From IMG/VR virus record IMGVR_UViG_3300046780_000888, positions 62,001-126,000 of that record: a DNA stretch of 64,000 nucleotides; one strand, 5' to 3'. A program made the translations under genes and the position numbers. Positions 1 through 64,000 of this stretch are shown piece by piece. The stretch is from a virus. Under the pieces are notes generated by a model, which saw only the letters and a program-made list of their open reading frames with translations, had not been told where the DNA came from and made no database searches. Numbering within the stretch: the first letter of the stretch is position 1; each line of letters begins with the position of its first letter.

Positions 1-137
1 CGGCGCGCCGCGTCCACCCGCCGGACTTCTATCAACGGTTTGGGCTCGCACCGGTCGGCGCAATGATGGCGGCGCGACTCAAGGAGCGATTTCCTGAGGC
101 CATTCGCAAGCTCGTTTTGGCGGGGAACTTCGGATGA
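1..137 (+). CDS. C-terminal end of an unknown protein (cut by window edge)
   Basis: An open frame enters from the left edge and ends with TGA at 135-137; the last 44 codons are visible. The tail is basic and amphipathic and ends KLVLAGNFG. The stop overlaps the next start (ATGA), so it is the first visible member of a rightward operon. Function cannot be assigned from this fragment. Confidence 0.6.
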   Translation, partial: ARRVHPPDFYQRFGLAPVGAMMAARLKERFPEAIRKLVLAGNFG

Positions 138-328
138 AATTCGAGCTGCTCGTTCTTGGCATCGCAGGCTGTTGTATGCTTTTGATAATCGGAATGGCGG
201 AAGCTTGCCAATCCGGTATCCACCGGGGGCGCTGTCTCGAGATCTGTGCGCCTGAGCCCCTCGAGACGACAACGACCAGCGGGTGCGTCTGCAGGAATGC
301 GGTGAGGCCATTGAAGGGGGTACCGTGA
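134..328 (+). CDS. Small secreted or membrane-anchored Cys-rich protein
   Basis: 64 residues. An N-terminal hydrophobic stretch (residues 4-20, containing GIAGCC) could be a signal peptide or a single membrane anchor; the rest has several Cys residues (ACQSG, RCLEIC, GCVC) that could form disulfides. ATGA overlap with the gene before and GTGA overlap with the gene after support translation. Family not recognised. Confidence 0.6.
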   Translation: MKFELLVLGIAGCCMLLIIGMAEACQSGIHRGRCLEICAPEPLETTTTSGCVCRNAVRPLKGVP

Positions 329-828
329 GATATTTTTTCGACACGGAGTTTATCGAGGACGGGAAAACCATCGACCTCATTTCGATTGGCATCGTGTGCG
401 AGGACGATCGGGAGCTGTACTGCTGTAACGCAGAGGCGAAGCTTCATCTGGCGTCGGACTGGGTGATCCAGAATGTCCTGCCGAGTCTCCCTCCAAAGGA
501 GTCCCCCACGTGGATGCCACGGGGCGAAATTGCTGACCTGGTGAAGGGATTCGTTCGGCAGTCCCTCATCAGCCCGACCCCTAAGATCGAATTCTGGGCG
601 TACTACGCAGACTACGACTGGGTGGCGCTCTGTCAGCTCTTCGGAAGGATGATAGATCTACCGAAGCAATTTCCGAAGTACTGCATGGATTTGAAGCAGC
701 TCTCGGTCATGCGGGGCAGTCCTACGCATCCGAAGCAGACCAGCGGGGAGCACAACGCGCTCGCGGATGCTCGATGGAACCGAGCCTTGTTCGAGTTCCT
801 CGGCAGAGCGGACTGGGAACGGCGATGA
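325..828 (+). CDS. DEDDh-type 3'-5' exoribonuclease, Rv2179c-like
   Basis: 167 residues from a GTG start at 325, chosen because it overlaps the previous stop (GTGA) and places the first acidic motif, FFDTEFIE, at the very N-terminus as in this family. That motif supplies the D-x-E pair; a middle ADYDW segment supplies the next acidic residue; HNALADARWN near the C-terminus is the H-x4-D motif. Proteins of this fold degrade single strands from the 3' end using two metal ions. Phage copies may trim RNA. The family call is by motif; the substrate is not shown by the sequence. Confidence 0.75.
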   Translation: MRYFFDTEFIEDGKTIDLISIGIVCEDDRELYCCNAEAKLHLASDWVIQNVLPSLPPKESPTWMPRGEIADLVKGFVRQSLISPTPKIEFWAYYADYDWVALCQLFGRMIDLPKQFPKYCMDLKQLSVMRGSPTHPKQTSGEHNALADARWNRALFEFLGRADWERR

Positions 829-1082
829 CGCACTGGAAGCTCTACTACCTGCTTGGCGCCGCCCTGTGGCTCGTTCTGAATCTGCGGAAGGTAGCGTCAT
901 TCGTTACCGATGGCGCGCTGACATTTACGCCGCCGCCGACCGGGCTCCGCCTCGTCGCGATCGCAATCGCGATGTTCTGGAGCTACGTCTGTGGCGCAGC
1001 CCTATGGCCAGGAAGCCTGGTGGTCTGGGCACTGGTAACGCTTCTGCAGCGAACAGCAGGCCCGGACGACGAGGAGTTCTGA
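825..1082 (+). CDS. Small two-helix membrane protein
   Basis: 85 residues from ATG 825, which overlaps the previous stop. Two or three hydrophobic segments (YYLLGAALWLVL, LVAIAIAMFWSYV and WPGSLVVWALVTLL) are joined by short loops, and the tail is acidic (PDDEEF). It is an inner-membrane protein of unknown role. Its stop shares one base with the next start. Confidence 0.6.
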   Translation: MTHWKLYYLLGAALWLVLNLRKVASFVTDGALTFTPPPTGLRLVAIAIAMFWSYVCGAALWPGSLVVWALVTLLQRTAGPDDEEF

Positions 1083-1300
1083 TGAATAAGAACCTTCTGA
1101 TCACGGGTGCGTTCGCGGCGGCGATGGCGGCGGGCGGTTACCCGCCGCTCACAATTCGCCGAGCGGCGACGTGGTATCCGCCGGAGCCCTCACCAGCACA
1201 GAACGCTGCGAGGCGACAGGCCGCCGAAGAGAAGCGCAAACGGAAGGCCGCGAAGCTCGAGGCAGCGGCGATGCGTGGCGGGATCCGGAGGGCCCCGTGA
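1082..1300 (+). CDS. Small protein with signal-like N-terminus and charged helix
   Basis: 72 residues. The start is hydrophobic (NLLITGAFAAAMAAGGY) and is followed by a Pro-rich turn and an Ala/Lys/Arg/Glu-rich helix (RRQAAEEKRKRKAAKLEAAA). It may be an exported or membrane-tethered protein. The GTGA overlap with the next gene supports it. Not recognised. Confidence 0.5.
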   Translation: MNKNLLITGAFAAAMAAGGYPPLTIRRAATWYPPEPSPAQNAARRQAAEEKRKRKAAKLEAAAMRGGIRRAP

Positions 1301-1524
1301 CGGCGACGCTCGAAGAAAAAGAGAACGAGACCGCCGAAGAGACGATCTCGAGGTGGCTCGATACTGAGTACGTCTTTGCAGAAGACAGGATGGAGATCCT
1401 TTTGGCATGCGTGGTTATGGAGCTCATCGGATTGTCCGATGCCGAGCGGGGGCAGATGTGGGTCGCGCTATCGGCGGTGGTCGAAAAGTACCAGACAGTC
1501 GAGAGCCGTGAGGACGCCAACTGA
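1297..1524 (+). CDS. Small acidic protein of unknown function
   Basis: 75 residues from GTG 1297, selected over longer upstream options because it overlaps the previous stop by four bases. Acidic and helical (EEKENETAEETI, then LLACVVMELIGLSDAER). No motif recognised. The stop overlaps the ATG of the glycosyltransferase by one base, so the two are probably translated together. Confidence 0.55.
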   Translation: MTATLEEKENETAEETISRWLDTEYVFAEDRMEILLACVVMELIGLSDAERGQMWVALSAVVEKYQTVESREDAN

Positions 1525-2639
1525 TGGCGCCGCGCGTCCGGCTCTACGGGACCGGGAACGGAGAGGGTTCGTTCGTGCAGGTGACACGCGGCATGCGACG
1601 GGCACTCGAGGCGGCCGGCGAACTCGCGGGGTTTTGTGCGCTGGACGACGACGAGCAGACGGCGGGGGCGAGCGCAGCCGTCTCGCTCAACATCGGCAAC
1701 CCCAACCAGCTCCTCCGAGCGCATCGGGACGGAGAGCACAGGTCCCATTGGTTACTCCTTGCCCCAAACGGAGAAACGCTGCCGTTCGGGTTCATGGACG
1801 GTCTTCTGAAGCCGTCGAAGGTACTGCCGAGAGGGATGCTCACCGGGGGCCTCTTAGCGCCGAGTGCATGGGCCGCGTCCGTGCTCCGCCGCTACGTCCC
1901 AGCGACGCTGCCGGTCGTGGTGGCCCCGCACGGGGTGACGCCCGAGGTACACGTCCTCGACGTTGCGCTCCGTACGCAGGCGACGCTCGAGTATCGAGGC
2001 GAGGCATTCAGCGTTCTTCACATGACGAGCAGCGAGACGGATCGCAAGGGAACGCAACAGCTGCTGCGCGCATGGAAAGAGTCGAAGCGCCGCGGAACGA
2101 TTCCAGGACGGGCCCGGCTCTATGTCGTGATGAATCCGGCTCACATGTCGAAGATCCGATGGTGGTGTGCGGATCTTGGGCTCACCGATCTCGATGTCCC
2201 CACACGGCCCGGGCTCATCGAGAGCCAAGACGGGATCGCCAAGCTGTACGGTTCGATGCACGCCGTCTGTCAGCCAAGCCGCGGGGAGGGCTTCGGTCTC
2301 GTCCCGCTCGAAGCGCTCGCGTGCGGGGTCCCGGTGCTGGCGACGTCGTGCACTGGGCATTCGGAGTACCTCCGCGACGGGCATCCTGGGGTGTGCTTCG
2401 TCGAAGACGGGCCCCTTGCCCCGATGGACGACTTCCCTGGCTCAATGGCGCCGTCGGTAACGGTGGAGGCGATTTGTTCGGGGCTCGTGCGGCTCTACTC
2501 GAACTGGGAGAAGACCGCTCAGATGGCCGAGGCGAACGCCGCTCGGGTGCGCACGGAGTGGGCATGGGAAAAGAAGAACGCGGTGCCGATTCGGCAGATG
2601 CTACAAAGCGCGGAACAACAGATGGAGAATCAACGATGA
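1524..2639 (+). CDS. Glycosyltransferase family 4 (GT-B fold)
   Basis: 371 residues. The C-terminal half carries the nucleotide-sugar-binding signature of GT4 enzymes: RGEGFGLVPLEALACGVPV, with the E-x7-E spacing, followed by a TSCTGHSEYL loop. The N-terminal half is a shorter Rossmann-like acceptor domain. Such enzymes move a sugar from an NDP-sugar to an acceptor. In a phage this could decorate virion proteins, DNA or host surface glycans; the acceptor cannot be read from sequence. It sits between two small genes with overlapping stops and starts. Two further, unrelated glycosyltransferases lie at 56.1-59.6 kb. Confidence 0.85.
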   Translation: MAPRVRLYGTGNGEGSFVQVTRGMRRALEAAGELAGFCALDDDEQTAGASAAVSLNIGNPNQLLRAHRDGEHRSHWLLLAPNGETLPFGFMDGLLKPSKVLPRGMLTGGLLAPSAWAASVLRRYVPATLPVVVAPHGVTPEVHVLDVALRTQATLEYRGEAFSVLHMTSSETDRKGTQQLLRAWKESKRRGTIPGRARLYVVMNPAHMSKIRWWCADLGLTDLDVPTRPGLIESQDGIAKLYGSMHAVCQPSRGEGFGLVPLEALACGVPVLATSCTGHSEYLRDGHPGVCFVEDGPLAPMDDFPGSMAPSVTVEAICSGLVRLYSNWEKTAQMAEANAARVRTEWAWEKKNAVPIRQMLQSAEQQMENQR

Positions 2640-2974
2640 CAGACGTTGCTGAGCAAGGAACAACCCCTCCTGGGACCGGGGACCGCCCGTCCGGATGGTT
2701 CGCTTTTCAGGAGAAGCCGGTGATGTTGCAGCTCGCCGAGCCGTACATCGCCTGCAGCTACTCGTACGCCCCGGTCCACGACAAGGAGGGCAACGTCCGG
2801 GCAACTCCGATCCTGCAGGGGATCCTCCACGTGGAGCCGGACGGCTCTGGCGGCGTGATGCTCGTCATAGAGATGCGGACTGGCAACGCGAACGACGTCG
2901 CGCTCATCGCCGTGAAACCGGGCGACGTGGTGTTCTGTTCGCACATCGTCCAGTCCTCGCTCATCACGCAGTAG
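2636..2974 (+). CDS. Unknown protein, probable beta-rich small domain
   Basis: 112 residues from ATG 2636, which overlaps the glycosyltransferase stop (ATGA). It alternates short hydrophobic strands (IACSYSYAPVH, LHVEPDG, GGVMLVIEMRT, VALIAVKPGDVVFC), suggesting a small beta-barrel or sandwich. No known family recognised. It could be a virion accessory protein. Confidence 0.55.
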   Translation: MTDVAEQGTTPPGTGDRPSGWFAFQEKPVMLQLAEPYIACSYSYAPVHDKEGNVRATPILQGILHVEPDGSGGVMLVIEMRTGNANDVALIAVKPGDVVFCSHIVQSSLITQ

Positions 2975-2979
2975 GACAC

Positions 2980-3645
2980 GTGCCGCGGGACACCTTTCGC
3001 ACCTGGCTTGCGGGTTGTCTCCGAGGGACGAAGTTCGCCTCGATAGAGCTTAATGATGCCGACATCGACAAGACGGCCAAGCGCCTGGGCGTCGATGTAG
3101 ATCTGCTGCTCGAGGTCAGGGCAAAAGCGCTTATCGAATTGCATGCGCGTGGGCTAGCGCCTGCGCCCTCGAATAGCCGGACTGCTGCCGCGCGGAAGCT
3201 CCTGGGACAGCAGCTCAAAGAACAAATGCGCTGGACCTACCAGTTTCATTTTCGGATGCCGCCTGAGATCATCAGCATGTGGAAAGCCGAGTGCGAACTC
3301 CGGGGAGTCCACCCGCCAACGTTCATGCGAAGCCTCATCCATGAGTACCTCCTCGGTACGCGAGAGCCTAGGGCCGTGCACCACTGGAGCTGGCGCGGGA
3401 AGATCTACCCCGCGTACCGCGCAGGAACGCACGAGCCCACCGTCATCACGCAGGGGGCGCGCCGAGCACTCTTTCACCGTTCGTCCTCGCTCGGGACCAG
3501 CGCCTCGGCGGTCGTCAGGGGCCTCGTGCTGGAGGCCATGGAGGGGGAACACAGGGACATCCCGCTCGTAACTGCGGGCATGATGTATGACGACGAAACC
3601 CGCTACAATACCGTCCCGCTTGACCCCAACCGGCGACCCCGGTAG
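2980..3645 (+). CDS. Unknown basic protein
   Basis: 221 residues from GTG 2980, the first start after the preceding stop. Two parts can be seen: a helical N-terminal half (LNDADIDKTAKRLGVDVDLLLEVRAKALIELH, residues about 20-60) that could contain a helix-turn-helix, and a basic half with RMPPEIISMWKAECELRG and ARRALFHRSSS. It may bind nucleic acid, but no family is recognised. Confidence 0.5.
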   Translation: MPRDTFRTWLAGCLRGTKFASIELNDADIDKTAKRLGVDVDLLLEVRAKALIELHARGLAPAPSNSRTAAARKLLGQQLKEQMRWTYQFHFRMPPEIISMWKAECELRGVHPPTFMRSLIHEYLLGTREPRAVHHWSWRGKIYPAYRAGTHEPTVITQGARRALFHRSSSLGTSASAVVRGLVLEAMEGEHRDIPLVTAGMMYDDETRYNTVPLDPNRRPR

Positions 3646-3656
3646 CCTTTCGAGCC

Positions 3657-4040
3657 ATGGCGTTTGCCGTCGGAGATCGGGCCCGAGTTCGGCTGTCGAG
3701 CGCAGCGCTGCTGGCCGGGACGTTGCAGCCGCAGCCGCCGCTTATTGGCCTCGTGCAAGACGTGACGGGTACGACGATCAAGGTGAGCTTCGGGGGAGCC
3801 GCGGCTGGCATTACCGTGGACGCCGCCTTCCTCGACCAGATCACCGATCTGGCGCCGAATATTCGCAATGCGCTGATCGACAAGGTCGTTCTCGGCCTCG
3901 GCTATCAGTCGGCGTACACGGGCCGCGTCGTGGACGCGTACATCGTGGATGGGGACTTCAAGGTTTTGGTCCAGGTGCTCGAGAACGAGATGTTCTACGA
4001 GCTACTCTTCCTCAACGTCGACATTCTGGGAGACCGCTGA
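3657..4040 (+). CDS. Unknown protein, possible virion component
   Basis: 127 residues, starting 11 bases after the previous stop. A beta-rich N-terminal part (VGDRARVRLSSAALL, IGLVQDVTGTTIKVSFGG) resembles a small barrel; a helical linker (DQITDLAPNIRNALIDKV) and more strands follow. It pairs with the next gene, 3 bases downstream. A structural role is only a guess from composition. Confidence 0.5.
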   Translation: MAFAVGDRARVRLSSAALLAGTLQPQPPLIGLVQDVTGTTIKVSFGGAAAGITVDAAFLDQITDLAPNIRNALIDKVVLGLGYQSAYTGRVVDAYIVDGDFKVLVQVLENEMFYELLFLNVDILGDR

Positions 4041-4043
4041 GCC

Positions 4044-4481
4044 ATGGCCCAAGGTGACGTTATCGCGGAGCGGATCAATCAGGTCTCTCCATCGACGATT
4101 CAGCCGCAGCCGGTCCACTTCGGCATCATCACGGCCCACGCGGCGCCAGGCGCACCGACGGTTCTCTGGGACACGGCGCTCATCGAAACCATGGCCGCGG
4201 CGGACGACGCCAGCCTGAACCTCGATGTCATCGAAAATGCGAGCGGGGCTAACGTCACCGCATTCACGGGAAAGACGGTGCTCCGCATCGCTCCCGCCGG
4301 CGACGAGCCAGGAGACCCATCGGGGGGCACGTCGCGCGAGTTCGTTGCAACGGTCGTTTCGATCTACAAGCGGACCCCGCTCGGGGACACTCCGGGATCG
4401 GGAGACGACTATCTGCTCGTGAAGAGTGGTGGCCTCTACTTCGAGGACTTGGCGACCCAGTTCACTCCGATCACCGTGTGA
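4044..4481 (+). CDS. Unknown protein, possible virion component
   Basis: 145 residues beginning MAQGDVIAERINQ. Mostly short strands and turns rich in Ala, Thr, Gly and Pro, without Cys or a membrane segment, as often seen in phage structural proteins. It follows the previous gene by 3 bases. No family recognised. Confidence 0.5.
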   Translation: MAQGDVIAERINQVSPSTIQPQPVHFGIITAHAAPGAPTVLWDTALIETMAAADDASLNLDVIENASGANVTAFTGKTVLRIAPAGDEPGDPSGGTSREFVATVVSIYKRTPLGDTPGSGDDYLLVKSGGLYFEDLATQFTPITV

Positions 4482-4568
4482 ATGGCGCGCCCAGAAGAAT
4501 CGACGACGTGGCTGGAACTCTTCGGCTTCTTCGCGCTCTGTATCATCGAAAAGCTGGTCGACGGGTGA
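4482..4568 (+). CDS. Tiny peptide with one membrane helix
   Basis: 28 residues (MARPEESTTW, then a hydrophobic LFGFFALCIIEKLV). The start lies directly after the previous TGA. Its size and single hydrophobic helix fit a small membrane peptide. It is the last rightward gene before leftward genes begin, so part of the signal could be chance. Confidence 0.35.
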   Translation: MARPEESTTWLELFGFFALCIIEKLVDG

Positions 4569-4594
4569 TCGTGAGCGGCGCTCCGCTCCCTCAA

Positions 4595-4861
4595 TTACTC
4601 GGAGGTGCGCGCTACCCGTCGAGCAAGGGTGGGTCCTAGCGTGTCCGGGTTGCCGGTGTAGTCGCAGCCGTCTTTGATGCAGACGTAGTGCTCGAGACGG
4701 CAGCAGGTGTGGGTCCCGTCGAATGGGTAGCAGGAGGTCCCGAAGTATCCGCACGGATACGGAGTGCCTGGCCCGGTCTTCGGCGTAAGGAGCGTCCCTC
4801 CGCAGCCGGTGAGGGCGACTCCTACGACCAGGAGTAAGAACAGCCCGATGGCGCGGATCAT
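4595..4861 (-). CDS. Lipoprotein, Cys-rich
   Basis: 88 residues. The N-terminus is a typical lipoprotein signal: basic start, hydrophobic LFLLLVVGVAL, then lipobox LTGC (Cys about residue 20). The mature part has several Cys (PYPCGYFGTSCYP, THTCCRLEHYVC, KDGC). It would be anchored in a membrane of the host. Phage lipoproteins often serve in lysis (outer spanins) or superinfection exclusion; neither can be decided here. The gene overlaps the next upstream gene by ATGA. Confidence 0.65.
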   Translation of the reverse strand: MIRAIGLFLLLVVGVALTGCGGTLLTPKTGPGTPYPCGYFGTSCYPFDGTHTCCRLEHYVCIKDGCDYTGNPDTLGPTLARRVARTSE

Positions 4862-5559
4862 GACCGCGCCATCCTACGAGCGGTCCGAGAGTACGGACTT
4901 GATTTCATGGCGGCGCGGTGCGGGCGCTCACGCGCCATCTCCCGAAAGTGCTCGGAGAATTCCTGGCTCGGGGCGCCGTTCGTTTCGATGACGATGTCGT
5001 AGCCCCCTGGAGTCCTGGCGGGTGCGGGGCCGGACAGTTTGCCCATGAAGTCGAACTTCTCGCCGGGTATGGGCGTGTCGCGGAAGTAGTTCGGGGTGAC
5101 GAAGTTCGAGACGGTGACCATCGTGTCGCCGATCTGCTTCGAGTACGAGTCGTTCTCGACAGCGTCGCATAGCTCGAGGGCTCGCATCTTCCCGTCGGGG
5201 CATTGGTGCCACAGTGTGCACGAGGGATCGGCGAAGGCTTCGCAGAGTTCATGCGACAGGACGCTAGAGACGGTCTGGCCATCGGCCAAGGCCGTTTTTG
5301 CAAAGATGAAGACGATGGGTTTCCCCTGATCGTCCACGTCATGAAACCCGAGCTCTCCGGGCGAGTCGGCGTCGTCCTTGACCTGGACCTGGTAGGCGTC
5401 CGCGTCTACGGCCCCGTTGTCGGAGAACTCCACGACCGGCGCCAGTCGTTCCCAGGTGGGCGCGACGTCTTCGCGGAGCTGCGCGGCGCAGCCGGCTGTG
5501 TCGAGCATCAGCTCCGCGTTGGTGCGGACCGTGCAGTCGTTTTGGATCTGGAACTTCAT
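4858..5559 (-). CDS. Possible zinc metallopeptidase-like protein
   Basis: 233 residues from ATG 5559, supported by GGAGG 9 bases upstream; an in-frame TTG six bases earlier is also possible. The centre has VLSHELCEAFADP, resembling the first part of an HE-xx-E/H zinc helix, followed by LWHQCPDGKMRALELCDAVE with more His, Asp and Cys. A FNF/NYFRD segment follows. Similar stand-alone proteins occur in phages and bacteria without a proven activity. Peptidase function is inferred only from the HE motif; the canonical final His of HExxH is absent. Confidence 0.5.
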   Translation of the reverse strand: MKFQIQNDCTVRTNAELMLDTAGCAAQLREDVAPTWERLAPVVEFSDNGAVDADAYQVQVKDDADSPGELGFHDVDDQGKPIVFIFAKTALADGQTVSSVLSHELCEAFADPSCTLWHQCPDGKMRALELCDAVENDSYSKQIGDTMVTVSNFVTPNYFRDTPIPGEKFDFMGKLSGPAPARTPGGYDIVIETNGAPSQEFSEHFREMARERPHRAAMKSSPYSRTARRMARS

Positions 5560-5822
5560 CGACAAGAGCCTCCGCAGGTCAGGATGCGCGCAGCGCAGTA
5601 CGGGTCGGGATTCGAGAGGTTCGTGACCACCGCCGGGCAGTCGGCGAGGCAGTGCTCCAAAGGAGCCATGGCGGTTCCCCCCGGGCAGGGCGTCTGCCGC
5701 GCAGTGGCGCAGGCGCTCGCGCAGCTTCCCGCGTCCTGGACGGGCGGCGGAGTGACCGGCGGCGGACTAGGCGCGGTTCGAGAACAGGTCATCAGAGCCA
5801 GGCCGAGCAAGGCGTGTTTCAT
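5556..5822 (-). CDS. Small lipoprotein or secreted Cys-rich protein
   Basis: 88 residues from ATG 5822 (MKHALLGLALMTC). The start gives a short signal sequence ending at Cys12; the lipobox (LMTC) is imperfect. A Pro-rich stretch (PSPPPVTPPPVQ) leads to a Cys-rich domain with repeated pairs (CASAC, TPCPGG, HCLADC, YCAAR, CGGSC) likely to form disulfides. An upstream GTG at 5846 is an alternative start. The stop overlaps the next gene. Confidence 0.55.
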   Translation of the reverse strand: MKHALLGLALMTCSRTAPSPPPVTPPPVQDAGSCASACATARQTPCPGGTAMAPLEHCLADCPAVVTNLSNPDPYCAARILTCGGSCR

Positions 5823-5858
5823 GTCTCTCGGAGGGAAGGATAGCACAGGTCACTCCGA

Positions 5859-6128
5859 TCACCGCATGAGCCGAACGAAGCCCCACGGCGCCACCCGCGC
5901 GGCCCCTCGCTTGAGCTCGCGCCGCCGCTCGGCGCGACAGACGCGGCATTCCGGCCGGCGCCCGCCGGGGCTTGCGGCGTGTGGCGCGAAGTCCTCGACG
6001 GTCAGATCAGGTCTCGTGCACCAGGCGCATGCTCGGGGCGACTCCGGAGGGAGCGGCACCACACGATGATGCGGGGGGATCGGGGGGTATCCCGGAAGAA
6101 ACTGACCGTTTACGGCGCGCGGCTTCAT
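5859..6128 (-). CDS. Small zinc-finger protein
   Basis: 89 residues. Two CxxC pairs (CAWCTRPDLTVEDFAPH and ECRVCRAERRRELKR), about 35 residues apart, suggest one zinc site, and the C-terminus is strongly basic. This resembles the treble-clef style proteins found in phages (HNH-associated or DNA-binding), but the catalytic HNH His-Asn-His is not visible. It lies seven bases after the large recombinase and is probably co-transcribed with it. Confidence 0.6.
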   Translation of the reverse strand: MKPRAVNGQFLPGYPPIPPHHRVVPLPPESPRACAWCTRPDLTVEDFAPHAASPGGRRPECRVCRAERRRELKRGAARVAPWGFVRLMR

Positions 6129-6134
6129 GAGCGA

Positions 6135-9100
6135 CTAGAACGGCAACGTCATCGCCGCCATCATCCGGATGGCGCTCGGTAGTACCTGCTCGGCGTTCGC
6201 GACGTAGTCCGCCCCGCACGCAAACGCCCCGACGGTCATGTACCGCGGCGGCGGCGCGTTCGGGACCATGTCGTCGCCCGATAGGTGATGCTCTCCGCCG
6301 ACCGAGAGGAGCTCCTCCCAGGCGGACTCCTCGGGCTCCTCGATCTCGATCGGCTCTGCCTCCCGCACGGGCGTTCTACGCGCGCCCGCTGGCCTCCGGC
6401 GGACGACGGTGCCCCCCGGAGTGACGACGACCTGTCCGTCCTTGACGGCGCTTTTCGCGATCGCAGCCGCAACCTCTGGCGCCGGGAGCGCCACCTGGGC
6501 CCGCAGCGAATCGGACAGGAGGCCCGCTTCGATGACCTCGTCGGCGCTCTTCTCATCGAGTCCTTCCTCAATGACCAACCGGCGAAGCGCGCCTTCGTCC
6601 ATGTCGCGATCGATACGGACGATCCGCTGGCTCGCTCGCCGGACCCCGTTGAGCCAGACCATGCGAACGTCTTTGCCGGTGAGCTCGGCCGCCATCCGTG
6701 TTTCGATCTCGGCGGGGCACGGGAAGATCCAGGCCATGTACGAGAGCATCACGGAGTAGAGCATGCTGTACTCCGACGACCGCTTCGGGCCGCGTTCGAC
6801 GGGGATCCCGTGCCGCTTCACGTGCTCCCACATGCCGCGGGCGGCGCGACGGACGACGCACTCCGAATCGCGCCCGTCGTAGCTGAGAGCGAACTGCTCA
6901 CGAAACTCCTTCGTGTGCGAGATGGTGTGCTTCGAGAGATCGAGTCGCAATGTGCTCGCGTCGAAGAGCCGGCTTTTCAGCACGTTGGGGTCGATCTCTT
7001 CGATGCCGATGTCGGGGAAGGCGTTGCCGAGGAGCCGCTCGATGGTCGCGTCCCGCTTCGATCGCTTCTTCGTGGTCCCCTCCTTGAGGGCCTCTTTCGG
7101 ATCTTGGACCCCGTACTCCTCAAGCTGCTCGACCAGGAACTTGCGGGTCCGCTCGATGCTCTCGCGCGCGTCCTTGTCTCCGCTGGCTGTGCGCAGTTGC
7201 TCGATCGTCTCGTAGTACTCCTTCAGGAGCTCTCGGGCCTGCGCGACGCGCCCGAGGCGCTCCTCGGTGGCGAACTCGAGCTCCTTCGTGATCGTGTCCT
7301 TTCGGACCTTCGTGAGCTTCTGTCCGGTGATGGCCCCGAGCCATTTCACGAACCAGTCCCATTCGTCGCGGTGGTTCTCGTAGATGTCCCGTACCGGATC
7401 GTCGAGGACGAACCAGTCAGGGAGCTCTTCTGCGGGGCTCACGCCGATGACGGAGGCGTCGCGCCATGTCGCCTGAAACTCGACCCACTCCTCGTCGTCG
7501 AGGTCACTCTTCCCTCTCGGTCGCTCGATGTCCTCGAAGGCCCGGACCGTCGTCGTGTACCGGTCGGCGTTCAGTTCGAGCCAGGTGATGAGGTACTCCT
7601 CGTCGTGCGCCCGGATGTCCTTGCCGACGGTCGCCGACGCATCGAACGGGGCCCATCGGAACTTGTGCTTCGTTCCTCGCTCGAGACCCTCGAGCATCTT
7701 CAGGAACGCGCCCCACCATCGATCGAGCCCGAACGCTTTCGTGGGGGAGGTGCGAAGCCATCGGGCGCGCATGTGCTCGACCGTCTCCCAGAGCTTCTTC
7801 GCGTGGATCGGTGCGAGCGCTGGATCCATTTGCTTGCGAGCGAGGACCGGCAGCGGCGGCACGACGACGGCACGACGTGCGCCCGTCTTATCCCGCACCT
7901 CGACGGTCACCTCTCCGTTCGCGGACGAGGAGCCGCGAGCGAACCAGGGAAGGAGTGAGCTCTCGCCGATGCCGTAGTTGATTGGCCACGGATCGTAGTT
8001 TTCCTGGAGCCACGGATTCTGCTGGACGAGGTCCCGCTTGTCGCCTGGGAGGGCGAGGTTCGCGAGCTTCCGCCCCTTCGGGGTATCTCTCCGGAGGTTC
8101 ACCCGGGAGAACTCGATCCGTTCCTGCTCTCCCGTGCGCTCGCCGGCTGCGACGCCCGCGGGGGGCGGCCGGAGCCCTGCGTACGCATGCACCGGCGAGG
8201 GGGGCGAGATGCCGTCCCGGACCTCCGATCCCGGCGGTACCGCCGGTCCCTCCGCCCCGACGGCCACGAGCCCCCGTCCGGTCGGGACAACGGCGTCAGG
8301 GGCCACCTTGGGCGACTGGGCCGGTAGCCCCTCCCGTACGAGACGCTCCAGCTCCCGGGTCGCCCGCGCCGGGCGCCGTTGGGGCCTCGGGGGCGCCCGA
8401 GGCCGCTCCGCTCGCGCAGGGACCGCGTACGTGTCGATGACGGGCTTGGACGCCCTCACGGGCGGCTGGCGGGGCGCCTCGGTGTCAGCCGGTGCCGGCG
8501 GCTCGTGGGCGGCGCCCGCGATGAAGTCGAGAATTTCATTCTGCCCGGAAAGCGCCTCTGTGCTCGTATCGGCCTCGACGTAGGTCTCGGTGGTCAGGAT
8601 CGACTCGTGACCGAGCATGTGTTGGATCTCCCGGAGGGGTTTGCCCTTCCGGGACATGGCCGTCGCGGCGAAGTGCCGAAACGCGTGCGCGTGCACGAGG
8701 GCCTGCTCGTCCTCGGTGAACCCAGCCTTCTTCGCGATGCGCTTCAGCAGCGCGTCAGCGCCGTTCCTGGTCATCGGTCGCCGGTAGTCGGGCCGCGTGC
8801 TCCTGTTCGGTTTGAGCTCCTGGTAGTTGTGAGTCGAGTTCGCTCCCCAGAAGTGCACGGGAGGGAAGAGCGGCGCGTCGGGCTCTTCGGAGAGCAGCTT
8901 GTAGCGCCACCCGATCGCGCTCGGAGCGAGGTAGTGCAATCCCTTCGGATTGTCGCTCTGCGTCCCCTCGAGCGGCGCGTGCCGCGAGAGCTCCACCTGG
9001 AACGCGGTCAGGGCTTTGAGAGCGTACGGCGGAAAGGGGAGCCGCTGATGAAACCCGCGCTTCCTGACGAGCTCTACCGCCGGTGGGTTCGATCGCCCAT

Positions 9101-10172
9101 CGTACCAGCCGGGCCACCGCATCACATCACTCGCCGGCGGCCGGTCCCGCCGAATGCGCAGGCTCTCGGTCACGCGCGCGCCCGTGAGGACGAGAAACCA
9201 GAGGAGGGCTGCGTCGCGCTTATCGGTGAGCTGCGGCCCGTCTGCGGCTTGCAGCATCCGCTCGACGAGCTGCGGGGACAGCTTCCCCTTCCGGGCGCGC
9301 CCGGCGCGCCTGTCGGCGCCGAGGCCCACGCGCACTCGGGCCCCGACGTCGGCGAACACGTTGTGGCGGATGAGCGCGCCCTCGCCGCTCGACGTGTCGG
9401 CCTCCATGAGCGCCTTCCAGAACGCGGAGAGGGCCGCGATCCGAACGACGATGGTCGTGCGCCCGACGGCGCGGGGGCGAGGCAGGGAGTAGGAGAAGAT
9501 CTCGTCGAGTGGCACCTCGTGCCTCTGCTCTCCGTCAGGCACGATCACTACGAAGGTGGAGATCCCGATGCGTGGGTCGTCGCGGCGGAGCTCCTCCATC
9601 GTCGGCGAGCGGACAAGGAGCCCATGGAGCACCATGCGACCGAGTTCGGCATGGAGCCACGGCCGATCGATGACGGCGCTGTTGCTCCGGGACGGGTGGG
9701 CGCTCGCGAGCCAGACAGGGACCTTCGTCACGATGCTCGTGATGTCGGTCGTGCCGAGTTCCTTCACGATGTCGTAGAGCGCGAGGCGCACGCGCTGGTC
9801 GCCATCGCGGAGCTTCTCTCCCTCGAGCGAGAAGGTTCGTGTCGCGAGCCACTCGACGTAATCCTCTGCGTCCTTCCTCGTGACCTCAGGCGGCGAGACG
9901 ACGCGCCCGTACTTCGTGGCGATCCACTCGAAGAACTCGGTCAGCGCCGCGGCGTAGACGCGTCTCGTCGCCGGCGAGTAGGTGCCGATGTACGCCTCGT
10001 ACTCCGTCGACCCCTGCTGTTCCGATCTGCCCGTGAACCGAGAGAGGACGGAGGCGTACCGGTGGGAGGCCGCCTTGTCGCCGCCGGCAAAGGCCGTCGT
10101 CCACTTCTCGAGCGATTCCGGTGCGGTCTTCCCCCGGAAGAGGGCCAGCTCCGGCCGGTTCGGTTTGGGCAT
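6135..10172 (-). CDS. Tyrosine recombinase with an 800-residue C-terminal extension
   Basis: 1345 residues from ATG 10172; an in-frame ATG at 10214 exists, but a promoter-like element just upstream of 10172 fits a leaderless transcript. Residues about 55-110 resemble a SAM-like core-binding domain. The catalytic domain spans about 295-540: R333 in TGARVTESLRI, K371, H496-x-x-R499 in HAHAFRHF, H522 in MLGHES and Tyr531 in TETYVEA. This is the full set for phage integrases, XerC/D and related enzymes, which cut and rejoin DNA through a 3'-phosphotyrosine. Typical members are 300-450 residues long. Here a Pro/Arg-rich linker (about 560-680) leads to roughly 650 more residues with charged helical segments that I do not recognise. 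No attachment site was found next to it. Confidence 0.85.
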   Translation of the reverse strand: MPKPNRPELALFRGKTAPESLEKWTTAFAGGDKAASHRYASVLSRFTGRSEQQGSTEYEAYIGTYSPATRRVYAAALTEFFEWIATKYGRVVSPPEVTRKDAEDYVEWLATRTFSLEGEKLRDGDQRVRLALYDIVKELGTTDITSIVTKVPVWLASAHPSRSNSAVIDRPWLHAELGRMVLHGLLVRSPTMEELRRDDPRIGISTFVVIVPDGEQRHEVPLDEIFSYSLPRPRAVGRTTIVVRIAALSAFWKALMEADTSSGEGALIRHNVFADVGARVRVGLGADRRAGRARKGKLSPQLVERMLQAADGPQLTDKRDAALLWFLVLTGARVTESLRIRRDRPPASDVMRWPGWYDGRSNPPAVELVRKRGFHQRLPFPPYALKALTAFQVELSRHAPLEGTQSDNPKGLHYLAPSAIGWRYKLLSEEPDAPLFPPVHFWGANSTHNYQELKPNRSTRPDYRRPMTRNGADALLKRIAKKAGFTEDEQALVHAHAFRHFAATAMSRKGKPLREIQHMLGHESILTTETYVEADTSTEALSGQNEILDFIAGAAHEPPAPADTEAPRQPPVRASKPVIDTYAVPARAERPRAPPRPQRRPARATRELERLVREGLPAQSPKVAPDAVVPTGRGLVAVGAEGPAVPPGSEVRDGISPPSPVHAYAGLRPPPAGVAAGERTGEQERIEFSRVNLRRDTPKGRKLANLALPGDKRDLVQQNPWLQENYDPWPINYGIGESSLLPWFARGSSSANGEVTVEVRDKTGARRAVVVPPLPVLARKQMDPALAPIHAKKLWETVEHMRARWLRTSPTKAFGLDRWWGAFLKMLEGLERGTKHKFRWAPFDASATVGKDIRAHDEEYLITWLELNADRYTTTVRAFEDIERPRGKSDLDDEEWVEFQATWRDASVIGVSPAEELPDWFVLDDPVRDIYENHRDEWDWFVKWLGAITGQKLTKVRKDTITKELEFATEERLGRVAQARELLKEYYETIEQLRTASGDKDARESIERTRKFLVEQLEEYGVQDPKEALKEGTTKKRSKRDATIERLLGNAFPDIGIEEIDPNVLKSRLFDASTLRLDLSKHTISHTKEFREQFALSYDGRDSECVVRRAARGMWEHVKRHGIPVERGPKRSSEYSMLYSVMLSYMAWIFPCPAEIETRMAAELTGKDVRMVWLNGVRRASQRIVRIDRDMDEGALRRLVIEEGLDEKSADEVIEAGLLSDSLRAQVALPAPEVAAAIAKSAVKDGQVVVTPGGTVVRRRPAGARRTPVREAEPIEIEEPEESAWEELLSVGGEHHLSGDDMVPNAPPPRYMTVGAFACGADYVANAEQVLPSAIRMMAAMTLPF

Positions 10173-10190
10173 AGCGTTAACATAAACGCT
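10173..10190 (-). promoter_or_regulatory. Candidate leaderless promoter of the recombinase gene
   Basis: Reading leftward, TTATGTTAAC (10185-10176) lies three bases before GCT-ATG. The TATGTT part would serve as a -10 box placing transcription start at or near the ATG at 10172. The same ten bases occur before the leftward gene starting at 23916. No clear -35 box is visible. Confidence 0.4.
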
Positions 10191-10233
10191 CCGGCTTCCC
10201 GTTCCTAGCGCCATCCGGTAGGATGAGGGGACC

Positions 10234-10668
10234 GTGTCCGCCGCCAGCCGAATCGTTGATGGGCTCTGGGTCGGCGCGGCGCCCCCGCCCGGGGACTACA
10301 CGGACCAGTTCGACGTCATCGTCTTCACGGCGGAGGAGTATCAGCCGCCGGCGTCGTACTTCCCTGGCGTGAAGGTGCGGCACTTCCCGTACGACGACAA
10401 GCAACCGCCGAGTCAGACAGATCTGATGACGGCGTGGTCTGGGGCGGAGGCGGTTGCCAGCGACCTTCGCCGTGGTCGGAATGTCCTGGTCACCTGCAGG
10501 ATGGGGCGGAATCGTTCGGCGCTCGTCGCGGCCCTCGCGCTCCACCTCGTGACGGGCGAGCCCGGTCGCGAGTGTCTCAGGATCGTACGGAGTAAGAGGA
10601 CCGATCAGGAAGGGATCCGCGCGCTGTCGAACAAGGCGTTTCAGCAGTACCTGACGGCGCTGCCGTGA
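10234..10668 (+). CDS. Dual-specificity-type protein phosphatase
   Basis: 144 residues from a GTG start preceded by a GAGGGGA ribosome-binding site. The active-site loop VTCRMGRNRSALV fits the C-x5-R signature of cysteine-based phosphatases; the residue before Cys is Thr instead of the usual His. An upstream acidic FPYDDKQPP loop can supply the general acid. Such enzymes remove phosphates from proteins or nucleic-acid 5' ends. It is divergent from the recombinase gene and stands alone, so it is probably expressed from its own promoter. The kinase-fold gene at 38.1 kb could be a functional counterpart, which is speculation. Confidence 0.75.
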   Translation: MSAASRIVDGLWVGAAPPPGDYTDQFDVIVFTAEEYQPPASYFPGVKVRHFPYDDKQPPSQTDLMTAWSGAEAVASDLRRGRNVLVTCRMGRNRSALVAALALHLVTGEPGRECLRIVRSKRTDQEGIRALSNKAFQQYLTALP

Positions 10669-10695
10669 GCCACAAGGATAGCGACCGAAAGGCCG

Positions 10696-11055
10696 CTAGT
10701 GGACTAGGTCGACCAGAACGGTGGTGAGGAATTGGACGACCGGAAGGAGCGGCCCTGTACCGGCGAGGATTTTCTGCCCTGCGATTGCAGTGAGCGCCGC
10801 CTGCGGCGCAAGTGCTGTTTGCCCAGCAAACATGAACGATGCATACGCCGTTCGAGCGGGGTAACGCCATGAGATGTCATGGGGGTTCATCGCTGCGGCC
10901 ATCACTGCGGTGAGCGCCGCAGCGGTCACGACTGCGAAGTCCTGCTTGTCCGACCCACCCGGGTGATTCCGAGAGCGTTGAGAAAAAATCTTCGCAATGG
11001 TCACCACTGATGCTGGGTCTGAAACAACCGGAGCAGCTAAACCGAGTCCGTTCAT
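10696..11055 (-). CDS. Unknown hydrophobic Ala-rich protein
   Basis: 119 residues. Two long Ala/Val/Leu-rich segments (AVVTAAALTAVMAAAM and GPLLPVVQFLTTVLVDLV) could be membrane helices or buried helices of a virion protein. It is flanked by a candidate promoter upstream and by intergenic CTAG-containing sequence downstream (10690-10710). No family recognised. Confidence 0.5.
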   Translation of the reverse strand: MNGLGLAAPVVSDPASVVTIAKIFSQRSRNHPGGSDKQDFAVVTAAALTAVMAAAMNPHDISWRYPARTAYASFMFAGQTALAPQAALTAIAGQKILAGTGPLLPVVQFLTTVLVDLVH

Positions 11056-11077
11056 GTGGGAATGCCTCTGAAGGTCG

Positions 11078-11104
11078 ACTCTACCCCCCCCTCTTTTTTG
11101 TCAA
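11078..11104 (-). promoter_or_regulatory. Candidate promoter for the gene starting at 11055
   Basis: Reading leftward there is an exact TTGACA (11104-11099) followed by an A-tract and G-tract and then TAGAGT (11083-11078) after 15 bases. The -35 match is perfect; the spacer is shorter than the usual 17. Transcription would start just upstream of the ATG at 11055. Confidence 0.35.
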
Positions 11105-11125
11105 CCTCTGAGTATGTGCGCGGGG

Positions 11126-11317
11126 TTACGGCGCTTTCCTTCGCATCCACGCGCTCGCCCCGCGCAGAGTCTTGAACGGGCGCGAGCGCACGAAAGCCGC
11201 GACTACGAATGTTCCGTCCGGCTGCTGAATGGTGTGAAGTACAATGTACTCGTCGTTCCGGTCGAGTGCCTTGCGGATCGCGGCGAGGGTGTTGCGCTTA
11301 GTCGGGTAGCCTCTCAT
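11126..11317 (-). CDS. Small basic protein of unknown function
   Basis: 63 residues, ATG 11317 preceded by AAGGAG at good spacing. The start is basic (MRGYPTKRNTLAAIRKALDR), the middle is beta-rich (EYIVLHTIQQPDGTFVVAAFVRSR) and the tail is basic (AWMRRKAP). It could be a small nucleic-acid-binding protein. It overlaps the nucleotidase gene by ATGA. Confidence 0.6.
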   Translation of the reverse strand: MRGYPTKRNTLAAIRKALDRNDEYIVLHTIQQPDGTFVVAAFVRSRPFKTLRGASAWMRRKAP

Positions 11318-11883
11318 GGTGTTGCTCCTTCCGTTAATCGCCAAGCCCTCGTGATGGCATCGGGCAGATTCTCCTTGGTGTACCGGAGCACGTTCGGGTG
11401 CGAGTAGCCCTCGTTCCACGGATGAGCGGGCATCAGCACCAATCCGCGCGGGCGCCATTCGAGCCAGCGATCGACGTACGCGGGCCAGTCGTCGACCAGA
11501 ATCTTGCCATACACGAGGCCCTTGTCCTCGGTGATGGTCACCGGCACCGACGGTAGATGCTTGCGGCACCACTCGACCTTCTCTGTCCAGCAGCCGGCGT
11601 TGCGCTTCGACGGTCCCTTGGTGAGCACCATGAGACGGAAGCCGAGGACGCTGAGCGCTTCGACAATTTCCAGTCCGAGTTCGAGCGGCTCGAGGTTCCT
11701 CCACCAGCCTGGCTGATCCTGGATGAGCTTCTTCCGTTCGATCATGTGCGCGGGCGCGTCGTCGTACCAGACGAGCTCTTCTCCGGGGCTTGCGATCTTC
11801 GCCATGTCGCGGCGCATCGCCCCGTCGTAGTCGCAGAGCGTTCCGTCCATGTCCACCAGCGCGATCAATTCGGATTCAGCCAT
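11314..11883 (-). CDS. 5'(3')-deoxyribonucleotidase-like HAD phosphatase
   Basis: 189 residues from ATG 11883 with an AGGAAGGG ribosome-binding site. HAD motif I is LVDMDGTLCDYDG (D-x-D), motif II is MVLTKGPS (Thr), and an acidic motif VDDWPAYVDRW with ILVDD fits motif IV. The order and the D-x-D-G-T-L-x-D-Y start match NT5C-type deoxyribonucleotidases, which dephosphorylate nucleoside monophosphates. Phages use such enzymes to adjust dNTP pools. Coupled by ATGA to the small gene downstream and overlapping the DUF1653 gene upstream. Confidence 0.75.
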   Translation of the reverse strand: MAESELIALVDMDGTLCDYDGAMRRDMAKIASPGEELVWYDDAPAHMIERKKLIQDQPGWWRNLEPLELGLEIVEALSVLGFRLMVLTKGPSKRNAGCWTEKVEWCRKHLPSVPVTITEDKGLVYGKILVDDWPAYVDRWLEWRPRGLVLMPAHPWNEGYSHPNVLRYTKENLPDAITRAWRLTEGATP

Positions 11884-12820
11884 CTGTTCCCTTCCTGCGC
11901 TGCGCTGCTTCTCGACGAGCCTCGAGCAACTCCGCCGCGGTTGGGTCGACGCCAAAGTTGAACGCTTCGGACCAGCAGGAGCCGCAGAGTTCATTATGAG
12001 GCTCCGGCTCAAGACAGACCCCGCAGCCGCCGCATACATCGCGCTCGTGTGGCCCTATCCCTCCCTTGTTCTTGAAGCCAGGAAGGAAGAGCACGCCGAC
12101 CGTGGCGAACACCGCCGGGCGCCAGACGTTCCCGCAGTTCTGGCAGGCGTGCGTGTGGTGCGGCTTCGTAGCGAACTCCCCGACGTCTTCGTGCATTGTG
12201 CTGCACGCGGGACAAGGGAGCCGCATCGGAAGCGGAGAGGGCTCCGATATGTTGTGTGTCGCAGTCGCAGGACCCAGAAACCGAAAACGCTCACGCCCGT
12301 CCTTCGGGGTCAGCCATCCGTCTGGGTCAGCTGCCGAGCCTCGCAGGGGGCGAATGTTGAGGGACTTCTTTGCGTGGGACCGGTACACCACAAAGAGCTC
12401 GCGAGTCTCGTGATGATACGCCAGGCCCGTGGCCGTATACCTGTCGCCCTTGTAGTGTTCGTACTCCCCAAGAGGACAGTCCGAGTGGCTCGCGGCGTCT
12501 GTGCCGTGGTCGGAACGGGAGGACTGGGCCTCTTCGAGCACTGCGATGCGGTCCTGGGCGAGAATCAGTGCCTTTTCGGATGCGCGGTGAGCTTCCCATG
12601 CTTCATCGCGTGCCTTCGTCAGGCGGTCGACGTCGGAATGGTGTGAGGCGAGCCGTATGCGAAGCCCCCCTAGTTCGGTGAGCAGCGCGGTCTGTTCTGG
12701 CGTCCGGATGAGGTGCGCGCAGTACTCTTCCCGTTGTTCTTTAGTGAGAGCGTTAACGGTTCGCGCCAGCTCCTTCGGCTCGAGGGCAACATAGGCGGGG
12801 GAGGCAAGAACAAGTGTCAT
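11876..12820 (-). CDS. DUF1653 domain fused to zinc-ribbon domain
   Basis: 314 residues from ATG 12820 (GAGGA upstream). Three parts can be seen. Residues about 20-110 form a helical region with coiled-coil character (LTKARDEAWEAHRASEKALIL). Residues about 118-185 match DUF1653 (GEYEHYKGDRYTATGLAYHH, then ETRELFVVYRS). The C-terminal part has a conserved phage-type segment (LPCPACSTMHEDVGEFATKP, HACQNCGNVWRPA) and a second Cys cluster (CGGCGVCLEPEPHNELCGSC). DUF1653 has no established activity; the Cys pairs are likely zinc sites. The combination in one chain is unusual. Confidence 0.7.
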   Translation of the reverse strand: MTLVLASPAYVALEPKELARTVNALTKEQREEYCAHLIRTPEQTALLTELGGLRIRLASHHSDVDRLTKARDEAWEAHRASEKALILAQDRIAVLEEAQSSRSDHGTDAASHSDCPLGEYEHYKGDRYTATGLAYHHETRELFVVYRSHAKKSLNIRPLRGSAADPDGWLTPKDGRERFRFLGPATATHNISEPSPLPMRLPCPACSTMHEDVGEFATKPHHTHACQNCGNVWRPAVFATVGVLFLPGFKNKGGIGPHERDVCGGCGVCLEPEPHNELCGSCWSEAFNFGVDPTAAELLEARREAAQRRKGTDG

Positions 12821-13005
12821 GTGGTCCTCTTCGATTTTGGCGAGCGCGCCTTGTCGTTCCATCGAATCTCTAGCCGCGGCCGTCCGTCGCGCGCGCAAAC
12901 GAGTCGGATGCGCGCGCTCTCCGGCACCGGAACCGCGTCGTCTTTACTGTCGCGCACTACCACCTCCAGGACGTGGCGCAGACTCAGATCGATTCCGCGC
13001 GTCAC
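12817..13005 (-). CDS. Small unknown protein
   Basis: 62 residues from GTG 13005, with GGAGG 9-10 bases upstream. Beta-rich (LRHVLEVVVRDS, ARIRLVCARDGRPRLEIRW) with a Lys/Arg tail. ATGA overlap with the next gene and GTGA overlap with the preceding broken gene. Not recognised. Confidence 0.55.
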   Translation of the reverse strand: MTRGIDLSLRHVLEVVVRDSKDDAVPVPESARIRLVCARDGRPRLEIRWNDKARSPKSKRTT

Positions 13006-13388
13006 GGCGCCGCCTCCGTTTTAGACGATGGTAGCGTGCGCCGCGGCCAGTTCACGAGCGGCGTGTCGTAGGCCAGCATGAGCGGATGACGCGGCGACCC
13101 GTCCTTCGTCGTTCCGAAGCATCGCAGGGTCCCGCTTCGTCTCGACTTCACCCAGACGAGCGATCTCTTCGAGATCTCGAAGAGCCACTTCGGTAGCGGC
13201 CCGCCCCACGCGGCAACGCACAACGGATTCATGAGCGCGAGCCCGAGAAACTCGTCATTATGAGGCCCCCGCGCGTCGATTCGCGGGATGTCCTTGGGTT
13301 TCGTCGCGCGCCAGGCCAGGAGATTCGCGACCAGGATCCCTCCGCAGTGGTGACGCTTCGCGAACCCGATGCACTTCCGAATCGAGCG
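13002..13388 (-). pseudogene. N-terminally truncated DUF1643 gene
   Basis: Directly after the lipoprotein stop codon, and in the same frame, the sequence reads IRKCIGFAKRHHCGGILVAN, then LLAWRATKPKDIPRID and GPHNDEFLGLALMNPLCVAA. This matches the middle and end of DUF1643 proteins, whose usual N-terminal half (with an NPSTAD motif and DDPT) is absent. The first in-frame ATG (13232) is internal to the domain. About 45-50 N-terminal residues seem lost and replaced by the lipoprotein gene. Translation could occur only by stop read-through or a rare start such as ATT at 13382, so I call it a remnant. Confidence 0.65.
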
Positions 13389-13907
13389 TCATTTGCAACC
13401 GAACCCTGGCGGCATTGAAAAGAGGCACCCGCAAACGCCCGCGAATGGGTTGTACGGGATCTGTCCGGGATCAACGCAGCAGGCTCCATCGGTGCAGTCC
13501 GGGCAGACGGTTACGCTGTAGATGTGGCCATCTGCTTCTCGCTTGCCGCAGCAGAAGGAGCCGCCCTGGGCGCGGCACGCGAGAACCGGATCGACGGGCG
13601 TCCGGCCGGCGTCAGGGGGCTCTGGTACGCCTCCCTCGACGCCCGCCCCGCCGGTTCCGGCTCCGCCGCTGCTGCCGGCAGCGCCCCCTGAGGCCACATG
13701 AGCCCCTCCGGACGCCACGGCGCGCCCTCCCCCACCGCTGGCGCCACCGGCGCCGCCCGAGCTTGGCCGGCCCCCTGACGGTAGGACGGCGCGCCCAGCG
13801 CCGCCGTCCCGGGAGCACTGGTAGCACGTGGTGAAGTCCGCTCCGCCGCACGACGTGAGCAGCCAGAGGAGGATGAGACAGAGAATAGCGATGATGAGTT
13901 TTGTCAT
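13389..13907 (-). CDS. Myxobacterial-style lipoprotein with Gly/Ser-rich linker
   Basis: 172 residues. Signal peptide LIIAILCLILLWLLTSC ends in lipobox LTSC, followed by GGADF. Residues about 40-95 form a Gly/Ser/Ala-rich disordered linker, then a Cys-rich domain (CCGKREADG, CPDCTDGACCVDPG, GVCGCLFSMPPGFGCK). A paralogue with the same CGGADF start and Gly/Thr linker lies at 26148-26642. Such proteins are abundant in Polyangia, so this may be host-derived cargo. Its stop is followed in frame by a DUF1643 remnant. Confidence 0.7.
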   Translation of the reverse strand: MTKLIIAILCLILLWLLTSCGGADFTTCYQCSRDGGAGRAVLPSGGRPSSGGAGGASGGGGRAVASGGAHVASGGAAGSSGGAGTGGAGVEGGVPEPPDAGRTPVDPVLACRAQGGSFCCGKREADGHIYSVTVCPDCTDGACCVDPGQIPYNPFAGVCGCLFSMPPGFGCK

Positions 13908-14458
13908 GGGCTCCCCGGCGTTTCCTCGATCACGCCCCGCTCGCTCTTGAGCTCAGCGCGGATCGCGTCCTGCAGTCTTGGGAAGGAGATCTTGGCCCAA
14001 TGCTCGAGGCCTCGCGACATGCGATAGACGCCGAACTCGAAGGCCTCCTCGATCCGTGTCTCCGCGATCCAGTGGTGAAAGCCAACCTCCCCGTCGTCCT
14101 CGACGCTGCTGTTGGCCAGCGCCCATTCATGACGAGCCTGACTCTTCGAGAGGCCAAGCTCCCTCCTGGTCTTCAGGATGTAGGACTGGATGCGCTTCCG
14201 CGTTTCCTCCCCGTCGTAGACCTTCAGTTCTTCCCTCCGTCCGGAGCCGAACTTGGTAGCAACGTAGTGCCAGTCAGCCTGCAACAGGAACTCACGGAAG
14301 TCCGAGTGCCCACAATGCTGCACGCTCCATCGGTAGCACCAGTCTCCGTAGTCCGAGCAGACCGCGACCGTGCCCGTGGAGTCCACGAAGACGATGGACC
14401 AGGAGTCACGCCAGTCCGGGAGCGACGGCAGGTGATATCGGTAGGTGCTGACGGTCAT
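13904..14458 (-). CDS. Unknown phage-type protein
   Basis: 184 residues, overlapping the lipoprotein start (ATGA). The N-terminal half is rich in Trp, Tyr and Asp with short strands (YRYHLPSLPDWRDSWSIVFV, CSDYGDWCYRWSVQHCGH); the C-terminal half is helical (ETRKRIQSYILKTRRELGLS). The globular, aromatic-rich first half resembles widespread phage proteins of unknown role. Confidence 0.6.
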   Translation of the reverse strand: MTVSTYRYHLPSLPDWRDSWSIVFVDSTGTVAVCSDYGDWCYRWSVQHCGHSDFREFLLQADWHYVATKFGSGRREELKVYDGEETRKRIQSYILKTRRELGLSKSQARHEWALANSSVEDDGEVGFHHWIAETRIEEAFEFGVYRMSRGLEHWAKISFPRLQDAIRAELKSERGVIEETPGSP

Positions 14459-14745
14459 GGGTGGCCCAATGTCGGGTACAGATCAGGACGGTCACTCATG
14501 AATGGAATCGCGGTCCGGCGCGCCAGGCACTCTGAGACGCTGTCCGCCATCACGTCTTTGCCGTTAAGGAAGCCGCGATAGTAAGCGTCCTTCACGTTCC
14601 GCGCCGCCTGCGCCAGGAGTCGCTCCTTCTCCTTCTCGAACTCGGCTGTGACGCGGTCGAACTCGCTCTTCATCGAGAGGCGCTCCGCCGCGACGGCTCG
14701 CGCGATGGCGTCATCTCTTTCTTGTTTCAGGTCGCGATATCTCAT
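14455..14745 (-). CDS. Small coiled-coil protein
   Basis: 96 residues. Residues about 5-50 are highly charged and heptad-like (KQERDDAIARAVAAERLSMK, FDRVTAEFEKEKERLLAQAA), predicting a coiled coil. A globular tail follows with FLNGKDVMADSVSECL. Overlaps the downstream gene by ATGA. Not recognised. Confidence 0.6.
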   Translation of the reverse strand: MRYRDLKQERDDAIARAVAAERLSMKSEFDRVTAEFEKEKERLLAQAARNVKDAYYRGFLNGKDVMADSVSECLARRTAIPFMSDRPDLYPTLGHP

Positions 14746-14776
14746 CGTCGAACTCTCCTCGCCCGCCGCAGTCCTC

Positions 14777-15151
14777 TCAGGCCGCCGATTCGTGAACGAG
14801 CCCGAGCGCCTTCAGCATTGCGCCGACGACCGCGACGTAGACGTGGTCCTTCTGCTGTTGCTGTGCCGGCAGGTCTTCATAGCGAACGATGCACGGGTGC
14901 TCTTTCTTCTCCGGATCCTTGACGGGTCCATACCTCCACCCCGCTGCGTTTTTCTCGTTAAGCCAGGATTCGTGCGACTGCTCCGGCGTGTTTCCGGCCA
15001 TGACGCCAAGCACGCCGTTGATAGCGCTTGACCGTTGCCACTCGGGCGCGTCCTCCCAGGACGGCTGCGACGTGTCGCCGATGGCGATGCAGTAGGCGCG
15101 GTTCGTCTCGTGGACAGCTCGGGCACAGGCCTCGATCTTCGGGTTGTTCAT
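14777..15151 (-). CDS. RyR-domain protein
   Basis: 124 residues. The N-terminal 60 residues match the ryanodine-receptor (RyR) repeat as found in bacteria and phages: IEACARAVHETNRAYCIAIG, then DTSQPSWEDAPEWQRSSAIN. The remainder (residues 60-124) is helical and beta-mixed. In eukaryotes the repeat forms part of calcium channels; in phages it is a small stand-alone domain, and ligand binding has been suggested for some. No membrane segment is present here. Confidence 0.75.
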   Translation of the reverse strand: MNNPKIEACARAVHETNRAYCIAIGDTSQPSWEDAPEWQRSSAINGVLGVMAGNTPEQSHESWLNEKNAAGWRYGPVKDPEKKEHPCIVRYEDLPAQQQQKDHVYVAVVGAMLKALGLVHESAA

Positions 15152-15427
15152 CTTCGGGTCCTTTCGGTGAATCAGGTCAAACGTTTCCGGAAGCTAGCGC
15201 ACCCCCGCGGGGCGTCTCTCTCGGTGACCGTCGCGACGGCCCCAGCCCGAAGGCATGTTGAACGAGAGAAACGTCGCTTCCCCGCGGGCTGGCACCGGAA
15301 GCACCTTGCGGCTCATACCCGGTGTTGTTCCATAGCCTATGCGAATCAGCCGGTGCTCCTTGGCGCGTTTCTGGGTAGCGCTCTCTCCCCTGAACCCAAC
15401 GGCTCGTACTGTCGTCGCCAGTGCGCC
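15152..15427 (-). other. Intergenic stretch, possible tiny ORF only
   Basis: 276 bases between two leftward genes. A 40-codon frame (ATG 15316 to the stop at about 15194, starting MSRKVLPVPARGEATFL) has good codon bias but no ribosome-binding site. There is an isolated GCTAGC at 15184-15192. I see no tRNA signature, clear terminator or repeat. It may hold a small RNA or regulatory leader. Confidence 0.25.
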
Positions 15428-15679
15428 TCACTTTGAAACGATGCCTCCCCGATCCATAGGATGAGGAAGAATCGTAGTCCCGGATGAGTCGTGCTTTTGC
15501 CACTCCAGAGCATCTTCCAAGGTTTTCAACGCATCCTTCATTCGCACGACAGCAGTCGCCACCGGAACCGTAATCCCTAACGGCTTACCGCAATGGGCGC
15601 ACGACACCCATGCATAGGCAGAGCCGGGCCCCCGGCGCGCGATCTTGTGCTCGCACAGATTCTCACTTTCCTTGCTCAC
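15428..15679 (-). CDS. Small zinc-knuckle protein
   Basis: 83 residues from GTG 15679, chosen by its GTGA overlap with the upstream gene. It has a Cys/His cluster (LCEHKIARRGPGSAYAWVSC, AHCGKP) that could bind zinc, then a helix (VVRMKDALKTLEDALEWQ) and a polar tail. Not recognised. Confidence 0.55.
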   Translation of the reverse strand: MSKESENLCEHKIARRGPGSAYAWVSCAHCGKPLGITVPVATAVVRMKDALKTLEDALEWQKHDSSGTTILPHPMDRGGIVSK

Positions 15680-16167
15680 GTCGATTGGTCCTTTCCGGGA
15701 TCCAGAAGCGTACCGGCGCCGACCCATCGGAAAGCCTCGCCGTCGTGTTCCAAAACGCCAAGCGACGTGAGCGTCCTCAATATCATGTAGAGCGTGTCCC
15801 CGAGCGGGTTGGCGGACCAGAAAACCCACTTGTGTTCGCCCCATGCCGTGGCCTCCGGCCACTCCGGCAGAAGACCGAGCACGACACCGAGATGGTACGC
15901 AGCAACGTCGAAGTCGGTCCACGTGGCGAGACGTGTCCGTAACGGCAAAACCAGCTCACCGAGCTTCGGTGTACTCGTTTCGCCCGCATCCGCGGGGCCG
16001 CCGTATGCTACGAGCAGCAAGACCTCGCGGACCATCTCCTTGCTCCAGGCCCAGTCGTCTATGCGAAGGTGTTGATACACTAGACTCGCCCCGACTTCGT
16101 CGCAGATGCGTTGCGCCTGAAGACAGTCAGCGTCCGTGATGGGCCGGGTATGGAGGTCACTCGTCAT
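15676..16167 (-). CDS. Unknown protein
   Basis: 163 residues. Helical N-terminal region (CLQAQRICDEVGASLVYQHL), a central segment rich in aromatic residues (WTDFDVAAYHLGVVLGLLPE) and a C-terminal part with a helix-like TLYMILRTLTSLGVLEHDG. The end resembles a winged-helix arrangement but no family can be named. Confidence 0.55.
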   Translation of the reverse strand: MTSDLHTRPITDADCLQAQRICDEVGASLVYQHLRIDDWAWSKEMVREVLLLVAYGGPADAGETSTPKLGELVLPLRTRLATWTDFDVAAYHLGVVLGLLPEWPEATAWGEHKWVFWSANPLGDTLYMILRTLTSLGVLEHDGEAFRWVGAGTLLDPGKDQST

Positions 16168-16169
16168 GG

Positions 16170-16421
16170 TCAGTATCCCTTGTTCGCGTCGCGCCGTAGA
16201 TCGCCACCGAGCATCGCCGCGCCGAGTTCTTGCAAGACGTGCCCGAGCGCCATCAGTTCGCGCCCGGTGAGATTACCGGGCGTCTCCGGGTCGAAGGTAT
16301 GGGTTAGACTCACGAAGGGCACCTCGAGGTGAACCGTGCGAATCGCATGGTCCTCCACCGTGGCGACGCCGAGGATTCTGACGCCACTCACCTTCGCGAG
16401 CTCGAATATCTGCTGGCTCAT
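16170..16421 (-). CDS. Small unknown protein
   Basis: 83 residues. A beta-rich first half (VRILGVATVEDHAIRTVHLE) is followed by helix LTGRELMALGHVLQELGAAM. It starts just left of the palindromic 16.4 kb intergenic region and so may be the first gene of a sub-operon. Not recognised. Confidence 0.5.
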   Translation of the reverse strand: MSQQIFELAKVSGVRILGVATVEDHAIRTVHLEVPFVSLTHTFDPETPGNLTGRELMALGHVLQELGAAMLGGDLRRDANKGY

Positions 16422-16442
16422 GCGCCCACGTATCTAGCACGA

Positions 16443-16462
16443 GCTAGCCACTCTGGCTAGCC
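16443..16462. repeat. Paired GCTAGCC intergenic repeat
   Basis: Two copies of GCTAGCC separated by six bases (ACTCTG). The same 7-6-7 arrangement (middle ATTGTG) occurs at 29212-29231. Each copy, with the flanking G, is the self-complementary GGCTAGCC. A further TCTAGC lies just to the left (16434-16439). Such CTAG-rich blocks recur in other gaps of this window. Possible protein-binding or promoter-associated site. Confidence 0.5.
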
Positions 16463-16474
16463 ACTTCGCGAAGT
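16463..16474. promoter_or_regulatory. 12-bp perfect palindrome ACTTCGCGAAGT
   Basis: ACTTCGCGAAGT reads the same on both strands and ends on the stop codon of the nucleotidyltransferase gene. It directly abuts the paired GCTAGCC repeat. It could be an operator for the gene starting at 16421 or a short stem in the transcript. Confidence 0.35.
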
Positions 16475-17031
16475 CAGTGGGACATGGCCCATTCGGCCTC
16501 TACCACCAGCGAGTCGAACTCCTTGGCGGCGTACTTCCCCAGCTCTTTCTTCACAATGGAGCGAGCGAGACCCCGCACCGTCCGCGGGTCGACGAGGAGA
16601 ACGTAGAGGTCGCCGAGATCCTTGTCCTCCCGTCCCGCCATCATCTTGAGCGCGATCATGTACTCGCGGGTGACGATGGGGATGCCGCCCTTCTCGAGCG
16701 GCTCCGCGTGCGAGCGCGCGTGCTCGAACAGCTCGTACCACTCGGAGTCTCGCTCCGGAACAATGACGTCGATCTGCACCCCGTTCGGGAGCCGGCCGCT
16801 GTATCCCGGCACGATGGCGAGGGGCTTGTCGACCGGGACTCCGGGGATTGGCGCTTCCGCGATGACGTCGATGTCGGCGGTCAGACGGTCGGAGCCGTAG
16901 ATCTGCATCGCGATGCCGCCGGCGAGCGCGATGTCCAGTCCCTCCTCCAGCGCCAGCGCATGCACCTCGTCGATGCTCGAGTCGATGACGTCGGGGGACA
17001 GGAACTTGTTGGCGATGTAGCGGCGGGTCAT
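16474..17031 (-). CDS. Nucleotidyltransferase (MNT/AbiEii-type fold)
   Basis: 185 residues. The signature ALAGGIAMQIYGSDRLTADI, followed by D, gives G38-G39 and the D53-x-D55 metal pair of the nucleotidyltransferase superfamily. A helical C-terminal region with KDLGDLYVLLVDP follows. Relatives include AbiEii toxins and MNT-domain enzymes that add nucleotides to RNA or protein. AbiEii normally pairs with an AbiEi antitoxin, and MNT with a HEPN partner; neither is recognised nearby. The overlapping upstream 81-residue gene could be a partner, but it shows no antitoxin motif. Confidence 0.7.
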   Translation of the reverse strand: MTRRYIANKFLSPDVIDSSIDEVHALALEEGLDIALAGGIAMQIYGSDRLTADIDVIAEAPIPGVPVDKPLAIVPGYSGRLPNGVQIDVIVPERDSEWYELFEHARSHAEPLEKGGIPIVTREYMIALKMMAGREDKDLGDLYVLLVDPRTVRGLARSIVKKELGKYAAKEFDSLVVEAEWAMSH

Positions 17032-17273
17032 TTGAGGCGCTCCCGAGCCAGCTCGTCCTCCAGAGCAATGACGGCGCGGCGGAGGCGCCAGACCTCACCC
17101 GCCAGGAGCCGCATCGCGAAGCTCCCCTCAATCCACGCTTGCTCCGTGAGCTGCTCGAGTGCTGCTACGGATAGCGGCGAGTAGGTGCCGTCTCGCAACA
17201 GGCGCTTGCGTTCTGTGACGCAGGCCTTGCAAAAGCACGGCTCCAGGGCTCGATGCGGCGGCGACTCCGTCAT
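17028..17273 (-). CDS. Small unknown helical protein
   Basis: 81 residues. A short Cys cluster at the start (EPCFCKACVTERKR) and two helices after it (LSVAALEQLTEQAWIEGSFA, LRRAVIALEDELARERLK). Overlaps both neighbours by ATGA. It is placed directly upstream of the nucleotidyltransferase and may act with it; this is inference from position only. Confidence 0.5.
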   Translation of the reverse strand: MTESPPHRALEPCFCKACVTERKRLLRDGTYSPLSVAALEQLTEQAWIEGSFAMRLLAGEVWRLRRAVIALEDELARERLK

Positions 17274-17800
17274 CGTGGCCCCATCGAGATGGTGACCAGG
17301 GTACGGCCGCCGCGCTGGATCTCGAGGATGACGGCCTCCTGCCGAAGGTCGGTCGCCAAGATCTCCGCCAGGTCTTCCATCTGCTTCTTGAAGACTGTGA
17401 CCGATGTCCCGAGCTCCGGGGTGTTCAAGAGGAAGATCTGTGCTCCCTTCTCGTCGACCGTGAGGCGCTCGCCGTCCTCGGTCTCCGTGTGCGTGTAGAT
17501 GCCACGCTGAAGCACGAACGTGGACGCCGGGTCACCGACTTGCTGCTTCCGGACTCGCCGCACGATGCGGACGACGTCGTCCATGGTCCACCGGGGCTTT
17601 CGCCCGACGTTGAAGCCAACGATGATCCGGGCCGCGTAGAGGGCTTTCTTGGCGGACCAGTTCTTGACGTTCGGCGTCAGACGCTCTTCCTCCCCGTGCA
17701 CGTAGAGCTTGCCGTTCGGGGAGAACCACCCGATGTCCCCCCGGTGGCCCCAGGAGAAGCGGCCGATGTTGGCCTCGAGCGAGATGTATTTTTTGCTCAT
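17270..17800 (-). CDS. Unknown protein
   Basis: 176 residues. The N-terminal part has aromatic and glycine turns (FSWGHRGDIGWFSPNGKLYV) and the middle is basic (MDDVVRIVRRVRKQQ). The C-terminal part is helical then beta (FKKQMEDLAEILATDLRQEA). Overlaps both neighbours by four bases. No family recognised. Confidence 0.55.
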   Translation of the reverse strand: MSKKYISLEANIGRFSWGHRGDIGWFSPNGKLYVHGEEERLTPNVKNWSAKKALYAARIIVGFNVGRKPRWTMDDVVRIVRRVRKQQVGDPASTFVLQRGIYTHTETEDGERLTVDEKGAQIFLLNTPELGTSVTVFKKQMEDLAEILATDLRQEAVILEIQRGGRTLVTISMGPR

Positions 17801-18000
17801 GGCGACCCCGCAGTCTTCGGGTCGTCTGCGTCCGAAGCCACGATGCCGCCTTCGAGAAGCTTGAACAGGAATATTCGAGCCAGATCGACGCCGCCGTCCA
17901 TTGGGATGTTCATGTAAACCGCGTTGAGGTGCGGCGCGCTCCGCTTCAAGAAAGCCACCGAGTCGTAGTGCGCTGGCGGCGGAGTATTGTTTTTGGTCAT
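17797..18000 (-). CDS. Small unknown protein
   Basis: 67 residues, containing AHYDSVAFLKRSAPHLNAVY and DLARIFLFKLLEGGIVASDA. ATG 18000 sits 10 bases after the preceding gene. Not recognised. Confidence 0.45.
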   Translation of the reverse strand: MTKNNTPPPAHYDSVAFLKRSAPHLNAVYMNIPMDGGVDLARIFLFKLLEGGIVASDADDPKTAGSP

Positions 18001-18010
18001 GGTCGTTCCT

Positions 18011-18310
18011 TCAGTGTAACTCGAGGCTTGCGGCTGGACGTGACAGCTTCAGCCGGAGCTTGAACCGCGTCACCGTACGCCGCATCCGAGCTACCCACAC
18101 CGGGTCTCGCCCCTCATGCCCCCTCCGATCGAGGTAGGCCTCCATTCGCGCGATGACGGGGACCATGCGATGAAGCATCATCGCCGGCTCGCCACGAGTC
18201 AGGACGTCGTCCAGCAGGGAACAGGTTTCGATAAGAATGGCAGCGATTGCGCTCGCTTGCTCCCTCTCCTTCTCGTCAGCCAGCTTCGCTGCTGTCTTCT
18301 TCCGCGGCAT
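18011..18310 (-). CDS. Small basic helical protein
   Basis: 99 residues from ATG 18310, preceded by GGAGGG. The start is Lys-rich (MPRKKTAAKLADEKEREQ), followed by hydrophobic helices (SAIAAILIETCSLLDDVLTR) and a basic end (RMRRTVTRFKLRLKLSR). It overlaps the upstream gene by 35 bases. Possible nucleic-acid-binding protein. Confidence 0.5.
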   Translation of the reverse strand: MPRKKTAAKLADEKEREQASAIAAILIETCSLLDDVLTRGEPAMMLHRMVPVIARMEAYLDRRGHEGRDPVWVARMRRTVTRFKLRLKLSRPAASLELH

Positions 18311-18662
18311 CGCCCCCTCCCTTCTTCCTCTTCGGCGCACCGTAGCCTGGGGGCTTCTCGACTTCACGCAAGGGATAGTCGGGCGGGAAGGCGACGTAGG
18401 CCTTGGACTCGGCGCCCTCGCCAGTCTCCTTCCGGTAGCGGAGGAGGCGCTGGGCGAGCACGTGCCCGTCCGTCCGGCAGCGCTCCAGGGCCTGGAGGAT
18501 GAAGCGATCGGCGGGGCGCATGAGAGCGACGCTCTGGAGCGACAGTTTCTTCCCGAGGCGCCGCACTGTGGGTGCGTCGCAGATCCGGTAGTACGTCGTG
18601 CCTGGGTCTCGGGTCAGCCGGTAGATCTTCCCCGGCTCCGCGTCGCGGGCAAAGACCGTCAT
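18276..18662 (-). CDS. Small unknown protein with charged tail
   Basis: 128 residues from ATG 18662 (ATGA overlap with the upstream stop). The start is beta-rich (MTVFARDAEPGKIYRLTRDP); a middle helix FILQALERCRTDGHVLAQRL and a low-complexity charged end (GAPKRKKGGGDAAEEDSSEA) follow. Not recognised. Confidence 0.55.
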   Translation of the reverse strand: MTVFARDAEPGKIYRLTRDPGTTYYRICDAPTVRRLGKKLSLQSVALMRPADRFILQALERCRTDGHVLAQRLLRYRKETGEGAESKAYVAFPPDYPLREVEKPPGYGAPKRKKGGGDAAEEDSSEAG

Positions 18663-19192
18663 GCGTCGCCGCCCTTCGACATCGCGACCGGAACCCCAGC
18701 GTCTTCGACCCTGATCTTTTCCGGCCGCATCGCGTTCTCCATGGCTCGGATGTCCGTGTAGGCTGCCTCGTAACTCTCCCTCTCCGGGTACTGCCTCCGG
18801 AGCAGAGCGAGGGCGATGTGCCGAGCCACGGTCAGGACGAGAATCGTCTCCTCGAGCGTCGTCGCGCGGTCCCTGATGGCCTCTACGCATTCCGTGGCCG
18901 TGAAAGCAATCTGCTGCGCTGCCCCCTGGTTGAGCGGCATCATGGCCCGGTGGCGGCGGAGCTCTGTTTCCACAATGGCCGCGCCAAGGTCCGAATTGCC
19001 AGGGACAAACAACTCCGTCCAATCATGCTCGGGGGCCTCTTTGCTGAAGACAGCGAGGAGCGCCTGCGTCGCCAGGTTCAGCCCAGATAGCGCCCACAGC
19101 GGATCTCGGGCGGCCCGCAGCGCGGCTTCGAGCGCCCCTCTCATGATGGTCCATATCTCCTCGCTGTTCTTCAAGATCGTCTCGTCCGTCAT
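18659..19192 (-). CDS. Unknown all-helical protein
   Basis: 177 residues, almost entirely helical (EEIWTIMRGALEAALRAARD, ECVEAIRDRATTLEETILVL). No membrane segment and no Cys pairs typical of a zinc site. It lies in the run of ATGA-coupled genes. Not recognised. Confidence 0.55.
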   Translation of the reverse strand: MTDETILKNSEEIWTIMRGALEAALRAARDPLWALSGLNLATQALLAVFSKEAPEHDWTELFVPGNSDLGAAIVETELRRHRAMMPLNQGAAQQIAFTATECVEAIRDRATTLEETILVLTVARHIALALLRRQYPERESYEAAYTDIRAMENAMRPEKIRVEDAGVPVAMSKGGDA

Positions 19193-19551
19193 GACTCGCT
19201 CTCCTTTGCCGTCGCGCGCAACACCGCGACCTCGTCCCGTGCGGCGGCCAGCTGGATGTACGCCTCGTCGAGGGCGCGAAGGAGCCCGCTCACGATGCGG
19301 GTCGCGTCTTCCGCCGACTGCTCGGTCCCTACCCTCTCCGTGTGGTGGCCGCCGTCCCGATGGATGACGGCGAGGAGGTCCCGAAACCAGCGGAGCTCTC
19401 CTCCCGCCGCGTCGCTCCCGGCCGAAGGAGGCTGGGAGATCCGGTAGCAGTGGGTGCGGAGCCGCTGAACGAGCGCTAGCAGCTCAGCCTCGCTCTCGGC
19501 CTCGAGCAGCTCAGCGATGAGCGATTCCGTTGTGTCCTGCTTGGCAGTCAT
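19189..19551 (-). CDS. Small helical protein with HxDGGxHT motif
   Basis: 120 residues. Two helical regions flank a central LLAVIHRDGGHHTERVGT. A very similar segment, LLALVHDDGGEHTRSLGV, is present in the adjacent upstream gene, also followed by a helix and an LxxLR-like end. The two proteins therefore share a duplicated domain of about 70 residues of unknown function. Confidence 0.55.
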   Translation of the reverse strand: MTAKQDTTESLIAELLEAESEAELLALVQRLRTHCYRISQPPSAGSDAAGGELRWFRDLLAVIHRDGGHHTERVGTEQSAEDATRIVSGLLRALDEAYIQLAAARDEVAVLRATAKESES

Positions 19552-20120
19552 AGGGTAAACCCCCCGGTTCTCATGCGCAGGGCTAACAGCTCACGCTTCG
19601 CCTCGACAAGTTCCCTGCGCTCTCGGAGCACGCGTTCCCGGGCGTCGTAGACGGAGCGCGTAACGCCGAGGCTTCGGGTGTGTTCGCCGCCGTCGTCGTG
19701 AACGAGGGCGAGAAGCCCCTCGAGCAACCCTTGGTAGTCCACTGGCTTTGCCGTCCGCCGTGCGTCATCGGTCTCTTCGTCGGTCACGGCTCCCAGAGGG
19801 GGTAGCGGATCCTCGACGATCTGACGCGCCGCCTCCTTCAGGATGCAGACGTAGCTCGAGGGGCTCGGACTGTCACCGTTGGCACGGAGCAGTTCGTCCA
19901 CACCATGACAGGAACTCGCAAGCGCGTCCCATTTCTCGAGCGGGATATCGTTGAACGCCTCCCGTCCGCTTGTGGCGCTCTTGAGCAGCCGCTCCCTGCC
20001 GAAGGCAAAGAAGACGGCGGTCCAAACGCGACGAGTCACGTATTGGGCGTAGTATCGCCGGTGCAGAGCCGTGCCTTCGGGGCCCGCCGTGTAGTTGGCC
20101 ATGTACTCAGCTCGCAACAT
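19548..20120 (-). CDS. Unknown protein sharing HxDGGxHT domain with its neighbour
   Basis: 190 residues from ATG 20120 with an AGGAG site. The N-terminal about 110 residues are unique (YAQYVTRRVWTAVFFAFGRE, VCILKEAARQIVEDP). The C-terminal about 75 residues carry LLALVHDDGGEHTRSLGV and match the product of the adjacent downstream gene. Probably arose by domain duplication within the operon. Confidence 0.55.
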   Translation of the reverse strand: MLRAEYMANYTAGPEGTALHRRYYAQYVTRRVWTAVFFAFGRERLLKSATSGREAFNDIPLEKWDALASSCHGVDELLRANGDSPSPSSYVCILKEAARQIVEDPLPPLGAVTDEETDDARRTAKPVDYQGLLEGLLALVHDDGGEHTRSLGVTRSVYDARERVLRERRELVEAKRELLALRMRTGGFTL

Positions 20121-20356
20121 CACTGCTCCTCTGTCCTTTGCGTTCGCCGCCGCCAAAACGGGTCGTACGCGAACGGGATATCGATCCATCGGAGGCCGTC
20201 GGTGCCGGTGAACGCCCTCGCATTCTTGGCCTCTGGGCCACCATGCGCACGAATGATCGCGTCCGCCTCTGGTGTCCAGCGGACGTACAGATCCGACTGG
20301 TGGTGGTCGAGCTGCTGTCCGGCGGCCTTGAGCTTGTCGTACAGACTTGCGCTCAT
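20120..20356 (-). CDS. Small unknown protein
   Basis: 78 residues, ATG 20356 behind a GGAGAG site. Contains YDKLKAAGQQLDHHQSDLYV, TPEADAIIRAHGG and a basic end. The stop overlaps the next start (TGATG). Not recognised. Confidence 0.55.
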   Translation of the reverse strand: MSASLYDKLKAAGQQLDHHQSDLYVRWTPEADAIIRAHGGPEAKNARAFTGTDGLRWIDIPFAYDPFWRRRTQRTEEQ

Positions 20357-20446
20357 CGAACTCTCCTTTCCTGAACCGTGCGGCAGCGGGGGTCGTTCGA
20401 GTAGAGCCCCGGTACCCCGCGATTTAGCGCGAGCAGGTTGCATTGG

Positions 20447-20818
20447 TCACCGTCCTTCCGATTGCGCATCCTTTCGGGACACGAGCGTTCCTCCTGTAGT
20501 CTCGCACCATTCCCTAAGCGCGAGAAGCGGGCGTTCTTTCACGAACACCAGATAGAGACAGGGCGCCGCCCAGCACTCCCGCCCGGCGCGACCGCAGCCC
20601 GGGCAGGGCTCCCCTTCTGACAGTCCGGCGTGCAGCTCGTGACCCTCCAGGAAGCGACGGTGGTGACTCTTGATTGCGACCTCGACCTGTGTCCAGAACA
20701 CCCGGTAGCTTGGGTGCGCTCCGATCAGGTAGCGGAGCTTCTTGCGCAGGCGCAGGAGCGACTCCTCGAGCCCGAGCGTGGCGATCCAGTCGTTGGCGAG
20801 CTGTTCGGGTGTTTTCAT
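20447..20818 (-). CDS. Small protein with Cys pairs
   Basis: 123 residues. A helical start (ANDWIATLGLEESLLRLRKK), then CPGCGRAGRECWAAPC that could form a zinc knuckle, then a hydrophobic LYLVFVKERPLLALREW. Overlaps the upstream gene by four bases. Not recognised. Confidence 0.55.
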   Translation of the reverse strand: MKTPEQLANDWIATLGLEESLLRLRKKLRYLIGAHPSYRVFWTQVEVAIKSHHRRFLEGHELHAGLSEGEPCPGCGRAGRECWAAPCLYLVFVKERPLLALREWCETTGGTLVSRKDAQSEGR

Positions 20819-21471
20819 TGTACCTCCGTCATGAATCGCTCGAGATCGATGAAGTCCGGAGAGCAGCGGTAGAGAGAGCGTAGCGCCATCGCCACTCGCT
20901 CAGTCTCTGCCGAGAATGCGTCCCATTGCGTCCGCACACTCGAGCCGCGCAAACTACTCTTCGCCAGTCCCAGTTTATCCGTTATTGCGTCCGACAGTGC
21001 GCCGGTCGCGAGGCCTATCTCATGGTAGGCGCACGAGGCCGGCGTGGCGCAGCACAGTCGGAGGTACCCCTGGTGCACCTCCTTAAATCGGCCGAATGCA
21101 TGCGACCCCTCCCGCGCCGGCAGCCCCAGTCGGTCACGCAGCACCTGATCGCAGTAACTGGAGAACTTCCAGTATACGCCGTGCGGCTGCAGCAGCAGCG
21201 CTCCGCTGGAACCTCGGGGCGCCCAATGCCCCGCAGCGTAGACTGCTGCAGAGGCGAGCGCGAGCTCCTCCGAGGAGAGCTTCTCGAAGAGTGAACGAAG
21301 CAACGGAGCGGTCTCGGGCCATTGCGCATCTAGCGACTCGGGGTCTTGCCCGACGGATGCCGCGTGCCCATACATCACGCGGCCGAGCAGGTATTGTGCC
21401 TGCTCGGACAAGCTACCCCAGGCCGGCTCCGCCAGCTCCTTGTACGCTCGCTCGAAGTCGAATTCTTTCAT
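20815..21471 (-). CDS. Unknown protein
   Basis: 218 residues, mostly helical, with a Cys/His-containing central part (QGYLRLCCATPASCAYHEIG) and a C-terminal helix (TQWDAFSAETERVAMALRSL). No catalytic motif recognised. ATG 21471 lies four bases left of the end of the next gene. Confidence 0.55.
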   Translation of the reverse strand: MKEFDFERAYKELAEPAWGSLSEQAQYLLGRVMYGHAASVGQDPESLDAQWPETAPLLRSLFEKLSSEELALASAAVYAAGHWAPRGSSGALLLQPHGVYWKFSSYCDQVLRDRLGLPAREGSHAFGRFKEVHQGYLRLCCATPASCAYHEIGLATGALSDAITDKLGLAKSSLRGSSVRTQWDAFSAETERVAMALRSLYRCSPDFIDLERFMTEVQ

Positions 21472-21474
21472 GGC

Positions 21475-21870
21475 TCATTTCCCCTTTCGGCACTCGGCCC
21501 CGTCCGCCACTCCGCGAAGGTACGCTTTCATCTCGGCCAGCGTCATCCGCTCGTGGCGCCCTCCGAAGCTGGGCTGCCCGGTACCGCTCTCCGTGAGCAC
21601 GCCGAGCGTGTAGCGGGCCGCAGGGCCACCGGCGTGGCCATTGTTGTCCATGACGAGGCACTCACCGGACGGTGGGCGCCACACGGAGAACGGGCAGTAG
21701 TAGCCGGTCACCTTGGCTTCTTTGGAGTGACCCGGGAGAACCTCACCCTCGCGGACGAATTTCCCGACCGGAACGCCCCATGCGCGAGCGCGCTCCTCGT
21801 TCACGCCCACGACACCGCGATCGGTCGCCTTGGCGGCGGAGAGCAGGAGAGCTTCGAGTTCCTTGTTCAT
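21475..21870 (-). CDS. Unknown protein
   Basis: 131 residues. Starts with a helix (KELEALLLSAAKATDRGVVG), then a beta-rich middle (YYCPFSVWRPPSGECLVMDN) and a short helical end (TLAEMKAYLRGVADGAE). Overlaps the upstream gene by ATGA. Not recognised. Confidence 0.55.
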   Translation of the reverse strand: MNKELEALLLSAAKATDRGVVGVNEERARAWGVPVGKFVREGEVLPGHSKEAKVTGYYCPFSVWRPPSGECLVMDNNGHAGGPAARYTLGVLTESGTGQPSFGGRHERMTLAEMKAYLRGVADGAECRKGK

Positions 21871-22052
21871 GACGGTGCAACCTCCTCAAGTTGGATGCGT
21901 ACGCGTAGGCCGAGGCCTTTCGGCCTACGCGTAATTTTACTCATGATGGTCACGCCTTCTTGGTGCGTGCACGGCGTTGCCGTCAGGTATTCTTTGCGGC
22001 CCGTGCGTTCGTTGATCGCCACGACGTGGTACAGGCGCGTCGCGTCTTTCAT
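21867..22052 (-). CDS. Small unknown protein
   Basis: 61 residues from ATG 22052 (ATGA overlap). Contains LYHVVAINERTGRKEYLTAT and a basic turn KITRRPKGLGLRVRIQLEEV. Small phage proteins with a YxVVAINE..GxKxYLT start are common; their role is unknown. Confidence 0.5.
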   Translation of the reverse strand: MKDATRLYHVVAINERTGRKEYLTATPCTHQEGVTIMSKITRRPKGLGLRVRIQLEEVAPS

Positions 22053-22339
22053 GGGACGTCCCTGGAGTCGAGCTGGCCCACAATCGTGCAATTCGCCGCG
22101 TTGATCTTGCGCCACTTCAGCATTGGGTCCGCCGCTAGCTCCGCCGCCGTGAAGTCCTCCAGAGACTGACGAGGTTCGTCCACTGTGACGAATACGGAGC
22201 CGCTACTCCACTGCTTGACCTCAAGAACGGTCCACACCTTGCTGCCTTCGCCACCTACGGCTTGGCCGGTGTCCCGGAGAAACTTACCCGAGAGACGGAC
22301 CCGGACCCCAGGCTCGAAGTGTCGGAACGCGCGCGTCAT
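22049..22339 (-). CDS. Small SH3-like barrel candidate
   Basis: 96 residues. The pattern FEPGVRVRLSGKFLRDTGQA, then VWTVLEVKQW and VFVTVDEP suggests a small five-stranded barrel, followed by helix DFTAAELAADPMLKWRKI. Overlaps both neighbours. No family named. Confidence 0.5.
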   Translation of the reverse strand: MTRAFRHFEPGVRVRLSGKFLRDTGQAVGGEGSKVWTVLEVKQWSSGSVFVTVDEPRQSLEDFTAAELAADPMLKWRKINAANCTIVGQLDSRDVP

Positions 22340-22725
22340 GACGCCCCCAGGTTCAGCCCGCGCTCGGCCGCTTCGTTCTTCTGACGGCAGAGGTCCGCCA
22401 GCTCCGCTCTATAGACTCGGATGAGCCGATCCGCTTCGATGACGCCGAACGCATCGTCCTGCAGGGCAGCCGTGAACGTTCCAGCGGCGCAGCCGAGGCT
22501 ATGAGCAATGCGCCACGACGGACCCATGTACGGGCAGGCGAGCCTCGCACAGTCGGCGTACCCTTTGAGGTATGCCATTGCGACGAGTGCTTTCTCTTGC
22601 GTCTCGGCGCTGTGCGCGCCGCACCCCTTGATGGCCTCGTCGAAACCCGTATCGTAGAGGGGCAGTCGTCCGAATTCGGACCAGAACTCCCGCAACGTGC
22701 GAAGTGTGCCGCTACTGATCGTCAT
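22336..22725 (-). CDS. Unknown helical protein
   Basis: 129 residues from ATG 22725 (ATGA overlap). Helical with several Cys (IKGCGAH, CARLACPYMG) and AFGVIEADRLIRVYRAELAD near the end. Not recognised. Confidence 0.5.
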   Translation of the reverse strand: MTISSGTLRTLREFWSEFGRLPLYDTGFDEAIKGCGAHSAETQEKALVAMAYLKGYADCARLACPYMGPSWRIAHSLGCAAGTFTAALQDDAFGVIEADRLIRVYRAELADLCRQKNEAAERGLNLGAS

Positions 22726-23087
22726 GAGACCACCTTTCCCTCCTGAGCCACGAGATCCACCCCACCGTAGGGCTTGCACGCCTTGGACAATCGCTCGCCT
22801 AGCTCGCCTAAGCCGCGATCCCAAAACCCCGTGCCGTGGCCGTTGCGCGTCAACCAAAAGTCATGGCCGCACTGCCCCGCGTCGAGCTCGGACAAATCCT
22901 CGAGATTCGACTCCACGAAGTCCGCGCAGTCTTTCGTGAGCTCCGCCAGGAGCTTCTCGTCAAAGTCGCCCGTGTCGTAGTTCTCATCCAGGGGCGACCC
23001 CTCGCCGTTCTCGTCACAGTCCGTTGAGGACCACAGGGCGCACTCGAGAAAGGCCTCCACAAATTCGGGCAAGTCGTCCAGTGTCAT
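22722..23087 (-). CDS. Small very acidic protein
   Basis: 121 residues from ATG 23087. Asp/Glu-rich (DENGEGSPLDENYDTGDFDE, VESNLEDLSELDAG) with a conserved-looking GHDFWLTRNGHGTGFWDRG near the C-terminus, a motif seen in many phage and Enterobacteria hypothetical proteins. Its acidity suggests DNA mimicry as one possibility, but this is speculation. Confidence 0.6.
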   Translation of the reverse strand: MTLDDLPEFVEAFLECALWSSTDCDENGEGSPLDENYDTGDFDEKLLAELTKDCADFVESNLEDLSELDAGQCGHDFWLTRNGHGTGFWDRGLGELGERLSKACKPYGGVDLVAQEGKVVS

Positions 23088-23395
23088 GGGGTACGCTCCT
23101 CTCTCAATCCGCCGAGTTTGCCCCGTCGGAAGCTTTTGCCGCCTTCCCACGTCTCGACCACGTATTCGGCCAGCGTCGCGGCGTACCTACGCGCCGCGAC
23201 GAGCCCGCGGCCAAGATCATGCCGTGCGTTCGGGATCGGTCCCTGAACGTAGAAAGCCCAGTTCCACGCGGCATGCCTGCCTTGCGCGAGTCCGCATCGG
23301 GTGCCGTCGAGCCTGTAACGGATGACGCGGGCAATCTGCCCCACCCCGACGCGTTCTTGGGCCGCTTGGTAGGGTGTGTAGACTTTGAGTGCCAT
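23084..23395 (-). CDS. Small basic unknown protein
   Basis: 103 residues from ATG 23395. Contains YTPYQAAQERVGVGQIARVI and WNWAFYVQGPIPNARHDLGR, with a basic C-terminal part. Overlaps the downstream gene by ATGA. Not recognised. Confidence 0.5.
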   Translation of the reverse strand: MALKVYTPYQAAQERVGVGQIARVIRYRLDGTRCGLAQGRHAAWNWAFYVQGPIPNARHDLGRGLVAARRYAATLAEYVVETWEGGKSFRRGKLGGLREERTP

Positions 23396-23424
23396 AGCGC
23401 TTGGTCTCCCGTTGAACCTGCAGC

Positions 23425-23916
23425 TCATGAGGCTCGCGAAAACGCGCGCCCACCAGATAGAGTGTACTCGCCCACAATGGGCTCCCCGATGCCAGGCCTG
23501 CAGCGCGCCGAGAGACACTTGCGCGGTTCGCCGGCAACGCGCCGGATGACGGGGCGTGGTTCGGCCGGGCGCTTCCCTTCGCCGAACACGTAGAAGCTCC
23601 GCGGATCTGGGGGCGCGACGCGCGCCATGGCATGAGCGATCGCGCCGTTCATGTCCCGCACTCGGGCCGGTCCGACGCGCAGCACGGGTGCCGCGACAGA
23701 GGCGAGCGACCGTGCGCCGCGGTCAGTCACCGCGAAGACGACGATCGTGCGACCGTCGGAGAGAGATACTGACCAGGAAAGGAGCGTGCGGCCATTCGCT
23801 TGCGCCGTGCGGATTGCCCGGGCTTGCTCGGTCGCGAGTTTCGTTTCGGGGTTCATGCCGTACTTGGCCAGGAACAGGGGCGGGCCCTCTTCGGGACCGG
23901 GGGCTCGAGCCCTCAT
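23425..23916 (-). CDS. First gene of the leftward operon, unknown function
   Basis: 163 residues. ATG 23916 is favoured over the internal ATG at 23856 because a TATGTT -10-like box sits five bases before it, as at the recombinase gene. The N-terminus contains EEGPPLFLAKYG, whose DNA is the left arm of a 20-bp inverted repeat. A middle beta-rich part (TLLSWSVSLSDGRTIVVFAV) resembles small barrel domains. No known family. As the promoter-proximal gene it may regulate or start the leftward operon. Confidence 0.55.
   Translation of the reverse strand: MRARAPGPEEGPPLFLAKYGMNPETKLATEQARAIRTAQANGRTLLSWSVSLSDGRTIVVFAVTDRGARSLASVAAPVLRVGPARVRDMNGAIAHAMARVAPPDPRSFYVFGEGKRPAEPRPVIRRVAGEPRKCLSARCRPGIGEPIVGEYTLSGGRAFSRAS
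23867..23886. repeat. 20-bp inverted repeat, left arm
   Basis: GCCAGGAACAGGGGCGGGCC, exactly complementary to 24021-24040. It lies within the coding region of the 23916 gene (GPPLFLA). Confidence 0.7.
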
Positions 23917-23932
23917 ACGTTAACATAATGTT
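23917..23932 (-). promoter_or_regulatory. Candidate leaderless promoter of the leftward operon
   Basis: Reading leftward, TTATGTTAAC (23928-23919) is followed by GT-ATG of the 23916 gene. The same ten bases precede the recombinase start. With TATGTT as the -10 box the transcript would begin at about the ATG. The sequence upstream is AT-rich (AAAAACAACAT). Confidence 0.45.
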
Positions 23933-23978
23933 GTTTTTCCCAACGCTATACCATACCCGCGTTACTGTTTGCAATGGT

Positions 23979-23993
23979 TATCACAACGTGATA
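23979..23993. promoter_or_regulatory. Palindromic operator candidate in the divergent promoter
   Basis: TATCAC-AAC-GTGATA is a perfect 6-3-6 palindrome in the middle of the 137-bp gap between the two long divergent operons. The arrangement is typical of a repressor or Cro/CI-like binding site that could switch both operons. A TTATCAC stretch also resembles a shortened DnaA box. Confidence 0.5.
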
Positions 23994-24020
23994 GTCTCCT
24001 GGCGCGGGACGCGCGGAAAA

Positions 24021-24040
24021 GGCCCGCCCCTGTTCCTGGC
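24021..24040. repeat. 20-bp inverted repeat, right arm
   Basis: GGCCCGCCCCTGTTCCTGGC, exactly complementary to 23867-23886, located just before the first rightward gene. The two arms enclose 134 bases that contain both divergent promoters. Confidence 0.7.
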
Positions 24041-24053
24041 GTAGTTGGGTGCC

Positions 24054-24803
24054 ATGACGAACCTGATGAAAACGGTCCCTGTGATTCGGGAAGCCGGTTA
24101 CGGCGAGGAAGCCGGTTACTTGTTCTCCTTCGGTGCCTACGGCACGACGCATGTAGCGGTGCTCGGAGGAAGCCTGGAAGACGGGCTCGAAGCTTGCCAG
24201 GAATGGCTCGACGACAACGCCCCGGGCCTCCTCCACACTGTGAGCGAGGAAGACTACGCGGACGCGGCCAAGGAACTCGGTCTCGAGTGGCCGTCAGAAG
24301 ACGAGGACATCGTCTCGAAGGTTACCGAGCAGGCCGAAGCCGACATGACCATGGTCGGCCACACGACGTTAGAGCACGGGAACTGTATTCCGTCGTGGGA
24401 GTGGCACGTTCGAGATCTGGACGCCGCGGAGCTCGCAACGCTCATGCACCGGTTCTGCCGAGACTGTGAGAGCGAGCTGAAGGAGAACGAGACGACGCTG
24501 TGCGCCGGGTGCATCGCGTTCCTGGTCACTGCCGTCGCGAGTGACTTGCGCGTGGAACGAGCGGGCCTCTCCCCGGAAGACTTCCCGGACGAGTATGACG
24601 GATGCGACGTGCGCCTACAGGTTTCCAAGTGGGGGAGCGATTGGGCAATCCGTGTGGGCGATGCGAGCTACGATCAGGACCACCGCGGCGATTGGGGAGC
24701 GAGCTCGATCCGTCCGGACGACACGGATGCGGCAATCCGCTCCGTGGCGGAAGACTTGGTCGACCAAGCGCTCGAAGCGGCTGCAATGAATGAGGAGGCC
24801 TAA
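24054..24803 (+). CDS. First gene of the rightward operon, unknown acidic protein
   Basis: 249 residues from ATG 24054; a TTG at 24045 is an alternative. Acidic throughout. The first part is beta/alpha (YLFSFGAYGTTHVAVLGGSL), the middle has a possible zinc site (MHRFCRDCESEL and ETTLCAGCIAFL), and the end is acidic (DDTDAAIRSVAEDLVDQALE). Not a known family. It begins the operon that runs to the CRISPR locus. Confidence 0.6.
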   Translation: MTNLMKTVPVIREAGYGEEAGYLFSFGAYGTTHVAVLGGSLEDGLEACQEWLDDNAPGLLHTVSEEDYADAAKELGLEWPSEDEDIVSKVTEQAEADMTMVGHTTLEHGNCIPSWEWHVRDLDAAELATLMHRFCRDCESELKENETTLCAGCIAFLVTAVASDLRVERAGLSPEDFPDEYDGCDVRLQVSKWGSDWAIRVGDASYDQDHRGDWGASSIRPDDTDAAIRSVAEDLVDQALEAAAMNEEA

Positions 24804-24806
24804 CCC

Positions 24807-25031
24807 ATGAAGCCCACGGATCGCTTTACTCCGGGACGATGCAACTACTGCAACGCTGCGTCGGTCGTCATGTTCCAGTACCAATCATACCTCGCGAGCT
24901 CACGGCCAGGGCGCCGCTGGCAGAAGCTCACTGTCCGCGCATGCGCGGAGCACGAAGGCTGCGTGAACTGGAACTCCATGCGCACCCTGCACCCGCATCG
25001 TCCTCTACTCCGCATCGCGAGGGCATCGTGA
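24807..25031 (+). CDS. Small zinc-finger-like protein
   Basis: 74 residues. CNYCNAAS near the start and CAEHEGC near residue 47 give a possible zinc-binding pair around VVMFQYQSYLASSR. GTGA overlap with the next gene. Similar small Cys proteins are common in phage early regions. Confidence 0.55.
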   Translation: MKPTDRFTPGRCNYCNAASVVMFQYQSYLASSRPGRRWQKLTVRACAEHEGCVNWNSMRTLHPHRPLLRIARAS

Positions 25032-25339
25032 GCGACTTTACTGACGCGATCGAACGGTGCGGGCTCCACTCTCTCCACGGTTTCAGCGTGGGCGCTTGCC
25101 CGGGGTGCGCCACATGCGGGCTCAGTGACGAGCCCACGGAGGAGGAACGTTGCCTGGCGGACGAGGCGCACTTCTCGTGGCGCCGCTGCCCCGGATGCGG
25201 CTCTACCTTCGGTGGCGATCGACACCCGGCGCACTACCTCGACAGTGACAACGAGATCAACCACACGGAAGTGTGTACGGATTGCCTGTACCTGGCCGCC
25301 AATGGCGACGAGCCGGAAGAGTGGAGCCAACACCCATGA
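25028..25339 (+). CDS. Zinc-ribbon-rich small protein
   Basis: 103 residues from GTG 25028. Three Cys clusters: CPGCATCG, RRCPGCGSTFGGDRHPAHY and EVCTDCLYLAANGDEPEEW. Likely binds two zinc ions. Overlaps both neighbours by four bases. Comparable proteins occur in actinobacterial and myxobacterial phages, function unknown. Confidence 0.6.
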   Translation: MSDFTDAIERCGLHSLHGFSVGACPGCATCGLSDEPTEEERCLADEAHFSWRRCPGCGSTFGGDRHPAHYLDSDNEINHTEVCTDCLYLAANGDEPEEWSQHP

Positions 25340-25497
25340 GACAACCTCACCCTGGCTACGAGGCGGACAACGAAGCTTTCCCGGAGGAATGGAGCACGAG
25401 CCGGCTCGCCGCGCTCCGCGGTGCAATCGGATTCACCCGCATGCGACGCCGCAACGGCTCTTTCTCCCTGTTCGACTACGTCGAGGCCAAGTCATGA
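25336..25497 (+). CDS. Small unknown protein
   Basis: 53 residues from ATG 25336 (ATGA overlap). Contains FPEEWSTSRLAALRGAIGF and a basic patch TRMRRRNGS. Supported mainly by overlap with both neighbours. Confidence 0.45.
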   Translation: MRQPHPGYEADNEAFPEEWSTSRLAALRGAIGFTRMRRRNGSFSLFDYVEAKS

Positions 25498-25814
25498 ATC
25501 AAACTTTCTCGTCCGGCCAGACCCCTGACGACGTCATCCGCGCAGCGGTGCGCAAGCAGTGTCCGGACGGGTACCCAATGAGGATCCGGTCCGCGCGTGA
25601 GTGGGCCGCGATCGCAGTGGCGTGGAACCAAGGGATCGACGCTCACCTAGAAGCGCTCACTGAGCGCTCCTCGGCGGACGGCAGCACTGGCGAGGTGCTC
25701 GTTCACCCGGACGAGCTCCACGTGCTCCTTCGTCGGTTCGCCGAAAGCGGTGACGAGGAAGCGGAGTCACTCCGTAGCTGCATTCTCTCTGCGCTGGACA
25801 TCGAGGAAGTCTGA
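25494..25814 (+). CDS. Small unknown protein
   Basis: 106 residues from ATG 25494. Helical (DDVIRAAVRKQCPDG, REWAAIAVAWNQGIDAHLEA) with an acidic end (ESLRSCILSALDIEEV). Not recognised. Confidence 0.5.
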   Translation: MNQTFSSGQTPDDVIRAAVRKQCPDGYPMRIRSAREWAAIAVAWNQGIDAHLEALTERSSADGSTGEVLVHPDELHVLLRRFAESGDEEAESLRSCILSALDIEEV

Positions 25815-25827
25815 ACGACAGGAGCCC

Positions 25828-26151
25828 ATGATGCAGTTTTCCAATCACAAGAACGAGGTGGAGCGGCAGATCATCGTCCTTCTCGTCGAGGACTGCCTCG
25901 CCGCCGGCTACGCGCTCGGCGTCAACGACGGAGAAGAAACGACGCTCGTCGGGTCCACGGACGACGTTGCCATCTTTAATGCAATGTCCACCACTGACGA
26001 GGACTTCCTCATCCTGACCAAGGGTGAGGCCAAGGGCTGGATCCGTCTCATCTACGGCAATGGAGCGGACGTGATCAGCGACTTCACCACGAACATTCCC
26101 GAGGCGGTGCTTGCCCGCGCGATCGAGCTTGCAGATAGGTTCCGACGATGA
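25828..26151 (+). CDS. Small acidic unknown protein
   Basis: 107 residues; ATG 25828 has GGAG six bases before it. Alpha/beta pattern (IIVLLVEDCLAAGYALGVND, DVAIFNAMSTTDEDFLIL, WIRLIYGNGADVI). Resembles small phage proteins of unknown role with an ALGVNDGEE-like start. Overlaps the lipoprotein gene by ATGA. Confidence 0.55.
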   Translation: MMQFSNHKNEVERQIIVLLVEDCLAAGYALGVNDGEETTLVGSTDDVAIFNAMSTTDEDFLILTKGEAKGWIRLIYGNGADVISDFTTNIPEAVLARAIELADRFRR

Positions 26152-26642
26152 CTATCCGACGTACAGCCTTCGCTCTCTCCCTCTCACTTCTCGCCGCGGC
26201 ATGCGGCGGGGCGGACTTCACGGCGGGCCAGTCACCGGACGGGACCCCGAACGCCGTCCCCTCCGACGCACCAATCGACTCCCCGAACGGGACCGGCGGC
26301 TCCGCCGGGGCTCAGGCGTCCACGGGCGGCTCCCCCTCGACGGGGGGCGTCGTGGGCTCCACCGGGGGCGCCCAGCAGGGCACGGGCGGCGTGACCGCTA
26401 CTGGCGGCACGGGCGGCGTCTCTGCAACAGGCGGAGCCGTCGGGACCACCGGCGGCGTACAGGGCACCGGCGGGGCGCCTAATGCTGGGCTCTGCGGAGC
26501 GGCCTTCCAGTGCCCAGATCCGGCGAAGTGCAGTGCCCTGATGGGTGTCTGCTGTCTCGGCGACCCGGCGTTCCCGCCCACCGGTTGTGGGTGCGCCTAT
26601 GCGTCGGGTGACCCGGCTCATCCGGGCTGCCGAGCGGAGTGA
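26148..26642 (+). CDS. Myxobacterial-style lipoprotein with Gly/Thr-rich linker
   Basis: 164 residues. Signal FALSLSLLAAACGG with lipobox LAAAC or AAAC, then GGADF as in the lipoprotein at 13389-13907. A Gly/Thr/Ser linker (residues about 50-115, repeats of GGxxxTGG) leads to a Cys-rich end (LCGAAFQCPDPAKCSAL, VCCLGDP, GCGCAYASG). Probably exported and surface-anchored. The two copies on opposite operons suggest duplication or two independent gains from a Polyangia-like host. Confidence 0.7.
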   Translation: MTIRRTAFALSLSLLAAACGGADFTAGQSPDGTPNAVPSDAPIDSPNGTGGSAGAQASTGGSPSTGGVVGSTGGAQQGTGGVTATGGTGGVSATGGAVGTTGGVQGTGGAPNAGLCGAAFQCPDPAKCSALMGVCCLGDPAFPPTGCGCAYASGDPAHPGCRAE

Positions 26643-26647
26643 TCGCC

Positions 26648-26914
26648 ATGAGCCTGTTCGCCACCGTCCACCGGTTCTTCCGGCATCGACAGGAGGACGT
26701 GCTTGCGAGGCGTTCCTTCGAGCTCCGTGCGGTGTGCGCCGGCACCATTCCCTGTCCTCACTGCAAAGACACGGGGCCGCACGAGGACAACGCGGGGCTA
26801 GGCGGCGGGCTCGCCTTTCGCTGCCGGTTCTGTCGATCGCTCTTCAAGATGAAGGATTACGACTGGGAGTGGGCCTGGAAGCAGCCCCGCTCGGAGAACG
26901 GAGAAGAAGCATGA
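26648..26914 (+). CDS. Small zinc-finger protein
   Basis: 88 residues from ATG 26648. Has CPHCKDTG and CRFCRSLFKMKDYDWEW, a standard two-pair zinc ribbon. About 100 bases without a convincing gene follow (26915-27020), ending in an AAGGAG-type site for the next gene. Confidence 0.6.
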   Translation: MSLFATVHRFFRHRQEDVLARRSFELRAVCAGTIPCPHCKDTGPHEDNAGLGGGLAFRCRFCRSLFKMKDYDWEWAWKQPRSENGEEA

Positions 26915-27020
26915 GCGCGAAGCCCTAGAAGCGTATCGGACGCTTGATTTTCCGGAGCGGCGCCTCTCCTCCAAGGGACGTCGCCCCGGGCAGTCCAGCC
27001 CGATCCAAGGAGAAACCACC

Positions 27021-27398
27021 ATGGCCAAGCAACGCACCATCACTCTCACAGCCGCCTCCCCAATCAAGATCAACGAAGAAGCGTGGCCGCTCATCGCCAA
27101 GGGCGAGGACTATCCGGGGCAGTACGATTTCCAGGCATTTGATCTTGCTTGGATCAAGGTCCGGCGCCACGAGGATGGCCGCACGATCGTCTATGGAGGT
27201 GCGGGCGATGCCTCGCACGGAGGGCGACCGGAGCGCGAGAATCGTCGCGCAGGATACCTGCTCACCAATCCGACGCGGACCGTCGAGACTATCCGCATCG
27301 TCGTCGAGGAGTTGGCCGAAACCGCGTATTGTTCGGGTCTCGCCGAGGCCGCTGGGCGCCGCTGCATCGCGGATCTCCCGGCCGAGGAACTCTCGTGA
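27021..27398 (+). CDS. Unknown conserved-looking phage protein
   Basis: 125 residues, preceded by an AAGGAGA site. Contains WPLIAKGEDYPGQYDFQAFD, IKVRRHEDGRTIVYGG and the end helix YCSGLAEAAGRRCIADLPAE. Proteins of this pattern are found in phages and proteobacterial islands; their function is not known. Confidence 0.6.
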   Translation: MAKQRTITLTAASPIKINEEAWPLIAKGEDYPGQYDFQAFDLAWIKVRRHEDGRTIVYGGAGDASHGGRPERENRRAGYLLTNPTRTVETIRIVVEELAETAYCSGLAEAAGRRCIADLPAEELS

Positions 27399-27610
27399 CC
27401 ATGACGACCTACCGCATCGTCCGCTTTTCGTTCAACAACGGCCGCGAGAACATCTTCGGCATGGGCGGGCTCTCGCTCGACGAGGCCCAGGCTCATTGCC
27501 AGGATCCCGAGACGAGCAGCAGGACCGCGACGGGAGCGGACGCCTCGCGGCTCACCCGTAAGATCGGACCGTGGTTCGACGGCTACGAAAAGGAGGATGA
27601 CGGCGCATGA
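27395..27610 (+). CDS. Small unknown protein
   Basis: 71 residues from GTG 27395 (overlaps the previous stop and is better spaced from GAGG than ATG 27401). Contains YRIVRFSFNNGRENIFGMGG and LDEAQAHCQDPETSSRTA, a pattern of small phage proteins with a YKIVRF..G start. Unknown role. Confidence 0.55.
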   Translation: MTMTTYRIVRFSFNNGRENIFGMGGLSLDEAQAHCQDPETSSRTATGADASRLTRKIGPWFDGYEKEDDGA

Positions 27611-27885
27611 CCCCCAACACCTGGGCCTTTCTCGCCGGCATTCTCGCCGGCAACATCTTCCTGCCGGCGCTCCTTTGCCGGCTCCGTCCTGGCGGGCGCT
27701 GGGACGGATGGATCGACGGACGTCGCAGCACACCGGCCAAGGGCCAGTTCGTACTTGTCTGCGAGCCGTCGAGCCAGACCATCCACGGCTACACCTTCGC
27801 CGGCAAAGAAGGTGCCACGGCGGGAGCAGAAATCTACTGGCGACCGCCGCCGCGTCCCCCTCTGCTTTTTCGGAGCCCACCATGA
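27607..27885 (+). CDS. Small membrane-associated protein
   Basis: 92 residues. A hydrophobic N-terminal helix (TWAFLAGILAGNIFLPALLC), then a beta-rich part (GQFVLVCEPSSQTIHGYTFA). Overlaps both neighbours by four bases. Not recognised. Confidence 0.5.
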   Translation: MTPNTWAFLAGILAGNIFLPALLCRLRPGGRWDGWIDGRRSTPAKGQFVLVCEPSSQTIHGYTFAGKEGATAGAEIYWRPPPRPPLLFRSPP

Positions 27886-28244
27886 AACAGAAGCTGACAC
27901 TCGAACTCGAACTCGAGGGGACCGCGGACGCCTACGCCGTCGTCGACCGCATCCTCGACGAGGGCCGCTTCCAGGAAGCGATCGAAGAGTTCGATTCGGA
28001 CTTCGGGACGGGGCCGCTCCGGGTGCTCTCAGTACAGACGGTCGTTGCGTCCGAGCGGCCTCACGCAATGCCGGAAGCGTTGCGCCTCTTCGCTGCCATG
28101 TCGACGAGCGAGCGCTGGGCGTACTGGGCGAACCAGTGCACACTCTACGATCTCTTCAAGATAGCCATGCCGCCGCGGGACACACATATCCAGCTGGACG
28201 AGCTCATCAACACCTGGGTCGGCGACTCGAGCGACCGCGCGTGA
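27882..28244 (+). CDS. Unknown protein
   Basis: 120 residues from ATG 27882. A beta hairpin start (QKLTLELELEGTADAYAVVD), a helix-rich end (MSTSERWAYWANQCTLYDLF). GTGA overlap with the next gene. Not recognised. Confidence 0.55.
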   Translation: MKQKLTLELELEGTADAYAVVDRILDEGRFQEAIEEFDSDFGTGPLRVLSVQTVVASERPHAMPEALRLFAAMSTSERWAYWANQCTLYDLFKIAMPPRDTHIQLDELINTWVGDSSDRA

Positions 28245-28504
28245 CCCCTCACCTCTTCCGTCTCTGGGTGGGCCCAGACCATGTTGCTCTCGTCGCCGAC
28301 GAGTGCCGCGAACAAGGGCTCTTTGTTCCGTTCGTTGGCTCAGAGCACGTGTACGTCCTCCATCAGTCACTCGCCCCCGACTACTCGGAGCACCGCATCG
28401 TCCACCTGTTGCGGCCCTACCTCGCTCGTCCGCCCGTGCTCTGGGCCACGCTGACGCACGAGGACGCGGCGGCTTTGCGCCACCCACAGGAGCACCACGC
28501 ATGA
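28241..28504 (+). CDS. Small unknown protein
   Basis: 87 residues from GTG 28241. Contains HVALVADECREQGLFVPFVG and HEDAAALRHPQEHHA. Overlaps by four bases on both sides. Not recognised. Confidence 0.5.
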   Translation: MTPHLFRLWVGPDHVALVADECREQGLFVPFVGSEHVYVLHQSLAPDYSEHRIVHLLRPYLARPPVLWATLTHEDAAALRHPQEHHA

Positions 28505-28935
28505 CAGACAAAAGAACCCGCGCCGAGCTGCTGACCGAGAACTTCCATCTCTCCAACATCGCCGGCAATCTGGCCAAAGAGAACTCTCTTCTCCGGGCGC
28601 AGGTCGACAGCGGGGGCGTCGCGACCCTGCAAGCAACCATCGTCACGCTCGAGGCGCGCGTCGCTGAGCTCGAGGAGGCCCTCCGCGAGAAAGAGCTGGC
28701 CTACTCCCATCTGGCCAGCGACAGCGAGTCGTACGAGCAGGAGGCCCGGGATCTCGGGGAGCGCGTCGAGCAACTCGAGCAAGCGAGCGACCCGAACGAG
28801 ATCTGCGATCATGTGCACGAGTTCCTTCGGTCCGAGCACCTCGTACCGGCGGCGCTGGATGCTCCCCTACGGCTCGCGCCCCACTCGTACCGCGTCGGTC
28901 TCCACGAGGCCATCCAGAAAGTCGTCAATCAATGA
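28501..28935 (+). CDS. Coiled-coil protein
   Basis: 144 residues. Residues about 30-95 form a long charged heptad region (LQATIVTLEARVAELEEALR, DSESYEQEARDLGERVEQLE), predicting a dimeric coiled coil; a globular tail of about 45 residues follows. Role unknown. Overlaps the next gene by ATGA. Confidence 0.6.
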   Translation: MTDKRTRAELLTENFHLSNIAGNLAKENSLLRAQVDSGGVATLQATIVTLEARVAELEEALREKELAYSHLASDSESYEQEARDLGERVEQLEQASDPNEICDHVHEFLRSEHLVPAALDAPLRLAPHSYRVGLHEAIQKVVNQ

Positions 28936-29216
28936 GCGCGACTCGCAACAAGAAACTCCGATGGGTCAAAGGGCGCCTCGCCTCGGGTCCGTACAAGGGC
29001 CAGTTCTGGGCAGCCCAGCTTGACGCGGCGTTCCTGATGGTCGTCCCCGGGCATCCGCTCGGGCAGTACGAGGTCTGGTTCGCGGACATGGTGCTCGGCG
29101 AGAAGCCGACGGTACGGGAGGCGCAGGCGTTCGCTGAGGCGACGCTCCGGGGCTACATGGACCGCATGGCCCGCGGGCTCTGCAAGCTCCTCGGCCCAGC
29201 CGGCTATCCCGGCTAG
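28932..29216 (+). CDS. Small unknown protein
   Basis: 94 residues. Starts with basic MSATRNKKLRWVKGRL, then beta segments (YKGQFWAAQLDAAFLMVVPG) and a C-terminal helix. It ends at the GCTAGCC repeat. Not recognised. Confidence 0.5.
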   Translation: MSATRNKKLRWVKGRLASGPYKGQFWAAQLDAAFLMVVPGHPLGQYEVWFADMVLGEKPTVREAQAFAEATLRGYMDRMARGLCKLLGPAGYPG

Positions 29217-29231
29217 CCATTGTGGCTAGCC
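29212..29231. repeat. Paired GCTAGCC intergenic repeat (second copy)
   Basis: GCTAGCC-ATTGTG-GCTAGCC; matches the block at 16443-16462 in all but the central bases. It covers the end of the preceding gene and the gap before the gene at 29254. Confidence 0.5.
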
Positions 29232-29253
29232 CATGCTAACAGAAGGGACCGTG

Positions 29254-29496
29254 ATGACAGTCCTCGACCCAGAAACCGACGCCCGCCTGTGGGCGCTCGC
29301 CTTCCGCATCTCCGATCTCGAGACGCCCGAGCAAGCCGGCGCGGTGGTTCCTGCGATCACGGTGCTTCTCGCAGAGCAGACCCCCGCAACCGTTGACCGC
29401 GTCTTCGCTCAGGTCAAGAAGATGCTCGTCGACTTCCAGGAGACGGACGCGTTCAGGGCCGCGAAGGCGCAAGCGGCGAGGAGGGCGCCGTCATGA
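29254..29496 (+). CDS. Small helical protein
   Basis: 80 residues; ATG 29254 (GTG 29251 possible) behind AGAAGGG. Helical with a LAFRISDLETPEQAGAVVPA start and an amphipathic end. First gene after the CTAG-rich gap; it may have its own promoter. Not recognised. Confidence 0.5.
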   Translation: MTVLDPETDARLWALAFRISDLETPEQAGAVVPAITVLLAEQTPATVDRVFAQVKKMLVDFQETDAFRAAKAQAARRAPS

Positions 29497-29576
29497 TGCT
29501 CCTCGGCCACGTCCTCTCTGCGGCATGCATCCCGTTCACCGAAGCGAAAGCGGTAAGAGGAGGCGAACTCGAATGA
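29493..29576 (+). pseudogene. 5' fragment of a duplicated gene
   Basis: The 27 codons (MMLLGHVLSAACIPFTEAK, then out of register) closely match the beginning of the gene at 29898-30131 (MMLLGQALAVAGIPFTEAK). The DNA match includes the upstream GGCGCC and ends near 29560. The matching 3' piece is at about 29857-29890. A foreign segment lies between them. Confidence 0.6.
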
Positions 29577-29884
29577 ACGTCACCAGGGGCCCCGTTTGTC
29601 TTGCGGTCCGAATACAGGCGGCCGGAACAATTCAGAGGTGGACCGTTGTCGGTCTAACGGCACGCTCTAAATATGGAGAATGTATCTTCGCGGCCCATTT
29701 TATGGCCACGTCTGCAGAGGAGGCTCGCGAGCAAGCCTTCGGTGCATTTTTGGATTTCCGGGCGCGCTTGGAGGTGGTCGTGTGTACCGCGGCCGATGGG
29801 GTTACGGAGGTTTTTTGCCTTGGGTCCGATCTCGCCCAAAGAGAAGGTGATCTCGAATGCTCCAACTCTCCTTCGACAACCTGA
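29573..29884 (+). CDS. Gene on a segment inserted in a duplicated gene
   Basis: 103 residues from ATG 29573 behind GAGGAGG. Core residues 5-90 (VCLAVRIQAAGTIQRWTVVG, YGECIFAAHFMATSAEEARE) are lower in GC than the neighbours and unlike anything around. The last ten residues (LECSNSPSTT) come from the remnant of the interrupted gene read in another frame, so the stop itself is borrowed. Function unknown. A mobile small gene (moron) is the simplest reading. Confidence 0.55.
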   Translation: MNVTRGPVCLAVRIQAAGTIQRWTVVGLTARSKYGECIFAAHFMATSAEEAREQAFGAFLDFRARLEVVVCTAADGVTEVFCLGSDLAQREGDLECSNSPSTT

Positions 29885-29897
29885 GGACGGCGCCATC

Positions 29898-30131
29898 ATG
29901 ATGCTTCTCGGTCAAGCCCTCGCTGTGGCAGGCATCCCGTTCACTGAAGCGAAAGCGGTTCGCAGGGGCGCTCACGTGACCATCAAGTCGATCGTGCTCC
30001 GCTCCGAGGACGACCGGGAGGCCACACTAGCGATGCTCCAACTCTCCTTCGAGAATCCGACGATCGAGGACGGCGCGATCCGTGTCGCGACCCCGGAAGA
30101 GATCGCCGAGTCGGACCGGTGGCAGGAATGA
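29898..30131 (+). CDS. Small unknown protein, intact duplicate copy
   Basis: 77 residues. Starts MMLLGQALAVAGIPFTEAKA, then a beta/alpha end (VTIKSIVLRSEDDREATLAM, LQLSFENPTIEDGAI). The intact member of a duplicated pair; see 29493-29576. ATGA overlap with the next gene. Confidence 0.55.
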   Translation: MMLLGQALAVAGIPFTEAKAVRRGAHVTIKSIVLRSEDDREATLAMLQLSFENPTIEDGAIRVATPEEIAESDRWQE

Positions 30132-30328
30132 TCTACACCGGCAAGAAGACCAAGCTCGACTGGTCGGGGCGCATGGCTGCGCACGACGGACACCCGATCT
30201 GTCTCATCGAGGATGACTCCGGCAAGGTCACACACATGGTGCTCAGCACCGGTGGTGTAGTGCCAGGAAACTGGCAAGGGCGGCGCGTACGCATCACCGT
30301 GGAGGTCCTACCCGATCCACCGGCTTGA
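30128..30328 (+). CDS. Small beta-rich protein
   Basis: 66 residues from ATG 30128. Beta pattern (GHPICLIEDDSGKVTHMVLS, WQGRRVRITVEVLPDPPA), likely a small barrel. Not recognised. Confidence 0.5.
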   Translation: MIYTGKKTKLDWSGRMAAHDGHPICLIEDDSGKVTHMVLSTGGVVPGNWQGRRVRITVEVLPDPPA

Positions 30329-30379
30329 AAACGCACCTGACTCAAAAGCCTTCACCAACAGTTGAGAGGAGCCCCTCGC

Positions 30380-30715
30380 ATGCACGAAACTCACTGCAAA
30401 CAATGTGGCGCTATCGATGCGCACGAGCATCGCGAGCGCTGCGATGGATGCGGCAAACTGATCAAGACGGACGCCCCTAGCTCATACGTGCAAATGCACA
30501 TCGAGCAATCACACCGAAGGCTCAGCGAGAACGCCCGCGCGTACTGTCCGGAATGCACAGCGATCGTACAAGCCTCTCTTCCGGCGTGGAGGTGCGCGCG
30601 CTGCGACCACCCTCGTCACATGCACAATAGAGGGTGCCTGATGCTCCTCGAGCCGCTCCCGAACGGCGGCTATCAATCGTGCGATTGCAGCCACTTCGTG
30701 GCGCCAGATCGATAA
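30380..30715 (+). CDS. Zinc-finger protein with several Cys pairs
   Basis: 111 residues from ATG 30380 (GAGAGGAG upstream). Pairs: CKQCGAIDAHEHRERCDGCG, YCPECTAI, WRCARCDHPRHMHNRGC and SCDCSH. Up to three zinc sites. Such proteins are often nucleic-acid or protein binding; function not known. Confidence 0.6.
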   Translation: MHETHCKQCGAIDAHEHRERCDGCGKLIKTDAPSSYVQMHIEQSHRRLSENARAYCPECTAIVQASLPAWRCARCDHPRHMHNRGCLMLLEPLPNGGYQSCDCSHFVAPDR

Positions 30716-30738
30716 TCCCATCACCGAAAGGAACCGAC

Positions 30739-38015: not shown

Positions 38016-38057
38016 GCTGCTCGAGGCCTATAACGTCGAGACAAGGCCTCGAGCAGC
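38016..38057 (+). promoter_or_regulatory. Strong 14-bp hairpin after the CRISPR array
   Basis: GCTGCTCGAGGCCT (38016-38029) and AGGCCTCGAGCAGC (38044-38057) are perfect complements separated by a 14-base loop. It lies 80 bases after the last repeat and 50 before the kinase gene. No T-tract follows. It may end the array transcript, protect its 3' end, act as an operator, or be an attachment site remnant. Confidence 0.6.
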
Positions 38058-38108
38058 TAGTTCGGACAGCTGTCGCGGCGGCTATCGAATTAGCGTAGAC
38101 TTCCTGCC

Positions 38109-39221
38109 ATGCGCCGGAACGACTCCGCGACTGCCCCGGTGCCCCGCGCTCTTGTCGATCGCGCAGCGCAGCGCGCGGCTCGCAAGTTCGGCCCGATGGG
38201 CAGAGTCGAGCTGCCGGTGATGCCGGCGAACCTGCAGCACATCGCCGAAGGCATCGCGTGGTCGTCGTTCATTGCCGCGAACCTGGATAGGTTTCAGCGC
38301 ACGCTCGATGTCCCGCTCGGAGCCGAGCTCGGGTGTGGGCGGTTTGGGTGCGTCTTCGCGAGCGAAGAGCCGTGGGTCATCAAAATCACACGAGACGAAT
38401 CCGAAGGCCCCGTGTGGCGCTACCAGCAGGAACTCCTCAACAAGCCCGACGAGGGCTTCGAGGAGCTACCGGAGTTGCTCCCGGCGTTTCTGCAAGTGCA
38501 TGACGTCGTGCGCGTCACCCCCGACGTCATCTTCAATGGGGAGTCGCAGCCGGTCTACGGCATCGTGCGGGAGTCGGCGGCGCCCATCTTCACGCAAGTA
38601 GCGGTGCGCAATCCGTTCAACGACACACCGACGTACAAGATGGCGCTCTCCGAGGAGACGGAGCGGAAGATCGGTCTCTCGCCGGTCGCCCTGAAACGCG
38701 TGGGGCTTCCGTCGCCGGTCCTCTACTCCTCCCTGTCCGAAGCGATCGCTCGGTTCCATCCTGGGGTACAGAAAAAGTTCTCCCTCCTCCACCAGACGCT
38801 GGAGGCCACCAGGCGCTATAGGATGGCCGCCGACCGCTTCGGGAACCTCCGCTGGGTGCCGATGCGCCTGAAGGAGGGAGGCGGCACCAAGCGCGAGCAG
38901 GAAGCCGCTGCTGAGCTCGCCGACGACGCACTCCGGGACATGGCGGTCGCCTGGCGGGAGCTCCAGAGAAACCCCCTCGGAGCCGAGCTCGGGCTCACCC
39001 TCGAGACGGCGCTCAATTCCGCAGATCTCGCCTTCCGAGATCTACACGCGTTCAACATCGGCTGGCGCACCCACGAGGTGATCGACGGCGTGACTCGCCC
39101 CATGTGTATGGTCATTCTGGACCCGGGCGCGATGGCCACGCCGGTGCAGCCGGACATCCGAGAGGTCGAGCTCCTCGAGAACGCGGGGCGGTACCTGAGG
39201 AACGCAGGCCTCATCCGGTGA
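38109..39221 (+). CDS. Protein-kinase-fold protein
   Basis: 370 residues. Kinase landmarks can be seen: glycine loop GAELGCGRFGCVF (71-83), Lys92 in VIKI, catalytic loop FRDLHAFNIG with D311 and N316, and D338 in VILDPG replacing DFG. The order and spacing fit kinase-like folds, though a 130-residue insert lies between the N- and C-lobe motifs. Phage kinases of this type can phosphorylate host proteins at the start of infection or serve in abortive defence. Whether it is active, and whether it belongs to the CRISPR locus just upstream, is unknown. No RBS stands out before ATG 38109. Confidence 0.75.
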   Translation: MRRNDSATAPVPRALVDRAAQRAARKFGPMGRVELPVMPANLQHIAEGIAWSSFIAANLDRFQRTLDVPLGAELGCGRFGCVFASEEPWVIKITRDESEGPVWRYQQELLNKPDEGFEELPELLPAFLQVHDVVRVTPDVIFNGESQPVYGIVRESAAPIFTQVAVRNPFNDTPTYKMALSEETERKIGLSPVALKRVGLPSPVLYSSLSEAIARFHPGVQKKFSLLHQTLEATRRYRMAADRFGNLRWVPMRLKEGGGTKREQEAAAELADDALRDMAVAWRELQRNPLGAELGLTLETALNSADLAFRDLHAFNIGWRTHEVIDGVTRPMCMVILDPGAMATPVQPDIREVELLENAGRYLRNAGLIR

Positions 39222-39224
39222 CTG

Positions 39225-39602
39225 TCATACGTAATCCGGAACGAGCCCAATTTTCTCCTTGAGCTTCTCGAGCCACGCCTTCGCTCTCCGTCTGATGCCG
39301 TTGTCCTCGTCTTCGATGATCGTCACCGTGTCGTCGTCCCCGAGACGCCAGCTCTTTTCGATGAGCTGCTCTGCGTTGAGCACCGCGTGCGCTACGTTAT
39401 CGCATTCGAGCTGAATCTCCTGCTGCGGAACGTCGAAGATCAGGCGCTCGCCAGCTGAGCCGCAGTACTGAAGAAAACTGTCCGTGTTGTTCGCCTCGAC
39501 GATGACGAAGGGGTGCACCGCCGGGTCTTTCGCCATCATCCGCTCGAGGGCAGCGGTGAGCGGGTACCGGAGATGTTTTACCGCGACGACTTGCTTCTGC
39601 AT
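39225..39602 (-). CDS. Unknown protein
   Basis: 125 residues from ATG 39602 (AAGG just upstream). N-terminal half: VAVKHLRYPLTAALERMMAK and HPFVIVEANNTDSFLQYCG; C-terminal half: helical with LGDDDTVTIIEDEDNGIRRR and AKAWLEKLKEKIGLVPDYV. Not recognised. It converges with the kinase gene and precedes the tiny zinc ribbon gene. Confidence 0.55.
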   Translation of the reverse strand: MQKQVVAVKHLRYPLTAALERMMAKDPAVHPFVIVEANNTDSFLQYCGSAGERLIFDVPQQEIQLECDNVAHAVLNAEQLIEKSWRLGDDDTVTIIEDEDNGIRRRAKAWLEKLKEKIGLVPDYV

Positions 39603-39604
39603 CC

Positions 39605-39784
39605 TTAGTACCCGCCCGACTTGTACCACCCAGGCCCGTTCAGGATGAACGCGCTCTTCGAGATGAGGCGCATCGCCGTATCCTGTTGCCCGCATTCGGG
39701 ACACTTCTTGCTCGGCGGATCCGTGATCTTCTGCTCTTCTTCCCACGTGTGGCCGCACGCGCGGCACTGGTACTCATAGGTCAT
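39605..39784 (-). CDS. FmdB-family zinc ribbon
   Basis: 59 residues. MTYEYQCRACGHTWEEEQ and KKCPECGQQDTAMRLISKSA show the CxxC...CxxC zinc ribbon of FmdB-like regulatory proteins, ending FILNGPGWYKSGGY exactly as in that family (a FxxxGxGWYxxGY tail). ATG 39784 overlaps the stop of the upstream gene (ATGA), and the stop is two bases before the next ATG. Function of phage versions unknown; the family is linked to regulation of amidase genes in one case. Confidence 0.8.
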   Translation of the reverse strand: MTYEYQCRACGHTWEEEQKITDPPSKKCPECGQQDTAMRLISKSAFILNGPGWYKSGGY

Positions 39785-40029
39785 CGCGCCCGGAGCTCCC
39801 TATGCAGGGCCCAAATGATTTCTCCGGGGATCCACACGAACCAGACTACCGCTCGCACGACGAAGATCCCCGCAATGACCGAGCACGCCGCAAAGCGTCG
39901 CCATGCCTCCACGGGATCTCCGCAGCACGGACAGCGGCGCCTCCACGTGTTCCGGAGCGCCTTCCACATCACCGGCACGGCGATGAGCGCCGTTGCGATA
40001 CCAACCGAGACGTAGAGTCGCCAGATCAC
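39781..40029 (-). CDS. Small membrane protein with CPCC motif
   Basis: 82 residues from GTG 40029. Two hydrophobic helices (LYVSVGIATALIAVPVMWKA; FAACSVIAGIFVVRAVVWFV) with a CPCCGDP loop between them. Overlaps the transglycosylase gene (GTGA) and the zinc ribbon gene (ATGA). It lies directly downstream of a lytic enzyme, so a holin-like or spanin-like role is possible but unproven. Confidence 0.55.
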   Translation of the reverse strand: MIWRLYVSVGIATALIAVPVMWKALRNTWRRRCPCCGDPVEAWRRFAACSVIAGIFVVRAVVWFVWIPGEIIWALHRELRAR

Positions 40030-40691
40030 GTCGCCGCCTTGAGCCACTTTGGCTTCGCCGTGAGCCCAGCAATCACCGCCGCGGCATAGAGCCCGGCCCC
40101 TCCGACAGCGAGACCGAGCAGCGTCCGCCCGTACCGCGGGCTCATGTCGAGATACATGACGGCGGTGTTGTTCCACTTGATGACCGAGCCGGCGTAGTCG
40201 CCTGCCATCGCGAGGTTCCATGCATTGCGACCGGTGTCGCACACGCGTCCGCTGTTGTAGGCCGCCGCCATCTCCGGAAGCTGACCATCGCGCAGATTGG
40301 CTAGCTTGGCTAGCAGTTCAGCACCGACGCGAATATTTGCCTTCGGGTCGTACATGTCGTCCGGCGTCGCACCGAACCCAGCTGCCGTCGCCGGCATGAT
40401 CTGCATGACGCCGATGGCGCCCGCGCCAGAGACCTTCGAGGCTTGGTCGCTCGGGTTCTCGGACCAGAGGCCCGTCTCCTCGGTGGCGATGGCGAGAAGC
40501 CATGCGGGCGGGACTCCCGTGCTACCACCCGCGTCCAAAAACAATCCCCCCCAGTTGGCCCACGTCTGCTCCATCTGTCGGAATTGAATGGTTCCTGGAG
40601 CGAAGAACGGCGTTCCTTGGCCTTGGACGGCGATGAGGCCGTCTCCCTGCATTTCCCAAGCGAGGCCGCCACAGGTGTTCGTAAAGGCCAC
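40026..40691 (-). CDS. Soluble lytic transglycosylase-type enzyme (SLT fold)
   Basis: 221 residues. LLAIATEETGLWSENPSDQA gives the catalytic Glu in the ExxG context; GAIGVMQIMPATAAGFGATP is the second motif and MAAAYNSG the third. A C-terminal hydrophobic segment (GLAVGGAGLYAAAVIAGLTA) may tether it to the membrane or virion. The enzymes cut the glycan strands of peptidoglycan, in phages mainly at the injection step. Directly upstream of the 82-residue membrane protein. Confidence 0.8.
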   Translation of the reverse strand: MAFTNTCGGLAWEMQGDGLIAVQGQGTPFFAPGTIQFRQMEQTWANWGGLFLDAGGSTGVPPAWLLAIATEETGLWSENPSDQASKVSGAGAIGVMQIMPATAAGFGATPDDMYDPKANIRVGAELLAKLANLRDGQLPEMAAAYNSGRVCDTGRNAWNLAMAGDYAGSVIKWNNTAVMYLDMSPRYGRTLLGLAVGGAGLYAAAVIAGLTAKPKWLKAAT

Positions 40692-40735
40692 GGCTACGGA
40701 TTCTAGCGCAAGTCCCTCTGTGATAGCATCCCGGG

Positions 40736-41305
40736 GTGGATCGACGCTGGCTTCTCGGGGGTCTTCTGATCGCCAGCGGCGTTGGCCTGGCCGCGCTCGC
40801 CACCCGACGGCCCAAGATCACCGCCGCCTCCCGGGTCCTCCTGATCGGCGACAGCCTCGCGCTCGGGCTCACGACTCCGATGAAGCAGCTGGCCGAAGAG
40901 TCCGGGGTCTCCGGCTTTCTTGGCCACGGCATCGTCGGGACCCGGATCCCCGACTGGGCCGGGTCCGACTGGCTCGACCAGGCGCTCGTCGACTTCGAGC
41001 CGACGTTGATCTTGGTATCGCTCGGGACGAACGACGAGAAGACCGCGCCTGGCGCCGTCGGACGCGAAGAGCCGTCGTTCCACGATCTCCTCGGGAAACT
41101 CCAAGGAACGGGCGCGCAAATCGTTTGGATTGGCCCACCGGAACTTCCGTTCCCACGCCAAGGCGTGTCGGACATGGTCAGAGCGGTCGTGCCTCACTAC
41201 TTCGATAGCGAGCAGCTCGACATCCCGCGTTCACCCGACGGGCTTCACCCGAACGCAGCGGGGTACGCCGGATGGGCCGGCGCCATCTGGCAATGGCTCA
41301 CGTAG
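40736..41305 (+). CDS. SGNH/GDSL-type hydrolase
   Basis: 189 residues from GTG 40736. A short membrane-spanning start (LLGGLLIASGVGLAALA), then block I VLLIGDSLALGLT (Ser), block III ILVSLGTNDEKT (Asn) and block V RSPDGLHPNAAGY (Asp-x-x-His). A complete catalytic set, so probably an esterase acting on acetylated glycans or lipids. In a phage it could strip O-acetyl groups from capsule or peptidoglycan. Starts a small rightward run of four genes. Confidence 0.8.
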   Translation: MDRRWLLGGLLIASGVGLAALATRRPKITAASRVLLIGDSLALGLTTPMKQLAEESGVSGFLGHGIVGTRIPDWAGSDWLDQALVDFEPTLILVSLGTNDEKTAPGAVGREEPSFHDLLGKLQGTGAQIVWIGPPELPFPRQGVSDMVRAVVPHYFDSEQLDIPRSPDGLHPNAAGYAGWAGAIWQWLT

Positions 41306-41312
41306 GCGGACC

Positions 41313-41684
41313 ATGGCAAACGACAGAGCCGCCTTCGACGCCACCCTCAAACTCGCAGACAAGGCCCTGGGGGAGATCCAGGCACTTCTCGATCTCTTCG
41401 ATCGCCCTGGCACCATCAAGCGTCTCCGCGATATCGCCGACCGATTCGACCGATTGCCTCACCTCGAAAACGACATCGGGCTCCTCCGCTCTCGAATTCG
41501 CTCGATGATGTCAAGCGATCCTGACCGGACCCCCGTCACCGGCATCTCGAGCGAGATCGCAGCCGTTCGCGCCAGGTCCCGGGAACTCACCAAGCCCGGG
41601 GGGGTCACGCCAGCCCCCGAGGCCGTTCGCGTCATTCCTCGGCCGATCTCGCGCGGCGACCCCGAAGATCCGAAGAAAACATAG
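41313..41684 (+). CDS. Small coiled-coil-like protein
   Basis: 123 residues from ATG 41313. Helical (LKLADKALGEIQALLDLFDR, LPHLENDIGLLRSRIRSMMS) with a disordered Pro/Arg tail. Possibly an oligomeric adaptor. Not recognised. Confidence 0.55.
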   Translation: MANDRAAFDATLKLADKALGEIQALLDLFDRPGTIKRLRDIADRFDRLPHLENDIGLLRSRIRSMMSSDPDRTPVTGISSEIAAVRARSRELTKPGGVTPAPEAVRVIPRPISRGDPEDPKKT

Positions 41685-41690
41685 CCCTTG

Positions 41691-41719
41691 GCTAGCCTGG
41701 ATAGCTCTGCTAGCCTAAC
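41691..41719. repeat. CTAG-rich intergenic block
   Basis: GGCTAGCCTGGATAGC followed after four bases by GCTAGCC, in the 40-bp gap between two genes. It belongs with the blocks at 16443-16462 and 29212-29231, and with isolated GCTAGC/CTAG sites near 44909, 56133-56160 and 63686. Confidence 0.45.
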
Positions 41720-41724
41720 TCCCT

Positions 41725-41922
41725 GTGCCGCCCAAGAAAAAGCCCCCCGTGTCCACTCCCGGCATGTCCCGCGGGAGGCGGGGCATGTTCTTGCGCCTTC
41801 CACTCGACGTGTACCAGAAGCTGGAACGCATGACCCTGGCTCAGGTCTCTGAAGGGAACCGAGGGACGATCCAGGGCACGGTCATCAACTTGATCCAGCA
41901 GGCAAAAGAGAAGCGGGCGTAG
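41725..41922 (+). CDS. Possible ribbon-helix-helix DNA-binding protein
   Basis: 65 residues from GTG 41725. After a basic start (PPKKKPPVSTPGMSRGRRG), FLRLPLDVYQKLERMTLAQ fits strand-helix of a ribbon-helix-helix, and GTIQGTVINLIQQAKEKRA the second helix. Such proteins are small repressors. The CTAG-rich block directly upstream could be its operator, which is speculation. Confidence 0.5.
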   Translation: MPPKKKPPVSTPGMSRGRRGMFLRLPLDVYQKLERMTLAQVSEGNRGTIQGTVINLIQQAKEKRA

Positions 41923-41923
41923 C

Positions 41924-42151
41924 GTGGGCGCGCACATCATCGAGGGCGAGTTTCAAAGCGACAAATATCCGACCTGCCCCCGCGGCAAGGTCCCGCTGTC
42001 GGTGAAGGATACAACAGCGCAAGACCTTTTGTGGGAGTACGCACAACGTCGGCGGGCCATGGATGCGGAGTTCGCGGATGATCTGGAACTCGCCCTTCGG
42101 AACGCAGGTTACGAACCCGGGTTGCGGAGAGAGCTAACTAGCCCTGGATGA
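41924..42151 (+). CDS. Small unknown protein
   Basis: 75 residues from GTG 41924. Contains IIEGEFQSDKYPTCPRGKVP and LWEYAQRRRAMDAEFADDLE. The IxGxFQSDKYPxCPxGKVPLS pattern is reminiscent of small proteins in myxobacterial elements, function unknown. Overlaps the convergent gene by 14 bases. Confidence 0.5.
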   Translation: MGAHIIEGEFQSDKYPTCPRGKVPLSVKDTTAQDLLWEYAQRRRAMDAEFADDLELALRNAGYEPGLRRELTSPG

Positions 42152-43019
42152 CGCGGAAGAGACCCGAGGCGGTCCCTACTCCGCCGGCTGGGGTTATCAC
42201 CCGGAAGCCGATCCTGTCGAGCAACGTCGGAGCGGCAGTGGCTGACGTCGGAAGGAGCAAGCCGAGCGTCGGCAGCGCGATGTTCTCATCCTCGTTCGCC
42301 CCTTCGACCTGAGCGACGATCGAGGCGATCACCTGAGGTGTTCCGAGCGGGTCATAGACCACCTCCACGGTCACCGGTGCCGGGAATGCGTCCGCGCCAG
42401 TGAGCGTCACTGTCACGCTTGCGTCGATCGCTGCGAGGAGACCAACGCTTCCGTGGTACTGCAACTGTTGAGCAGTCAAGAGCGAGAACTTACCGTTCGA
42501 GAACAGCGACGCCATGTCGAGGATGTTCTCGGTAGCAGCAACGAGACTTCCGGAGAGATCGCCGGAAGCAAACGACGAGTTGGCGTTGCTCGGGATCTCC
42601 GCAAGTCCGAAGACGGACATCCCCATGAACACGGTTCCTTTGCTGCTACCCGCTAGCTCCTCGCCTATGAGGACGTAGGGGAGGGTAGCGGGCGGCGGAT
42701 TCGGATTCGTGAGCGGAGGGGGCACCCCGGCGGCTGTCTTCGCCACCGCGAGCTCTTCTCCGGACCCGGCTTCGTAAAAGATCACTGGTGTGACTGCGCT
42801 GCTTGCCGGAAGGCCGCCTTCCACATCGACGGAAGGAGCGGACTCGATCAGGACGACGAAGGTATGGCCATCCCCTGCACCAGCGAGACTGATGCTGGCG
42901 ATCGCGCCCGTGGTGGCGTCGATCGCCGCGTTGACTTTGGCCTGCAAGTCTTCTGCATCGGCACTCTGAATGAAGAGGGCGGTGGCTGCGGCCGGGTCGG
43001 TGATGGTTCCGAAATTCAT
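42138..43019 (-). CDS. Fibre-family protein with shared N-terminal head, no collagen stalk
   Basis: 293 residues. Residues 1-130 match the head module of the (GxT)n proteins: [12 protein letters not shown] is [17 protein letters not shown] here, then AGSSKGTVFMGMSVFG. Unlike those, no collagen-type repeat follows; instead a beta-rich domain of about 150 residues ends FRVITPAGGVGTASGLFRV. Probably a virion surface or tail protein. First gene of the leftward fibre/lysis block. Confidence 0.6.
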   Translation of the reverse strand: MNFGTITDPAAATALFIQSADAEDLQAKVNAAIDATTGAIASISLAGAGDGHTFVVLIESAPSVDVEGGLPASSAVTPVIFYEAGSGEELAVAKTAAGVPPPLTNPNPPPATLPYVLIGEELAGSSKGTVFMGMSVFGLAEIPSNANSSFASGDLSGSLVAATENILDMASLFSNGKFSLLTAQQLQYHGSVGLLAAIDASVTVTLTGADAFPAPVTVEVVYDPLGTPQVIASIVAQVEGANEDENIALPTLGLLLPTSATAAPTLLDRIGFRVITPAGGVGTASGLFRVIQG

Positions 43020-43041
43020 TGGGAGGCTCCTCCCCGAGAGA

Positions 43042-43536
43042 TTACCGTCTGAGGAGGTGCCTGGCGAGAGCTACCCCGCCGCCGGCGAGCGCGAGCCCTA
43101 AAATCACGCGCGGCGCGGGTCGGTCGAAGAAGGGGCGGTCTTCCGGCCACTCTCCAGAAAAGGCTGGACATTCCGCCCCTGTTGGGCAGATGTCGTGCAT
43201 CGCCACGTCCGGGTGCCACTCGAAATGCCCCGGATCTTGCGGCACCTTCCAGTCCCCTCCCCAGACGCCCCCGAGCCGCTTCCAGTAGTCCCCGAGGATA
43301 GCGTAGTCACTGAAGGGCCCCGCGATCTGCAAGTCCGCGGCGCGCCCCCAGACGTGCCAGGACTGGCAGCCCGCCACCGTCGTCGCGACCCCTGCCCCTC
43401 CCTCGTAGATGGCGTTCTGTTCGGAGCACGTCCGGAGCGTAGAGATGACCTTCGCGTCGATGCCCTGATTGGCCGCGAATTGCAGAAGCTGGGACAGCTT
43501 CTGCTCCATCCATGGCGTGAGGCCGGTGTCCGACAT
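43042..43536 (-). CDS. Peptidoglycan peptidase of family M15 with membrane tail
   Basis: 164 residues. GCQSWHVWGRAADLQI gives H61 and D68, and GHFEWHPD gives E106 and H108, the zinc-binding and catalytic residues of D-Ala-D-Ala carboxypeptidase/endolysin M15 enzymes. It cuts peptide stems of the cell wall. The C-terminal VILGLALAGGGVALARHLLR is a membrane helix, so the enzyme may be anchored. Probably an endolysin or a virion-associated lysin. Confidence 0.8.
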   Translation of the reverse strand: MSDTGLTPWMEQKLSQLLQFAANQGIDAKVISTLRTCSEQNAIYEGGAGVATTVAGCQSWHVWGRAADLQIAGPFSDYAILGDYWKRLGGVWGGDWKVPQDPGHFEWHPDVAMHDICPTGAECPAFSGEWPEDRPFFDRPAPRVILGLALAGGGVALARHLLRR

Positions 43537-44030
43537 CAGTCGTCCGCGAACTCATCGAGCGGTGAACCGTCTTCGTCTTCTTCGTAAAACACCGGCTCGG
43601 CCCGCGGCATTTCCTTCCTCAGTGGCGCGCCTGTCATGGGATCGTACATCCAACCCATGGCGTCGACCATTGGGCGCTGCATCGGCATCCGCTCGGAGAG
43701 CGGCCCTGTCTCTTCGATTTCGGCGGCCACCACACGCGTGCTCCGCCGCTGCACCTTGCCCGGAGGGAGCCGGTTGGCCCGGAGGGCTTGCGTAACGTTC
43801 TGCCCGGTCCCCGCCGCGTACTGAGCCACGAGCTGGAAGTTCCGAGAACGCGGGCTCGTCGTGACCGACCGGTCGTGCTTCCCCTCGGTCGCACCGATGC
43901 GGGCGAGCGACTTCGCCGCCTCGAGCCCGAGCGGCTTGTTGTTCACCTGGCGGATCGGTTTCTTCCTATCCCGGATCGCCATCTCGAAGACGAAGTACTT
44001 CTCGTTCGCGGCGGTTGCTCTCTTGGTCAT
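43536..44030 (-). CDS. Unknown basic protein
   Basis: 164 residues. Basic and polar N-terminal part (MAIRDRKKPIRQVNNKPLGL) and an acidic end (PVFYEEDEDGSPLDEFADD). Little predicted order in the last third. The stop shares one base with the M15 gene start. Not recognised; possibly a virion protein. Confidence 0.5.
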   Translation of the reverse strand: MTKRATAANEKYFVFEMAIRDRKKPIRQVNNKPLGLEAAKSLARIGATEGKHDRSVTTSPRSRNFQLVAQYAAGTGQNVTQALRANRLPPGKVQRRSTRVVAAEIEETGPLSERMPMQRPMVDAMGWMYDPMTGAPLRKEMPRAEPVFYEEDEDGSPLDEFADD

Positions 44031-44042
44031 CTTGGTTTCTCC

Positions 44043-44882
44043 TCAGGCCGCAATGAGCGCGGATGCCTCGACGGCCCAGTCGAGCACCACGTCCTTCGGA
44101 TAGTTCGGGCCGCAGTCGACGTGCGTCCCGAGATCTGGGTACGCATGCGTCACGTCGATGTGCTCGCAGAGCCCCCGCTTACCGGCGAGGATATCCTCAG
44201 GCGTGAGCCAGACGAGCGGGATACCGAACTCCTTCGCCTTGTGCGCCACGAGCGCGGCAACGAGGCGCAGCATGCGCTGCCCGTACGGATCCAGCCACTC
44301 GGCCCTCGTCTGCTTCGCGTACCCAGCCTGCTCGATACCGATCGAGCGGGGGTTCACTCCGGGCGCGTGGAACGCAATGTGCTCGTCCCGCACGCACTGA
44401 ATGATTGAATCGTCATCCACGACGTACCCGGACGAGCTCGGCTTCACCGGGCCCAACTTGAAGTACGCAGCGACCGATTCCGCACTCGAGTGAAACTCGC
44501 CGATCTCCGCTGAGTGAAGCGTGAGAATGTCCACCGTTGTGCGCGCGGCGTAGCGCCAATCCCGCGCCTGCACGAATGGAATCGAGGGGAGCTCAGGCCA
44601 GACCGGCACAACCACCGGATCCTCGAAGAGCGTCGGATCGAGGAGCGACCGCGTTCGGACTCCGACAACGCCGTCATCCGCGATCCCGCGGCGTACCTGG
44701 AAGGCTTTCGTCGCCAGAGTGGTCATGGGCCCGAACGACCCATCCACCGAGATCGGCCACCTCGCGGGCCAGGCCGGCGGGAAAGCCTCCCCCTGCTGCG
44801 ATGCTTGCCACGCCGCGACATCGTGCCCCGTCATCCCGCCCTTCAGGACTCGCCACGTGGACGGGGCAGGCTTGATCGGCAT
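44043..44882 (-). CDS. N-acetylmuramoyl-L-alanine amidase with peptidoglycan-binding domain
   Basis: 279 residues from ATG 44882 (the frame continues upstream without a plausible start). Residues about 12-85 form a PG_binding_1-type domain (DVAAWQASQQGEAFPPAW ... DGSFGPMTTLATKAFQVRRG). The amidase_2-type domain follows: ILTLHSAEIGEFHSSAESV, SIGIEQAGYAKQTRAEW and HVDCGPNYPKD with zinc His and Asp/Cys ligands near the end. It cleaves the bond between muramic acid and L-alanine. Likely the main endolysin. Confidence 0.8.
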   Translation of the reverse strand: MPIKPAPSTWRVLKGGMTGHDVAAWQASQQGEAFPPAWPARWPISVDGSFGPMTTLATKAFQVRRGIADDGVVGVRTRSLLDPTLFEDPVVVPVWPELPSIPFVQARDWRYAARTTVDILTLHSAEIGEFHSSAESVAAYFKLGPVKPSSSGYVVDDDSIIQCVRDEHIAFHAPGVNPRSIGIEQAGYAKQTRAEWLDPYGQRMLRLVAALVAHKAKEFGIPLVWLTPEDILAGKRGLCEHIDVTHAYPDLGTHVDCGPNYPKDVVLDWAVEASALIAA

Positions 44883-44918
44883 GAATATGCATGGTACCCG
44901 ATTCGTCCAAGCTAGCCA

Positions 44919-45008
44919 ATGCTGAACCCCGTCGTGGTCGTGGCCATCGCCTGGATCGCCTTCCCTTTCGCCTGGGGCCTTGCCCGCCTCTGGCGGAGCG
45001 CCCCGTGA
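44919..45008 (+). CDS. Tiny membrane peptide, holin candidate
   Basis: 29 residues: a single hydrophobic helix (VVVVAIAWIAFPFAWGLARL) with a short basic tail. ATG 44919; the stop overlaps the next start (GTGA). It lies divergent from the amidase gene. Confidence 0.45.
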   Translation: MLNPVVVVAIAWIAFPFAWGLARLWRSAP

Positions 45009-45160
45009 CGGCGTCGCTCGCGTACCTCCTTGGGTGGCTCTCCGGTGGCCTCTGCGGTATTTTGGTCGGAGCCTGGTGGGAAGCCCGACAGTCCGTCCAG
45101 CTACGTCGTAGAGAGAGCGTTCCAGCGGAGAGTGGCGACGACGCGGATCACACTCGCTAG
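45005..45160 (+). CDS. Small membrane protein, holin or spanin candidate
   Basis: 51 residues from GTG 45005. One hydrophobic segment (SLAYLLGWLSGGLCGILVGA) and a charged tail (WWEARQSVQLRRRESVPAES). Coupled to the preceding 29-residue peptide. The pair next to an amidase gene suggests lysis proteins. Overlaps the convergent fibre gene by 60 bases. Confidence 0.45.
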   Translation: MTASLAYLLGWLSGGLCGILVGAWWEARQSVQLRRRESVPAESGDDADHTR

Positions 45161-46276
45161 TGCGTTGGTGACCGTGAGCACCATCGTCGCGCCGGAAGCG
45201 GAGGCTACGACCGATGCTCCGATGGAACCAGGATCCGTTCCCTCGGACGTCGTCTGGCCGTCTACCACGAAGGCGCCACCCGTCTGGTGAGCGTCCACCT
45301 TGAGCTTCGCCGACTGCCCGGCAACCGCCGGTGATACCTTGCTCGCATACGTGAGCTCGATCCAGAACGTGTAGTTGAAATCGTTTTCTCCGGTCCAGGC
45401 CGCCGTGCCGAGCGCATCCGCCAGTACCCCTGTGGTACTGGCCCCCACCTCCACGTGATACGTCACCGCCCCGCTCTGGATCCCGCCGTGCGCGAACCCA
45501 CCGAACGCTTCGCCGCCGCCGCGCACTTCCTCCGCCGCGTGCCCCTGCCCGGTCTGGCCAGTGACGGCACCCCATCCGGACGCGGACGCGGCAAACGCCT
45601 GGGCTCGCGCGTTGTAGTTTCGAGCGTGGCTCGCCTCCTCCGAGGCCACGCCTCCGAATCCTTCCGAGTGCGACGACTCCCCAGAAGCGATACCGTTGTA
45701 GCCCTCGGCATGCGCGCCATTGTCGCCCGACGCGATATTCTCTCTCCCCTCCGCGTGCGCGCCAGGGTTGCCGCTAGCGGTGCAACCCACCCCTTCCACG
45801 TGGCACTGAGGGCCGCTTGCCGTACCGTTTTTGCCTTCCGCGTGAGAGGATAGGCCGGTCGCGACCGAGGTGTCTCCCTCCGCGTGAGCGGCGGCGCCGC
45901 GGGCGGCGTCCACGATGCTCCCCCCAGTGGTCGTCGTGTCGATCGCCGATGAGATGCTGAACGTGGTGTTACCAGCGGCGAACGCAGGCACGCTCGTGAT
46001 AGTCCGCGACACGACGTCCTGGATGACTGGCGTGCTGGGCTTGATCCTGGCCATGTCGCCGTTCACGAAAAATGCGGTCACATCTCCGGCAATCGTCACC
46101 GTCGTTCCGTTGGCCGCGATCGTGAACGTCGAAGGGGCGTCTCCGGCTCTCGAGAGCGACCCCTCTGCTCTCGAGTTATTCCCAGACGCGACCGTGCGAT
46201 CGTTCGACGCGTTCGCGTTCATCCCCAACGTGAGGACGAGGTTCTTCGCGTACCCGATTCCAGAGTCGTCGTTCAT
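45101..46276 (-). CDS. YadA-head-like trimeric fibre protein
   Basis: 391 residues from ATG 46276. Residues about 120-240 hold at least seven 14-residue repeats of the type SHAEGxxGxASGxxSH (GDTSVATGLSSHAEGKNGTA, GAHAEGRENIASGDNGAHAE), the left-handed beta-roll of YadA heads. A beta-rich C-terminal domain (about 275-391; FNYTFWIELTYASKVSPAVA, VIRVVATLRWN) follows. Likely a trimeric tail or surface fibre. The start is preceded by the collagen-like gene at 46285. Confidence 0.75.
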   Translation of the reverse strand: MNDDSGIGYAKNLVLTLGMNANASNDRTVASGNNSRAEGSLSRAGDAPSTFTIAANGTTVTIAGDVTAFFVNGDMARIKPSTPVIQDVVSRTITSVPAFAAGNTTFSISSAIDTTTTGGSIVDAARGAAAHAEGDTSVATGLSSHAEGKNGTASGPQCHVEGVGCTASGNPGAHAEGRENIASGDNGAHAEGYNGIASGESSHSEGFGGVASEEASHARNYNARAQAFAASASGWGAVTGQTGQGHAAEEVRGGGEAFGGFAHGGIQSGAVTYHVEVGASTTGVLADALGTAAWTGENDFNYTFWIELTYASKVSPAVAGQSAKLKVDAHQTGGAFVVDGQTTSEGTDPGSIGASVVASASGATMVLTVTNALASVIRVVATLRWNALSTT

Positions 46277-46284
46277 GATCGCCT

Positions 46285-47544
<1,260 letters not shown>

Positions 47545-47554
47545 TCAACCATGG

Positions 47555-48871
47555 CTAGAAGTAAGGACGGCGCAACGCCCAGTCTGTAAACCGCCAGCCT
47601 GAGTTTCCTCCGTTGTCAACTCCAAACCGACCGGTCCACCATCGAGCGCCACCGGTCACATACACGTCTGTCACCGAGAGCGCGGTTGCTTTCTGCTCGT
47701 TCGTCGCGACGCTCCACGTAGTCGGAGAACCAGGAGTGTCGGATGCGAGAGTGCATGGAGATCCTGCCGTCCCTACAGCCGAGAACAAAGAGCATGTGTT
47801 CGTCACCCCGGCCTTGCTGATGATGCCGCACCCATCCTTTTGAATCTTCACCGGCTTTGTCCCGGAAAATGTATCGAGCAGTTGCACCGTGTTGGTTCCG
47901 ACTGTCGCGAGGATGTTGAGCTGGAACGTCGCGGAGAGTCCCGCCATCGTTATGGTCTGGAGTCCCGTTCCACGCGCCGTGATTGTCGTCGCATTCGTCA
48001 GCGCCATTCCCGCAACGAACACCAGGTTACCCAGAAAGCTGGTTCCGAGCGTCTCGTTCCACGTTCCCAGGAACCCCGTAAAGTCTATGTTTCGGAAAAC
48101 CCCGTTGCCAACTGTCACGATTGAGGCGCCCGGGCTTGAGCATAGCAAGTCACGGTAGAGTAGGCTCTGCCCAGACAACGTGAAGCCACCTGCTCCTCCT
48201 AAGAACTCGATGTCGTCGTAAGCTTGTCCCGACGCCCCGCCGACCAGCATCGTCGTCAGCGCCACCCCACCGTTGAAGGTCAATTTCGACGCTCCACCGT
48301 GCGTCAAGGTCAGGTTTGTCTGGTTCGTCGCAGAATCCCACGAAATCCCTGTGCCCGCAATAATGCCGTGTGAATTAGTCAGCTTCAGCGTCTTGGTCCC
48401 CACTGAGAGATTGAAAAGATTGGTAGTCCACTGCTGGTTATTTGTGTCAAGCGTTCCATTCGTCAGATTGATCTGTCCGGACCAAAAAGTGTCCGCAAAT
48501 TGCACCGTTCCGCCCGCCCCATTCACTTTCAGGGCCGCTAATTGGATGTCCTTGCCGGCGGATGTAAAAACCTGTGTCCCGCTCGTTCCCACACAGGTCC
48601 AAGTGCCCGAATACGTAATGGTACCCCCCAGTGTGACATTCCCCGAGGTACTCAGGGCTTGAGACCCCGAAAACGTCCCCGTGTATCCCGTCATGTCCAG
48701 AATCGCGCACGCCGAGGCGACGTTAATCGCGATGTTCGCTGCGCTGTTGAGGTTCGCGGTATCACCAGCGACAGGAAATGAGGCGCCCGAAGCACCTCCG
48801 TTGGAGGCTGACCAATTAGTGGTGCTGTTCCAGTTTCCGTTTCCCCCCGTGACAAGCCAACGGGTTGCCAT
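47555..48871 (-). CDS. Tail-type beta-helix protein
   Basis: 438 residues. Starts MATRWLVTGGNGNWNSTTNW, a pattern common at the start of phage structural proteins, then many G/N/T/S-rich beta repeats (GSQALSTSGNVTLGGTITYS, LTLTHGGASKLTFNGGVALT). Predicted as parallel beta-helix or beta-roll. No enzymatic motif. Likely a virion or tail protein that binds or covers surfaces. Confidence 0.7.
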   Translation of the reverse strand: MATRWLVTGGNGNWNSTTNWSASNGGASGASFPVAGDTANLNSAANIAINVASACAILDMTGYTGTFSGSQALSTSGNVTLGGTITYSGTWTCVGTSGTQVFTSAGKDIQLAALKVNGAGGTVQFADTFWSGQINLTNGTLDTNNQQWTTNLFNLSVGTKTLKLTNSHGIIAGTGISWDSATNQTNLTLTHGGASKLTFNGGVALTTMLVGGASGQAYDDIEFLGGAGGFTLSGQSLLYRDLLCSSPGASIVTVGNGVFRNIDFTGFLGTWNETLGTSFLGNLVFVAGMALTNATTITARGTGLQTITMAGLSATFQLNILATVGTNTVQLLDTFSGTKPVKIQKDGCGIISKAGVTNTCSLFSAVGTAGSPCTLASDTPGSPTTWSVATNEQKATALSVTDVYVTGGARWWTGRFGVDNGGNSGWRFTDWALRRPYF

Positions 48872-48872
48872 T

Positions 48873-50367
<1,495 letters not shown>

Positions 50368-50426
50368 CAGAAGCAGGATACCAGGACTTCTCCCGCAACA
50401 ACAGCTGCTGTAGGATAGGGCTCAAG

Positions 50427-50711
50427 GTGCAGCGGTTTTCTCCGGATATTCCCTGGGTCCTCATCTGGCGCGAGCCGCGGGGGCCTCTATTCTCGCTACG
50501 CTGTGAGGTGTGCGGGGGGAGCGATGTCGGGGACTTGGACGAGGCCAACCGCTTCGCTGCGGCCCACCGCGTTCACGCGGCCCCCCAGGGCTCACTCCGG
50601 CTCGGCGACGCATTCGCCACAGTCGCAAAGCCCGTCGCGCGCGCCTTCGGGCGCGCTCCCTGCACCCCATGCGAAGCCCGCCGGCGGGCACTAAACTCTC
50701 TCAAATTCTGA
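50427..50711 (+). CDS. Small protein with zinc Cys pairs
   Basis: 94 residues from GTG 50427. CEVCGGSD near residue 28 and a C-terminal CTPCEARRR give a likely zinc site. Basic C-terminus. Starts a short rightward set of three genes. Not recognised. Confidence 0.5.
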   Translation: MQRFSPDIPWVLIWREPRGPLFSLRCEVCGGSDVGDLDEANRFAAAHRVHAAPQGSLRLGDAFATVAKPVARAFGRAPCTPCEARRRALNSLKF

Positions 50712-50727
50712 AGGAGCACGAACGAGC

Positions 50728-51021
50728 ATGGAATCCAGAGGCGTCTCCGATCACCCCGGTCCGGTTCTCGATCCACTCATCGCCATCCTGTCTGCACAGG
50801 CCGCGGCCAGCGAGAAGCAGACCGAGGCGCTCGGAGCGCTCGGACGGCTTGTCGCGAATCTCGATCGGACGCATGAGGCGGAACTGAGCAAGGTCCAGAA
50901 GGCGCTCAGAGATCTCGCCGCTGACGTACGAACAGCATTGGACCGACTCGGCCCTCTCGAGCTCGAGGTCGACTTTCTGAGAACCGAGCGCCGCATGCGA
51001 GACAACGGTCACCATGGCTAA
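50728..51021 (+). CDS. Coiled-coil protein
   Basis: 97 residues, ATG 50728 preceded by GGAG. Long helix with heptads (SEKQTEALGALGRLVANLDR, SKVQKALRDLAADVRTALDR). Ends in a basic tail. Likely oligomeric; function unknown. Overlaps the next gene by 8 bases. Confidence 0.55.
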   Translation: MESRGVSDHPGPVLDPLIAILSAQAAASEKQTEALGALGRLVANLDRTHEAELSKVQKALRDLAADVRTALDRLGPLELEVDFLRTERRMRDNGHHG

Positions 51022-51436
51022 GAAGCACGGGATCGATCCCGCCGTGGGCCGCTCCCTCGGCGAGTCCGCGAAGCACAATGCCGAGCAACGACGACTGATC
51101 TCTGATCTTGCCCGAAGCCGAGGGACGGTTGTCCCCGAGGAGCACGCGCCGCATCCGTTGCCCTCGAACTGGCAAGAGGAGCTGACTCCGATCCAGAACG
51201 ACCTCGAAGAACTGAAGCGGCAGATGGGCGCGCGCCCTCAGCAAGCCTCACATCCGGAGTTCTCGGTCCGCGCTCCCTGGGGCACTGGACTTCGTCTTGC
51301 CGGGATAGCCGGCTGGCAGATCGCCGCGGTCGCGATTTCCCTCGGGGCGATTGCCGCGTGGGCCTGGGTGGCGACGCACTCGATTACGATTGCGACACCG
51401 GTGACACTGCCTGCCCCGGCACCGCGGCCTTCTTAG
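51014..51436 (+). CDS. Membrane-anchored coiled-coil protein
   Basis: 140 residues. A helical charged N-terminal part (SLGESAKHNAEQRRLISDLA), then one membrane helix (LRLAGIAGWQIAAVAISLGA) and a short Pro-rich end (TPVTLPAPAPRP). Could be a spanin-like or membrane-sensing protein. Overlaps the convergent gene by 53 bases. Confidence 0.5.
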   Translation: MAKKHGIDPAVGRSLGESAKHNAEQRRLISDLARSRGTVVPEEHAPHPLPSNWQEELTPIQNDLEELKRQMGARPQQASHPEFSVRAPWGTGLRLAGIAGWQIAAVAISLGAIAAWAWVATHSITIATPVTLPAPAPRPS

Positions 51437-51596
51437 GCAAGCGCGAATACGGGGTTCGCGAGTACGCGTACTCGTGCACGGTCACGTTCTGTCCAGCGGC
51501 CCACTTCTCGATCCCTTCCAAGGGCTCCCGCTCGAGGACATGTTCGCTGCCGTTGTCGTGAAAGATCACCCGATACATCTTCGGTGGATGAGTCAT
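51384..51596 (-). CDS. Small unknown protein
   Basis: 70 residues from ATG 51596. Contains MYRVIFHDNGSEHVLEREPL and WAAGQNVTVHEYAYSRTPYS. Probably real because of the ATGA overlap with the upstream gene, though the downstream half overlaps the opposite-strand gene. Confidence 0.45.
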   Translation of the reverse strand: MTHPPKMYRVIFHDNGSEHVLEREPLEGIEKWAAGQNVTVHEYAYSRTPYSRLPKKAAVPGQAVSPVSQS

Positions 51597-51850
51597 TGTG
51601 CGCTCCCGCTTGCGCGCCAGACCGACGATCCGAACGGTGCCGTCTCGCTGAACACGCGGACGTCCAGGTCGCTGTATCGTTTCCGATTCTCGCGCCAAGC
51701 CGTGATAATTAGCGTCTGCTCTTCGTCCGTCAAGCGTTCGCCTCGCTTGGCGCGACACCGCAGCCGGAACACGTCAACCCACTGACTTTCGGTCAGGCAC
51801 GGACTCGATTGTCGAATGCTCTTGCTCCCTTCGCGCTTCACTTTGGCCAT
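51593..51850 (-). CDS. Small basic protein
   Basis: 85 residues from ATG 51850. Contains LTESQWVDVFRLRCRAKRGE and DEEQTLIITAWRENRKRYSD, helical and basic. Such short phage proteins often bind nucleic acid. Not recognised. Confidence 0.5.
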   Translation of the reverse strand: MAKVKREGSKSIRQSSPCLTESQWVDVFRLRCRAKRGERLTDEEQTLIITAWRENRKRYSDLDVRVFSETAPFGSSVWRASGSAQ

Positions 51851-52044
51851 TTGCGTCTCCCGTCCGAGTCGTACTCGCCGCCGCACTGCCAACAACGACG
51901 CACGTACCCTCGAGCGGTTACTACGTGCTGCAATGTAGCCTGCCTGCCGTGCGCCGCGCAGTGCGGGCACTTTCTGGTGCGCCACTCACGGCGCCAGGTG
52001 AGCGCTGTCTGCCAGATCGCGCCAACGAGCCCGCCGTCGGACAT
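51838..52044 (-). CDS. Small zinc-ribbon protein
   Basis: 68 residues. CPHCAAHGRQATLQHVV and RCWQCGGEYDSDGRRKW make a two-pair zinc ribbon of the type seen in transcription-associated phage proteins. The start overlaps the upstream spacer region; the 3' end overlaps the next gene by 13 bases. Confidence 0.6.
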   Translation of the reverse strand: MSDGGLVGAIWQTALTWRREWRTRKCPHCAAHGRQATLQHVVTARGYVRRCWQCGGEYDSDGRRKWPK

Positions 52045-52067
52045 CTATTGCTCGTACTTTCTCGGTG

Positions 52068-52616
52068 TCATCGGAGGCCCTTTCTTCTCGGTCGTCGTCC
52101 TCGATCAAAACACTGGAGCTCACAGGGCCCGCAGTACCCGACGAGGTGCCCCGTGTAGCGCTCCGCAATGGCGTCCGCCGTTCGTTCAATCGAATCCGAG
52201 TCCCGACGCTGCCAGGCGTTCATCCGAGCGAGATTCGCTTGCTCGGCCTTCTTGTTGATGAGCTTGGCGGGGACCCGAGGCAGCCGCACGAGCTCCCCGT
52301 CGTCGATGAGCACGAACTCGGCCGGGTAGAGAAAGTCCGTCGCGTGTCCGAACTCATGACTCAAAATAGCGAGCAGCGTCTCCTCTGGTAGCTCCGCGAT
52401 CTCGGGCGCGACCACCATGCGCCGTCCCGTGTCCTCGCAGGCCGCGAAGTGGCGCGCCGAGTCGTGGATCCAAGGCGCCACCTCGAACCTCACTTTCTTG
52501 CACCGCTCCGCCCCCGCCTTCACGAAGGTCTCCTGTACCGCCAGGAAGTACGGCTCGATGACGGCTTCCGCTTCCTCGTCCGTGCGCGAGGAGCGGATCT
52601 CAGGACATGCGCTCAA
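52068..52616 (-). CDS. Zinc metallopeptidase (gluzincin-type HEFGH)
   Basis: 182 residues. LLAILSHEFGHATDFLYPAE is the HExxH zinc helix, and ERTADAIAERYTGH about 65 residues later supplies a third acidic ligand (E or D), as in M48/gluzincin-like enzymes. The first part has EIAELPEETL. No signal peptide, so it acts inside the host or virion. Possible role in protein processing or lysis; substrate unknown. Confidence 0.65.
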   Translation of the reverse strand: MSACPEIRSSRTDEEAEAVIEPYFLAVQETFVKAGAERCKKVRFEVAPWIHDSARHFAACEDTGRRMVVAPEIAELPEETLLAILSHEFGHATDFLYPAEFVLIDDGELVRLPRVPAKLINKKAEQANLARMNAWQRRDSDSIERTADAIAERYTGHLVGYCGPCELQCFDRGRRPRRKGLR

Positions 52617-52635
52617 TTCTGCTCCCGTTCTTCGA

Positions 52636-52872
52636 TCATGGCGCCACCACGGTCGGCCTGAAGGGGACCCTCTTGTTTCGGTGAGCCTTGCAATAGGCGG
52701 CGTACTCCTCCCGGCCCCACATCTCGAGCTCCCCGTAGCCGTCCATTCCGGTCCGCAGCACGCGAAGCCAGCCCCACGCGATTAACATGTTCGCGGGGAT
52801 AGCCTCCCCGTGCCTCGTTCCCGTCGGCGTCTTGACCGGGAAGCACAGAACTACCGATGGGCGGGCCTTCAT
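52636..52872 (-). CDS. Small unknown protein
   Basis: 78 residues from ATG 52872 behind GGAGATCGG. Contains VVLCFPVKTPTGTRHGEAIP and EEYAAYCKAHRNKRVPFRPT. Not recognised. Confidence 0.5.
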   Translation of the reverse strand: MKARPSVVLCFPVKTPTGTRHGEAIPANMLIAWGWLRVLRTGMDGYGELEMWGREEYAAYCKAHRNKRVPFRPTVVAP

Positions 52873-52907
52873 TTTCCGATCTCCGCCTTGAGGGACACCG
52901 GACAGAA

Positions 52908-53369
52908 TCAACCACCCCGCTGTTGCCGATACATCGTGACCTGCTGCTTCCATTGCGCGAGCAGGTTTGGATCGATGAGGTTCTGAGAGAGAGCGTCATT
53001 CACTCGCGCCCGAGCCTCGTCGGGGGTGATCTGCGGACAGAGAAATCCGTCTGGGCACTTTGAACACTTGATGTTCGCCGGATAGAGCTTCCCGTTGTTC
53101 TGGCTGTACTGCCAGCCGTTGGGAAGGAGGAGCGATGCCCCGGGGAGCCCGTTCGTGCCCGCGATGTAGAGCTCCTGCCATTCGAGCGTGACATCGTGCT
53201 CCTTACCGCACGACCGACAGTTCATCCGGATCTTCAATCCCTCCGGACTGATCTCTTCCTTCAGGCCGTCGTAGTCCTCGATGCCGAGGCCGCCGAATAC
53301 GCCCGCGTCGTCCTTTCTGAGGACGTCATCGAAGTAATCAACCCCTGGGTCTCGTGATCCCTTGAACAT
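52908..53369 (-). CDS. Unknown protein with zinc-binding Cys pairs
   Basis: 153 residues from ATG 53369. MNCRSCGKEHDVTLEW and IKCSKCPDGFLCP suggest one or two zinc sites. The C-terminus is helical (RARVNDALSQNLIDPNLLAQ). It sits between the zinc peptidase region and a putative virion protein. Not recognised. Confidence 0.55.
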   Translation of the reverse strand: MFKGSRDPGVDYFDDVLRKDDAGVFGGLGIEDYDGLKEEISPEGLKIRMNCRSCGKEHDVTLEWQELYIAGTNGLPGASLLLPNGWQYSQNNGKLYPANIKCSKCPDGFLCPQITPDEARARVNDALSQNLIDPNLLAQWKQQVTMYRQQRGG

Positions 53370-53421
53370 GGCGTCGTTCCCTTTCAGCAAAAACTGTCGG
53401 ACATTTTCGAGACGAAAGCGC

Positions 53422-54288
53422 TCAGGGCGTGGTGCCCGTTTGCATGTAGATGCCGAGATCTCGGAGCAGAGGATGGGTCCCGTTCCCGGTCCCGTAGATG
53501 TTGGAGAACGCAAGGTCGAGATCGGGGCTCGTAAAATCCCACACGTCCGCCGGATCGGTCGTCGCATTCGTGCGCGTCGCGAGAATGATGAGCTCGTCGC
53601 CTTCCGCGTCCGTCCAGAACGGCATGAAGATCGGCATGCTCGCAGCGCCCGAGTCCGCGCCAAGCGTCGCCGGGTCCATGACGCCCTGCTGAATAACCCC
53701 GGGGCGCCCGTCTCGAAGAATTGGCTGCAGGAACTGCGTGACCGAGTCCATCGTCGGCGTGATTTGCTCCACGCGGATGACGAGGTTTCCGGCTCCCGTG
53801 GCGGGCTCCGTTTGCTCGTACGCGATCACATGCCACGAGGCGGGGAGTGTCGAGCGGGGGAGCGCGGGGCCGCTCGAGGTATCCGGCGCCCCGGGGGTCT
53901 GGCGAGGAAAGTGGTAGGGAGCGCGCTTGTGCTTCACCGCCGGATCCCGGAACCCGCCGAGGTTCTGGTAGCGCCAGATCAATCTGTAACTGTAGAACTG
54001 AAACGGAAAGAGGGCGTTTCCCGGCGGCACCGGAGAGAAACAGATCGGCAGCCACAAGATGACGCGGGCGCCTTCTGGGACCGGGATCCCTGCGAGTAAA
54101 TCCGGATCGAATCCAGCGGACTGAGCGCGGGCGCGAGGATCACGCTCTCCCGGGAAGGCAATCGGAGTGAGAGCCTGTCGTCCCTGGTACCGAGCCTCGA
54201 ATCCCTCGAATGGCTTCAGTACTCTCACATTCGTGAGCTGTGCATCGACCATCGTGGCCCCAGAGGGGGCGCCTGCTGCATCTCCCAT
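53422..54288 (-). CDS. Putative virion structural protein
   Basis: 288 residues, no membrane helix or catalytic motif. Long beta-rich sequence with many Pro and aromatic residues (ARVILWLPICFSPVPPGNAL, FPFQFYSYRLIWRYQNLGG, ASWHVIAYEQTEPATGAGNL, FWTDAEGDELIILATRTNAT). The pattern is typical of capsid or decoration proteins (jelly-roll or similar), but no family was recognised. An internal ATG at 54252 (MVDAQLTN) is an alternative start. The next gene upstream is a membrane protein. Confidence 0.5.
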   Translation of the reverse strand: MGDAAGAPSGATMVDAQLTNVRVLKPFEGFEARYQGRQALTPIAFPGERDPRARAQSAGFDPDLLAGIPVPEGARVILWLPICFSPVPPGNALFPFQFYSYRLIWRYQNLGGFRDPAVKHKRAPYHFPRQTPGAPDTSSGPALPRSTLPASWHVIAYEQTEPATGAGNLVIRVEQITPTMDSVTQFLQPILRDGRPGVIQQGVMDPATLGADSGAASMPIFMPFWTDAEGDELIILATRTNATTDPADVWDFTSPDLDLAFSNIYGTGNGTHPLLRDLGIYMQTGTTP

Positions 54289-54297
54289 CGAGTGCTC

Positions 54298-55458
<1,161 letters not shown>

Positions 55459-55503
55459 CTGAATTCATTCCTTTCAGGCATCGAAGAAGATCCCTCTGTT
55501 CGG

Positions 55504-56067
55504 CTACGGACCACCCGTCGGGCCTGTCGAACCCGTCGGACCCGTGGGGCCCGTTGCTGCCGTTGGGCCAGTCGGACCCGTTGCGCCAGTGCGTCCTGTG
55601 GGGCCGGTGGAACCCGTCGCACCGGTCTCGGACGATGGGCCAGTCGGCCCAGAGGGAGTGATCGGTGTCGGCGTACCGAGCACCAACATTCCCATGAAGA
55701 GGGTCCCCTTGGACCCCCCCGCAATCTGCGAATCGCTCACCGTGCCGGAGGTCGGCGCGACGACGTCGCGCGCAATGGCGAGCGCCTCCGCTTCGGCCGC
55801 CATGTAGCACGACACGCTGGGCGCCGACGGGAAGCCGCCCTGAATGAGATCTGCTCCGAGTGCGGCCTCGATCGTCACGGTGAAGGCGTCCCCGCTGCCC
55901 GCTGCGGCGAGAGTAATCGCAATCACCTGGTAGGAACCAGCGAGCGCGTAGATCGCGTCGAGGGCGTCGTTCGTGAGCGCCTGCAAGTCGTCCGGAGTCT
56001 CAGCCTGCACGATGCGGGTAACCAACGACGACGCACTCGCGAGGGTCACGCTTCCGAAGCGACTCAT
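55504..56067 (-). CDS. Short collagen-like protein with common head (copy 2)
   Basis: 187 residues, the same length as its neighbour. Head: [60 protein letters not shown]; then a (GPTG)n stalk of about 40 residues ([20 protein letters not shown]). Likely product of a tandem duplication. Probably fibre or capsid decoration. Confidence 0.7.
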
Positions 56068-56151
56068 AAGCAGAGACGGTACCTGAACTTCATAACTCGA
56101 GGAAGGGAGAACTTTTCGGCCCCAAAAACCTCTAGCTTTTAGGGAACAAAC

Positions 56152-58266
56152 ATGGCTAGCTGGCTATCCATGTCCGACCGAGATGCGGGGTCTCCCGAGT
56201 GCCCGAGGCTTGTCCTCTGCCTGATGGTGAAGAACGAGGAGAAGATCATCGAGCGGTGCCTGCGTTCGGTTCTTCCTCACGTTGACGGGGTCGTCGTGTG
56301 CTGGAACGGCACCGACGAGACGCGCGCCATCGCGAACCGCATCCTCTCAGAGTGGGACCGCGACGCGGCGTTTCGCTCCTTCCATTTCGAGTACCACGAG
56401 TGGGTGAACTTCGGACACAACCGATCGCTGTCCGCGAAGGCCGCGAAGGGATGGGTCAGGGAAATGCATCGGGAGTGGCCCCTCGACTCCACCTACCTCC
56501 TCTTCATGGACGCGGATATGGAGCTCGTTGTCGAGCCGGGCTTCGACCGGAAGATGCTCACGGCGCCGGGGCACTACCTCATCCAGCTGAACCACGGCGA
56601 GTTCTACCCGAACCTCCGTCTCGCGCGGCTCTCTCACGACTGGCGCGCGGTCAGCGTCACACATGAATACTGGGCGGCGACGCCGGACATCGGTGACCCT
56701 CCGGAGATCGGCCGGCAGTACATGTGGCTCCGCGATCACGACGACGGCGGCTCGAAGAGCGACAAGACCGAGCGGGACATTCGTCTCCTCGAGCAGGGGC
56801 TCATCGACGAGCCAGGAAACGTCCGCTACATGTTTTACCTCGCGCGGGCGTACGCGGACAGTGGGAAGCACGAGCAGGCCGTTGCGCTCTACCGCAAACG
56901 CCGCGACGCGGGAGGCTGGGATCAAGAGGCGTGGTACGCGCATTACAGGGAGGGGCTGTCCCTCCTCGCGCTCGGACGGGAAGCGGAGGGGGTCGGTACC
57001 CTCGTCGCCGCCTACCAGCGGCGCCCGTCGCGGGTGGAGCCGCTCGTGAACCTAGCGTCCCACCATAGAGAGAGGGGACGCAATCACGCGGCGCTCCTAT
57101 TCGCTCGACAGGCGAGCAAGATCCCGCTCCCGAGCACCGGTCTCTTCGTCTGGGCAGATGCGTACCAGACGGCTCCTCTGAAAGAGATTGCGATCTCTGC
57201 CTACTACACGGAGCACCAGGACGAAGGGATCGCTGCCGCAGAAAAGCTCATTGGCGCCCGCGACTGCGATGCGCATACGCAAGCCCACATGCTTCAGACG
57301 CTGAGCTTCTATGTGAAGCCGATGCTCGGGCAGGCCAACCGCATGGGCGTTTTTGCCGTATCCGAAAAGCTCCGGACGTCGTCCGCAAAGTTCCTCGGGC
57401 TCACCGAGCCGAACACCACCGAGTACGTCCCGAAGAACCCGGCCATCGTCACGTACCGCGGCACGGTCTACGCCAACCTCTCGCTCGTCAACTACTACCA
57501 CGAGCGCGGAGTCGTCTTCGCTCCGAAGGATCCAGACGGGATCGTTCGCACGAGGAACGTCGTCGTGCGCCCGATGGAGCCTCCGTTCGTCGGCGACGTG
57601 GAGACGACGCCTCTCTGGTGGCCCAGCGGCTGGAATCCCGATGTTCATGTTCGCGGGCTCGAAGATCAGCGATGGGTCGTGCACGAAGATCGGATCTGGT
57701 TTACCGCGACGTGCTTTCATCCGGCCGGGCGCCCCGAGGTCGTCCTCGGCAGGCTAAACACGACCGTTCGCGACATCGAGTTCCTCACGACGCTGAAGTG
57801 CCCGCTCGCCGGGCCGTGCGAGAAAAACTGGGTACCGTGGGAGACGGGCAGGGGGCTGCTGCTCATCTACGGGTTCGATCCGTTCACATTGCTGCGGCCT
57901 GACTGCGTCACCGGAGAGTGTGAGGTGTACTCCCGCTCTCCCTCCCCCGTGAACGCCTCCTCCTGGCGCGGCGGCACGCCCCCAGTGAGAGCCCCATGGG
58001 GACGGTGGGTGATGCTCGTCCATGTCGTGGCGCACTTCGATGATCATCGTGTCTACATGCACCGATGGGTGGAACTCGCCGAACACCGACCGATCAGTCG
58101 TTGGAGCACTCTCGTGGCTTTTGGCCACGTCGGCGTCGAGTACGCGACCGGGCTACTCGACAAAGGCGACACAGTTCTCGTCGCCTTCGGTTCCGAAGAG
58201 CGCGAGGCATGCTGGATGGAATTCGACTGGAGCACGATCGATAAATTGCTAGAGGAGAGAAAATGA
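56152..58266 (+). CDS. GT2 glycosyltransferase with TPR and C-terminal propeller-like domain
   Basis: 704 residues. Residues about 20-240 are a GT2 (GT-A) domain: [30 protein letters not shown] and the DAD metal motif in [11 protein letters not shown]. Residues about 245-330 are TPR-like helices ([26 protein letters not shown]). Residues about 440-700 resemble the five-bladed propeller of GH130-like proteins: [60 protein letters not shown]. The combination suggests both addition and recognition or cleavage of sugars. The next gene overlaps by ATGA. Confidence 0.8.
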
Positions 58267-59588
58267 TACTCGGGATCCCGACTCTGAATCGCTACGACCT
58301 GCTCGATAGGCTCATCGCCTCCGCGGAGGCCGGAACGGTGAAGCCTGACCGTTACGTCATTATCGACAACGGAGGGAAGTATCGGCTTCCTGAGGCATTT
58401 CGTGCTCGCGACGACTTCGAGCTCGTGTCCCCGGGGAAAAACCTGGGCGTCGCGGCGTCGTGGAACCTCTTACTCGAGATGGCCGACGCCGATTCGATCG
58501 TGATCTCGAACGACGACATCGAGCTTCAACCGGATGCGCTCGAGAAATTCGCGGACGCATTCGAGTCCGGGCACGCGTTCATCGGCGCCTGCGGTGGCTG
58601 GGCGCTCTTCGGCCAAGCGCCCTCCGTTGCGGAGAAGATCGGTCTCTACGACGAGAACTTCGGCATGGCGTACTATGAGGACTGCGACTACTTGCTCCGT
58701 CTCCGCGCTGCCGGCATTCCCGTTCACGACCTCGGCTACATCGGGGCGCACGTCGGGAACGCTTCGACCCATGGCGGGACAGCGGAGGAGCAGGCTCTCG
58801 TCGCTCATAGCCGGGAGCGGAACTACGCCTACTTCGTCGCGAAGTGGGGCGCCGATAGCCCGCGCTGGGGCAATCCTCACGTGAAGAACTTCGCTGAGCC
58901 GTTTGATGGCATGCCTCCGCGCGGCTGGGCCAACAGGACGAACATGCGCGACATCATTGCGCCGATGCGCTGGGATGTCCTGAACTACATCGCGAAGAAG
59001 ATCGGCGCGAAACGGTATCTCGAAATCGGAGTCGCGGACGGCTCTTGCATGCGTCGGATCGAGGTCGAAGAGAAATGGGGGGTCGATCCCAATCCGCAGC
59101 CGGGAGCCGTGTCCGCCTCGACGATATTCGTGCCCCGAACGAGCGACTTTTTCTTCGAGCGGCTTGCCTCGACATCGGGGCAATTCGATCTCGTCTTCAT
59201 CGACGGCGACCATCGTGCCGAGCAGGTCTATCGGGAGGTACATGCAGCGGTGACGGTCCTGAGCCCGAAGGGCGTCATCTGTCTCCACGACTGTAACCCG
59301 CACTCGGAAGAGATGCAGCAGGTGCCGCTCGCCTCCGGATGGCAATGGACGGGTGATGTCTGGAAAGCCATCGCGCGTCTTCGGAGCGAGGAGGAGCACC
59401 GCGTACGAGTCATCCCGTCGGACTACGGAATCGGGATTGTGCTCCCCGGACGCCCTTGTTCTGCACCAAAGCTCCCTGCCGAATGGGACCGGTTGCTCTG
59501 GCGAGATCTCGTTGCGGGGCGCCGGGAGATCCTCGGTCTCATCGCTCCAGGGGAATGGCGTGAATACCTGGACAGTCAGCTCCAGTAG
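58263..59588 (+). CDS. GT2 glycosyltransferase fused to class I methyltransferase
   Basis: 441 residues. Residues 1-230: GT2 fold with [40 protein letters not shown] (with the NDD metal motif following, VISNDDIEL) and YYEDCDYLLRLRAAG. Residues about 240-400: Rossmann methyltransferase of the Methyltransf_24 kind (YLEIGVADGSCMRRIEVEEK, FDLVFIDGDHRAEQVYREVH, GVICLHDCNPHS). Likely adds and methylates a sugar. It overlaps the previous gene, so the two are made together. Confidence 0.85.
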   Translation: MILGIPTLNRYDLLDRLIASAEAGTVKPDRYVIIDNGGKYRLPEAFRARDDFELVSPGKNLGVAASWNLLLEMADADSIVISNDDIELQPDALEKFADAFESGHAFIGACGGWALFGQAPSVAEKIGLYDENFGMAYYEDCDYLLRLRAAGIPVHDLGYIGAHVGNASTHGGTAEEQALVAHSRERNYAYFVAKWGADSPRWGNPHVKNFAEPFDGMPPRGWANRTNMRDIIAPMRWDVLNYIAKKIGAKRYLEIGVADGSCMRRIEVEEKWGVDPNPQPGAVSASTIFVPRTSDFFFERLASTSGQFDLVFIDGDHRAEQVYREVHAAVTVLSPKGVICLHDCNPHSEEMQQVPLASGWQWTGDVWKAIARLRSEEEHRVRVIPSDYGIGIVLPGRPCSAPKLPAEWDRLLWRDLVAGRREILGLIAPGEWREYLDSQLQ

Positions 59589-62794
<3,206 letters not shown>

Positions 62795-62798
62795 CCGA

Positions 62799-63623
62799 TC
62801 ACTCCTTCACGAGCACGGATACCCCGATCTTGCCCTCGGCGTGGTTCTCGACCAGCGCCAAAAACCGTCCATCCGACGTCTCCTCTTTTGTCCCGAGCTT
62901 GAACTTGTCCGAGGCGGCGCTCAGCCCAGCAATCAGCGACACGGCCTCGTCGCTGAATTCGCTCGGCAGCGCTCGCCGGTACCCCTTCACCGGGCTCCGA
63001 TCCGGGCGGAGCGCAATCGCCGCGTTCCATTTGTCGGCGCGAGCCCAGTCGCGTTCGCTCGGACGGCAGTTGCCCCCGGTCGCATAGGCCGCAAATACCT
63101 TGGCGACCTTCGCTCGATCTGCGCGCTGCCCAGACCAAACCCCGCACTGCCGCGCCTGCGCGACCCAAATCCGCGCCGTCGCTGCTGCACACAATTCAAT
63201 CGCCTCGTCGGCCGTTCCGACCATCTTGTTCCACTCTTCTTCTGGCACCAGTTGCGAGACGTGGATCTGACCGAAGCAGTGCGCCTTGCCGTTGTCCTGC
63301 GTCCATTTGGGATGCTTGACTCCGGCCTGCACGCGCTCATCGAACAGCGTCTCCGCGTGCCAGAGCTCCAGCATCGCGAGCGAGAACTCTGTCGCGGTCC
63401 AGGCTTGCCCATTTGCATACGGCTCTGTCGCGTGAGCGAGCGCCGTCGTCATTCCCTGAAGCCTCATCTTGTACTCGGCCCGGGTTTCTCCAGGCGCCGA
63501 CGAATGCGGCATCTTTTCCGCGGTTGCATAGAGCCACACGGCAAGCTTGTTCGGAGACGTCGCCGTCGCCTCGAATGCGACCAGGGCGATTGCCAGAGCG
63601 AGCAGAACTGTAATGCGCTTCAT
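62799..63623 (-). CDS. Secreted lytic transglycosylase-like protein
   Basis: 274 residues. N-terminal signal (ITVLLALAIALVAFEATA). The central part follows transglycosylases: LELWHAETLFDERVQAG (candidate catalytic Glu), GKAHCFGQIHVSQL and KVFAAYATGGN. It is longer than the SLT enzyme at 40026 and lacks a clear AxxxNSG. Exported to the periplasm or virion; likely a cell-wall hydrolase used during entry or exit. Confidence 0.6.
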   Translation of the reverse strand: MKRITVLLALAIALVAFEATATSPNKLAVWLYATAEKMPHSSAPGETRAEYKMRLQGMTTALAHATEPYANGQAWTATEFSLAMLELWHAETLFDERVQAGVKHPKWTQDNGKAHCFGQIHVSQLVPEEEWNKMVGTADEAIELCAAATARIWVAQARQCGVWSGQRADRAKVAKVFAAYATGGNCRPSERDWARADKWNAAIALRPDRSPVKGYRRALPSEFSDEAVSLIAGLSAASDKFKLGTKEETSDGRFLALVENHAEGKIGVSVLVKE

Positions 63624-63657
63624 GACGCGAAGCCTTGCACGTCTTCGCTGAGCCTGT

Positions 63658-64000
63658 CTACTTTCTGCTGCGCTTGGATTTTATCGGTTTGCCTAGCTGG
63701 TTACCAAACTGAATCCATCCTCGTCGCCGCTTCCGCGCGAAGAGCTCCACGTGCGGACCTTTCGTCAGCTTCTTCACGATCTTGTAGAACTCGTCGGGCT
63801 TCTCCGAGTGCGCGCCGAGCGGGGCATCGAACATCGAACGGATACTGCGGTTCGTCACCTTCCCCTTCCCGCGGCGGCCGATCAGGCACACCTCGTGACA
63901 CATGCGTGTGTAGCGCCCCATGCCGAAGGCGAGCTTCCCGCTCTTCGTGAGCTTCCTCCACACAATCTCGGACTTCGGAGTGAACCCCCAGGCCCGCATC
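63658..64000 (-). CDS. C-terminal part of MT-A70-type DNA adenine methyltransferase (cut by window edge)
   Basis: At least 114 residues; the N-terminal part, including DPPW, is outside the window. Visible: WGFTPKSEIVWRKLTKSGKL, FGMGRYTRMCHEVCLIGRRG and GAHSEKPDEFYKIVKKLTKG, PHVELFARKRRRGWIQFGN. These match the end of MT-A70-family N6-adenine methyltransferases, used by phages to protect DNA from restriction. Confidence 0.75.
   Translation of the reverse strand, partial: MRAWGFTPKSEIVWRKLTKSGKLAFGMGRYTRMCHEVCLIGRRGKGKVTNRSIRSMFDAPLGAHSEKPDEFYKIVKKLTKGPHVELFARKRRRGWIQFGNQLGKPIKSKRSRK

What the first reader, a model, noticed from the sequence alone, without database searches (positions are those of the whole stretch)
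6135..10172. 1345-residue tyrosine recombinase with a large unknown C-terminal region
Seen: complete catalytic set (R333, K371, H496-x-x-R499, H522, Y531) in residues 295-540, then about 800 residues with no recognised domain. Known: phage integrases are usually 300-450 residues. The extension could be a targeting, dimerisation or second DNA-binding module, or a second enzyme.
Basis: partly seen in the sequence, partly recalled or inferred. Interest (0 to 1): 0.7.

Follow-up and report, generated by a model that had tools for sequence, protein, structure and literature searches.

The report
Giant viral recombinase with dif-like sites
An apparently undescribed group of large bacterial viruses carries a DNA-recombining enzyme about four times the usual size, and every genome with this enzyme that could be checked also carries one distinctive paired DNA site resembling the spots where bacteria separate doubled chromosomes, so the two probably work together.

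Summary
It encodes a 1345-aa tyrosine recombinase with a complete R-K-HxxR-H-Y set. It is not an assembly fusion: ten other virus contigs encode the same architecture (1198-1432 aa), all 11 keep the catalytic set, and the C-terminal ~600 aa are under protein-level constraint. The extension matches no Pfam, PHROG or PDB family, was not found as a separate gene, and AlphaFold gave no usable fold.

The main new result is a candidate target. All 10 giant-recombinase genomes holding the region carry one four-arm element: two roughly 11-6/7-11-bp inverted repeats 12-14 bp apart, inner ends typically ATAA/TTAT as in E. coli dif. Arms differ between clades and in seven viruses match a half-site at the recombinase start. 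Eight related genomes with ordinary, unrelated recombinases lack it. Here it lies at 23918-23988.

Best explanation: a self-contained Xer/dif- or TnpI-like resolvase keeping a circular viral genome monomeric. Integration is the main rival. Binding is inferred, and the C-terminal function is unknown beyond inference. New variant of a known kind, in an apparently undescribed virus lineage.

The parts
6135..10172 (-). Giant tyrosine recombinase, 1345 aa (alternative upstream ATG at 10214)
   Evidence: ORF and conserved start; Phage_integrase above cut-off; 10 homologues of the same architecture
9468..9836 (-). Insert of about 120 aa (residues ~113-235) within the core-binding domain; winged-helix-like order of helices and strands in a low-confidence model only
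   Evidence: Present in all giants, absent from short recombinases of G021-G023; no Pfam or PDB match; model pLDDT 52.8
8523..9290 (-). Catalytic domain (residues ~295-550) with R333, E336, K371, H496, R499, H522, Y531
   Evidence: Pfam and PDB profile matches; residues invariant in 11 of 11
8208..8507 (-). Proline-rich linker (residues ~556-655), least conserved part
   Evidence: Alignments and codon-position counts
6423..8207 (-). Conserved C-terminal region (residues ~656-1250), no known family, mostly helical by a low-confidence model
6138..6311 (-). Conserved C-terminal tail (residues ~1288-1345, ends LPSAIRMMAAMTLPF)
   Evidence: Alignments
10175..10185 (-). Half-site TTATGTTAACG just upstream of the recombinase start, same motif as the arms of the four-arm element; presumed autoregulatory site
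   Evidence: co-changed and inverted in G026
23918..23988 (.). Four-arm element: dyad CGTTAACATAA-tgttgt-TTTTCCCAACG (23918-23945), 14 bp, dyad CGTTACTGTTT-gcaatgg-TTATCACAACG (23960-23988); candidate recombination site. This copy is degenerate and was recognised by synteny with better-matched copies in relatives
   Evidence: relatives
23867..24040 (.). Outer perfect 20-bp inverted repeat (23867-23886 and 24021-24040) flanking the four-arm element, between divergent ORFs (minus ORF with ATG at 23856; plus ORF with ATG at 24054)
   Evidence: outer repeats with changes on both arms also in G001-G005, G014, G016, G026
10234..10668 (+). Divergent neighbour, dual-specificity-phosphatase-like protein, conserved beside the gene in the near clade; start likely earlier (GTG at about 10234)
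   Evidence: DSPc E 6.5e-5, below the curated cut-off; synteny
4044..4481 (+). Convergent neighbour (145 aa), last gene of the virion/glycosyltransferase block; overlaps the recombinase stop by 4 bp in four relatives
   Evidence: Synteny

Best explanation
A self-contained, single-protein site-specific resolvase of a large, circular-mapping bacterial virus. Shown by sequence: an intact tyrosine recombinase active site in 11 of 11 homologues, fused to a conserved new C-terminal region and carrying an insert in the core-binding domain. Shown by sequence: each giant-recombinase genome that holds the region has one four-arm element (two dif-like dyads of about 28-29 bp, 12-14 bp apart) whose arm sequence differs between clades. 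Inferred: the recombinase binds the 11-bp arms, pairs two such elements and exchanges strands across the 6-bp centre of the better-matched dyad, the other dyad serving as an accessory site that imposes topological selectivity, as in TnpI/irs or TnpS-TnpT/rst. Inferred: the reaction turns genome dimers or multimers into monomers. In seven viruses with the element a half-site touches the recombinase start, so the enzyme probably also represses its own gene. Inferred without direct evidence: the C-terminal region supplies the regulatory or architectural role that FtsK or helper proteins give to small recombinases, perhaps by binding a partner or the outer repeats.
For: Catalytic set invariant in 11 homologues. 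Four-arm element in all 10 giant genomes holding the region: G000-G005, G026, G010, G014 and G016; top or joint-top score of the genome in 7 of them in a blind geometry scan, while 8 short-recombinase genomes show only scores at about shuffle level. Arms vary between clades, and the half-site upstream of the recombinase co-changed and inverted in G026. ATAA-N6-TTAT and 11-6-11 layout equal E. coli dif (PMC3025954). Two pairs of inverted repeats between divergent genes resemble rst/irs resolution sites (PMC7157771). Circular maps: seven exact 120-132-bp end overlaps and one of 9,887 bp. Element on the skew-maximum side, opposite the skew minimum. Spacers differ even between close relatives, as self-pairing sites may. 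17 of 18 records of at least 110 kb carry a tyrosine recombinase.
Against: No binding or recombination data. The element lies about 11-47 kb from the gene, whereas single-recombinase dif sites are usually next to it (PMC5357621). One dyad often has a 7-bp centre and is degenerate; in G000, G001 and G016 the pair does not stand out in the blind scan, and in G002 and G014 it exceeds shuffles by one point. A second skew method places the element only loosely near the terminus (0.08-0.51 of a half circle) and gene orientation can cause skew. No FtsK-like partner was recognised. No half-site was found near the recombinase in G010, G014 and G016.
Confidence: 0.5

Rival explanations
1. It is the integrase of a temperate virus and the four-arm element is attP: one dyad is the crossover core, the second dyad or the outer repeats are accessory (arm-type) sites, and the larger protein brings host-site targeting or directionality.
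For: Tyrosine recombinases of phages are most often integrases (PHROG integrase matches). The dyad with a 6-7-bp centre would fit a core site, and variable centres could reflect different host targets.
Against: No relative of either half of the protein in 84,980 GTDB genomes by pattern scan and none in phage or plasmid collections; contigs map as circles without host flanks. The site is far from the gene and the gene has no intergenic room for attP. The host clade may simply be unsampled, so this is weak.
Confidence: 0.27
2. The element is an operator or replication control region bound by another viral protein (or by the recombinase acting as a repressor, as MrpR does), and the true recombination target is elsewhere or absent.
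For: The element lies between divergent genes and a copy of the arm lies at the recombinase start. Recombinase-fold repressors exist (MrpR, PMC10516654).
Against: MrpR has lost catalytic residues, whereas the giants keep all of them. Arms occur essentially only at these two loci. The dyad is dif-like in layout, and the element is absent from related genomes with other recombinases.
Confidence: 0.17
3. It is a protelomerase-like enzyme that makes hairpin ends.
For: A large tyrosine-recombinase-type enzyme and a palindromic target region.
Against: Assemblies run straight through the element and close into circles, and each dyad has a non-palindromic centre.
Confidence: 0.02
4. Assembly or frameshift fusion of two genes.
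For: None found.
Against: The same uninterrupted architecture in 11 contigs at about 24-67% identity.
Confidence: 0.01

Closest known systems
Xer/dif chromosome-dimer resolution, especially single-recombinase systems (XerH/difH, XerS/difSL, archaeal XerA/dif; reviewed in PMC5357621)
   Same: Tyrosine recombinase; 11-6-11 site with ATAA/TTAT inner ends; one site per circular genome, on the terminus side by GC skew; near-symmetric arms suggest a single recombinase
   Different: Four times larger protein with an insert and a new C-terminal region; two adjacent dyads instead of one; site far from the gene; virus-encoded; no FtsK-type partner recognised
TnpI/irs and TnpS-TnpT/rst resolution systems of Tn3-family transposons (PMC7157771)
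   Same: Tyrosine recombinase with a core inverted repeat plus a second pair of subsites; site between divergent genes; possible control of its own expression
   Different: No transposon; site not beside the recombinase gene; much larger protein; in TnpI the second pair are direct repeats
Cre/loxP of phage P1 (PMC2409434)
   Same: Virus-encoded tyrosine recombinase for which genome monomerisation is proposed here, as shown for P1; weak fold match of the N-terminal part to Cre (not significant)
   Different: Cre is 343 aa (own knowledge) and loxP is a single dyad with an 8-bp centre (own knowledge)
MrpR/YopR, recombinase-fold repressor of SPbeta (PMC10516654)
   Same: Tyrosine-recombinase fold in a phage, DNA element in intergenic regions
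   Different: MrpR lacks catalytic residues and binds many dispersed elements; the giants keep the catalytic set and have one element plus a half-site

Membership tests
Tyrosine recombinase superfamily (Pfam PF00589) | R-K-HxxR-H-Y catalytic set in a matching domain | tested here: met
Tyrosine recombinase superfamily (Pfam PF00589) | Strand cleavage through the tyrosine | not testable with these tools
   Needs biochemistry
Xer/dif-type resolution system | Site of two 11-bp arms around a 6-8-bp centre, one per circular genome | tested here: met
   One double-dyad locus per giant genome; degenerate in G000, G001 and G016
Xer/dif-type resolution system | Site near the replication terminus | tested here: inconclusive
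   Near the skew maximum, looser by a second method and confounded by gene orientation
Xer/dif-type resolution system | Recombinase of about 300-360 aa | tested here: not met
   1198-1432 aa
Xer/dif-type resolution system | Single-recombinase systems: site beside the gene | tested here: not met
   About 11-47 kb away
Xer/dif-type resolution system | Resolves dimers | not testable with these tools
   Needs an in vivo assay
TnpI/irs or TnpS-T/rst type resolvase | Core inverted repeat plus a second pair of recombinase-binding subsites | tested here: met
   Two dyads 12-14 bp apart; binding itself not tested
TnpI/irs or TnpS-T/rst type resolvase | Site beside the recombinase gene within a Tn3-family transposon | tested here: not met
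   Site 14 kb away in G000, no transposase beside the gene
Temperate-phage integrase with attP | attP adjacent to int | tested here: not met
   About 60 bp upstream gap and 4-bp downstream overlap in relatives
Temperate-phage integrase with attP | Integrated copies in host genomes | tested here: inconclusive
   None in GTDB pattern scans; hosts may be unsampled
Recombinase-fold repressor (MrpR type) | Loss of catalytic residues | tested here: not met
   All retained in 11 of 11; MrpR facts from PMC10516654
Protelomerase | Linear genome ending in hairpins at the target | tested here: not met
   Circular maps run through the element

The most novel reading that the evidence does not exclude
A new class of one-protein site-specific resolvase in which a fused C-terminal region of about 600 aa replaces FtsK or helper proteins and senses genome topology or the replication or packaging state, acting on a double dif-like site, in an undescribed lineage of 110-180-kb bacterial viruses without a recognisable terminase that are probably tailless and membrane-containing.
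Probability: 0.25. Interest if true: 0.87.

Novelty: new variant of a known kind. Interest (0 to 1): 0.72.

Why it matters
Known single-recombinase resolution systems use small enzymes that take their control from FtsK or accessory proteins. A recombinase whose control module may be fused, with a predicted target that can be made as a fragment of about 70 bp, would make the question of how directionality is imposed directly testable, and would offer new orthogonal recombinase/site pairs (five arm types seen). It would also show that some large circular-mapping bacterial viruses bring their own genome-monomerisation system. The host lineage, without a recognisable terminase or known capsid genes, adds interest of its own.

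Tried and rejected
Assembly fusion: rejected (11 homologues). Fold of the C-terminal region and of residues 1-579 with six-row alignments: pLDDT 48.6 and 52.8; Foldseek gave nothing for the C-terminus and only weak, non-significant Cre/XerD matches for the N-terminus. C-terminal region as a separate gene: not found in viral contigs nor in the ORFs of related genomes read here. Relatives in phage and plasmid databases and GTDB: none. A first search for a conserved dyad by shared 9-mers gave nothing above shuffles; the site was found after a G005 dyad in that output was seen to match the motif upstream of the recombinase, so the motif was chosen after seeing data and the geometry scan is the fairer test. 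Reading TTATSGTAACG as a -10 box of a leaderless gene was rejected because the G026 copy is inverted and co-changed. An exact-pattern scan of IMG/VR gave only G026, G005 and one AT-rich coding match without a recombinase, judged chance. A possible terminase in G014 is a helicase-like protein by inspection. Literature: no description of these viruses or of such a recombinase in the open-access library. Capsid-candidate profiles gave no significant PDB match.
Full report
OBSERVATION. The window is bases 62001-126000 of a 130,395-bp IMG/VR virus record, here called G000. The frame of the finding is on the minus strand, 6135-10172, 1345 aa; an in-frame ATG at 10214 would give 1359 aa. The start at 10172 is favoured by the conserved MPxPNRPEL N-terminus and by the gap of about 60 bp to the divergent neighbour. 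Pfam Phage_integrase scores 65.4 bits against a 27.1-bit cut-off, a PHROG integrase family matches at E 4e-21, and the best PDB profile matches are XerA and XerD.

NOT AN ARTEFACT. Scans of IMG/VR found the same architecture in ten other contigs: G001-G005 (53-67% identity to G000), G007 (44%), G026 (34%), and G010, G014 and G016 (about 24-30%), 1198-1432 aa. The seven catalytic positions, including E336, are identical in 11 of 11. Substitutions concentrate at third codon positions in every domain, least so in the proline-rich linker, so the C-terminal region is a protein under constraint. It matches no Pfam, PHROG or PDB family and was not found as a separate gene. AlphaFold on six-row alignments gave low confidence, so no fold is claimed. 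The giants also share an insert of about 120 residues inside the core-binding domain that the short recombinases of G021-G023 lack. The order of helices and strands there is winged-helix-like in a poor model, which is a hint only.

HOST VIRUS. A candidate capsid protein (G000 47539-48354, 86-88% identical in near relatives) found 26 further records of one lineage, 9-182 kb. Genes include SLT transglycosylase, amidase, an M23-like peptidase, a DnaC/IstB-like protein, RuvC and ThyX and a DnaB-like helicase by inspection, so the hosts are very probably bacteria. No terminase, portal or tail protein was recognised among the proteins scanned; terminase and FtsK-type profiles were negative or sub-threshold in 15 genomes; many proteins of the putative virion block end in a hydrophobic membrane-anchor-like segment. 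Seven records overlap themselves at the ends by exactly 120-132 bp and G000 by 9,887 bp, so the genomes map as circles. Of 18 records of at least 110 kb, 17 have a tyrosine recombinase. In a recombinase tree the giants form one clade (support 80/89), while the short enzymes of the lineage fall into at least three separate groups; on the capsid tree most short-recombinase viruses form a clade nested among giants. The simplest reading is one origin of the giant and later replacement by unrelated enzymes, so the function may be needed while the enzyme is exchangeable.

GENE CONTEXT. In the near clade the gene lies between a divergent phosphatase-like gene (about 60 bp away) and a convergent gene ending the virion/glycosyltransferase block, with a 4-bp overlap in four relatives. 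There is no room for a conventional attP beside it.

CANDIDATE SITE. The motif TTATSGTAACG occurs just upstream of the recombinase ATG and, in G000-G005, at essentially one other locus, as part of inverted repeats. There it forms two dyads; in G005 CGTTACCATAATACAAACCTATGGACACG, then 13 bp, then CGTTACCATAA-CGTCAC-TTATGGTAACG. In G000 the element lies at window 23918-23988, between divergent ORFs, flanked by a 20-bp perfect outer inverted repeat at 23867-23886 and 24021-24040. Outer inverted repeats that differ in sequence but stay complementary flank it in G001-G005, G014, G016 and G026 too. In G026 both dyads are perfect, ACGTTGCCATAA-tgacga-TTATGGCAACGT, 11 bp, ACGTTTCCATAA-gcttca-TTATGGAAACGT, and the half-site upstream of the recombinase has changed to ACGTTTCCATAA and lies in the opposite orientation. 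This co-variation and inversion argue against a promoter box. A search by geometry alone then found CGTACGGATAA arms in G010 (63 of 66 points); CGGGCTCATAR arms in G014 and CGTGACGCTAA arms in G016 followed. In a blind scan the element is the top or joint-top score of the whole genome in G002, G003, G004, G005, G010, G014 and G026 (32-42, where ten shuffles of each of these genomes reach 27-32). G002 and G014 exceed their own shuffles by only one point, and in G000, G001 and G016 the element is recognised by synteny or by one strong dyad only. Eight short-recombinase genomes (G008, G009, G011, G012, G015, G018, G022, G027) show top scores of 28-32, within two points of their shuffles and mostly in repetitive sequence. 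G007 is a fragment without the region.

INTERPRETATION. Two 11-bp arms around a 6-bp centre with ATAA/TTAT inner ends is the layout of E. coli dif, GGTGCGCATAA-TGTATA-TTATGTTAAAT (PMC3025954). Near-symmetric arms suggest one recombinase rather than an XerC/XerD pair. A core plus a second pair of subsites, between divergent genes, resembles irs of TnpI and rst of TnpS/TnpT, which resolve cointegrates (PMC7157771). By cumulative GC skew the element lies on the side of the skew maximum and away from the minimum in the complete genomes (G003 289 bp and G004 563 bp from the maximum), and in the near clade the minimum lies by the DnaC and DnaB genes. A second method gives a looser placement (0.08-0.51 of a half circle), and gene orientation can cause skew, so this is supportive only. 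I therefore favour resolution of genome multimers over integration, about 50 to 27, with a purely regulatory element at about 17. That the recombinase binds the element is inferred from co-occurrence, co-variation and geometry, not shown. The role of the C-terminal region is inferred only.

NOVELTY. The enzyme belongs to the tyrosine recombinases. It meets some features of Xer/dif and TnpI systems and fails others (size, distance of site from gene, no transposon), so it is not filed as a member of either; it may still work like them. The architecture and the double site were not found in the databases and open-access papers searched, which are incomplete. Verdict: new variant of a known kind.

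Noticed in passing
Whole record G000 and 26 further records found with the capsid candidate; capsid candidates at G000 47539-50402, outside the window: An apparently undescribed lineage of large, circular-mapping, GC-rich bacterial viruses: three tandem conserved candidate capsid genes without any database match, many proteins with C-terminal membrane-anchor-like segments, and no recognised terminase, portal or tail genes. Possibly tailless and membrane-containing.
   Followed up: partly
G000 13755-14705 (-), outside the window (L002): A second, short tyrosine recombinase (316 aa) in a region unique to G000, of the type found alone in the short-recombinase clade.
   Followed up: partly
window 34025-36411 (+): A 583-aa protein with a sub-threshold Cas12f1-like TNB (TnpB-type) match and a 212-aa companion ORF, without relatives in the near genomes: probably an inserted mobile element.
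   Followed up: no
window 4858-6128 (-): About 1.6 kb with two ORFs (235 and 89 aa) between the recombinase and its convergent neighbour; this gap is absent in four relatives, so it looks like an insertion in G000.
   Followed up: no
G000 1-9887 equals 120509-130395 (window 58509-64000 and beyond): A 9,887-bp near-identical direct repeat at the record ends: circular assembly overlap or terminal redundancy, giving a unit of 120,508 bp.
   Followed up: partly
window 59589-62513 (-), with shared domains in 46285-49784 and 54895-56067 (-): Collagen-repeat protein (974 aa) and several proteins sharing a domain of about 130 aa, possibly virion fibres.
   Followed up: no
window 40026-40691, 44043-45575, 49789-50367 (-): Lysis-type enzymes: SLT transglycosylase, amidase with peptidoglycan-binding domain, and an M23-like peptidase below the cut-off.
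   Followed up: no
window 23867-24040: The outer inverted repeats reach into the leaders of both divergent ORFs (shared sequence around CCTGGCCAAGTA before the start codons in G000 and G002), so they may be a regulatory signal rather than part of a recombination site.
   Followed up: partly
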